Below, one piece after another: positions 1 through 34,811 of a DNA stretch of 34,811 nt. The first letter of the stretch is position 1; each line of letters opens with the position of its first letter. The stretch is from Oscillospiraceae bacterium (lineage in GTDB: Bacteria; Bacillota; Clostridia; Oscillospirales; UBA929), in NCBI GenBank assembly GCA_031253545.1, contig JAIRWH010000075.1, forward strand, positions 1 through 34,811, in the 5' to 3' direction. The position numbers and the translations under genes were made by a program. The notes beneath the pieces were generated by a model. That model ran no database searches. It was not told where the DNA came from and worked only from the letters and a program-made list of their open reading frames with translations.

Positions 1-114
1 CCTGTCTCCCCGCTTCACAACCCATCCGTCAAGCCTAGCCCCGCCGTTCTCCCACGGCCCCGAAATCGTCGCCTCGCAAATACGCTTGCTCGCCTCGACC
101 TGCTCCTTCGTCAT
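1..114 (-). CDS. Partial CDS at window edge, function unknown (N-terminal 38 residues)
   Basis: An open frame runs off the left edge of the window. It begins with ATG at 112-114 and is preceded by a very strong ribosome binding site (GAGGAGGTG, about six bases upstream), which is the main reason to believe it is real. The visible protein starts MTKEQVEASKRICEA and continues with a polar, Gly/Trp-containing stretch. I do not recognise the family. It is not the rsmB or PPM-phosphatase gene that often follows fmt in Firmicutes, so the usual gene order stops here. It could be a small accessory or mobile-element gene, but that is a guess. A longer frame over 35-229 is a shadow in another frame without a comparable RBS. 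Confidence 0.5.
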   Translation of the reverse strand, partial: MTKEQVEASKRICEATISGPWENGGARLDGWVVKRGDR

Positions 115-140
115 CGCCGACACCTCCTCTGTTCAGTCTT

Positions 141-199
141 ATAAACACACAGAGGCACAGCCGCCCACTTCTCGCGAACGCCCGTGCCTCTGTATTTAT
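141..199. repeat. Inverted repeat in the leader of the left-edge gene
   Basis: ACAGAGGCAC at 149-158 is the exact reverse complement of GTGCCTCTGT at 184-193. The outer bases ATAAA (141-145) and TTTAT (195-199) also pair, with a small bulge, around a 25-base loop. It lies between fmt and the partial gene at 1-114, in that gene's presumed 5' leader. No T-run follows on the minus strand, so it is not a clear intrinsic terminator. An operator, an attenuator-like RNA fold or an element end are all possible. Confidence 0.5.
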
Positions 200-219
200 C
201 CGCAAAGTCAGCCCGTATA

Positions 220-238
220 TCGTGTACAATTCGTGTAC
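220..238 (-). repeat. Tandem direct repeat, 11-base period
   Basis: On the minus strand GTACACGA occurs twice, separated by ATT, so the copies are 11 bases apart (about one helical turn). The site lies between the fmt stop and the inverted repeat ahead of the left-edge gene. Spacing of one turn is common for transcription-factor half-sites, but no regulator can be named. A 14-base palindrome (GATAACTGGTTATC, 286-299) lies just upstream across the fmt stop codon. Confidence 0.35.
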
Positions 239-294
239 GACTATTGTTCTACCTCGCTGAAACCATTGGTATCACTACGTTTGCGGATAACTGG

Positions 295-1116
295 TTATCG
301 TTTCCCCCTCAAATAAGATTCGTAACCCATGCGCACCCCTCCGGGAGGTTGGACTTCCAGTAGACTCAGATTGCCGTGCTCCATGCTCGCCTTATGTACC
401 CTGAGCCCGTCAATGTACGCTCCCGGGTGCGGTGTCAATCCGCGTATGCGGTTATAAAGGCTTCGGGGCGGCATTGACATATCAAGAGCGCCGTCTGACT
501 TTTTGAGCGCAGGGGCATAGGTGGCATCACCGTGGTTTTGGGCTCTGCGCGGCGCTGTGCCCTTGTCGAGCGCCTCTAATGTTTTCAGAAGCGTCCGCGC
601 CCCGATGGGGGCAAGTTTGTCGTGGAGTTGCCCTGCGGTATCGTCCGCGCCGATTGCCACACACTCATATAATATTATATCACCCGCGTCAAGTTCGCTT
701 GTCATGTGCATGGTCGTCACACCCGTTTCTGTTTCGCCGTTTATTATACTCCATTGTATCGGTGCCGCGCCGCGGTATTTAGGAAGTAACGAGGCGTGCA
801 GGTTAACGCAGCCGAGCGGTGGTGTGGTGAGAATGGCGGCGGGCAACAAGCGCCCATACGCCACAACCACCACAATGTCCGGCTTTGCGCGGAAAATGTT
901 CTCTTCCGCTTTGCCGTCTTTCAGGGTTTCCGGCTGATAAACCGGCACACCCGCTTGGAGCGCCATGTCTTTGACCGGCGGGGCGACCATGGTAAAATGC
1001 CGTCCTTGGGGTTTGTCCGGGCGGGTAATCACACCCGTGACCTTGTGCGACGATTGCAACAGCGCCCGCAACGATACGGCGGCAAACTCAGGCGTACCCA
1101 TGAAAAACACGTTCAT
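295..1116 (-). CDS. fmt: Methionyl-tRNA formyltransferase, short C-terminal domain
   Basis: Formylates the amino group of initiator Met-tRNA using 10-formyl-THF, in the cytosol. The N-terminal formyltransferase domain is complete: MGTPEFA at the start, catalytic-site Asn105 and His107, the SLLPKYRGAAPIQW motif (about 109-122) and Asp143 in the ELDAGD loop. At 273 residues it is shorter than the usual 305-320. The shortage is in the C-terminal OB-fold tRNA-binding domain, where the sequence passes directly from GLRVHKASM to NLSLLEVQPPGG, skipping about 30 residues present in family members, and the extreme C-terminus is also short. The frame is intact, so this is an in-frame deletion rather than a frameshift. 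The start overlaps the def stop by 4 bases (ATGA), so the pair is translationally coupled as in most bacteria. Identity is secure; full activity is less so. Confidence 0.93.
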   Translation of the reverse strand: MNVFFMGTPEFAAVSLRALLQSSHKVTGVITRPDKPQGRHFTMVAPPVKDMALQAGVPVYQPETLKDGKAEENIFRAKPDIVVVVAYGRLLPAAILTTPPLGCVNLHASLLPKYRGAAPIQWSIINGETETGVTTMHMTSELDAGDIILYECVAIGADDTAGQLHDKLAPIGARTLLKTLEALDKGTAPRRAQNHGDATYAPALKKSDGALDMSMPPRSLYNRIRGLTPHPGAYIDGLRVHKASMEHGNLSLLEVQPPGGVRMGYESYLRGKR

Positions 1117-1598
1117 TTCTTGTTCATTTCCTCTACTTCCTCATCCGTGAGATAGCGCAGCACATGACAGGTATACAGCACCCCGTCTAAGTGGTCTATC
1201 TCATGGCACATAGCTCTCGCCTTCAATCCCTCGGCCTCAACGATAATCGGCTTGCCGTGTCTGTCCTGCGCTTTGATTGTAACTTTTTGCGGCCTTTTCA
1301 CAAGCCCCGTGACACCCGGCACGGATAAGCAACCTTCCGGCCCCTCCTGCTCCCCTTCCTCACCGATAATCTCCGGATTGATTAGTTCCGAAATATCCTC
1401 GTCTTCGTCTGTCTGTACCACGCACACTCTACGCAACACGCCGACCTGCACAGCGGCAAGACCGGCACCGTTTGCCTCGCGAAGCGTGTCTCTCATGTCG
1501 TCCAAAAGATTATGCAGGTGCCTGTTAAAAAGCTCCACCCTGCGCGAGTGTTTCAGTAGCGATTTGTCTTCCGCCGTCAGGATTCTGCGTATAGCCAT
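1113..1598 (-). CDS. def: Peptide deformylase
   Basis: Removes the N-formyl group from nascent proteins and is the partner reaction of Fmt. All three metallohydrolase motifs are present: GAGLAAVQVG (44-53), EGCLSVPG (88-95, Cys metal ligand) and HEIDH (132-136, two His ligands and catalytic Glu). Length, 161 residues, is normal for a type 1 deformylase. An acidic DEDEDISE stretch lies between motifs 1 and 2. The ATG at 1598 has a good GGGGAGG-type RBS. It lies 17 bases after priA and overlaps fmt by 4 bases. Confidence 0.97.
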   Translation of the reverse strand: MAIRRILTAEDKSLLKHSRRVELFNRHLHNLLDDMRDTLREANGAGLAAVQVGVLRRVCVVQTDEDEDISELINPEIIGEEGEQEGPEGCLSVPGVTGLVKRPQKVTIKAQDRHGKPIIVEAEGLKARAMCHEIDHLDGVLYTCHVLRYLTDEEVEEMNKK

Positions 1599-1615
1599 TT
1601 ATTGCCAGTCCTCCC

Positions 1616-3859
1616 CTATTCCTCCAAAGCGTCTGCGTCGGCATAAAGGCGCACATTCTTGTTTTTGCGTTCCTTGGGAAACGCCGTGAGCACCGAGGCG
1701 CAAAGGTCTCTGAGTGATTCTCTGTCATCGGACAGCAATGTGATGTGGTATCTGTAGCGCAGGTTTTGTCGCAGTATGGCCGCTTGTGCCGGACCAAGCA
1801 AACGAATCTCGCTCTTTTTGGTTTTTTTCCAATGGTTTATCCAATTTTTCACACGCATACAGGCATGCAGGACTTCATCCTGAGAAGCGCCGAAAAAGCA
1901 CAGCCTTGTGAGATGCGAAAACGGCGGCAAACCTTGAGCGCGGCGGAGGGTTATTTCCTGCTCGTAAAAAGAGGGGTAGTCTTGCTTTGCGGCCGCTATG
2001 AGCACGGGGTGCGCGCCGGAATAACTCTGCAACAGAGCCCTTCCGGGTGTGTCGCCGCGCCCTCCTCGCCCCACGACTTGCGAGATAACGTCGTATGTTC
2101 TTTCATATGCCCTGAAATCCGGGGCGTAGAGCGAAGCATCCGCGTTCAACACTCCCACCAACGTGACACCCGGAAAATCTAATCCTTTTGTCACCATCTG
2201 TGTGCCAATCAATATGGGCACATGCTGACCGGCAAACTCCTCCAATATGGTTTTCGTCGCGCCCTTGCGCAGTGTTGTGTCTGAATCTAAGCGTAATATC
2301 GCCGTATTCGGAAACAGCTGCTTTATATCCTCCTCCGCCCTTTGTGTGCCAAACCCCACGCTCACCAAGTCGCCGCCACATTTTTCGCAATCTCCGGTAA
2401 CCCTTTCCATGTGATTGCAGACATGGCATATCAATCTTCTGTTGACCGAATGATATGCCATCGCACGGCTACAGCGGACACATTGCGGTACATTACGGCA
2501 GTTTTTGCATAAGAGGTGCTTTGCCGCTCCGCGTCTGCCGAGAAACAGTATTGTCTGTTCATTGCGCAAAAGGTTTTGGCGTATTTCCTCGTGCAGTTCC
2601 CGGCCGATAGTGTTTGCGGAACCATCGCGCAATTCATTCGTGAGGTCGGCGAGGCGCACAGCCGGGAGCGGTTGCTCGTTGTATCTTTTGGTCAACTGTA
2701 CGTATGTATACACGCCGGAAAGCGCCGCGTACATGCTTTCCATCGAGGGCGTGGCGCTGCCGAGCAGCACAAGGGCATCGGACAGATACGACCTGTACTT
2801 GGCAACTTCGCGCGCGTGATAACGCGGCGCGGAATCCGATTTGTACGTGTGTTCGTGCTCTTCGTCTAGGATTATAAGCCGAAGGTTGCTCAAAGGCGCG
2901 AATACCGCGCTCCTTGTGCCGACCACAACGTCTGCGAGTCCGCTTTTGGCTCGCCTCCATTCATCAAGCCTTTCCCCTGCCGATAACCCGCTATGCAGTA
3001 GTGCCACCCTATCTCCGAACACCGAGGTTATTTGACCCAGAAGCTGCGGGGTCAGGGCAATTTCCGGGGCTAAGATTATACATTGGCCGCCTCCGCTCAC
3101 CACCTTTCTCATTAATTCGATATACACATTGGTCTTACCGCTTCCGGTCACGCCCCTCAACAAAGCGCAAGCGGGCTTTTTTTGGTCAATCAGCGCGCAA
3201 AGTGTTTCCTTCACCGCTTTTTGTTCCTCTGTCAGCACAAAAGCGCGCTCTTGCGCTTCGGCGATACTCGGACGCCGAAACACCTCAAAAGGCGAAGTCT
3301 CCACAAGGTTCTTCTTTTCAAGCTCCCTCACCGTGGCGGTCTTTGCGCCGGTGAAGTAGCGGATTTCACTAAGCGAGGCATCGCCATTGTCCGACAAAAA
3401 CTCCAGCACTTCCTTTTGGGGAGCAGACCTCACCGCCTGCATGGTGTCGCGCAGAACCTCGGCGGGAAGAGTTAACGACACCATATAGTCTGTTTTAGGG
3501 TTCACCATGCCCTTTGCGCCGAACCGCAACCCCGATGGCAACATGGCGTTGACCGCTTGCCACACGGTACAGAAGACCCTTTTATGCATCCAGAGAGCCG
3601 TCTTTATCAGCGCGGGAGCCAATACGGGCTCGGTATCGAGTGCGGTTAGTATCGGTTTATACTCACGTTCGCCGGAACTTGGCTTAGGAGTCACCGAAAG
3701 CGTTATGGCATGTGTTTTGCGGTTGCCTCTGCCAAACGGCACAACAACACGAATGCCGGGCTTTATCGCGCCAATGAGGTCAATGGGTATAAGGTATTCA
3801 TACGGTTTGTCATACTCATAGCCGACAACTTCCACGGCTAAGGTGGCAAATCTGTCCAC
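1616..3859 (-). CDS. priA: Primosomal protein N' (replication restart helicase)
   Basis: A 3'-5' superfamily 2 DNA helicase that recognises stalled forks and D-loops and reloads the replicative helicase. The 747-residue protein has the N-terminal 3'-BD region (FATLAVEVVGYEYDKPYEYL), Walker A RGVTGSGKT (about 235), the DEEH Walker B box (LDEEHEHTYKSD), a Cys-rich zinc insert with several CxxC pairs (CKNC, CVRC, CHVC, CEKC, about 450-500) and helicase motifs V-VI (GTQMVTKGLDFPGVTLV, QVVGRGGRGDTPGRALLQ). QVVGRGGRG differs slightly from the more usual QVAGRAGR. The start appears to be GTG (3857-3859), three bases after the rpoZ stop, so translation is probably coupled. coaBC, often found between rpoZ and priA, is missing here. 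Confidence 0.96.
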   Translation of the reverse strand: MDRFATLAVEVVGYEYDKPYEYLIPIDLIGAIKPGIRVVVPFGRGNRKTHAITLSVTPKPSSGEREYKPILTALDTEPVLAPALIKTALWMHKRVFCTVWQAVNAMLPSGLRFGAKGMVNPKTDYMVSLTLPAEVLRDTMQAVRSAPQKEVLEFLSDNGDASLSEIRYFTGAKTATVRELEKKNLVETSPFEVFRRPSIAEAQERAFVLTEEQKAVKETLCALIDQKKPACALLRGVTGSGKTNVYIELMRKVVSGGGQCIILAPEIALTPQLLGQITSVFGDRVALLHSGLSAGERLDEWRRAKSGLADVVVGTRSAVFAPLSNLRLIILDEEHEHTYKSDSAPRYHAREVAKYRSYLSDALVLLGSATPSMESMYAALSGVYTYVQLTKRYNEQPLPAVRLADLTNELRDGSANTIGRELHEEIRQNLLRNEQTILFLGRRGAAKHLLCKNCRNVPQCVRCSRAMAYHSVNRRLICHVCNHMERVTGDCEKCGGDLVSVGFGTQRAEEDIKQLFPNTAILRLDSDTTLRKGATKTILEEFAGQHVPILIGTQMVTKGLDFPGVTLVGVLNADASLYAPDFRAYERTYDVISQVVGRGGRGDTPGRALLQSYSGAHPVLIAAAKQDYPSFYEQEITLRRAQGLPPFSHLTRLCFFGASQDEVLHACMRVKNWINHWKKTKKSEIRLLGPAQAAILRQNLRYRYHITLLSDDRESLRDLCASVLTAFPKERKNKNVRLYADADALEE

Positions 3860-3862
3860 TTA

Positions 3863-4078
3863 TCACCACTGTTCCCGCATATGCTTTTCCTTCATTTGCC
3901 CAATAAGCCTGTTGTCGGCTATCTCGTTAATGGCTATCTTTACCGGCTTTTCGCTCAGCCTTTCCCTGCGCATTTCCGCCGTTTCGGCAATCTCGCGAGC
4001 CCTTTGTGCGGCAACATTCACGAGCAGATAGCGACTCGGAATGTTCTTCATCAATTCTTTCACGGATGGTTTAAGCAT
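3863..4078 (-). CDS. rpoZ: RNA polymerase omega subunit
   Basis: Small subunit that helps fold and hold beta' in RNA polymerase. The 71-residue protein reads [20 protein letters not shown], followed by VNVAAQRAREIA and KPVKIAINEIADNRL; the SRY..V..AA.RAR.I pattern is the omega signature. The correct start is ATG 4076-4078, which has an AGGAGG six bases upstream. A longer frame reaching 4225 is an artefact of gmk in another phase. The ATG overlaps the gmk stop by 8 bases, as expected for the gmk-rpoZ pair of Firmicutes. Confidence 0.92.
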   Translation of the reverse strand: MLKPSVKELMKNIPSRYLLVNVAAQRAREIAETAEMRRERLSEKPVKIAINEIADNRLIGQMKEKHMREQW

Positions 4079-4676
4079 TTGCTTCCTCCTTAATGTTTGG
4101 CACTCTGGCAATTTTGCATTGTTCGGCTTCAATGATACACAGCAACTTACGCGAAGCTTCTTCGATGGAGTCATTGCACACATAATAATCGTAGCTGTAT
4201 ATGTGCTCCCTTTGAGCATAAGCAAGACTGAGGCGCTGGGCTATGTGTTCTTCGTTTTCGGTACCTCGCATACGCAGCCGCTTTTCCACCTCTTGCATAT
4301 CGGATGGCGCTAAGTATATCATAATACAGTCGGAAATGCCACTCTTAATTTGGAATGCTCCGCGTTCCTCGATATCAAGCACAACGACTTTTCCGGCTTT
4401 TATGCTGTCGAACACGGGTTTCTTGAGCGTGCCATATCTGTTTCCGGCGTAATTGACGTATTCCAGCAACTCGTCATTCATGATAAGTTCGGAAAACTCT
4501 TCCTCACTGACAAACCGATAATGCACCCCGTGTTCTTCTTGCGGACGCGGCGGGCGCGTTGTGGCCGATACGGAAAACATTATGTTGGAATGGTGGTCTA
4601 TCAAGTGTCTCAGCACGGTAGACTTGCCCGCTCCGGACGGCCCGGACACCACCAGCAGCAAACCCGTCTTATTCAT
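4071..4676 (-). CDS. gmk: Guanylate kinase
   Basis: Phosphorylates GMP to GDP with ATP in purine salvage and GTP supply. P-loop GPSGAGKS is at residues 12-19. The GMP-binding region follows ([27 protein letters not shown]), then [15 protein letters not shown] and the lid region [17 protein letters not shown]. The 201-residue length is normal. Overlaps remA upstream and rpoZ downstream by 8 bases each, so the three are translationally linked. Confidence 0.97.
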
Positions 4677-4923
4677 TGCCCGTCACCCCGGCTCCGCCCA
4701 AACGATTGCCTATCGTCTCCGGTAAAATAGCCGACAACACAATGTGCCCCGAATCCATTATTATCACAGAACGAGTGCGTCTGCCCAATGTGGCGTCCAC
4801 TAACCTCTCTTTCTCTTTCGCCGTCTGGCAAAGCCGCTTTACGGGCACAGAATCCGGCGTTACCACGGAGATAATACGCTCTGCGGCCGCCATATTACCG
4901 TAGCCGATGTTTATCAGTCTCAT
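4669..4923 (-). CDS. remA: RemA/DUF370 family regulatory protein
   Basis: Small DNA-binding regulator of the DUF370 family; in Bacillus subtilis RemA activates matrix and osmoprotection genes. The 84-residue protein has the family hallmarks: [20 protein letters not shown] near the N-terminus, then [18 protein letters not shown]. Its position between yicC and gmk is the standard Firmicutes arrangement and makes the assignment safe. Whether it controls biofilm genes in this organism cannot be told. The ATG at 4923 lies 18 bases after yicC and has only a weak AGGCTGAG-type RBS. Confidence 0.9.
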
Positions 4924-4941
4924 TACTCAGCCTGCTTTCGA

Positions 4942-5808
4942 TTATTCAATGTTTTGCGCCTGTTCGCGTATTTTCTCTATGGCCGTCTTCATGTCAATGA
5001 CCGCTTTGCCTATATCCGTGTCGCTGTTTTTCGAGCCGATTGTGTTGGCTTCGCGCGCCAGCTCTTGAGTTATGAAATCGATTTTTTTACCGACAACACC
5101 GCCTTTTCGGAGCGTTTCCCGAAGCGATACCATGTGACTTTTCATTCGCACCGTCTCTTCGTCCACGGTTACCCTATCGCTGAAAATCGCCGCTTCAAGC
5201 ATTATTCTGTTTTCGTCCAAGGCCTGACCGCGTAGCGTCTCGCTGAGTTTTTGCTCCAAGCGTTGCCTATATGCGGCCACGGATTCGGGGCTGCGTATTT
5301 CCGTGAACGCCACGAGCCGTTCCACCTCAAGCACTTTTTCCAAGATGTCGGCACACAGTCTCTCCCCTTCCGCGCGGCGCATTTCGTTGAAAACCTCGAG
5401 CGCCGATTCGAGCAATCTCGACAGTCGCTCGGCAAGCATTGATTCATCGGCATCGGTCTTTACTTCGCGCACAACCCCCGGCAATCGCAGAAGCGCGAAG
5501 ACGGTCAGGTCATTCGGTAACGCAATCTCACAAGAGAGCCGTTTTGCCGCCTCCATATACATACGCGCCGTCTCATACGATACCTCCGCGCACTGCCCAT
5601 GCGCCGCGCCGTTCTCGACCGTAAACGCGACATCAACCTTACCGCGCGACACGGCGGCGGCCACACGCGTCTTTACGGCTTCTTCCGAAAGGGGCATACC
5701 GCGCGGCGTGCGCACGGATACATCAAGATAACGGTGATTTACCGACTTAATTTCCACGGTTACGCCGTCTTGCGAGGCTCTGCCGTAGCCTGTCATACTG
5801 TGCAACAT
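4942..5808 (-). CDS. yicC: YicC/YloC family endoribonuclease-like protein
   Basis: The protein starts MLHSMTGYGRA, the exact opening of the YicC family, and has the conserved EIKSVNHRYLDVSVRTP segment, the central helical region and the C-terminal GKKIDFITQELAREANTIGSK motif. Members have been linked to RNA cleavage and sRNA turnover in E. coli; the role in Firmicutes is less clear. The chosen start is ATG 5806-5808 with a GGGGAGGCG RBS. An in-frame extension to 5868 adds residues that do not fit the family and overlaps the DnaJ-like gene. Length is 288 residues, normal for the family. Confidence 0.92.
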   Translation of the reverse strand: MLHSMTGYGRASQDGVTVEIKSVNHRYLDVSVRTPRGMPLSEEAVKTRVAAAVSRGKVDVAFTVENGAAHGQCAEVSYETARMYMEAAKRLSCEIALPNDLTVFALLRLPGVVREVKTDADESMLAERLSRLLESALEVFNEMRRAEGERLCADILEKVLEVERLVAFTEIRSPESVAAYRQRLEQKLSETLRGQALDENRIMLEAAIFSDRVTVDEETVRMKSHMVSLRETLRKGGVVGKKIDFITQELAREANTIGSKNSDTDIGKAVIDMKTAIEKIREQAQNIE

Positions 5809-5819
5809 GTCCGCCTCCC

Positions 5820-6395
5820 CTATCTGCAAAACCCGCAAAGACAATCGGCACAAAGCATCGCAGTACAACAGTCACATGCGGAACAACCTTGCTCACCCAT
5901 ATTGCCCGGACGATTATAATCGGTAAACGGGTTTTGCCTCACGCGATAATACGCTTGCCGATATTCCGGATTGTTCGGCTCCATGGTAACGGCGGTGTTC
6001 CAGTTCCTCTGCGCTTCGTCAAACCAACCTCTGCGATAGGCGATGCTCCCCATAAGAAAATACCATTCCGCGTCACGCTCGTGCGGCACGCAAAGCCGCA
6101 AAGCCGTCTCCGCCTCGTCAAGGCGGCTTCTCTCAATCAGGACTCGTATATGCCTTTTGCTTGTTCGCCCCGGTTGTTGCGACCCATAGTCGTAATTATT
6201 GCCCCCTTCCCGTTCTTTCAGTATGGCATCGTACGCCTCGTTTATCTCTTTCATCTTCGCCTCGGCAAGCTCCGCCAATGAATTTCCCACGTATTTATCG
6301 GGATGATATTTTACGGCAAGCTCACGATACGCCTTTTTCACCTCGTCAGCGGTAGCGTTTCTGCGTACACCCAGTATGGTATATGGGTCACCCAT
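5820..6395 (-). CDS. DnaJ-domain protein with TPR-like region and Cys-rich tail
   Basis: A short J-domain protein of 191 residues. Residues 1-65 form the J domain ([23 protein letters not shown] at 31-33), which should stimulate a DnaK ATPase. Residues 80-150 look like one or two TPR-type helical repeats ([31 protein letters not shown]). The last 25 residues are Cys-rich, with SACDCC and CADCLCGFC, and suggest a metal site or membrane-proximal tail. It lacks the G/F and zinc-finger domains of true DnaJ. The gene starts inside the end of the DUF5685 gene (8-base overlap), a pairing I recall from other Clostridia, so the two probably act together. The client is unknown. Confidence 0.88.
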
Positions 6396-7227
6396 TGTCT
6401 AATACCTTCTTCTCCACGATGCTCATACCATGCACGAGCACGTTTTCCAGTATTACCGCATAAGGCTTGTTTTTCAGCGCAAAAAGCGCGTTGAGCGCCG
6501 CTGCCCGCGACTGTGCAAGCGTGAGAGCGAGTTCCGCTTTAACGCTCATCGGAATATGAGGTTCCACTATGGTATATCGCTTTTCCACGGGATTGTAGCC
6601 GCCTTGGCGCACATCATGCTCGAAGTCGTCTATTGCATCAACAATGTATATCCATCTGCCTATATGGCGCAGCAGCTCGGAAATACTCAATCGCTCGTCC
6701 TCGGCGGCAGCCTCGGACAAAGTCGAGAGTGCTTCGGAAAACACAGAGGCAACGCGGTCGAGCGAAGGCTCATCGGAAAGTTCGTAACGCCTGAGGGTTT
6801 TTACTCCGTGCTCCATGGTTTCGGCAACGCGAGGAAGCTGTTTTTTCGCTCTACGATACGCCCCGCGCATTAGCTTTGCCGCAAGCCCTGCGGTTGCACG
6901 TTTGCAGAGTTTCTCGTCCGCCGCGTCATCCAGCAACCGAAAATACGCAAAAAACACGGTAGAGTCTGCAGCGGCATCAAGGGCGGGCGAGTCGCGCGCA
7001 ATGGCGCGTTTTTTCAGCGAATGCGCGACACAGTACCGTTCGGCAACGCTAAACGGACGTGTGGCGAGCAGCAAAGCCAAAAAGACGAAATCATACGACA
7101 GCAAGCCCTCATATACTGCTCCGTATCTTTTCCCCAAAGCCTTGCATACGCCGCAATACACCGCTTGGAAACATTCCCATTCATGTTCGCTTAGACGACC
7201 TTTGCAGGGCCGTATATAACCCGTCAA
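6388..7227 (-). CDS. DUF5685 family protein
   Basis: A 279-residue protein of unknown function. It opens [11 protein letters not shown] and has conserved Cys in [11 protein letters not shown], then helical segments including [26 protein letters not shown] and a later [18 protein letters not shown] followed by GGYNPVE. The Asp-rich motifs ([16 protein letters not shown]) recall metal-binding helices of all-alpha prenyltransferase-like folds, but that is only a resemblance. The start is TTG 7225-7227 with GGAGGG nine bases upstream, overlapping the upstream stop by 4 bases. It overlaps the DnaJ-TPR gene by 8 bases. Confidence 0.82.
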
Positions 7228-7619
7228 GATATACTACCCTCCGCATAGGCGGTTATGACCACCTTTACTCCCCCGCTTGCCGCAATACGGCGATTAGTAT
7301 AAAACGCCGCGAAAAACCCGCCAATGAGCGCCAACGCACCGACAAGCGGGTGGATTATGTAGCCGATAATGAATAAAAGCAACGGTACAAAATAAACCAA
7401 AGCCGCAATTTTCAGCGATTGCGCAGAACTGCTTGTTATCTCCACGCGGTCACCGGGTAGCGCCCCTATTTCGTTGAGCGCTTCGGTCTCAATCGTCTCT
7501 AAGGGGTGGAGGCAACCCCGACAAACGCCGCACGTTTCGCCGCACATAGATTGCCGAGTGACGCTGACAACGGCGGTGTCGCGTCCCGAGAGGCTTACCA
7601 CTATGGCCTCGCGTTTCAT
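7224..7619 (-). CDS. RseC/MucC-like (SoxR-reducing system type) membrane protein
   Basis: The 131-residue protein has an N-terminal small beta domain (EAIVVSLSGRDTAVVSV), a four-cysteine cluster CGETCGVCRGC (about 26-36), a conserved LPGDRVEI segment and two membrane helices (AALVYFVPLLLFIIGYII and LVGALALIGGFFAAFY). This is the layout of the RseC/RsxC-associated family, which in proteobacteria acts on sigma-E control or SoxR reduction and in Clostridia often accompanies Rnf-type electron transport. Here it sits between cdaR and DUF5685, overlapping each neighbour by 4 bases. Its role in this context is not known. Confidence 0.8.
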   Translation of the reverse strand: MKREAIVVSLSGRDTAVVSVTRQSMCGETCGVCRGCLHPLETIETEALNEIGALPGDRVEITSSSAQSLKIAALVYFVPLLLFIIGYIIHPLVGALALIGGFFAAFYTNRRIAASGGVKVVITAYAEGSIS

Positions 7620-8893
7620 GCATCTTCCCCCTCTCCGTTTTCCGGCACTAACTGCACTACAATTGCGTATTTACCGGCGTTGAGTATGCCTACATTCGAT
7701 ATGCCCGGCAGAGAGATTTCGGCGGCGAATTCCATTGACACGCCTTCCGCCAGTATGATTCCGGTGAGGTCAGCCGAAGCGTAGATGTCAAAGGGATATA
7801 TCTCATCTAAGACCTCAGGGCTGCCGCGCAGATTGACCCCGAGCTCATTGGTGACTATGTCAAGATAATAGCCCGGGGGCGGTGTAAATCCGGTGACAAG
7901 CAGATTGGTTACGGAATACCGCCTTGTGGCAACGCCGATTATTTCGATTGTGACCTTCACGCTGTTTTCTCCGCTCACAGACTCCATGCCATTGGGCAGA
8001 TGCAAATCGTATGTCAATTCCACGGGTTCGAGCAGTCTTGCGAGGTCAATTCTGTCTAATATGTGCTTATTGAATGATTCAAGCTCCGCCGCATCGCCCG
8101 AAACCCTGATGGTGGCGGGTTCGAAAGTGGTGATGATGTTTTTTCCCGCAATAAGACCGCCTCCATCTATATATTCCATATCTATCTGCACGGTTTTTGT
8201 TTTTACCACAGGCCATCTCACGGTCACCTTGTTGTCGTAGGCAAGGTACTCGCTGTATAACTTCTCCCCCCGTTTGTCGAACAAACTGAACGCGAGGTCT
8301 TCTATGGTTAAAGTGGAAGTGAGCGGTTCGGAACGTAAGACCTCCGCTTCGGCATAACCTATGGTGTTGAGTATACTCAACGGCCCGGTAACTATGATGG
8401 TGTCGGGCACGAATTCCTTTGTTTTCAATAAATACTCATCGGAAGGTACTGTGATATTTGTGGAAACCCGTATCTCTACCGATACGGCACCAATCCTGTC
8501 TACAACCACGGGAACAAACTCACTCGATGGCCTGGCAGTTACGCGCCACGCCACTTCATCCGGAAGAATCACCGAAAACCCCAGATTGTGCTCCCCCGGC
8601 TCTCTGATTTCCGAAAGGTCTACTTCTATTTTCACGTTGTCTCTTTTCAGCTTTGCCAAGTCCGTAGTCACTCCGGTGAACCTTACTTGCAGCGCTTCGG
8701 GTCTGCCGCTGACTATCATCAACTCACGCGACTGAAACACACCCTCTTCGCCAATAAACTGAGGGGTTATTACAAGCGTACTCTCTCTCTCGGGGTCGTT
8801 GACAACCATGACATAGGCCCACAAAAACAACGAGGTGACAATGGCTGCAAACAAGAGACCTACGCTGAGCTTTTTTCCGTTTTTCTCCCTCAT
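7616..8893 (-). CDS. cdaR: CdaR/YbbR family regulator of diadenylate cyclase
   Basis: Membrane-anchored extracellular protein that modulates the diadenylate cyclase CdaA. One N-terminal membrane helix (LSVGLLFAAIVTSLFLWAYV) is followed by about four YbbR repeats of about 80 residues, seen as recurring segments such as PEALQVRFTGVTTDLAKL, PLSILNTIGYAEAEVL, DAAELESFNKHIL and GSPEVLDEIYPFDIYA. Length 425 is normal. ATG 8891-8893 has an AAGGTGATG RBS and starts 7 bases after cdaA ends. The gene order cdaA-cdaR supports the call. glmM, the usual third gene, is absent. Confidence 0.9.
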   Translation of the reverse strand: MREKNGKKLSVGLLFAAIVTSLFLWAYVMVVNDPERESTLVITPQFIGEEGVFQSRELMIVSGRPEALQVRFTGVTTDLAKLKRDNVKIEVDLSEIREPGEHNLGFSVILPDEVAWRVTARPSSEFVPVVVDRIGAVSVEIRVSTNITVPSDEYLLKTKEFVPDTIIVTGPLSILNTIGYAEAEVLRSEPLTSTLTIEDLAFSLFDKRGEKLYSEYLAYDNKVTVRWPVVKTKTVQIDMEYIDGGGLIAGKNIITTFEPATIRVSGDAAELESFNKHILDRIDLARLLEPVELTYDLHLPNGMESVSGENSVKVTIEIIGVATRRYSVTNLLVTGFTPPPGYYLDIVTNELGVNLRGSPEVLDEIYPFDIYASADLTGIILAEGVSMEFAAEISLPGISNVGILNAGKYAIVVQLVPENGEGEDA

Positions 8894-8899
8894 AACACA

Positions 8900-9772
8900 T
8901 CACCTTCTGTCGTCGGCTTTCTTGCCGCCGAAAAACTTCTTGAAAAAACGTTTGAGTGAACCGGTATTGTCGTCGTCTTCCGGGGGAAGCAAGGAAGCGC
9001 GAAGGATTTTTTCCAATGTTTCGGGGGCAAGGTGCCTTTTCAGCATGCCGTCCGTGGCCACGGACACAGAGCCGTTTTCCTCCGAGATAATGATGACCAC
9101 GGCATCGGACTTTTCGCTCATACCAATGCCGGCACGGTGCCTCATGCCGAGGTCTTTGCTGAGGTTGGGGTTGCCTGTGAGGGGCAACACGCATCCTGCC
9201 GCGCTGATACGACCTTCACGTATGATAATCGCTCCGTCGTGGAGCGGCGCTTTGGGGAAAAAGATGTTCTTTATCAGCTCCGAGGTAACCGCCGAATCCA
9301 CAATCGTGCCGGTTTTTATGATGTCGGACAGAGAAACCAAACGTTCGTATACGATTAGCGAGCCCTCGTGCGCCCACGCAAGCGACCTGCAAGCCTCCAC
9401 GGTTTGCATGATGGAACTCTCCACGTTTGAGTTGGCTTGCCTGACAAAAAAACCCGGGATATTGGTTGCGCCAACTTGCTCTAATATTCGGCGAAGCTCA
9501 GGTTGAAACAATATGACGATGGCAAGCAGGCCGACCTGAAATGTGCTCTGCAGAATGAAACTCAACACCTGCAACCGCAGGAGCTGAGAGAGCCCTACAA
9601 TCACAAGGAGGAGTATGACACCCCTCAGTATGCCCATGGCGGAGGAGTTTTGGAGCAACCGAAAGAGTTGGTAGAGAAGGAAAGCCACTATCACGATGTC
9701 TGCGATGTCAACGAGCGACGCCATGGTCACATACTTCCATGCGTTCTCAAAAAGCTCTCTTAATACGTCCAA
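8900..9772 (-). CDS. cdaA: Diadenylate cyclase CdaA (c-di-AMP synthase)
   Basis: Condenses two ATP to cyclic di-AMP, a second messenger for potassium, osmotic and wall homeostasis. Three N-terminal membrane helices (about 20-100) are followed by the DAC domain with LHDGA (DGA at 179-181) and DLGMRHRAGIGMSE (RHR at 211-213), the two catalytic motifs, and an SEENGSVSVATDG strand. The family-wide VILFQPELRRILEQ link precedes the domain. Length 290. The start is probably TTG 9770-9772 with GGTGG upstream; an internal ATG at 9724 would shorten the first segment. It follows asp23 by 32 bases and is probably transcribed from the asp23 promoter. Confidence 0.95.
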   Translation of the reverse strand: MDVLRELFENAWKYVTMASLVDIADIVIVAFLLYQLFRLLQNSSAMGILRGVILLLVIVGLSQLLRLQVLSFILQSTFQVGLLAIVILFQPELRRILEQVGATNIPGFFVRQANSNVESSIMQTVEACRSLAWAHEGSLIVYERLVSLSDIIKTGTIVDSAVTSELIKNIFFPKAPLHDGAIIIREGRISAAGCVLPLTGNPNLSKDLGMRHRAGIGMSEKSDAVVIIISEENGSVSVATDGMLKRHLAPETLEKILRASLLPPEDDDNTGSLKRFFKKFFGGKKADDRR

Positions 9773-9804
9773 AGCCTGCCACCACCGGTCATCTTCTCAC
9801 GCCC

Positions 9805-10182
9805 TCAGCGATTCTTTTTGGCTTCCTTCTCAAAGGTTACCCCAAGTACAAACACATTTACGCCGCTTACCCTCAAGCCCGTCATGGTTTCTACGGCATT
9901 CTTTACCCTTTCCTGCACCTGTTCGGCAAGCGCCTTTATCGGGTGGCCATAGCAAGCGAGGATGGATATGTCCAAATTTACCGTGCCCCCTTCCGCGTTG
10001 AGTTTTACACCCCTGCAGCAGGTTTTTTTGGTGAGTGTATCGGCGTTTTGCGCACCGCTCAGAGAAGATACGCCATCCACTTCGGCGGCAGTAATACCCG
10101 CAATGGAGATGACCACGTCATCGGCTATGTGCAGCGTGCTTATCTCATCGAGCGCAACGGCAGGTTCTTTATGCTCCGACAT
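9805..10182 (-). CDS. Asp23/Gls24 family envelope stress response protein
   Basis: A 125-residue Asp23/Gls24 protein. Typical segments are HIADDVVISIAGITAAEVDGV, GVKLNAEGGTVNLDISILACYG and a final VQERVKNAVETMTGLRVSGVNV. Members are abundant membrane-associated alkaline-shock proteins of Gram-positives; AmaP anchors Asp23 in Staphylococcus. A CC pair sits mid-protein (KKTCCRGV). ATG 10180-10182 has GGGGTGAAG upstream. It has its own sigma-A-type promoter (10211-10239) and is the first gene of an asp23-cdaA-cdaR transcription unit, which suggests joint control of envelope stress and c-di-AMP. Confidence 0.92.
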   Translation of the reverse strand: MSEHKEPAVALDEISTLHIADDVVISIAGITAAEVDGVSSLSGAQNADTLTKKTCCRGVKLNAEGGTVNLDISILACYGHPIKALAEQVQERVKNAVETMTGLRVSGVNVFVLGVTFEKEAKKNR

Positions 10183-10210
10183 TCATCTTCACCCCTTAAA
10201 GCTTTCCGTC

Positions 10211-10239
10211 ATTGTACCACGTTTGCCTCAATAGGTCAA
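10211..10239 (-). promoter_or_regulatory. Sigma-A-type promoter of asp23-cdaA
   Basis: On the minus strand TTGACC (10234-10239) and TACAAT (10211-10216) are separated by exactly 17 bases, a near-consensus housekeeping promoter. The -35 box overlaps the stop codon region of the upstream hydratase gene. The expected start site lies about 25 bases before the asp23 ATG, leaving room for the GGGGTG ribosome binding site. Confidence 0.75.
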
Positions 10240-12311
10240 TCACTTGCGGAAGGCGAGTGCCGAATCGGCCTTTGGACTGCATAGTGATTCATCATGCACC
10301 CGGCGGCAATAATCTCCCTATCCTCTGCGGAAAGCGGCGGCAAACGAAGTGTGATTTTCTCCCTAATGTTGCCGTGGAGCCACACGGCATCCAATTCCTG
10401 CGCGCCGCCAAGCAGTTTTGTGCGCACATTCGGCAAAAGGAACTTGTCGCCGGGGCGTACCTTTCCTTCGCCGAGCCTGTCCCACAGCAACGGGAGCAGA
10501 CCCCAGTTGATAAGATTGCTTAGGTAGCGCTTTGTGGCGTATTCCACGGCGATGTTTGCCGCGCCTCCGAGCACCCGTTGGGAAGAGGCGGCCTGTTCGC
10601 GGGCGGAACCGTCGCCGGGCTTAAGGGCGCACACCACGCTGCCGCGCCCTATTTCTTTGCAACGGTTGACGTATTCCGGCTCGCGCCTGCTCAATGTAAG
10701 CTGCGCCAAACGCAGCGGGTTGGAACGATAAGACGAGGCCTCGCCGGAGGGTATGAGCTCGTCGGTGGTTGTAACGGGGTCGTATATGGCGGCGGCGCAT
10801 GTGAGTTCCAAGTCTTCCGGCAGCGGCTCTATCTCCGGCCAGTCGGCAATGCCCGGCCCCAGTCGCAATTCCGCTTTCGGTTCGCCTTTGCCCACGAAAT
10901 AGGCAACTTTGGCGGTATATGCGGAAAAGTCGCTCGGCTTTTCCTCCGCGGTGGGCACAGCTTCCATGCAGGCTGTGATAATGCCGCCGTTAGCGGCCGT
11001 TGCCGCGATATGACGCGAGTCCATGAGCGCCACAAACGCGCTTTGGCCTTCGCCGGGTTTTGCGCCTTCTCTGCTGGGGAAATTACGGGTGGTGTGTCTG
11101 AGCGAGAGCGTATTATTTGCCGGCACATCCCCCGCGCCGAAGCATGGCCCGCAAAATGCCGTCTTATATATCGCGCCGGAAGCCATGAGCGAGGCGGCGG
11201 TGCCCTCTTTTAAGAGCGTGGCGCTTATCGGCGCGGAGGCGGGGTAGACCGAGAGGTTAAAGCCGCTACCCGCAGTCTTGCCGCCGAGAATATGCGCGGC
11301 GGCGCGTATGTTGCCGGAAAGCCCCCCGCAGCAGCCCGCGATTAGCCCCTGTGAGGCCACAGGGCGCAGGTCGGGTGAAATATCGCGCAACAATTCATCG
11401 GCGGATGCGGCGAACTCCTTTATGGTATAGGTATTGGAGGGGTGAAACGGCAACGCAATCATGGGCTCGATTTTATCCAAAGCCACTTCGCACACGGCGC
11501 TGTACATAGCCCCGTCTTTCGGGCGCAACTGCTTGTATTCGCTGCCTCGCCCATAGCGCTCCAGGGCTGCGGCGGTGACGGAATCCGTTTCCCATACGCT
11601 GGAAAGGCAAGCCGTTTCCGTGGTCATCACGTCTATACCGTCGCGAAAGTCCATGTTGAGGGACGCGATGCCCGGACCGATAAACTCCAATATGTGGTCT
11701 TTCACAAGCCCCTTTGGAAATAACTCTTTTATTATGGACAGGGCGACATCGTGGGGGCCTATGTTTGGCTGCGGTGCGCCCGTGAGCCGCACAGCCGTGA
11801 CGCGCGGCGGCGCAAGAGCGTAAGTCAGACCCAGAAGCTGTTTGCACAGTTCCGGGCCGCCTTCGCCAAAACCCAATGTACCGTATGCGCCGTAGCGGGT
11901 GTGGCTGTCCGAGGCAATTATCACCTTGCCGGGAGCGGCGTAGCGTTCGCGCATATACTGGTGGATGACAGCCACATGAGGCGGCACGAACTCCCCGCCA
12001 TATTTCTTCGCCGCCGAAAGGCCGAAGGCGTGGTCGTCGGCATTGATTGTGCCGCCCACGGCGCAAAGGCTGTTGTGGCAGCAGGTGAGTACATAGGGTA
12101 AAGGAAACCGTTTCAAGCCACCCAGGCGGGCTGTCTGGATAATGCCCACATAGGTAATGTCGTGCGAGGCTATGGCATCGGCACGCAACTGTAAGCCGCC
12201 GCCGCGCCAATCCAAGAGTTGTTCGGTAATAGTGGCTCCGCGCTTGCCTTCCGCGCCTTCCGTGAGTTTACCTCTGTGATACACAGCCGGTGAGCTCTTG
12301 TGCTTGACCAA
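10236..12311 (-). CDS. Aconitase-family hydratase, YbhJ-like
   Basis: A 691-residue member of the aconitase superfamily, closest by recall to the E. coli YbhJ-type 'putative hydratase' group. Conserved stretches include ASHDITYVGIIQTA, LTCCHNSLCAVGGTINADDH, the SDSHTRYGAYGT motif (134-145) and DFRDGIDVMTTET. Candidate [4Fe-4S] ligands are a Cys in GCCGG (327-328) and the pair in FCGPCFG (387, 390), matching the three aconitase Cys positions. An RHTTRNFPSREG box follows and then a C-terminal swivel-domain-like region. The substrate is unknown; true citrate/isocitrate aconitase is longer, with different active-site text. Start is probably TTG 12309-12311, with GGGG about 11 bases upstream, 15 bases after the DUF3810 gene. 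Confidence 0.85.
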   Translation of the reverse strand: MVKHKSSPAVYHRGKLTEGAEGKRGATITEQLLDWRGGGLQLRADAIASHDITYVGIIQTARLGGLKRFPLPYVLTCCHNSLCAVGGTINADDHAFGLSAAKKYGGEFVPPHVAVIHQYMRERYAAPGKVIIASDSHTRYGAYGTLGFGEGGPELCKQLLGLTYALAPPRVTAVRLTGAPQPNIGPHDVALSIIKELFPKGLVKDHILEFIGPGIASLNMDFRDGIDVMTTETACLSSVWETDSVTAAALERYGRGSEYKQLRPKDGAMYSAVCEVALDKIEPMIALPFHPSNTYTIKEFAASADELLRDISPDLRPVASQGLIAGCCGGLSGNIRAAAHILGGKTAGSGFNLSVYPASAPISATLLKEGTAASLMASGAIYKTAFCGPCFGAGDVPANNTLSLRHTTRNFPSREGAKPGEGQSAFVALMDSRHIAATAANGGIITACMEAVPTAEEKPSDFSAYTAKVAYFVGKGEPKAELRLGPGIADWPEIEPLPEDLELTCAAAIYDPVTTTDELIPSGEASSYRSNPLRLAQLTLSRREPEYVNRCKEIGRGSVVCALKPGDGSAREQAASSQRVLGGAANIAVEYATKRYLSNLINWGLLPLLWDRLGEGKVRPGDKFLLPNVRTKLLGGAQELDAVWLHGNIREKITLRLPPLSAEDREIIAAGCMMNHYAVQRPIRHSPSASD

Positions 12312-12326
12312 AAGAGAACGCCCCTT

Positions 12327-13520
12327 TCACATTGCCGTCTTTTCATAATAGGCCAACAAGAGGTCGGTAACGCGATTGTAGCTCTTCACCCCGTCTTGTT
12401 GCCCCATCGTTTTCAAGTATGTATCGTTGCTTGCCTGTCCCACGGCGGAGGTGACTTCCTCAATTTTCGGGTTAAGGTTGAGTTTTTTCGCCATGTCGGC
12501 TCTTGCTTTAAAGTCTTCATATACCATGGGCGGCATTTCATTCCACGCGAGCGCGGCATTGTCCGGGTCTTCGATTTCCCTCGCGCAATAGAGAAACGCA
12601 TTCACGGCACCGGAATAACGCGCTTCGGGGCTTTCCGAAGATGCGAGCGCAAGATAGGCAAGGAAATTGGCGTCGTCTTCGGGCGCTGCGCCGAGTCTGT
12701 GGGCTAATTCGTGGGTCATGCTGAAAAGCAGGAATGTGTCTGCCTCCATTGGGCTGACGTTACCCTCGCCGGTAAAAGGGTTATATATACCCGCTATGTG
12801 GAAGTAAGACATGAATATGTGACCCGTAACGCGTTTTGGCGGGGAAACGATGGCACCGACAAAGAGACCCGTGATTTCCTTCATTTGCGCCACGGAATCT
12901 GCCGAGAGGCGAGCCATGTCGCGGAAGCCGCCTGCCTGCAAAGCGCCGTTTTCGTCTGCCGCGCAGAGCGTGGCGGCCGCCGAGGCCTGCCGCGCGAACC
13001 AAATGGCGGCATCTGTGAGCTCTTGCTGTGAACGCGGCTTTATGTCTAAACGCATAAGAGCCTCTGCTTTGGGCGCGTAGTATTGCAACCCCCAAAACAC
13101 TATAAAAGCCGTGAGCAATGAAACCGCAGTTGTGAGTAAATCGGCCAGAAAGCGCGGCCAGCGCTGCCTGCCGTCGGTACGCCTAAACGAGAGGACAACG
13201 ACATATATGAGCCGACCTACGAAAGACAGAACCACGCCCCAGAGCACAAACTCCCCTCTGGAAAACGGCGCGAAAGAGAATAGGAAACCCACAAAGCCGC
13301 TGATGAAACGGGACCAAGGGGTGTAGACCTTGAAAAATGCCCCGTTAGGCAGAAAGCGCAACAAAACCAACAATAAGCAAACCGCCGCCATTATTGCACA
13401 GGCAACAAGCCTCACGCGCACCACACGCCTTTTGGCCGCCGTGCCGGTCAATCTGTTTGGCGCGGCCTTGCGTATTCTTTTGACTCTTGCTTTCTTTTGC
13501 ATCCTTCCGACTCGCACCAT
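12327..13520 (-). CDS. DUF3810 family membrane zinc metallopeptidase-like protein
   Basis: A 397-residue protein. A basic N-terminus (many Lys/Arg) leads into three membrane segments (LVACAIMAAVCLLLVLLRFL, FVLWGVVLSFVGRLIYVVVL, LTTAVSLLTAFIVFWGLQYY). A soluble domain then carries THELAH (HExxH at about 270-274) and a downstream EDDAN segment whose Glu may be a third zinc ligand. This is the DUF3810 layout; the function is unknown. The start is ATG 13518-13520 with GAGG upstream. An extension to 13577 would run through the promoter and is rejected. First gene of the long minus-strand run, with its own promoter. Confidence 0.85.
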   Translation of the reverse strand: MVRVGRMQKKARVKRIRKAAPNRLTGTAAKRRVVRVRLVACAIMAAVCLLLVLLRFLPNGAFFKVYTPWSRFISGFVGFLFSFAPFSRGEFVLWGVVLSFVGRLIYVVVLSFRRTDGRQRWPRFLADLLTTAVSLLTAFIVFWGLQYYAPKAEALMRLDIKPRSQQELTDAAIWFARQASAAATLCAADENGALQAGGFRDMARLSADSVAQMKEITGLFVGAIVSPPKRVTGHIFMSYFHIAGIYNPFTGEGNVSPMEADTFLLFSMTHELAHRLGAAPEDDANFLAYLALASSESPEARYSGAVNAFLYCAREIEDPDNAALAWNEMPPMVYEDFKARADMAKKLNLNPKIEEVTSAVGQASNDTYLKTMGQQDGVKSYNRVTDLLLAYYEKTAM

Positions 13521-13542
13521 TGCCGCCTCGCCCCCTGTGGTA

Positions 13543-13572
13543 ATTATAACACAACCCGTAACTGCCGCGCAA
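13543..13572 (-). promoter_or_regulatory. Promoter of the DUF3810-hydratase operon
   Basis: A perfect TATAAT -10 box (13543-13548, minus strand) has TTGCGC 18 bases upstream (13567-13572). The inferred start site is only about 15 bases before the DUF3810 ATG, giving a very short leader that holds just the ribosome binding site. Confidence 0.65.
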
Positions 13573-13674
13573 GGCAATAAGGGTATGACAGGTTCGACGG
13601 GTCGCTCGGCAACACGCCGGATGTGTTCGGCCTTTCCGCCTTGAAAAGTTTACAAAATATTCACACACTTTTCC

Positions 13675-13703
13675 TTTGCACCTTCCGCGCTTTATGCGAT
13701 AAT
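13675..13703 (+). promoter_or_regulatory. Promoter of the degV-SDR-SDR-murL-murD operon
   Basis: TTTGCA (13675-13680) and GATAAT (13698-13703) are spaced by exactly 17 bases, about 40 bases before the degV ATG. A second GATAAT lies at 13720-13725, 22 bases further on. The GGAGG ribosome binding site is at 13732-13736. It is divergent from the DUF3810 promoter about 100 bases away. Confidence 0.65.
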
Positions 13704-13743
13704 TGTCATTGATACACCCGATAATCGCCCTGGAGGTATCGAC

Positions 13744-14595
13744 ATGAACAAGAGTGTGAAAATCACGGCGGACAGCACCTGCGACTTATCGCCGGAGCTA
13801 TGCCGCGCCTTGGGTGTCACGCTCGCGCCCCTGTATATTACCGCGGGCGACCGCTCTTTCCGTGACGGCGTGGACATTTCACCCGCCGATATTTTTCGCC
13901 ATGTGGACACCCACGGCACCATGTGCGCCACATCGGCGGTCAATATCTTCGACTACGAAAAACTGTTTGGCGAACACGCGCCACACTGCGAAGCGGTTAT
14001 CCACATATGCTTAGGTAAAGATTTCTCCGCCTGTTACCAGAACGCGAAAGCGGCGGCGGAAAGTTTTGCAAACGTGCACGTCGTGGATTCGCAAAGCCTT
14101 TCCAGCGGCAGCGGCATTATCGTGTACGACGCGGCACTCATGGCAAAAGACGGTATGCCCGCCGCGCACATTTTGGAAAAAATAGAAAGAGATACCGCCT
14201 TGGTGGATTGCAGCTTCGTGATTGACAGGTTGGATTACCTACACAAGGGCGGTCGCTGCTCGGGCATGGAAGCGCTGGGCGCGCGCTTGTTGCACATAAA
14301 GCCGAGCATCGAAGTGTCAGACGGCCGCATGGGTGTGGGCAAAAAATACAAAGGCAGTTTTCAGAAGTGTTTGCAGCAATACGTTGGGGACAAGTTGGAA
14401 GACATAGACAGCGTGGATACGCAAAGAATCTTCATAACCCACCCCATGTGCCCGGACGACATCGTGGAAGCAGTAAAAGCCGCCGTTACGCGCCGCGCGG
14501 CGTTTGGCGAATGTATTGTCTCAAAGGCCGGATGCACCATATCCAGCCATTGCGGTCCGCTTACGCTCGGCATCATTTTCAAGCGCAAAGCATAA
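13744..14595 (+). CDS. DegV family protein (fatty-acid-binding, FakB-like)
   Basis: DegV/FakB proteins bind a fatty acid and present it to the kinase FakA for phosphorylation. The 283-residue protein has the family opening VKITADSTCDLSPEL, the FRDGVDIS loop, CATSAVNIFDYEKLF (the usual 'TSqPs' position), VHVVDSQSLSSGSG, then LDYLHKGGRCSGMEALGARLLHIKP and a final SSHCGPLTLGIIF. The GGRC and H-GPG-like segments line the lipid site in known structures. The ATG has GGAGG eight bases upstream. First gene of the plus-strand operon; its stop TAA directly abuts the SDR1 ATG. No fakA is visible in the window. Confidence 0.93.
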   Translation: MNKSVKITADSTCDLSPELCRALGVTLAPLYITAGDRSFRDGVDISPADIFRHVDTHGTMCATSAVNIFDYEKLFGEHAPHCEAVIHICLGKDFSACYQNAKAAAESFANVHVVDSQSLSSGSGIIVYDAALMAKDGMPAAHILEKIERDTALVDCSFVIDRLDYLHKGGRCSGMEALGARLLHIKPSIEVSDGRMGVGKKYKGSFQKCLQQYVGDKLEDIDSVDTQRIFITHPMCPDDIVEAVKAAVTRRAAFGECIVSKAGCTISSHCGPLTLGIIFKRKA

Positions 14596-15321
14596 ATGAA
14601 CGCCGTATTTATCACGGGTGCCGACAGGGGTTTGGGTTACGCCCTGTGCGCGAGTTACCTTGCAGACGGCTTCACGGTATTCGCGGGGAAATATCTTTGC
14701 GATTACAGTCTCTTGGAGCGCTTGGGCGAGCGTTACACGGAGCGCTTGCATATCGTGCCCCTTGACGTGGGCAATCCGGAGAGTGTGGTTGCGGCGTACG
14801 CTTATACGGCGGAGCGCGTCGGGGGCTTGGATATGCTTATCTCCAACGCCGCGCTCATGGGTCGGGTAAACTGCTCTCTGCTCGACCCGCCCATGGATAT
14901 CGAAGCCGCGTGGCGGAGCTTCTCGGTAAACGCGTTGGGCGCGTTGCGGCTTGCCGCGGCTTTCATGCCGTTGCTGTCCGCAGGGCAAACCCGCAGGCTT
15001 TGCTTTGTGTCCTCGGAGGTTGCTTCCGTCACCCTCATGAAGCACAGTCGTTCGGATGGGTTTCCCTACCCCATGAGCAAGGCTTCGCTCAATATGGCCG
15101 TGCGTTTGCTTTTCTGCAAGTATTACCCTCTTGGCTACACCTTTCGCCTCTTTCATCCCGGTTGGATGAAGCGTATGCTTCCCGACGGCTCGCTAAGCGA
15201 GGAGGCCGAATACGACCCTACCGACATTGCCGCCACGGCGCGAAACTATTTTGACAACGACCTCGGCGATGAACACAGGCTTATTATGCTGGATTATCGC
15301 GGCCGTGAATGGCCGTACTGA
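14596..15321 (+). CDS. Short-chain dehydrogenase/reductase (SDR1)
   Basis: Classical SDR of 241 residues. It has the nucleotide motif ITGADRGLG (TGxxxGxG) at the N-terminus, SNAA in place of NNAG, catalytic Ser in CFVSSEVAS and YPMSK (YxxxK), then FRLFHPGW after the active site, so a working NAD(P)-dependent oxidoreductase is likely. Substrate unknown. The start codon follows the degV stop with no gap, so translation is probably coupled. It is clearly related to the next gene (shared RRLCF.SS, SKA.L.M and G.TFRLF. segments), suggesting a tandem duplication. Confidence 0.88.
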   Translation: MNAVFITGADRGLGYALCASYLADGFTVFAGKYLCDYSLLERLGERYTERLHIVPLDVGNPESVVAAYAYTAERVGGLDMLISNAALMGRVNCSLLDPPMDIEAAWRSFSVNALGALRLAAAFMPLLSAGQTRRLCFVSSEVASVTLMKHSRSDGFPYPMSKASLNMAVRLLFCKYYPLGYTFRLFHPGWMKRMLPDGSLSEEAEYDPTDIAATARNYFDNDLGDEHRLIMLDYRGREWPY

Positions 15322-15349
15322 CAAAAAACGCCGGGAGGTGAGCGGCGCT

Positions 15350-15961
15350 TTGCGTTGCGCTTTCAATACAGCGCTTATGACGAGCGCGCACACGGCGTTT
15401 GCCGAGGCTTTGGCAAAGGTGTTCGTTCGGGAGGGTTTGCGCGTGCTCACGCCGGAGTCTTTCGGGGTCTGCGCGCCGGAGAGTGTGGATATATATGTCG
15501 ACACTTCCGACAGCACCGACGGGCGCGATGTCTTTACGGAAGGCGCGGGGCTCGACGAAAGTCTCACGCGGCGGATATACGAGCATAATGTGTTGCGTCC
15601 GATGACGCTGTTAGAGGCGCATTTGAAAGCGCTTATCGGCGGGCAAGGTCGACGGCTCTGTTTCCTGTCGAGCCGCGCCGCGCTCACAAGCTCCGCGCTT
15701 GCCGACTCTAACTGGGCTTATAAACTCTCCAAGGCCGCGTTGCATATGTTTTTGCAAATGGCCGCAAACAAACTCTTGCCCATGGGTTTCACTTTTCGCC
15801 TGTTTGACCCGCTCTGCGGTTTGCTCGCCCCCGAAGCCGCAGCCGAAGCCGCGTTTTCTTACTTTACTCGGCGGCGCGGCACAGAACGCGACAACCCCAT
15901 GCGGGACGACGAGACACGCCTTGTGCTGCGTGACGCGTTAGGGGGTGAACACGCGTGGTGA
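15350..15961 (+). CDS. SDR-like protein with degenerate cofactor motif (SDR2)
   Basis: Paralogue of SDR1. I place the start at TTG 15350, with GGGAGGTG (15333-15340) upstream, giving about 203 residues beginning MRCAFNTALMTSAHT. A longer frame from 15227 overlaps SDR1 and adds unrelated residues. The Rossmann glycine motif TGxxxGxG is replaced by TSAHTAFA, and the NAG motif is lost (VDTSDST). The catalytic-site text survives: CFLSSRAAL and YKLSK (YxxxK), followed by GFTFRLFDPL. It may therefore be a pseudoenzyme partner of SDR1 or have an altered cofactor. It overlaps murL by 7 bases. An intact frame and coupled start argue against a dying gene. Confidence 0.75.
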   Translation: MRCAFNTALMTSAHTAFAEALAKVFVREGLRVLTPESFGVCAPESVDIYVDTSDSTDGRDVFTEGAGLDESLTRRIYEHNVLRPMTLLEAHLKALIGGQGRRLCFLSSRAALTSSALADSNWAYKLSKAALHMFLQMAANKLLPMGFTFRLFDPLCGLLAPEAAAEAAFSYFTRRRGTERDNPMRDDETRLVLRDALGGEHAW

Positions 15962-17316
15962 TACCGGGTTCAGAGCGTTTTTCGCGCCTGCGTGAAAGGT
16001 ACGCGGAGTTTATCTATCACGGGTTTGAGCAGGAATTGATGCCTTCCGGCGTGAGGGCGGCATTTCGCTTTTCCGTGCCCGGCCTTGCCGAGTTTACGCC
16101 CGCCTGGGAGTTTACGCTGCCGGAGAATGTGCCTCCGAAGGCCCTGCCCCCCGCATTGCTTTTTTCTCTCGGTCTTGCCGAGCTGCCGAGTTACTGGAAG
16201 GCGGCGTGCCCTCCCGTGATACGCGTTGAGTGCGGCACACTCACGCCAAAGGCCGTGCTTTTTTGGAAAAAGCTGTTTCGCCTTGGTCTGGGCGAGTTCT
16301 TCTACACAAACGGCATACGACCGCCGGACGAGCTCGTGAGTTTTGACTTCACGTCTTCGCCTTGCCCCGAATATGCAAAACGGGAGTTATTCACCGAAAG
16401 GGCGCTCGTGCCAATCGGTGGAGGCAAAGACTCCGTTGTTTCGCTGGAACTGCTGCGTGATAAAGCCGAGATATACCCCTATCTCATCAATCCCATACCC
16501 GCCGCGTTGCGCATTGCCGCCGAAGCGGGGCTTGGAAATCGCGGCGTTATCACGCGCAGGGTTATTTCCCCCGAACTCTTGCGTCTGAACAGCGAGGGCT
16601 GTCTCAACGGCCACACGCCGTTTTCCGCCGTGGTGGCTTTTTCGTCGCTTATCTCCGCCTATCTCACGCAAAGCGCGTATGTGGTCTTATCTAACGAGCA
16701 GAGCGCCTGCGAACCGACCGTGGCCGGCACGGACATAAACCACCAGTATTCCAAAAGCCTTGACTTTGAGCGCGATTTCCGCGCTCATGAGCGCGAGCAT
16801 ATCGGCTGCGGCGCGGATTATTTCAGTCTGTTGCGCCCGCTCACCGAGCTTCAGATAGCGCGCCGGTTCGCCCGCGTCGGGCGCTATGTCCCCATATTCA
16901 GAAGTTGCAACGCGGGGGGCGCGCGGGACGAATGGTGCGGGCGCTGCGCAAAATGCCTGTTTGTATACATCATACTTTCCCCCTTCTTGCCGTACGGCGA
17001 GCTTGCTGCCTGCTTCGGCAAAGACATGCTTGCCGATGTGTCGCTTGGCGAAACGCTCGATAAACTCACGGGCACCCTTGACGAAAAACCGTTTGACTGC
17101 GTGGGTCGTCGCGACGAAACGCGCCTTGCGCTGCGTTTGCTTGCCGCGCGGCTTGCCGATGAAAACATCGCGCCGCCCGCGCTGCTCGCCCGTTTTCTTT
17201 CCTCGGCCGTAGCCACGCGGGAAAACGAGAGCGAAAGCGAATTGCTGGGCGGGTTTTCCGATGAGCACTGCATACCTGAGCGTTGGCTCGCTACGGCAAA
17301 AGAGGCGCTTCTATGA
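15955..17316 (+). CDS. murL: UDP-MurNAc-L-Ala-L-Glu epimerase
   Basis: MurL converts the L-Glu residue of UDP-MurNAc-L-Ala-L-Glu to D-Glu with ATP, replacing the glutamate racemase route; the enzyme was characterised in Xanthomonas. The 453-residue protein has an N-terminal region rich in Pro/Phe, a PP-loop-like VPIGGGKDSVVSLELL (GGGKDS at 155-160), NGHTPFSA (219-226), VLSNEQSA (244-251), NHQYSKS (262-268), and FRSCN..WCGRCAKC (Cys 318, 328, 331, 334) followed by FVYIILSPFLP. These match my recollection of MurL. The start is GTG 15955-15957 behind AGGGGGTG. The next gene, a variant MurD, starts inside its stop codon (ATGA). That pairing is the strongest support. Another PP-loop protein is the main alternative. 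Confidence 0.82.
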   Translation: MVIPGSERFSRLRERYAEFIYHGFEQELMPSGVRAAFRFSVPGLAEFTPAWEFTLPENVPPKALPPALLFSLGLAELPSYWKAACPPVIRVECGTLTPKAVLFWKKLFRLGLGEFFYTNGIRPPDELVSFDFTSSPCPEYAKRELFTERALVPIGGGKDSVVSLELLRDKAEIYPYLINPIPAALRIAAEAGLGNRGVITRRVISPELLRLNSEGCLNGHTPFSAVVAFSSLISAYLTQSAYVVLSNEQSACEPTVAGTDINHQYSKSLDFERDFRAHEREHIGCGADYFSLLRPLTELQIARRFARVGRYVPIFRSCNAGGARDEWCGRCAKCLFVYIILSPFLPYGELAACFGKDMLADVSLGETLDKLTGTLDEKPFDCVGRRDETRLALRLLAARLADENIAPPALLARFLSSAVATRENESESELLGGFSDEHCIPERWLATAKEALL

Positions 17317-18605
17317 AAGACGCGCTGACGACGCTGACGCGGGACAAAGACGTGCTGCTGCTCGGTTACGGCAGAGAGGGGCGCTCCACGTTCCGTTTGC
17401 TCTCCGGCTTGGGCGTGTGCAAACGCTTAGACGTGGCGGACATAAACCCTTTGCCGCTTTTGCCTTCCGGCAGCGCCGCCGTGTCGGGCGAGGGATACAT
17501 GGATAACCTCGGCGATTATGATATAGTGTTTCTCTCGCCGGGGGTGGCGCTGCCGCAACCCCCGGAAAAGTACGGTTGCCGCTTTTGCTCACAAACGGAG
17601 GTCTTTTTAGGTGTCTACGGCGAACGGACGGCGGGCGTTACGGGCACCAAGGGCAAAAGCACCGTGTCGTCCATGTTGCGCCATGCTTTACGCGCTGCGG
17701 GGCGCGATTGCCTGCTTGCCGGCAACATCGGCGTGCCGTTGCTTGATGCCGCCGAAACCGCCGCAGAAAATACCGTATTCGTGGCGGAACTTTCCTGCCA
17801 CCAGTTGGAATACTGCCCGCACTCGCCGCGCATAGCGGCGCTGCTTAACCTCTATGAAGACCACCTCGACCGTTATGTCACCATGGAGCGCTACGCTGCG
17901 GCGAAAGCCAACATATACCTCCGCCAAACGCCGGACGGCATACTCTTTTGCGCTTCGGAGCTTGCCGATACCTTGAAAGAGCACGCGGGGCGCGTTGTTT
18001 TCGCGGATAAATGCCTGTTGCCACCCGGCAGCGCCGATTTACTCCAAAGCCGCCGTCTGCTCGGCGAGCACAACTTGCGCAACTGCGCCTTTGCTCACGC
18101 CATGTCACTTGAGATGGGCGTGTCGCAGGAGCGGTTTCTTGCGTCGTTAGAATCGTTTAGTCCGTTGCCGCACAGGTTGGAGTATTTCACCACGAAAGAC
18201 GGCGTGGATTATTACAACGATTCCGTGTCCACCACGGCGGAATCCGCCATATACGCCGTGCGCTCCGTACCGGGAGCCGACATACTGCTGCTCGGGGGTT
18301 TAGACAGGGGCATTGACTATTCGCCGTTGCTCGCGTTTCTGCCGCAAAGCGGTTTGTCGCACGTCATACTGATGTATCAATCGGGGCGGCGGATATACCG
18401 CGAACTCTCATGCGCGAATATAGGTTCCCTGCAAGCGCACTACGCGGCGGATTTAGCCGCCGCCGTGACTTGTGCCGCAACCTTGGCAAAACCCGGCACA
18501 GCCTGCGTACTCTCGCCTGCCGCCGCCAGTTACGATGCTTTCACGGACTTTGCCGAACGGGGGGAAACATTCAAGCGTTTGGTCACGAATCTGACCGCAA
18601 CGTAA
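17313..18605 (+). CDS. murD2: MurD-type ligase, probably UDP-MurNAc-L-Ala:L-Glu ligase (MurD2)
   Basis: Mur ligase of 430 residues that adds glutamate to UDP-MurNAc-L-Ala in cytosolic peptidoglycan synthesis. The start is ATG 17313, overlapping the murL stop by 4 bases; an upstream in-frame ATG at 17283 lies within murL. Domains: N-terminal Rossmann (LLLGYGREGRST), central ATPase with GTKGKST (111-117), ELSCHQLEY, NLYEDHLD (179-186) and the probable carbamylated Lys in AAAKANIY (198), then the C-terminal domain with GEHN (251-254) and SPAAASYDAF. The NDSKATN box of E. coli MurD, whose Lys and Thr lie at the D-Glu site, reads NDSVSTT here (303-308 region). With MurL adjacent this fits an L-Glu-using MurD2. 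The call as a MurD-type ligase is very secure; the L-Glu preference is an inference. Confidence 0.85.
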   Translation: MKDALTTLTRDKDVLLLGYGREGRSTFRLLSGLGVCKRLDVADINPLPLLPSGSAAVSGEGYMDNLGDYDIVFLSPGVALPQPPEKYGCRFCSQTEVFLGVYGERTAGVTGTKGKSTVSSMLRHALRAAGRDCLLAGNIGVPLLDAAETAAENTVFVAELSCHQLEYCPHSPRIAALLNLYEDHLDRYVTMERYAAAKANIYLRQTPDGILFCASELADTLKEHAGRVVFADKCLLPPGSADLLQSRRLLGEHNLRNCAFAHAMSLEMGVSQERFLASLESFSPLPHRLEYFTTKDGVDYYNDSVSTTAESAIYAVRSVPGADILLLGGLDRGIDYSPLLAFLPQSGLSHVILMYQSGRRIYRELSCANIGSLQAHYAADLAAAVTCAATLAKPGTACVLSPAAASYDAFTDFAERGETFKRLVTNLTAT

Positions 18606-18634
18606 CGAACCTTCGCCACATCGCCATAAACTCA

Positions 18635-18662
18635 GCCCCCTGCCGATTTATCGGCAGGGGGC
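18635..18662. terminator. Hairpin between convergent operons
   Basis: GCCCCCTGCCGA (18635-18646) pairs perfectly with TCGGCAGGGGGC (18651-18662) around a TTTA loop, giving a 12-base-pair GC-rich stem. It lies 30 bases after the murD stop and 36 bases from the end of the minus-strand solute-binding protein gene, so it can serve both convergent transcripts. Neither side has a proper T-run, so efficiency is uncertain. Confidence 0.65.
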
Positions 18663-18697
18663 GCTGTCAGAGGTATTAACGGAGTTATCTACCGCGC

Positions 18698-20149
18698 TTA
18701 CTTGAACACGGCGTCTAAGTAGGTCTGCACAATGCCCTGCCATTGCTCGGCAAACTGGGCGGGGGTGTTGCTGCCGTCGAGGATAGCGCCGATACCGAAG
18801 CCCGCGTCGCGCTCTTCGTCGCGGATTTGCAACATCTTCCACATCTCGAAGCCCGGCATGGTGAGCATCTCGGTAAGATAATCGAATCCGCGCAGCGGGT
18901 CTTCGCCCGGGCGGTCGTCCACGAACTCATACATGAGGTCTTTTATCCAGTCCACATCGTCGCGCAGGGTGGTGTCGTCCCCCCACCAGTGGAGGTAGCG
19001 GTAGAACACGTCAAGCACCACTTCCGGGTCTTTGGTGCCGGTCGGAATCATGTACATATTGCTGTCGGCCACATTGGCGTAAGCCTTCAGCCCCTCGCTC
19101 TGCGCCACGGGACCGATGGGGAACGGCACCGTGCGAATCTCGTCGGGGCACTGCTCACTCATGGATGTGCCCCACGGGCGGGTGTCTTGCGCCAACCAGG
19201 GTACAAAGTAGAAGAAACCGAGGTCGCGCTTGTTCCAGGCTTGCATATCCCAGTAATCCACTTCGTTGTCCCACGGTTTGGCGAGGTTCCATGTGTTGTA
19301 GAGGTCATAGATGAGCTGGAGCACTTCGAGGGTGGCGGGGGAATTGAGCGTTTGCGTGGGGCCGGAAGCCACATAGGCATTATTGGAAAACAGGAAGCGG
19401 ATGAACGACTGCTCATGGCCGCCGCTCCAGCCCCATACGTTTTCCGCGGGGCTCGTGATGGTACGCATCATCTCAATCCAGTTATTCCACGTCCACTCGC
19501 CGCGGTCATAGAGGTCCTGCGGGTTTTCGGTCACTCCGCGCTCTTGCAGCAGCGTCCAGTTGAAACCCATCATGCCGCCGCCGTTGTTGTTTTGGTCCAT
19601 GAGCGGTGTCGGCGCGAAGACATAGGTTTTGTCTTGGCCCATGAGCTTCATGGAGTTCATAACCAGCATATCGTTGAATATGTCATGGTCGGCGGGCAAG
19701 AAGTCCTCAAGCGCGAGGCAGTAGTTGTTGCGTATGGGCGTGAGCAAAAACTGCGGGTCTAAGCAATATATGTCCACATCTGGGGTGCCTGCGGCAATGG
19801 AGGTGAATATGGATTCGCGCGCGCCGTCGAAGGTCATATCCACCATGTTAAACTTTATGTTGTAAAGGTTTTCCACGGCCGTAATCGCGTCCCACTGCAG
19901 CTGCGCGTTGTACTGATTGGTGGCGTTTTCAAGCGAATAGTCCTTGCGGTCGGAGGTGAAGCGTATATCGTTCATCCACCATATACCCACCAATATCTCG
20001 CGCGTGGTCTCGTATCTGTCGCGCACACCCGGCTGGTCGGACGGAGAGGCGCCGGAACCGCTCGGAGAGGAACTGCCGCCGCAGGCGGCCACTAAGGCGC
20101 AGAGCATGGCTGCCGCGAGTAAAAGCGTGATAATCTGACGTGTCTTCAT
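18698..20149 (-). CDS. ABC transporter substrate-binding lipoprotein
   Basis: Extracellular solute-binding protein, family 1 type, anchored by lipid. A Lys/Arg start and hydrophobic core lead to the lipobox LVAAC (Cys23), then a Ser/Gly/Pro linker. The mature protein has typical binding-protein features: AVENLYNIKFNMVDM, AAGTPDVDIYCLDPQ (the 'G.pDV' strand), FAPTPLMDQNNNGGGMMGFN, GEWTWNNWIEMMRTI, PFPIGPVAQSEG and IPTGTKDPEVVLDVFYRYL. Length 483. The start is ATG 20147-20149, with GGAGG upstream; five extra in-frame residues to 20164 are not needed. Last gene of the ten-gene block and separated from the preceding lipoprotein gene by a strong stem-loop. Many aromatic residues suggest a carbohydrate ligand, but the sugar is unknown. 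Confidence 0.9.
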   Translation of the reverse strand: MKTRQIITLLLAAAMLCALVAACGGSSSPSGSGASPSDQPGVRDRYETTREILVGIWWMNDIRFTSDRKDYSLENATNQYNAQLQWDAITAVENLYNIKFNMVDMTFDGARESIFTSIAAGTPDVDIYCLDPQFLLTPIRNNYCLALEDFLPADHDIFNDMLVMNSMKLMGQDKTYVFAPTPLMDQNNNGGGMMGFNWTLLQERGVTENPQDLYDRGEWTWNNWIEMMRTITSPAENVWGWSGGHEQSFIRFLFSNNAYVASGPTQTLNSPATLEVLQLIYDLYNTWNLAKPWDNEVDYWDMQAWNKRDLGFFYFVPWLAQDTRPWGTSMSEQCPDEIRTVPFPIGPVAQSEGLKAYANVADSNMYMIPTGTKDPEVVLDVFYRYLHWWGDDTTLRDDVDWIKDLMYEFVDDRPGEDPLRGFDYLTEMLTMPGFEMWKMLQIRDEERDAGFGIGAILDGSNTPAQFAEQWQGIVQTYLDAVFK

Positions 20150-20212
20150 TTGACAATCCTCCATTTCAATAGTATTGCCCGGGTCTTAGAAACCTTCGGA
20201 AAGCGGTCTTCC

Positions 20213-20246
20213 CTGTTTCTCTCCCCCTGAGGGGGGAGAGAAACAG
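20213..20246 (-). other. Perfect 15-bp intercistronic stem-loop
   Basis: CTGTTTCTCTCCCCC (20213-20227) is the exact reverse complement of GGGGGAGAGAAACAG (20232-20246), with a four-base loop. It lies between two lipoprotein genes of the same operon. No U-tract follows on the minus strand, so it is more likely an RNA-stabilising or partial-termination hairpin that sets separate levels of the two genes than a full terminator. Confidence 0.7.
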
Positions 20247-20295
20247 CTCTTCGCCCTCTTTCCGATAAGCAGGGGTAACGGCAATGCGAACCGCG

Positions 20296-21981
20296 TTACG
20301 GCACATAGATAACAAGGCCGAGCAGCTTGTATTCCGCACCGTCGTCTTGAATCCAAAACGCGTTGAACTGCTCGGCAAAGGTGCCCTTGTCGCCGCCTTT
20401 CAGCTCCCAAATAGCCAAGATTTTCTCGTAGCTTATCTGGTCCACTCCGAGCTCAGGTTGCGCTGTGTCGCCGTCAAACAGAAAACCGTTCTGCTCATCG
20501 CCCACAACGTTGCACCATATCTCTTTGTCGCTGTCGGTCTCGTAACGCTGGAAGATGTACTGCGTCTTTTTTGCGGAGGTGTACACGGCGGTGATATAGC
20601 AGCCCGGCTTAATCCACGCGGGGTCAAAGTAAGCGGCCGGGGCGGCGTCTTCGGGCGCTTGGTTGAGCGTCTCGACCTTATACAGCTGCTTCCAGTTGCC
20701 GGCGGAAGTGAGGTTATAATTGGCCGAGTCGTTAAGCGGCAGAAGGTTCCTGAACTTATTCTGGTATTGGTTTATTTCCACCGTTTTCCACTGCCGCCCG
20801 TCTTCCACGCGCATGCCGATACTGACTTTCTTCACGGTCATAGCCGTACCCGTGTCGCCGATGTGTATGGCGGAAAGGCGCTCTTTGAGGTAAGCGTCGT
20901 CGTTGTTATAGGCGGACACGGCCGTGAAGATGTCTTCATAGCGGAATTGTACGGTGGTGCCGGAGAGGTTGGTCATATACGCCGGTACTTTGCCCCATAT
21001 TTCGCCCTCAAGCGTGCTGCCGTCGTCGTTTTCCGTCTTATACGCGTGCGCAATCAATTCGGGGCAGCGGTCGGCCTCGAACTCGGCCTCGATAATGGCG
21101 CCCGGGACTAACTTGGCGAGCAGCTGCTCAAAGAGCTCGGCATCGGCGCGCTTTTCGGTGGAGGCCGCCTGCCCCCAGCTTTGCGAGGAACCCGTGGCGC
21201 TGCCGTGCATGAAGTCTAATTTGAGCACATCCGTGAGCGCGTAGAGCAACGTGCGGTCGGGGCCGAAGCCGGCGGGCGGGTCAAACGTAACCGAGGTGTC
21301 GGGTGTCATGGCGTTGCCGGCGGCATCCTTAAAGAGGATGTAGTCAATGATGAGGTTGGCGGCGGGCGCTCCCGCCGCGAGCGCGAGGTCACTGTCTTTG
21401 GTGAGCACGAGGATATTCTTCGCGCCGGAGACAAACGCCAGCTCGGCGGGCAGCTCCGCTTTCAGCGTGCGCGGGTTGTTCTTTTCAAGCGCCACGCCCC
21501 AGAGGAACTCCGTGCGCCTGTTGTTTTCGCCCGTGTAAGTATATAGCCTGCCCGAGGCGGCGTAAAACTTGCCGTCGGGGTGCTGTGTGCGAATCCGCGT
21601 TTCTATGGAGCGGATTTTACTCACGTCCTCGCCGAACATACTCGAAATGTCTATACCCAATTGCGGCACACCGTTTTCCGTGAGCTTAACCAACAACGCG
21701 TTGTTGCTGACGGAAAGCTCAGACGGGTCGCCGCCGGCAAGGTTCATCATAAGGTAATCGAGGTTGCTGCCGGCGGCGAAGACCAAGGCTCCGGCCGGCG
21801 GCGGGTCGTTGTTGGGGTTGTCTTCGGGCGGATACCATTGCAAGCCGTCTCCGCCGCCGGAGGGGCTCGGGCTGCCCGACGGAGGGGCGGAGTCGGACGG
21901 GGAGGTGCTGCCGCCGCAGGCGGCAAGCGCGGTGAGCATGAAAAGTGCGGCAAGAAGCAGTGCGAGCGGTTTTGTTCTCAT
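20296..21981 (-). CDS. Lipoprotein of unknown function, probably beta-rich
   Basis: 561-residue lipoprotein: signal peptide with lipobox LAAC (Cys22), then a low-complexity Ser/Pro/Gly/Asp linker of about 30 residues ending in GGGDGLQW. The remainder has alternating hydrophobic strands and patterns such as NLIIDYILFKDAAGNAM and TVQFRYEDIFTAV that recall beta-sandwich carbohydrate-binding folds, but I cannot assign a family. The C-terminal part (YFDPAWIKPGCYITAVYTS, AEYKLLGLVIYVP) is also strand-rich. ATG 21979-21981 has a GAGGGAG RBS. It sits after the second permease pair and before the small solute-binding protein, so an accessory glycan-binding role at the cell surface is the simplest inference. 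Confidence 0.75.
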   Translation of the reverse strand: MRTKPLALLLAALFMLTALAACGGSTSPSDSAPPSGSPSPSGGGDGLQWYPPEDNPNNDPPPAGALVFAAGSNLDYLMMNLAGGDPSELSVSNNALLVKLTENGVPQLGIDISSMFGEDVSKIRSIETRIRTQHPDGKFYAASGRLYTYTGENNRRTEFLWGVALEKNNPRTLKAELPAELAFVSGAKNILVLTKDSDLALAAGAPAANLIIDYILFKDAAGNAMTPDTSVTFDPPAGFGPDRTLLYALTDVLKLDFMHGSATGSSQSWGQAASTEKRADAELFEQLLAKLVPGAIIEAEFEADRCPELIAHAYKTENDDGSTLEGEIWGKVPAYMTNLSGTTVQFRYEDIFTAVSAYNNDDAYLKERLSAIHIGDTGTAMTVKKVSIGMRVEDGRQWKTVEINQYQNKFRNLLPLNDSANYNLTSAGNWKQLYKVETLNQAPEDAAPAAYFDPAWIKPGCYITAVYTSAKKTQYIFQRYETDSDKEIWCNVVGDEQNGFLFDGDTAQPELGVDQISYEKILAIWELKGGDKGTFAEQFNAFWIQDDGAEYKLLGLVIYVP

Positions 21982-22034
21982 AATTTCTCCCTCTCTTTTT
22001 TCGTAATTTTCGGGTGTCTGCGCGTGTATTTGCC

Positions 22035-23030
22035 TCAGCCTACTATGCCGGAACGCTCCACCCCCTCTATAAACCGCTTTTGCAGGATGACGTAGATGAG
22101 TATCATGGGTAATATCATCAGTATTATACCCGCGTATACATAGAGCGCCCTAATGCCGGGGTCGAGTATCTGGTCGGGCGGCCCGGCGAGCGAAAGGTTG
22201 AGCGTATTGAGTTTTTTGCTGATTATGACGTTGTTGCTGATATTGAAGAGGTTGGCGTAGAATATGTCGTTGTATTGCCACACAAGCGAAAAGATGGCCA
22301 CCGTTATAATGGACGGCATGGCGTTGGGTATCATGACGCGCAAAAAAGTATAGAAGGTGCCCGCGCCGTCCACGAAAGCCGCTTCCTCAATCTCTTTGGG
22401 CAACCCCCTGAAAAACTGGTTGAAGATGTAGATATACAGCCCCGACCTCAGGCCGCAGCCGAAGATTGTCATAATATACATCGGCGCGGTGCGCGTCATC
22501 AGATTTATCGGCCCGCCGGCAAACAACGTCATCAGCCCCAATGGGTCAAACTGGCGGAAGGTCATATACAGCGGCAGCATGATAGAGTGGAGCGGTATGA
22601 CGATGACGATGATTACACAAGCAAACAGGAACTTTTTGAGCGGGAACTGAAACCGCGCGAAACCGTAGCCGACCAAGGAGCAGACGGCGATTTGGATAAG
22701 CGTCAGCGTAACCACATAAACCAGCATGGAGCCGAGGACTTTCCAGTAATCAAGCAGCTGGTAGGCGCGGATATACCGCTGCAGCGTGGGGTTTTGGGGA
22801 ATGAGGTAGACCACGGGAGAGAGCTTGTCGCTGTTTGAGAAGAAGGAACTTGCCACAATGCCTATCATGGGGCCGAGTATCACATAGGATATACCCACGA
22901 TGAGCACAAGGCGGAATATGGCCGCGAGCAGCTCGCGCCCGGAGCGCACAGCCCGGCGCGCCTCGTTTTGGAAGCGCGTGTCCTCGCGGAGAGCTTTCAG
23001 CTTGACGATTTTTCCGGCAAAGTAACTCAT
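22035..23030 (-). CDS. Carbohydrate ABC transporter permease (MalG type)
   Basis: Inner-membrane permease of a CUT1 sugar importer, 331 residues. Six membrane helices are visible, starting LVLIVGISYVILGPMIGIVA and ending IILMILPMILIYVILQKRF. The EAA loop that docks the ATPase reads EIEEAAFVDGAGTFYTFLRV followed by MIPNAMP. The C-terminus, RFIEGVERSGIVG, is typical of MalG-type subunits. Start chosen at ATG 23028-23030, with GAGG upstream and just after the partner's stop; the frame extends to 23084 without support. Works with the permease encoded at 23041-23973. No ATPase is encoded nearby. Confidence 0.93.
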   Translation of the reverse strand: MSYFAGKIVKLKALREDTRFQNEARRAVRSGRELLAAIFRLVLIVGISYVILGPMIGIVASSFFSNSDKLSPVVYLIPQNPTLQRYIRAYQLLDYWKVLGSMLVYVVTLTLIQIAVCSLVGYGFARFQFPLKKFLFACVIIVIVIPLHSIMLPLYMTFRQFDPLGLMTLFAGGPINLMTRTAPMYIMTIFGCGLRSGLYIYIFNQFFRGLPKEIEEAAFVDGAGTFYTFLRVMIPNAMPSIITVAIFSLVWQYNDIFYANLFNISNNVIISKKLNTLNLSLAGPPDQILDPGIRALYVYAGIILMILPMILIYVILQKRFIEGVERSGIVG

Positions 23031-23040
23031 CGGCAGAACC

Positions 23041-23973
23041 TCAATTCTGATAGAAGGTGCGCTTGGAGACGGCAGTGGTGGCAATCAGGAGTATGCCGCA
23101 TACCGCAACCATGCTCACAAGGCTGTATACCGCGCCCATTTGGTAGCTGTTGTCTATGCCGAACATAGTGGTGTACACAAAGTCGAGCACGCCGCTCCTC
23201 TGGAAGGAGTCCACCACGGTATACACCATGTTGGTCACAATCAGCGGAGAAACCATGGGGAAGGTAATCTTCCAAAACGTCTCATACGGTGTCGCGCCTT
23301 CAATCTTCGCCACCTCATACAGCGAAGGGGCGATGGATTGCAGCGCCGCGAGGAAGATGATGATTTGCACGCCCGACGATGTGACGATGGAGTTGATGCG
23401 CGCGACCGCGTCCACGATATAGCCGAGTATATTATTCGGCAGGGCTATGTCTCCGAGCAGCTCCACGTAGTAACTCACGCCGATGCCCACGGAGGTGGCT
23501 TCTTCCGTCATTGTGGAGGGTGTGGCGGTCACGCCGCCTATCATCATATTGCGCACGTCGGTGAGCACGCCGTTGATGAGCGGGGAATTGAGCAGCACGG
23601 GCAGGAAGAATATGGCTCTGGCCACCGTGCGCCCGCGAAACTTTTGGTTGAGTATGATGGCGATAAAGAGCGAGAAGAAGATGATGAGCGGCACATCAAT
23701 AACCATGTCAACCACGGAGGACGTGAGTGTCTGCCGGAAGCCGGGGTGCTCAAAGAAGGCGTAACGGTAGTTTTTCAGACCCACATACTCTAAGGAATAA
23801 CCCAAGCCCTGCGTGGTCATGTCGGACAGCGAAAACTGTATGCTCATGATGATACCGCGCAGATAGAACCACACGAAACCGACGATAAACGGCGAAACAA
23901 ACAGCAAACCCGTAAACGCCCTCCTGCGCGAAAGGGTGAAGGTCGTGAGTTTCTTAGTCTTTTGACCGATCAT
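23041..23973 (-). CDS. Sugar ABC transporter permease (MalF/UgpA type)
   Basis: First permease of the second pair, 310 residues. The N-terminus is basic (SRRRAFTG) and leads into LLFVSPFIVGFVWFYLRGI. The EAA loop reads LYEVAKIEGATPYETFWKI followed by TFPMVSP. Six helices are apparent, the last around VSMVAVCGILLIATT. The start at ATG 23971-23973 overlaps the DUF5696 stop by 4 bases and has a GGGAGGCG RBS; ten further in-frame residues are not needed. The long extracellular segment around GGVTATPSTMTEEATSVG, between helices, is longer than in most MalF/UgpA proteins and unusual. Confidence 0.92.
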   Translation of the reverse strand: MIGQKTKKLTTFTLSRRRAFTGLLFVSPFIVGFVWFYLRGIIMSIQFSLSDMTTQGLGYSLEYVGLKNYRYAFFEHPGFRQTLTSSVVDMVIDVPLIIFFSLFIAIILNQKFRGRTVARAIFFLPVLLNSPLINGVLTDVRNMMIGGVTATPSTMTEEATSVGIGVSYYVELLGDIALPNNILGYIVDAVARINSIVTSSGVQIIIFLAALQSIAPSLYEVAKIEGATPYETFWKITFPMVSPLIVTNMVYTVVDSFQRSGVLDFVYTTMFGIDNSYQMGAVYSLVSMVAVCGILLIATTAVSKRTFYQN

Positions 23974-26582
23974 GCCCTGCCGCCTCCCGTCGTTATGTGC
24001 CATCCCCCCGCGGGTATTGTCTCGTCTTCGGTGGTAACGAAGGCTTTGCCGGAATAATTGACATAGATTGCCACGCCGTTGTCATACGTCACCTTGCGCA
24101 CGCCTTCGCCCAAGATGTCGTGCGACTGCACGCAGCTGCCGCTCACAAGGCTCAGCACGGGGTTGACAATGCCATACAGCTCGGCGGCGTAATCAATCCG
24201 GTTCTCCGCGTATGTGCCGTACATGAGGTTGAGGCCCGTATATTTCATGAGGCTCGCCTCCTCGGCGGTGAGCGTGAAGCGCGGCGACGCGCCGTATTCG
24301 AGCAGCCTCAACACCAGCGCCTCTCCGCCGAAAGCGTCGCTGCGGTTGGCGGCGTGGCCGCAATAGGGCAGCAGGCCGTGGATTACCATTTGGTAAAACG
24401 GCACTTCGTCGTCCACAATGAAAAACGCGTTGTGCGAGAGCGGCACACCGATGAGGTCGTCGGCGTGGGCGAAGGCGTAATCGTTGCCGCCCGCCACCAT
24501 AATGTCCTTATCCGATTCTCCGAACTTGGCAAGCTGCGCGGTGACAATGGAAAGCGCCATTTCGCGGTCAATCATTTCCGTGCGTTTGCGGTCGGATTGG
24601 AGTTTATCGCCGAGGTCGCGCAGCGACACGCCCGTGACGGCAAACTTTGAGATATTCTTGATAAACGCGTCCACATAGCGCGTGATGAACTTCGGCGACA
24701 CTATCTCCTTGCCCGTCTCAAAATATCCGAGTGTTGAATCGGGGTAGTAAGTCATCGGGTTCAGTTGGCCTATCCCAATAACATAGCCCACATAGGAGCG
24801 GGAGTTTTGGTGCATGTAGTTGTATCTCGTGCCGCGTGAAACGATGTAGGAGAGGTTTTGCAGCGCGGTGTCGGCGTAGAGTTTGCCGCCTTGGCTCTCC
24901 AACCGCGAGGAAAGCGCCTCTAAGTCTTTTTTGCTCCCAAGCTGCCGCACGAGCTTTATTTTGTCGGGCGCGTCGTGGTAGTAGCCCTTGTTAAACCAGC
25001 CTTGGAGATTGAACACGAGATTGCTCACGCCGCCGCTGTCTAATCGCGCGGCCATCTCGCCGGCCTGCTCGTAGGTCGTCATGGGCACTATGCCCAAATA
25101 CGGCACAGACAGCGCGAACTTTGTGCCCACCGTGGCGCCGATGATGTCCGCGTACAGAGGTATGTCGGACATGGGCAAATTCTCGGCGGGCAGCGCGCCT
25201 TCGCTTTGCAGACGCTCCCTATACGCTCTTGCCATGCCGGAATAACCGCTGTAATCGGCGCTTAAAAACGTGTAGCGCACAGTAAGGTCTGCGTCGTATA
25301 TGTCCGGCTCCACCACGGGCATTTCGTTTTCGTTGCCGGTCGTGCCGAACATAGAGTATGTGGTGCTGCCGCGCACCACAAAATTGGCGCGAATGGCGTT
25401 ATACGGGGTGGTGCCGGACACGGTGGCCATTATCTGCGCGAAAGACTTGCCTTCCTCAATCACGGCCAGTATATCGGAGTTTGCTTTGTGTATGCCGAAT
25501 ACGGGCAGTCTCGCCGGCTCCGTGTTGCCCTGCGTGAGAAACAGCTCGGCAAGCGGGTCCATGTCGTAGATAAACTGCGCGTAGTCGTCGGCGCGACCCT
25601 TGCCGTTGTTGAAGCGTATGAGCGAGCCGGAGCCGTTTGGCACAAGGAAATAGCCTTCTTCGCCTAAGCCCGCCGCGCCGAAATTGCGAAGCAGTTGGAT
25701 TTTGTCTATCCTCGCGCCGCCGCGCTCCTCAATGCGCGAGGTGGCCACCATGGCCACAAGGCTCGCGCCGTCTAAGGTGTATTCCACCGGTATGTCAAAC
25801 GATATGCTTATGGCGCCCTCCACCCCCGACGCAAGGGAATCGGCGATGAGGTCTTCCTCCGTGTAGCCCGCCTCCGCAAGGTCTTGATTCATCCTGGCGA
25901 TAATCGTGGGGCCGCGCGCGTTGTCGCGCAACACTAAGAAGCCGTCCGGCGCGTCGTCTGCGGGGCGGTACTTTTCCTCCACATAGCTCCGTTCGCGGGA
26001 ATCAAATATGTCTTCTATGCGCCGCAGGAAAATCTCCAACCTGTCGCGGTGGATGTAGATTGGCACATTTCTCGTGCGCACGGTGAGGTCGCCGAGCGTG
26101 TAGGTAACGCGAAGGCCGCCGGGTATACTCTCCAGCACCACGGGGTTGCCGTTGCGCACGGCCATGTCGTAGGATATATAGCGACCGGGCGTGCGCGTGG
26201 CGTTGAAGAAGTCCACTACCAGCACAGACCTGAGCAACGATTTATTGTAGGTGTTGATACTGTCGTCGTTTTCCACGCCCGGGGGGTTGGCGTATGTCAC
26301 AACGCCGGTGGCGGCGTTGTATACGGCGATGTCGCCGGAGGCGCTGTCCGCATACAGCTGCAAGATGCCGTTGTCGGCGGCGAGCTCCATGCCTTCCACC
26401 ATGCCGCCGCCCGCCAACGGGGCAAACGGACGGCCCTCCGCGTACACACGCTCACGGTCGGGGAGATACCGCGCATAGCCGTTGTACATACGGTAATGGA
26501 AATGGATATAGCCTTGGTAAGCCAAGACCGCCAGGAAGGCGACGGCAAGGGCCGCAATAAACAGTTTCTTCCCGAGTCTCAA
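23970..26582 (-). CDS. DUF5696 family membrane-anchored protein, possible glycoside hydrolase-like
   Basis: A large extracytoplasmic protein (about 870 residues) with one N-terminal membrane anchor (LFIAALAVAFLAVLAYQGY). Residues about 50-440 are strand-rich (ADSASGDIAVYNAATGVVTY, LRVTYTLGDLTV). From about 445 (YSGMARAYRERL) to about 800 the pattern looks like a TIM barrel, with strand-end acidic motifs GVSLRDLGD (about 651-659) and MVAGGNDYAFAHADD (about 695-709). The end (VRKVTYDNGVAIYVNYS) resembles the C-terminal beta domain of glycoside hydrolases. Function is not known to me; the enzyme idea is an inference. The start is best placed at TTG 26580-26582, with GAGGAGG eight bases upstream; GTG 26591 is too close to that site. 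It ends in an ATGA overlap with the next permease. Confidence 0.8.
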   Translation of the reverse strand: MRLGKKLFIAALAVAFLAVLAYQGYIHFHYRMYNGYARYLPDRERVYAEGRPFAPLAGGGMVEGMELAADNGILQLYADSASGDIAVYNAATGVVTYANPPGVENDDSINTYNKSLLRSVLVVDFFNATRTPGRYISYDMAVRNGNPVVLESIPGGLRVTYTLGDLTVRTRNVPIYIHRDRLEIFLRRIEDIFDSRERSYVEEKYRPADDAPDGFLVLRDNARGPTIIARMNQDLAEAGYTEEDLIADSLASGVEGAISISFDIPVEYTLDGASLVAMVATSRIEERGGARIDKIQLLRNFGAAGLGEEGYFLVPNGSGSLIRFNNGKGRADDYAQFIYDMDPLAELFLTQGNTEPARLPVFGIHKANSDILAVIEEGKSFAQIMATVSGTTPYNAIRANFVVRGSTTYSMFGTTGNENEMPVVEPDIYDADLTVRYTFLSADYSGYSGMARAYRERLQSEGALPAENLPMSDIPLYADIIGATVGTKFALSVPYLGIVPMTTYEQAGEMAARLDSGGVSNLVFNLQGWFNKGYYHDAPDKIKLVRQLGSKKDLEALSSRLESQGGKLYADTALQNLSYIVSRGTRYNYMHQNSRSYVGYVIGIGQLNPMTYYPDSTLGYFETGKEIVSPKFITRYVDAFIKNISKFAVTGVSLRDLGDKLQSDRKRTEMIDREMALSIVTAQLAKFGESDKDIMVAGGNDYAFAHADDLIGVPLSHNAFFIVDDEVPFYQMVIHGLLPYCGHAANRSDAFGGEALVLRLLEYGASPRFTLTAEEASLMKYTGLNLMYGTYAENRIDYAAELYGIVNPVLSLVSGSCVQSHDILGEGVRKVTYDNGVAIYVNYSGKAFVTTEDETIPAGGWHITTGGGRA

Positions 26583-26595
26583 GCGCGGCACCTCC

Positions 26596-27228
26596 TCAGT
26601 TACGGAGTATCATCTCGGTGTATATGCTGTAAAAGAAGACATACACCTGATTGAACAAGTCAAAAAACAGCAGCGCCACGAAGATGATGATGAGCATGGC
26701 CACAAAGGTAAACAGTAGCGTAATCAATGTTTTCAGCAACGTGTAGTTGTGTATGGTCATAATGCCGCTGAGTACCAGCAGCGCCGTCCACGCGATGCCC
26801 AGACCCATGATGAGGGTATATATGACCTCCTCATTGGCGGCGAGGGCGTTTGATATAATAATGGCGGGTATAAACGTCAGTATCAGCGGCAGGAAAGAGT
26901 AGCCGGTAACCGTCAGTATATCAACAAAGCGCCCCTCGCCTTCCATGAGGCAGGTGATGGACCAGTTGCCTATACAAAACAGTATGTAGAGGAGCAACAC
27001 GCTCTGCAAGTCAGAGAAACCGTTCACGGTGCGCGGGTCGGTGAGGTTGACAATGAACCCCGCGAACACGCGGTTGAGCGTGTAGCAGAAACTGAATATT
27101 ATGACCGTGAGAAAGGCAAGCGGCACACTGCCCGCGTTTCTGTGGCGTATCTCATAGAAACTGTCAAGCGGCGCGTGCAGCACACGGAAGAAATACTCCC
27201 ACTTGCTCCGCGTGAAGTATTTACCCAT
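26596..27228 (-). CDS. YIP1 family integral membrane protein
   Basis: 210-residue protein with about five membrane segments (LAFLTVIIFSFCYTLNRVFA, LLLYILFCIGNWSITCLMEG, FLPLILTFIPAIIISNALA, IMGLGIAWTALLVLSGIMTI, LITLLFTFVAMLIIIFVALL). The CLMEGEGRF..DI..VTGYSFLPLI block is the YIP1 signature. YIP1-like bacterial proteins have no established function. Starts 8 bases inside the NHL gene's end, and the DUF5696 gene begins 13 bases after it, so the trio NHL-YIP1-DUF5696 is translated as a unit and probably forms a membrane complex. Confidence 0.87.
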   Translation of the reverse strand: MGKYFTRSKWEYFFRVLHAPLDSFYEIRHRNAGSVPLAFLTVIIFSFCYTLNRVFAGFIVNLTDPRTVNGFSDLQSVLLLYILFCIGNWSITCLMEGEGRFVDILTVTGYSFLPLILTFIPAIIISNALAANEEVIYTLIMGLGIAWTALLVLSGIMTIHNYTLLKTLITLLFTFVAMLIIIFVALLFFDLFNQVYVFFYSIYTEMILRN

Positions 27229-28678
27229 CGGCGAGCAGATTCCCCTTTCCCTTCTTCTTTCCGCGATTTATGATTCTGTTCCACACAAACCGGCACACGA
27301 GCAACAGTATGACCGCCGTGAGCATATAGCCGAGGTTTGCCTTGAGGAAATCGTTGCGGTAGCGCTTGAAAGCTATGGAGTAATATGTGCGGTTCATGCC
27401 GAGTTTCAGGTGTTTCATCGCCTCGGCGTTGTCGCCCGCCGTGAGATACGCCTTTCCGATGCCTATATTGGCGAGTTCCAAGTTTTCGTTGAGCGTGAGC
27501 ACTTGTTCCCATACGCCCACGGCTTCCTCCTCGTCGCCGTCGTAGCGCATACCCACGGCCAAGTTGATAAGCCTGCCGTACTCGGTTTCGCTGAACACCA
27601 TTATCTCCTGCCTGTCGGCATCCAACGCCAGAAACGCGCCGCTGCCCGTGTCTTCGATGGCCACGGGCTGCCTGAACGTGCCGACTTGGGAACCCAACCC
27701 GCCGAAGATATAGAGCATATTGCCCTCGTTGTCGTAGGTAAACACACGGCCGCGCTCGGCGTCGAGCATGCTGTACACGCCTTTGCCGCGCTCAATTATG
27801 TCCACCATGCGCGACGGCCTGCCGTACTGCACAGATATGTCGCCGCCTAAGTTGCCGTTCTCACCTCTCTTTATCACATCCTCGCCCTTGGGGTTGAGCC
27901 GAAATGCCGCCTGCACCCCGTCCGTGTCAATGAATGAGGCGTATACAAAACCCATGGGGTCCACGTCCACGCCGGTAAACTCTGTGGCGATAAACAGCGA
28001 CTGCCGCTGCTCCACCGTGGAAAACAAGCGCCAGAAACGCTGCCACAGCGTTATTTTCACGGAAATGGTACCGAAGAAACCGGTAAACTCGCCCTCTTCG
28101 GTGAATACCATGATACCTTGAAACATATTGCGCGCGATGACATACACCCTGTCGGCATAGTCCACAGCCAATTTGAGCGGCACAAAAGCGTAATCGTCCG
28201 GCAGCATTTCCGAACGCGGGTTCTGCACAATCTGCACAAGCGCGCCGTCTTTGTTGAGCACCACCACGCGCCGGTTTTCCGTGTCCGCCACATAGAGCAG
28301 GTTTTTTTCCGATACGGTCACGCCGAACGGTCGGGAGAAACTGTCCGGTTCGCCGTTGTTGATAAAGGTGTCTATGACTTCCGCCTGCGTGAAATCGGGG
28401 CTGATTTTCACCACGCGGTTATTGCCGGAGTCCGCCACATATACATATCCGTCGGGGCTGACGCACATGCCTTGCGGATTGGCGAAGGCACCCACGCCGA
28501 GCGTTATGCCCGATATTGTGCCCGTGGGCACATAAGGGGCGGGGGTAAACTCAATATAGCCCCTGTAATTGTATATGTATGAATCATACGGCACATCGAG
28601 CGCGGCGCGGGCGGGTGCCGCAACCGCAGAAAAAAGCAGCGGCACGGCACACAGGAGAAACGGTAATTTTTTTCTCAT
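27221..28678 (-). CDS. Membrane-anchored NHL-repeat propeller protein with TPR region
   Basis: 485-residue exported protein. A signal peptide (LPFLLCAVPLLFSAVAAPARA) is followed by five or six NHL blades, e.g. ANPQGMCVSPDGYVYVADSG with NNRVVKI, SRPFGVTVSEKNLLYVADTE, FTGVDVDPMGFVYASF and GTFRQPVAIEDTGSGAFLAL. A helical TPR-like part follows (AVGVWEQVLTLNENLELANI, AYLTAGDNAEAMKHLKLGM), then one C-terminal membrane helix (MLTAVILLLVCRFVW) and a Lys-rich tail. The propeller would lie outside, tethered at its C-terminus. NHL propellers bind proteins, RNA or sugars; here a scaffold or glycan-sensing role is plausible. The start is ATG 28676-28678, with AGGAAG upstream; GTG 28687 lacks spacing. Confidence 0.85.
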   Translation of the reverse strand: MRKKLPFLLCAVPLLFSAVAAPARAALDVPYDSYIYNYRGYIEFTPAPYVPTGTISGITLGVGAFANPQGMCVSPDGYVYVADSGNNRVVKISPDFTQAEVIDTFINNGEPDSFSRPFGVTVSEKNLLYVADTENRRVVVLNKDGALVQIVQNPRSEMLPDDYAFVPLKLAVDYADRVYVIARNMFQGIMVFTEEGEFTGFFGTISVKITLWQRFWRLFSTVEQRQSLFIATEFTGVDVDPMGFVYASFIDTDGVQAAFRLNPKGEDVIKRGENGNLGGDISVQYGRPSRMVDIIERGKGVYSMLDAERGRVFTYDNEGNMLYIFGGLGSQVGTFRQPVAIEDTGSGAFLALDADRQEIMVFSETEYGRLINLAVGMRYDGDEEEAVGVWEQVLTLNENLELANIGIGKAYLTAGDNAEAMKHLKLGMNRTYYSIAFKRYRNDFLKANLGYMLTAVILLLVCRFVWNRIINRGKKKGKGNLLADG

Positions 28679-28690
28679 TTGCGCCACTTC

Positions 28691-29599
28691 CTATTCCTTA
28701 ATGCCGGAGGTCGTCATGGTTTCCAATATACTCGACTGGCAGAGGAGGAAGAAGGTAATGGGTATGGCGGCAAGCACAAACGCCACGGCCGCAGCCTCGC
28801 CCGCCCGCGCGGGGCCGCCGGCCATGATTTGCTGCATGGCAAACTGGAGCGGCTTGAGCTCCTCGCTTCTGATAAACAGATAGCCCGTGTTTCCCCACAT
28901 GAGGTTGAACTGGAATATGGCCAGCGTGAGCCAGGCGGGCTTCACGTTGGGCATTATAATCAGCCAAAACACCCGCATCTCGCTCGCGCCGTCTATGCGC
29001 GCGGATTCGATGAGAGAATCGGGTATCTGCTCCATAAACTGTTTCATGAGATACAGCCCTATGCCGTAACCCCACGCGGGTATAATGAGCGCGAGGTGGG
29101 TGTTGTTGATACCCAGATAGGATATGATGACGTAGTTGGGTATCTGCGTGACTTGCCAGGTGAACATGAGCGAGAGTATGACCAATGTGAACAGGAATGT
29201 CTTGCCGGGAAACTTGTGCTTTGCCAAGGGGTACGCCGCGAAAGACGCGATTATGACATGACCCACGGTGCCGCCGCCGGTGATGATGATAGTGTTGAGT
29301 ATATAGCGCGAGAAAGGCACCCATGTGCCGCTCATTTGCACAAACAAATCGGTGAAGTTCTCAAACGTGGGGTAGCGCACGAAGATTCTGGGCGGAAATT
29401 GGTAAATCTCGTCGAGAGGTTTCAAGGCGTTGTTGACAATCATCACGAGCGGCAAAGCCATAAACACGCCGCAGATTGCCATGAACGTGAAGAGCAACGC
29501 GTTGCCCGCGCGCGAACGGTTGAGCTTTGACCTGCGCGGAAACAGGCGCTCGCGCAGCGTCTCCTTCTCGATGATAACCATCGGTTTTCCGGAAACCAT
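28691..29599 (-). CDS. Carbohydrate ABC transporter permease (MalG type)
   Basis: Second permease of the first pair, 302 residues. A basic cytoplasmic N-terminus (RERLFPRRSKLNRSRAG) is followed by NALLFTFMAICGVFMALPLV and the NNALKPLDEIYQFPPRIF segment shared by MalG-type subunits. The EAA loop is LIESARIDGASEMRVFWLI followed by IMPNVKP. Six helices are present. ATG 29597-29599 has GGGGGAG upstream and lies four bases after the partner permease stop. Expected to form the channel with the 29604-30518 product. Confidence 0.93.
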   Translation of the reverse strand: MVSGKPMVIIEKETLRERLFPRRSKLNRSRAGNALLFTFMAICGVFMALPLVMIVNNALKPLDEIYQFPPRIFVRYPTFENFTDLFVQMSGTWVPFSRYILNTIIITGGGTVGHVIIASFAAYPLAKHKFPGKTFLFTLVILSLMFTWQVTQIPNYVIISYLGINNTHLALIIPAWGYGIGLYLMKQFMEQIPDSLIESARIDGASEMRVFWLIIMPNVKPAWLTLAIFQFNLMWGNTGYLFIRSEELKPLQFAMQQIMAGGPARAGEAAAVAFVLAAIPITFFLLCQSSILETMTTSGIKE

Positions 29600-29603
29600 G
29601 CGG

Positions 29604-30518
29604 TTACTCCCCCACTCTTCTCAATAACCGCTGCACCAATTTGTTTGTGCCCACCATGAGCAAAAACAGCAATGTGGCGATGGCGGCGGCATAGCCCATC
29701 TCGAAACGCACCCCGCCGTAATCGAGCAGGTGCGTGACTATCGTGGCCCCGGCGTAGCCCACCGACGGGTTGCCGGCAAGCTGTATGGAAATGTCGGCGA
29801 TGGCGAAAGAGCCGGTGATTTGCATAACCGCGCCGAACATGAGCTGCGGCTTCATGGCCGGCAGCGTGACATACCACAGCTCTTGCCAGCGGTTCTTTAT
29901 ACCGTCTATGGCGGCGGCCTCGTAGAGCGTTTTATCTATCGTCTGCAAGCCCGCGATGAAGGCGAGGAAGCCCGTGCCCAAGCTGAGCCAAAGCTGCACC
30001 ACGATGAGCACGGGCAGCACATAGTTATATGTCTTCATCCACAGCACGGGCTCCTGCAAGAACCCCCAGCGTATGAGCAAGCCGTTGAGATAGCCGTAGC
30101 GGTCGCCGGTGAGGATGATGTTCCAGATGAGAAACGCCTGCCCGGATATGGAGGGCGCGTAAAAGATGAGCGTGAGGAAAGCGCGCAGCCTGCCCCTGAA
30201 TTCGTTGATAATCCAGGCGAACAGCAGGCACAGCACATAGCTCACCGGGCCCGTGACCACGGCAAGCACCAAGGTGTTTTTCAGCGCCAGTATGAAGATG
30301 TCGTCTTCAAGCAAGAGCTTGAGGTAATTGCCCCAACCGAGCCAACGCGGCATGGAGAGCATATCGAAGTACGTGAGGCTGATGACCATGGAGGAAATGA
30401 CGGGCAAGATTGTGAAGAATGTGAAAATGAGAAAATACGGCGCTATCATGAGGTATGACACACGGTTTTTGGCTATTTGCGTCCGAAGCGGGATTTTATA
30501 CTCGTTTTGCTTTGTCAT
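29604..30518 (-). CDS. Sugar ABC transporter permease (MalF/UgpA type)
   Basis: First permease of the first pair, 304 residues. Helix 1 is SYLMIAPYFLIFTFFTILPV, typical of UgpA/LacF-type permeases, and MVISLTYFDM follows. The EAA loop reads LYEAAAIDGIKNRWQELWYV followed by TLPAMKP. ATG 30516-30518 has GAGGAGG upstream and overlaps the stop of the large binding protein by 4 bases, which argues that they form one importer. Confidence 0.93.
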   Translation of the reverse strand: MTKQNEYKIPLRTQIAKNRVSYLMIAPYFLIFTFFTILPVISSMVISLTYFDMLSMPRWLGWGNYLKLLLEDDIFILALKNTLVLAVVTGPVSYVLCLLFAWIINEFRGRLRAFLTLIFYAPSISGQAFLIWNIILTGDRYGYLNGLLIRWGFLQEPVLWMKTYNYVLPVLIVVQLWLSLGTGFLAFIAGLQTIDKTLYEAAAIDGIKNRWQELWYVTLPAMKPQLMFGAVMQITGSFAIADISIQLAGNPSVGYAGATIVTHLLDYGGVRFEMGYAAAIATLLFLLMVGTNKLVQRLLRRVGE

Positions 30519-33463
30519 TGCCCGACCTCCTCGCCATACAGCGGGAGGCCGAACTCCCGCCGCTTGAAGTCAATCTCCTCGTTTATCAGCAGCACTTTGT
30601 CTGTGAGCGCCTCGCGGGGGAACTCAAAGACTATCTCATTTGAGCCGATGACACTTCTGCCGATGACCGAGGCGTAAAAGGCGTTGTTGATATTGCGGAA
30701 GCTGAAGTAGCCGCCCGGCACCTGCGGTATGCCGCGCACTTGCGCAAATTGGGCGCTGAGCGCGTTATAGTCGGTCACCGGCCACGGCAGGCGGTCAAAG
30801 GCCTCCACATTGGCGGACGGGTGCCTTGCCGCCGCGCCCATAAGGCTTTCCATCTCACGCCCGAAACGCGTCTGTGTGTCGGCGCTTGTCCACCATTTGA
30901 GGAACTGCCAGGCGTTGTCTTTGACCTTTGAGGCGCTCATGATAACGCAGGCCGAGCCGTAGCTGCCCACCGTGCGGTCGAGCGTGCCGTCGGGGCGCGC
31001 GGTGGCCGGCACGGGGCCGAACCCCCAAAGCCCTTTTATCTCCGGCGCCGAGACTTGCAATATGTTGTAGAACGTGTAATCTTGGATTATGATGGGTGCC
31101 TCGCCCGTGCGGAACCGCTCCTCCACGCTCGTTTCCCTGTCTAAGCGGTAGTCGGTATACAGCTCCGTGTAGAGCTTGAAGGCGAGGTAGCCTTCGTCGT
31201 TGTCGAGCAGAGAGCGCGTGGCGTTTTCGTTGTAATACTCCCCGCCGTTTTGGAAAAGCAGCATGGCGTATATGGGCTCCGCGGGCAGCATACCCAAGTC
31301 CATTTGGTTATTGGCAAGCACGGCCAACGACACCTTCACATCGTCCCACGTCTGCGGCAGACCCAGACCCAGCTCCTTTAATATATCCTTGCGGTAAAAC
31401 ATCATTGGGAATGTCTCCGTTTCGGGCAATGCGTATACCGCGCCGTCGTAGCTGTAGGGGGTCATAATGCTCGGGCGGAAACGCGCGAGCACCTCGCGCA
31501 GGTCGGAAAACTGCGTGAGGTCCGTAACCGCTTTGCGCAGACCGTAATTCATGGGCAAGTCGTTGGTCACCTGTATGGCCACATCGGGGCCTTGCCCGGC
31601 CAACGTGGCTTGCAGCAGGGTGCCCATGTCCACCAACATGACGTTTACGTTGATGTTTTCTTCTTTTGTGAAGCTCTCGTCAATAAGCGACTTGATTACG
31701 CCGGCTTGGTCGCGCCCGGAGCCAATCCAGAGCGTGATAGCCTCGGCGTCGCCTTTGGCCACATTGCCCACTTGGTTGTAGTCTATCACAAACGAGAAGA
31801 ACAGGCGCGAGAGCTCGAACCACATACGGGAAAAGAAGTTGCCCCCGCTCGGGCGCACACGCTCGCCGGGCGGGTGGAGCGTGATGGTGTCTAACTGGAG
31901 GGGCTGCTCCAAGGCCTGCGTGAGCCATGTGCCGCAGGCGCGTATATTCTGCCGGAAGGATGTGATGGTGCGGGCGAAACGCTCCGGGTCGTGTATCAGC
32001 TCGTCCAAGTGGGTAATCATCGTCTTTATAACGCGCTCACGGTCGCTGCGGCGGTCGGAAGTTTCCAGCAAGGCGTCAAGCGCCCACTGCAACCTGTCCC
32101 TCACGGCCACCATCTCGCCTTTGAGCTCCGGCAGGCTGCGGTTGATTTGGTAGCTGCGGTTTCTGTCGGGCGCCACGCCCGTAAGGCGAATGACCTTGCG
32201 GTATATGCGGTTGAGGTCGCTCACGGAATCGCGCACCGCCCCTATGACCTCCGAGAGGCTCCCCAGCACGGCCTCGAAGCGCAGTATGTGCGCGCCTTGC
32301 GTGAGGTATATCTTGTACTGCCCGCCTTCGCCGCCGAGTGCCTCGGCCCGCCAATTCTGCCTATATACAAAGCCGTAATCCTCAAACTCGGCAAACGGCA
32401 CCTCGCCGTCCACGGTAATCTTGCGGGACACATAGACCCCGCGCGAAAAGTTTTGCAAAGCGTGCGCCGTAATGGAGTATAAGCCGTCTTCCGGCGCGTG
32501 GAACTCCCATTCTATCCATTGGCCGGAGGTTCGCCAGCCGCCTCCGCCGATGGTGTTGTTGAGCAGATAACGCGCGCTTGAGGGCGATACCGTGGGGGAG
32601 GATTGGTCCTGGCGCGGGTAAAGCATTTGTGAAGAAGTCTTCACGGCGTTTTGCGCCTGAATGACCACCCTTTGCGAAGCATCCTTCGCTCCGGCGGCAA
32701 TATGCTCCGCCAGATACTGCTCATACGGTTTGGCTTGCGCGCCGTTGGTGAGCGTGATACCGCCTATGAGCATGGGTTCGCGCAGGGAAACTATAGTGAG
32801 CGTGTGCCGCCCCGCGTCAAAATAAAGGCTGAGGCGCTTGGTGATATAGCCGTCGCTGTCATAGAGGTAACTGTCTATCCATTCGGGGCATTCCAACATT
32901 ATCGGTTTCAAGTCGTTGCCCTGGTTGTCGCGCGCCCACTCCGGTTCCGTTTTACCGGCGGCCTTGGCCTCCGCCACTGCTTCGTTGTGCCATATGCGGG
33001 GGAACTCCACACAGGCAAGCTCGCGGTAGGGCAGCTCGCCGTTCACGAAGAAAGCGCGCTGTATCTCCGCGCTTTTGCCCTCGGCGGGGTAATAACGCAT
33101 ATTTATCTCGTAAAGGCCTGCCTGCGTTATGTCAACTTCATATTCTATTACGGCATCTTCGGCGGTGAGCACACTGACGCCCGATTGACCCTCGAAGTCG
33201 GTAAGCGTGGCGGGCAGGGTGGGCACGCCGCCTTCGGTGTAGGAGGCGAAACCCGCCGCGTCTATTGAGATTTGCCCGCTTGGCCTGTGCTGCGGGTGGG
33301 AATCGAGGTAGGTTAAGTAAGCCGGCACAGAGTAATCCACGGAGTATTCCGCCAGAATATCCTCATAATCAAGGCGTGTCTTATCGCCCGGCGTATAAGC
33401 GAAAGCCGGAGTCGCCGCAAGCAACGCAAACGCCACCACAAAAGCTATCGCGCCACGACACAT
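30515..33463 (-). CDS. Giant multidomain ABC solute-binding protein (982 aa)
   Basis: Exported protein about twice the size of normal binding proteins. A Sec signal peptide ends at TPAFA-Y with no lipobox Cys. Two beta-sandwich regions resembling CBM6/35-type modules follow: about 60-245 (IEYEVDITQAGLYEINMRYY, VNGELP) and about 265-405 (SGQWIEWEFHAPEDGLYSIT, VDGEVPFAEF). Next is a helical region (about 405-540), an amphipathic or membrane-associating stretch (FFSRMWFELSRLFFSFVIDY, about 543-562), then a family 1 solute-binding domain from about 570 (AITLWIGSGRDQAGVIKSLI, GQGPDVAIQVTNDLP, YALPETETFPMMFYRKDIL). Start ATG 33461-33463 is set by the signal peptide; GGAG lies 13 bases upstream. The open frame continues to 33670, but that part is a translation of the tRNA. 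First gene of the block; overlaps its permease by 4 bases. Confidence 0.9.
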   Translation of the reverse strand: MCRGAIAFVVAFALLAATPAFAYTPGDKTRLDYEDILAEYSVDYSVPAYLTYLDSHPQHRPSGQISIDAAGFASYTEGGVPTLPATLTDFEGQSGVSVLTAEDAVIEYEVDITQAGLYEINMRYYPAEGKSAEIQRAFFVNGELPYRELACVEFPRIWHNEAVAEAKAAGKTEPEWARDNQGNDLKPIMLECPEWIDSYLYDSDGYITKRLSLYFDAGRHTLTIVSLREPMLIGGITLTNGAQAKPYEQYLAEHIAAGAKDASQRVVIQAQNAVKTSSQMLYPRQDQSSPTVSPSSARYLLNNTIGGGGWRTSGQWIEWEFHAPEDGLYSITAHALQNFSRGVYVSRKITVDGEVPFAEFEDYGFVYRQNWRAEALGGEGGQYKIYLTQGAHILRFEAVLGSLSEVIGAVRDSVSDLNRIYRKVIRLTGVAPDRNRSYQINRSLPELKGEMVAVRDRLQWALDALLETSDRRSDRERVIKTMITHLDELIHDPERFARTITSFRQNIRACGTWLTQALEQPLQLDTITLHPPGERVRPSGGNFFSRMWFELSRLFFSFVIDYNQVGNVAKGDAEAITLWIGSGRDQAGVIKSLIDESFTKEENINVNVMLVDMGTLLQATLAGQGPDVAIQVTNDLPMNYGLRKAVTDLTQFSDLREVLARFRPSIMTPYSYDGAVYALPETETFPMMFYRKDILKELGLGLPQTWDDVKVSLAVLANNQMDLGMLPAEPIYAMLLFQNGGEYYNENATRSLLDNDEGYLAFKLYTELYTDYRLDRETSVEERFRTGEAPIIIQDYTFYNILQVSAPEIKGLWGFGPVPATARPDGTLDRTVGSYGSACVIMSASKVKDNAWQFLKWWTSADTQTRFGREMESLMGAAARHPSANVEAFDRLPWPVTDYNALSAQFAQVRGIPQVPGGYFSFRNINNAFYASVIGRSVIGSNEIVFEFPREALTDKVLLINEEIDFKRREFGLPLYGEEVGQ

Positions 33464-33544
33464 TTCAGGAAAACACTCCTTTGCCCGTATTGACGGCGTA
33501 GTGTAAGACCTGCGCGAACGGATTGTACGCAAAACCCCGAACCG

Positions 33545-33631
33545 TGGTGCGGCTAAGAGGACTTGAACCTCCACCCAATTGCTCGGACCGGCACCTGAAG
33601 CCGGCGCGTCTGCCAATTCCGCCATAGCCGC
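33545..33631 (-). tRNA. tRNA-Leu (CAG)
   Basis: An 87-base class II tRNA on the minus strand. The acceptor stem GCGGCTA/TAGCCGC is perfect and is followed by A and an encoded CCA. The anticodon stem CCGGC/GCCGG encloses TTCAGGT, giving anticodon CAG, which reads CUG leucine codons. A long variable arm and the GGTTCAAGTCC T-loop are present. It lies about 80 bases upstream of the large solute-binding protein gene. Confidence 0.95.
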
Positions 33632-33660
33632 ACGAGCGCATAAAAACGGTTGCCGAAAAT

Positions 33661-33689
33661 AGTGTAACACACCTGCGGCGGCATGTCAA
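33661..33689 (-). promoter_or_regulatory. Promoter of tRNA-Leu
   Basis: On the minus strand, perfect TTGACA (33684-33689) and TACACT (33661-33666) are separated by exactly 17 bases. It would start transcription some 20 bases before the tRNA. No strong terminator is visible after the tRNA, so read-through into the binding-protein operon is possible. A weak TACAAT lies at about 33520, without a good -35. Confidence 0.75.
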
Positions 33690-33790
33690 CCACCAAGACA
33701 GTACGAGTTTTCCGACATTATGTCCGTCAACTCCATAATCAAATCCAACGCTTTTCCCGCCCTTGATTAGCGGCAGTCCCCGCGCGTTAC

Positions 33791-34477
33791 TCAAAACTCG
33801 CGGCGCTTGTACAGCGACAGCGACAGGCGATATGAGCCGAAGAAAATCAGCGCGACTGACGCGGCGGCAAGGGCGGTAATACCGCCAATGTTTGGAAAGT
33901 CGCGCAATCGACTCAAATAGCCCGCAAGCTCGCCTTCTGTCAGCGCGGCAGGCAGCGTGAGAAACAGCGCCATGATTATAAAAAACGGGAGGCTCGCGAT
34001 TTTTGCTTTGGAATAACCGAACCGGAAATAAAACGGCATCTGAACGGCCTGAGCGACAACGGCCAAGGCGAATACCCCCGCAAGGGCGGCAAGCGCCGCC
34101 CTTGCCGCCGCGCCCGTCGCCTCCGCGCCCGTGAGCAGCAACGAAACCGCGGTTAGGGCGAGCAACATGGCGACAACGCACGCGTCGAGGGCGAGCGCGA
34201 ACAGATAGCGCCCCGCCACCACCGTCTTGCGGGTGAGCGAAAGCGTGACATAGAGGGCATCCATGTTGCTCTTTTCGCCTATGGCGAAGGGATAGCCGAC
34301 GAATAGCACCGCGAACACCACACCCATGGACGACGGCAGCGTGGCGGTAAACGCCCCGCCGGAAGTGGTAAACAGCAAGAACAGCATGACCGCCGCGCAA
34401 AGCAGCAGGTTTTTCGGCGTGAAATACGGGGCGACGGTGGCAAAGTCCAACCGCACAAAGGCACGCAGCTTATTCAT
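33791..34477 (-). CDS. ABC-2 type transporter permease
   Basis: A 228-residue integral membrane protein with about six hydrophobic helices (NLLLCAAVMLFLLFTTSGGA, MGVVFAVLFVGYPFAIGEKS, ALDACVVAMLLALTAVSLLL, ALAGVFALAVVAQAVQM, LPFFIIMALFLTLPAAL, ALAAASVALIFFGSYRLSLS). The motif FVGYPFAIGEKSNMDALY followed by SLTRKTVVAGRY is typical of the ABC2_membrane_5 (YhaP-like) permeases, where 'LPxxR' marks the loop. The start is ATG 34475-34477 with GGGGG upstream, inside the end of the neighbouring ATPase remnant (8-base overlap). With the ATPase broken it may no longer be functional. Confidence 0.85.
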   Translation of the reverse strand: MNKLRAFVRLDFATVAPYFTPKNLLLCAAVMLFLLFTTSGGAFTATLPSSMGVVFAVLFVGYPFAIGEKSNMDALYVTLSLTRKTVVAGRYLFALALDACVVAMLLALTAVSLLLTGAEATGAAARAALAALAGVFALAVVAQAVQMPFYFRFGYSKAKIASLPFFIIMALFLTLPAALTEGELAGYLSRLRDFPNIGGITALAAASVALIFFGSYRLSLSLYKRREF

Positions 34478-34640
34478 CAATATGCCCCCTTTTGTTCATA
34501 AAGACAATTATCTCGTCTAAGGTGATTTGCTCCGCGAGCACAGAGCGCGGCAGCTTGGCAATATCGCCGGTCTCGGCCATGCCCTCGAAACCCGTGCCGT
34601 ATTCCCGGTATCCGATGATGAGCCCCTTCGGGTTTTGTTG
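34470..34640 (-). pseudogene. 3' remnant of ABC transporter ATP-binding protein gene
   Basis: About 50 sensible codons (KGLIIGYREYGTGFEGMAET, then AEQITLDEIIVFMNKRG, stop at 34470-34472) lie directly before the ABC-2 permease. The TLDEIIVF ending is what I expect at the C-terminus of ABC-2-associated ATPases. Upstream the frame meets an in-frame TGA at 34641-34643 and then sequence resembling an IS end. No Walker A or B motifs are present, so only the tail of the gene is left. It is not the 34477-34698 frame in another phase. Confidence 0.6.
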
Positions 34641-34811
34641 TCAAGGACGTTTTTTGCACGAGAATCGCAGGGGGGCAAATGTCAATAGGTAAATGCAAGA
34701 TTTTTTGACAAATTTTTTCAGAGGCTCGCGAGGCTTGATATTGCGGCGCTGAACAGCTTTTCGCTACTTGCCCAACCGAGGATTTTCCTCGGGTAGTTGT
34801 TCAGCCAATCC
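34641..34811 (-). mobile_element. 3' end of an IS30-like insertion sequence
   Basis: The element runs off the right edge. It comprises the transposase C-terminus (34718-34811) and about 75 bases of AT-rich, non-coding end sequence with TTGACA and TTGTCAAAA motifs. The exact end is not resolved; the junction with the ATPase gene is somewhere near 34630-34645. No target duplication can be seen because the other end is outside the window. Confidence 0.6.
34718..34811 (-). CDS. IS30-family transposase, C-terminal fragment
   Basis: The visible 30 residues (DWLNNYPRKILGWASSEKLF, then ten more and TGA at 34718-34720) match the usual end of IS30 transposases, NN.PRK.LG...... LF, which follows the DDE catalytic domain. 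The rest is outside the window. Very short, but the PRKILGW motif is characteristic. Confidence 0.72.
   Translation of the reverse strand, partial: DWLNNYPRKILGWASSEKLFSAAISSLASL

Follow-up and report, generated by a model that had tools for sequence, protein, structure and literature searches.

A conserved eight-gene cassette of Gram-positive bacteria combines two CUT1 permease pairs with an NHL-YIP1 centre and a putative pseudo-glycosidase receptor

Our survey of loci encoding DUF5696 proteins revealed an eight-gene cassette, SBPL-PermA1-PermA2-NHL-YIP1-DUF5696-PermB1-PermB2 (names as in Table 1), that is real and keeps its gene order unchanged in Gram-positive bacteria that are only distant relatives. 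We consider it reasonably probable, partly by inference, that the eight core genes encode a single cell-surface machine of Gram-positive bacteria for the capture and import of glycans, probably those of plants, with a pseudo-glycosidase receptor and a shared ATPase. One copy lies in the window, by which we mean the whole 34,811-nucleotide stretch of DNA analysed here (Oscillospiraceae bacterium, contig JAIRWH010000075.1); its source is a 1.80 Mb draft genome that is 97% complete.

The block at 18698-33463 of the window comprises ten open reading frames, all on the minus strand. Open reading frames, Pfam domains and spacings agree with the first-pass annotation, which had claimed ten same-strand genes, tightly spaced, in the order of Table 1. 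SBPL starts at the ATG at 33463, with AAAGGAG upstream. In transcription order, the gene spacings are -4, +4, +3, -8, +4, -34, -44, +53 and +131 nt, where the -34 and -44 overlaps depend on the starts chosen by the ORF finder and later in-frame starts would give smaller overlaps. The true start of PermB1 is probably the ATG near 23973, and that of PermB2 probably lies downstream of the listed TTG. The genes thus abut or overlap as far as PermB2, while LP is preceded by 53 nt and SBP2 by 131 nt. A promoter and terminator scan of the block performed no better than shuffled sequences and was uninformative on shared regulation.

Table 1. Genes of the block in transcription order, with the upstream boundary marker
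Feature	Description	Position	Strand	Evidence
SBPL	Secreted 982-aa receptor	30515..33463	-	SBP_bac_1 E 1e-23
PermA1	CUT1 permease, MalF/UgpA type	29604..30518	-	BPD_transp_1 E 1e-12
PermA2	CUT1 permease, MalG/UgpE type	28691..29599	-	BPD_transp_1 E 1e-13; UgpE-like 87 bits
NHL	NHL protein	27221..28687	-	NHL E 3e-15
YIP1	YIP1-family membrane protein	26596..27228	-	Yip1 E 4e-12
DUF5696	DUF5696 protein	23970..26591	-	DUF5696 E 9e-175
PermB1	CUT1-type permease	23041..24003	-	BPD_transp_1 E 6e-11
PermB2	CUT1-type permease	22035..23084	-	BPD_transp_1 E 3e-13
LP	Lipoprotein with two CBM65-like regions	20296..21981	-	CBM65_1 E 9e-20 (two matches); lipobox
SBP2	Solute-binding lipoprotein	18698..20164	-	SBP_bac_1 E 1e-5, just below cut-off; lipobox
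tRNA-Leu(CAG)	5' boundary marker	33545..33631	-	ARAGORN and Rfam; 82 nt upstream of SBPL

The tRNA-Leu gene was the sole match in an Rfam search of the window. We found no support for it as the attachment site of a genomic island, its 3' end having no second copy in the window. Elsewhere in the window, a 453-aa open reading frame for which Pfam returned nothing overlaps the gene of a MurD-like Mur ligase (15955-18605, plus strand, opposite to the block), and DUF3810 and DUF5685 proteins (12327-13577 and 6388-7227, minus strand) are encoded near cdaA-ybbR and aconitase genes.

The block had been described as a mirror-image plan, with a solute-binding protein and two permeases on either side of the centre. 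The core is instead organized as a direct repeat, (SBPL-perm-perm)-(NHL-YIP1)-(DUF5696-perm-perm), and the mirror appearance arises because LP and SBP2, which are confined to the nearest clade, close the block. LP occurs in the nearest relatives only, where SBP2 follows either PermB2 or LP. Both genes are clade-specific additions outside the core, and we no longer count them as parts of a conserved machine. In two related genomes (loci L053 and L076), a 772-773-aa WD40-like propeller protein starts 8 nt behind PermB2 and is a possible further accessory; the L053 copy, the one that was scanned, also gave a weak GH16 match.

Profiles of each core protein were searched against 20-kb loci around DUF5696, and the complete core order was recovered in 41 of 49 loci, an arrangement far beyond chance. 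Seven of the remaining eight loci are interrupted by a contig end, and one (L061) is the sole clear rearrangement, with PermB1-PermB2 relocated ahead of SBPL, followed by a GH31 and a GH106-like gene. YIP1-DUF5696-PermB1-PermB2 occurred in order in all 24 further phylum-wide loci, which lie outside the set used for building the profiles. Scattering of the genes in relatives, set beforehand as a refutation of the one-machine proposal, was therefore not seen.

DUF5696 was detected in 31 of 57 relatives, with a strong match in all but one, and a strong score was obtained in ~25 of 300 sampled Bacillota genomes (~8%, our own count). The N-terminal half of SBPL was detected in 29 of the 30 genomes with strong DUF5696 and in none of the remaining genomes; the locus of the single exception (G030) sits on an 8-kb contig that begins within the cassette. 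Similar clusters, mentioned in the first-pass annotation for Paenibacillus and Clostridia, were indeed found there, and the cassette reaches Paenibacillus, Cohnella and Butyrivibrio. Named carriers include Lachnospiraceae MAGs, Cohnella, Paenibacillus mendelii, Paenibacillus cellulosilyticus (HUB94_RS00520 to RS00490) and plasmid pNP243 of Butyrivibrio fibrisolvens D1 (WAA20_RS20545 to RS20510). Several genomes have more than one copy, from two up to a maximum of six. One 1.8-Mb genome (G026) holds six divergent DUF5696 loci (L046, L057-L061), each with different glycosidase or other neighbours.

No relative was found in viral contigs. Two records labelled 'Bacteriophage sp.', MT835600.1 (locus L121) and MT835587.1, both encode DUF5696. 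MT835600.1, flagged UNVERIFIED, carries the full ten-gene cassette together with GH130, GH5, DnaB-like helicase and MerR-like genes, and this gene content suggests that the record is bacterial DNA wrongly labelled as phage.

Beyond gene order, the core proteins show correlated divergence. Pairwise-distance matrices of the eight proteins across 35 loci correlated with r of 0.78-0.93, part of which reflects shared species history, though several of the genomes contribute multiple copies; in 2000 permutations of each of the four pairs tested, r did not exceed 0.27. SBPL, PermA1 and PermA2 form one tight group (r 0.89-0.93), and NHL, DUF5696, PermB1 and PermB2 form a second (r 0.87-0.92), with DUF5696 correlating less with PermA (0.78-0.80) than with NHL and PermB (0.87-0.92). 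PermA is the most conserved part of the cassette (45-49% mean identity), and its loops ahead of the EAA motif differ by no more than 3 residues, compared with up to 30 in PermB; the variable loop of PermB1 is external. From these correlation groups, identities and loop lengths, we read the cassette as comprising a constant half and a variable half. NHL and YIP1 are fused into a single polypeptide in 19 of 42 loci; in the other 23 they are separate neighbouring genes. Fixed order, correlated divergence and this fusion favour one unit over two unrelated importers, as had been proposed. What stands of that proposal is the functional unit, shown by co-inheritance, whose products may assemble into a physical complex.

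The largest component, SBPL, contains a signal peptide, two CBM35-like beta-sandwich regions, a helical bundle, a conserved amphipathic helix and a C-terminal family-1 solute-binding protein (SBP) domain, which Pfam places at residues 589-864 of 982. The best PDB profile match of the SBP domain is Lin1841 (5ysb, E 8e-35), a beta-1,2-glucan oligosaccharide SBP of Listeria innocua. The N-terminal half has no Pfam match; its CBM35-type matches among PDB profiles are weak to moderate, with the CITase CBM35 region (5x7g) at E 4e-11 and 2vzp, a weak match, at E 3e-4. A low-confidence structural model (pLDDT 49) agrees in secondary structure with this layout. The SBPL and DUF5696 models are both weak, having been built from 5-6 sequences, and we used them for fold search and secondary structure only. 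Solute-binding proteins of Gram-positive bacteria are usually anchored as lipoproteins. The lipobox pattern matched 0 of 37 SBPL homologues, although in two of them a Cys lies close to where the signal peptide ends. Without a recognisable lipid anchor in a Gram-positive bacterium, SBPL would need another tether, for which NHL-YIP1 is the obvious candidate. NHL is predicted to consist of a signal peptide, an NHL beta-propeller, a TPR-like helical stretch and a C-terminal transmembrane segment (447-465), and YIP1 has about five transmembrane segments, judged from five hydrophobic segments.

DUF5696 consists of an N-terminal transmembrane anchor, a beta-sandwich, a GH129-like TIM barrel and a C-terminal Ig-like domain. 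Its family profile matched DagB (5opq, E 8e-13) and NagBb (E 5e-9) in the PDB, and hhalign against a profile of four aligned GH129 proteins gave a probability of 98.8% over 490 columns. Foldseek with the mediocre DUF5696 model (pLDDT 58) likewise retrieved 5opq (E 9e-22) and NagBb (~1e-15), then the GH101 enzyme EngBF. The invariant GH129 nucleophile Asp (NagBb D435, corresponding to DagB D486) aligns with R658, a position acidic in 7 of 41 members, and the invariant Glu (acid/base, E440 in the alignment made here) aligns with V699, acidic in 0 of 41. In DagB, mutation of D486, E517, E531 or D202 abolishes activity (PMC5698469). A GGNxY motif is conserved at the end of the acid/base strand (N703 in 35/41, Y705 in 36/41), a position that fits a binding pocket.

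We therefore rejected DUF5696 as a plain GH129 enzyme, both aligned catalytic positions being non-acidic in the window copy and in most members, and the glycan-processing role suggested in the first-pass annotation appears unlikely. The case for catalytic loss draws on sequence profiles, because the structural model is mediocre. The family most likely binds glycans rather than cutting them, with the caveat that residue 659, next to the aligned nucleophile, is acidic in 20 of 41 members, including the window copy (D659).

All four permeases match CUT1. The EAA motif is retained in 37/39 PermA1, 38/39 PermA2, 41/46 PermB1 and 37/46 PermB2 homologues (a strict pattern was used for PermB2), so a shared ATPase could power both pairs. 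No ATPase gene was found in the window block. One ATPase of the OB_MalK type (MalK/MsmX) was found in the genome, an orphan located on another contig (C57) away from permeases. In P. cellulosilyticus, ugpC opens the cassette operon 37 nt upstream of SBPL. On C57, the orphan ATPase gene adjoins a gene for a 750-aa protein that, judged by eye, resembles a CotH-type kinase with chitobiase-like repeats (L086:7327-9579, minus strand).

The genomic neighbours of the cassette link the clade of the window to beta-mannan. GH26 lies directly upstream of SBPL in five relatives (L031, L032, G010, G017 and G008), and the distance from the end of a GH26-CBM35 gene to SBPL is 15-22 nt in L031, L032, L037 and L039, the L032 copy being read from its near-identity with L031. 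Behind SBP2, L033 carries GH130, GDSL and CE2 genes, and the human faecal scaffold L121 carries DUF624, LacI, GH130 and GH5 behind its ten-gene set. Among 18 family genomes, strong GH26 and strong GH130 matches co-occur in exactly G007, G008, G010, G014, G016 and G017, that is, in 6 of 7 ten-gene carriers, and 0 of 11 non-carriers have a strong match to either (Fisher p ~4e-4, with the window genome as the exception); this split also holds within two genera. GH26 and GH130 are both absent from the genome of the window, in the window itself and elsewhere. This genome encodes three GH5 lipoproteins, and the two that were compared share 35-40% identity with the cassette-adjacent GH5 of L121. Our best guess is that the window cargo consists of beta-mannan-type or related hemicellulose fragments.

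Neighbours at other loci include GH78, GH127, GH2, GH31, GH106, and GH30/GH16 or GH43, and at many copies the adjoining genes are housekeeping genes, without a glycosidase in the vicinity. This variation among loci implies a general engine with variable cargo. What comes after the P. cellulosilyticus cassette (L120; NZ_CP054609.1, 76369-108126) is not a set of glycosidases but four LLM-class flavin oxidoreductases, an NADPH oxidoreductase and two SBPs, which suggests a very different cargo. Together with the housekeeping neighbours, these flavin oxidoreductases indicate that the cargo is not always hemicellulose.

These features can be integrated into a putative mechanism. The NHL propeller, outside the cell, and YIP1, in the membrane, would form a scaffold holding SBPL and the membrane-anchored DUF5696 beside both permease pairs. 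SBPL would deliver substrate to PermA1-PermA2, and DUF5696, acting without catalysis, would receive glycans for PermB1-PermB2 or guide them there; the variable loops of this pair may set the substrate range. A single shared ATPase of the MsmX/UgpC type would power both pairs. In the clade of the window, the CBM65-like LP and SBP2 would have been added, and the cargo may be hemicellulose oligosaccharides of the beta-mannan type or a related beta-1,4-linked type. Having no GH26 or GH130, the window strain might feed on fragments released by its own GH5 enzymes or by its neighbours. In its most specific form, this proposal describes a composite importer of a new category, in which two permease pairs share one NHL-YIP1 scaffold and one ATPase, the dead glycosidase DUF5696 serves as receptor of the second pair, and the first receptor keeps hold of long glycans that are threaded or handed over to the second. 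We advance this version tentatively, as a possibility short of an even chance.

Two ordinary CUT1 importers of different specificity could also be co-transcribed with a surface glycosidase for a common polymer, DUF5696 being active through non-canonical residues and NHL and YIP1 being accessory. The EAA motifs kept in all four permeases would suit this arrangement, as would D659 and D667, which are present in the window and in part of the DUF5696 family, and an SBP that follows PermB2 at some loci could serve PermB. However, at many loci PermB lacks a neighbouring second SBP, the catalytic positions of DUF5696 are not conserved, and the NHL-YIP1 fusion is conserved at the centre of the cassette. 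Unrelated importers, moreover, would not be expected to diverge in a correlated way and to stay paired, in one order, in 41 of 49 loci, and we regard this explanation as unlikely.

A sensing role, with permease pairs and extracellular domains acting as a transceptor that reports a surface polymer to neighbouring regulators, would suit the histidine kinase and response regulator encoded ahead of the cassette in Butyrivibrio and the LacI gene downstream in L121. We find it improbable: the core has no conserved companion regulator, regulators are missing from the vicinity of most copies, and in NHL, YIP1 and DUF5696 Pfam detected no domain for cytoplasmic signalling. Also improbable, in our assessment, is the handling of cell-envelope or secreted polymers (assembly, recycling or attachment) in place of nutrient import. 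YIP1 and NHL are unusual for importers, and some copies stand alone among housekeeping genes without a glycosidase, yet an SBP domain and CUT1 permeases are components of importers, and in the clade of the window GH26 and GH130 go with the cassette.

A literature search returned no mention of DUF5696 or PF18952 and nothing on the cassette, consistent with the earlier statement that it has no defined function, and databases give its parts generic names only. The parts belong to known families; the composite, a CUT1 importer variant, is undescribed in the literature and databases searched. We know of no SusCD-like outer-membrane machine in Gram-positive bacteria, whose capture and uptake of large glycans are poorly understood. 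If the machine proposed here is real, a cassette that joins a pseudo-glycosidase to two ABC channels would constitute a major undescribed route of glycan uptake. It offers a testable function for DUF5696 and bacterial YIP1 proteins, and cultured carriers are available in B. fibrisolvens D1 and P. cellulosilyticus.

Comparison with known systems places the cassette closest to CUT1 importers that share an ATPase (MsmX/UgpC), with which it has in common a family-1 SBP, MalF/MalG-like pairs with EAA loops, and an operon devoid of an ATPase gene combined with an orphan MalK-type ATPase elsewhere in the genome. It differs from them in its two permease pairs, its giant non-lipidated CBM-SBP fusion and its fixed NHL-YIP1-DUF5696 centre. 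Described beta-mannan loci of gut Bacillota combine GH26, GH130 and CE2 with an ABC importer that has a single SBP and permease pair. The cassettes of relatives resemble these loci in adjoining GH26-CBM35, GH130, GH5 and CE2 genes, whereas the window genome has no GH26 or GH130. Lin1841 provides the closest PDB match to the SBP domain of SBPL but has no counterpart of its 550-residue CBM-like and helical N-terminal half. DUF5696 shares the beta-sandwich, TIM barrel and Ig-like domains of the GH129 enzyme NagBb (5wzn) and the GH129-like 3,6-anhydro-D-galactosidase DagB (5opq; PMC5698469); unlike them, it is membrane anchored and carries R658 and V699 at the nucleophile and acid/base positions, which are non-acidic in 34/41 and 41/41 members, respectively.
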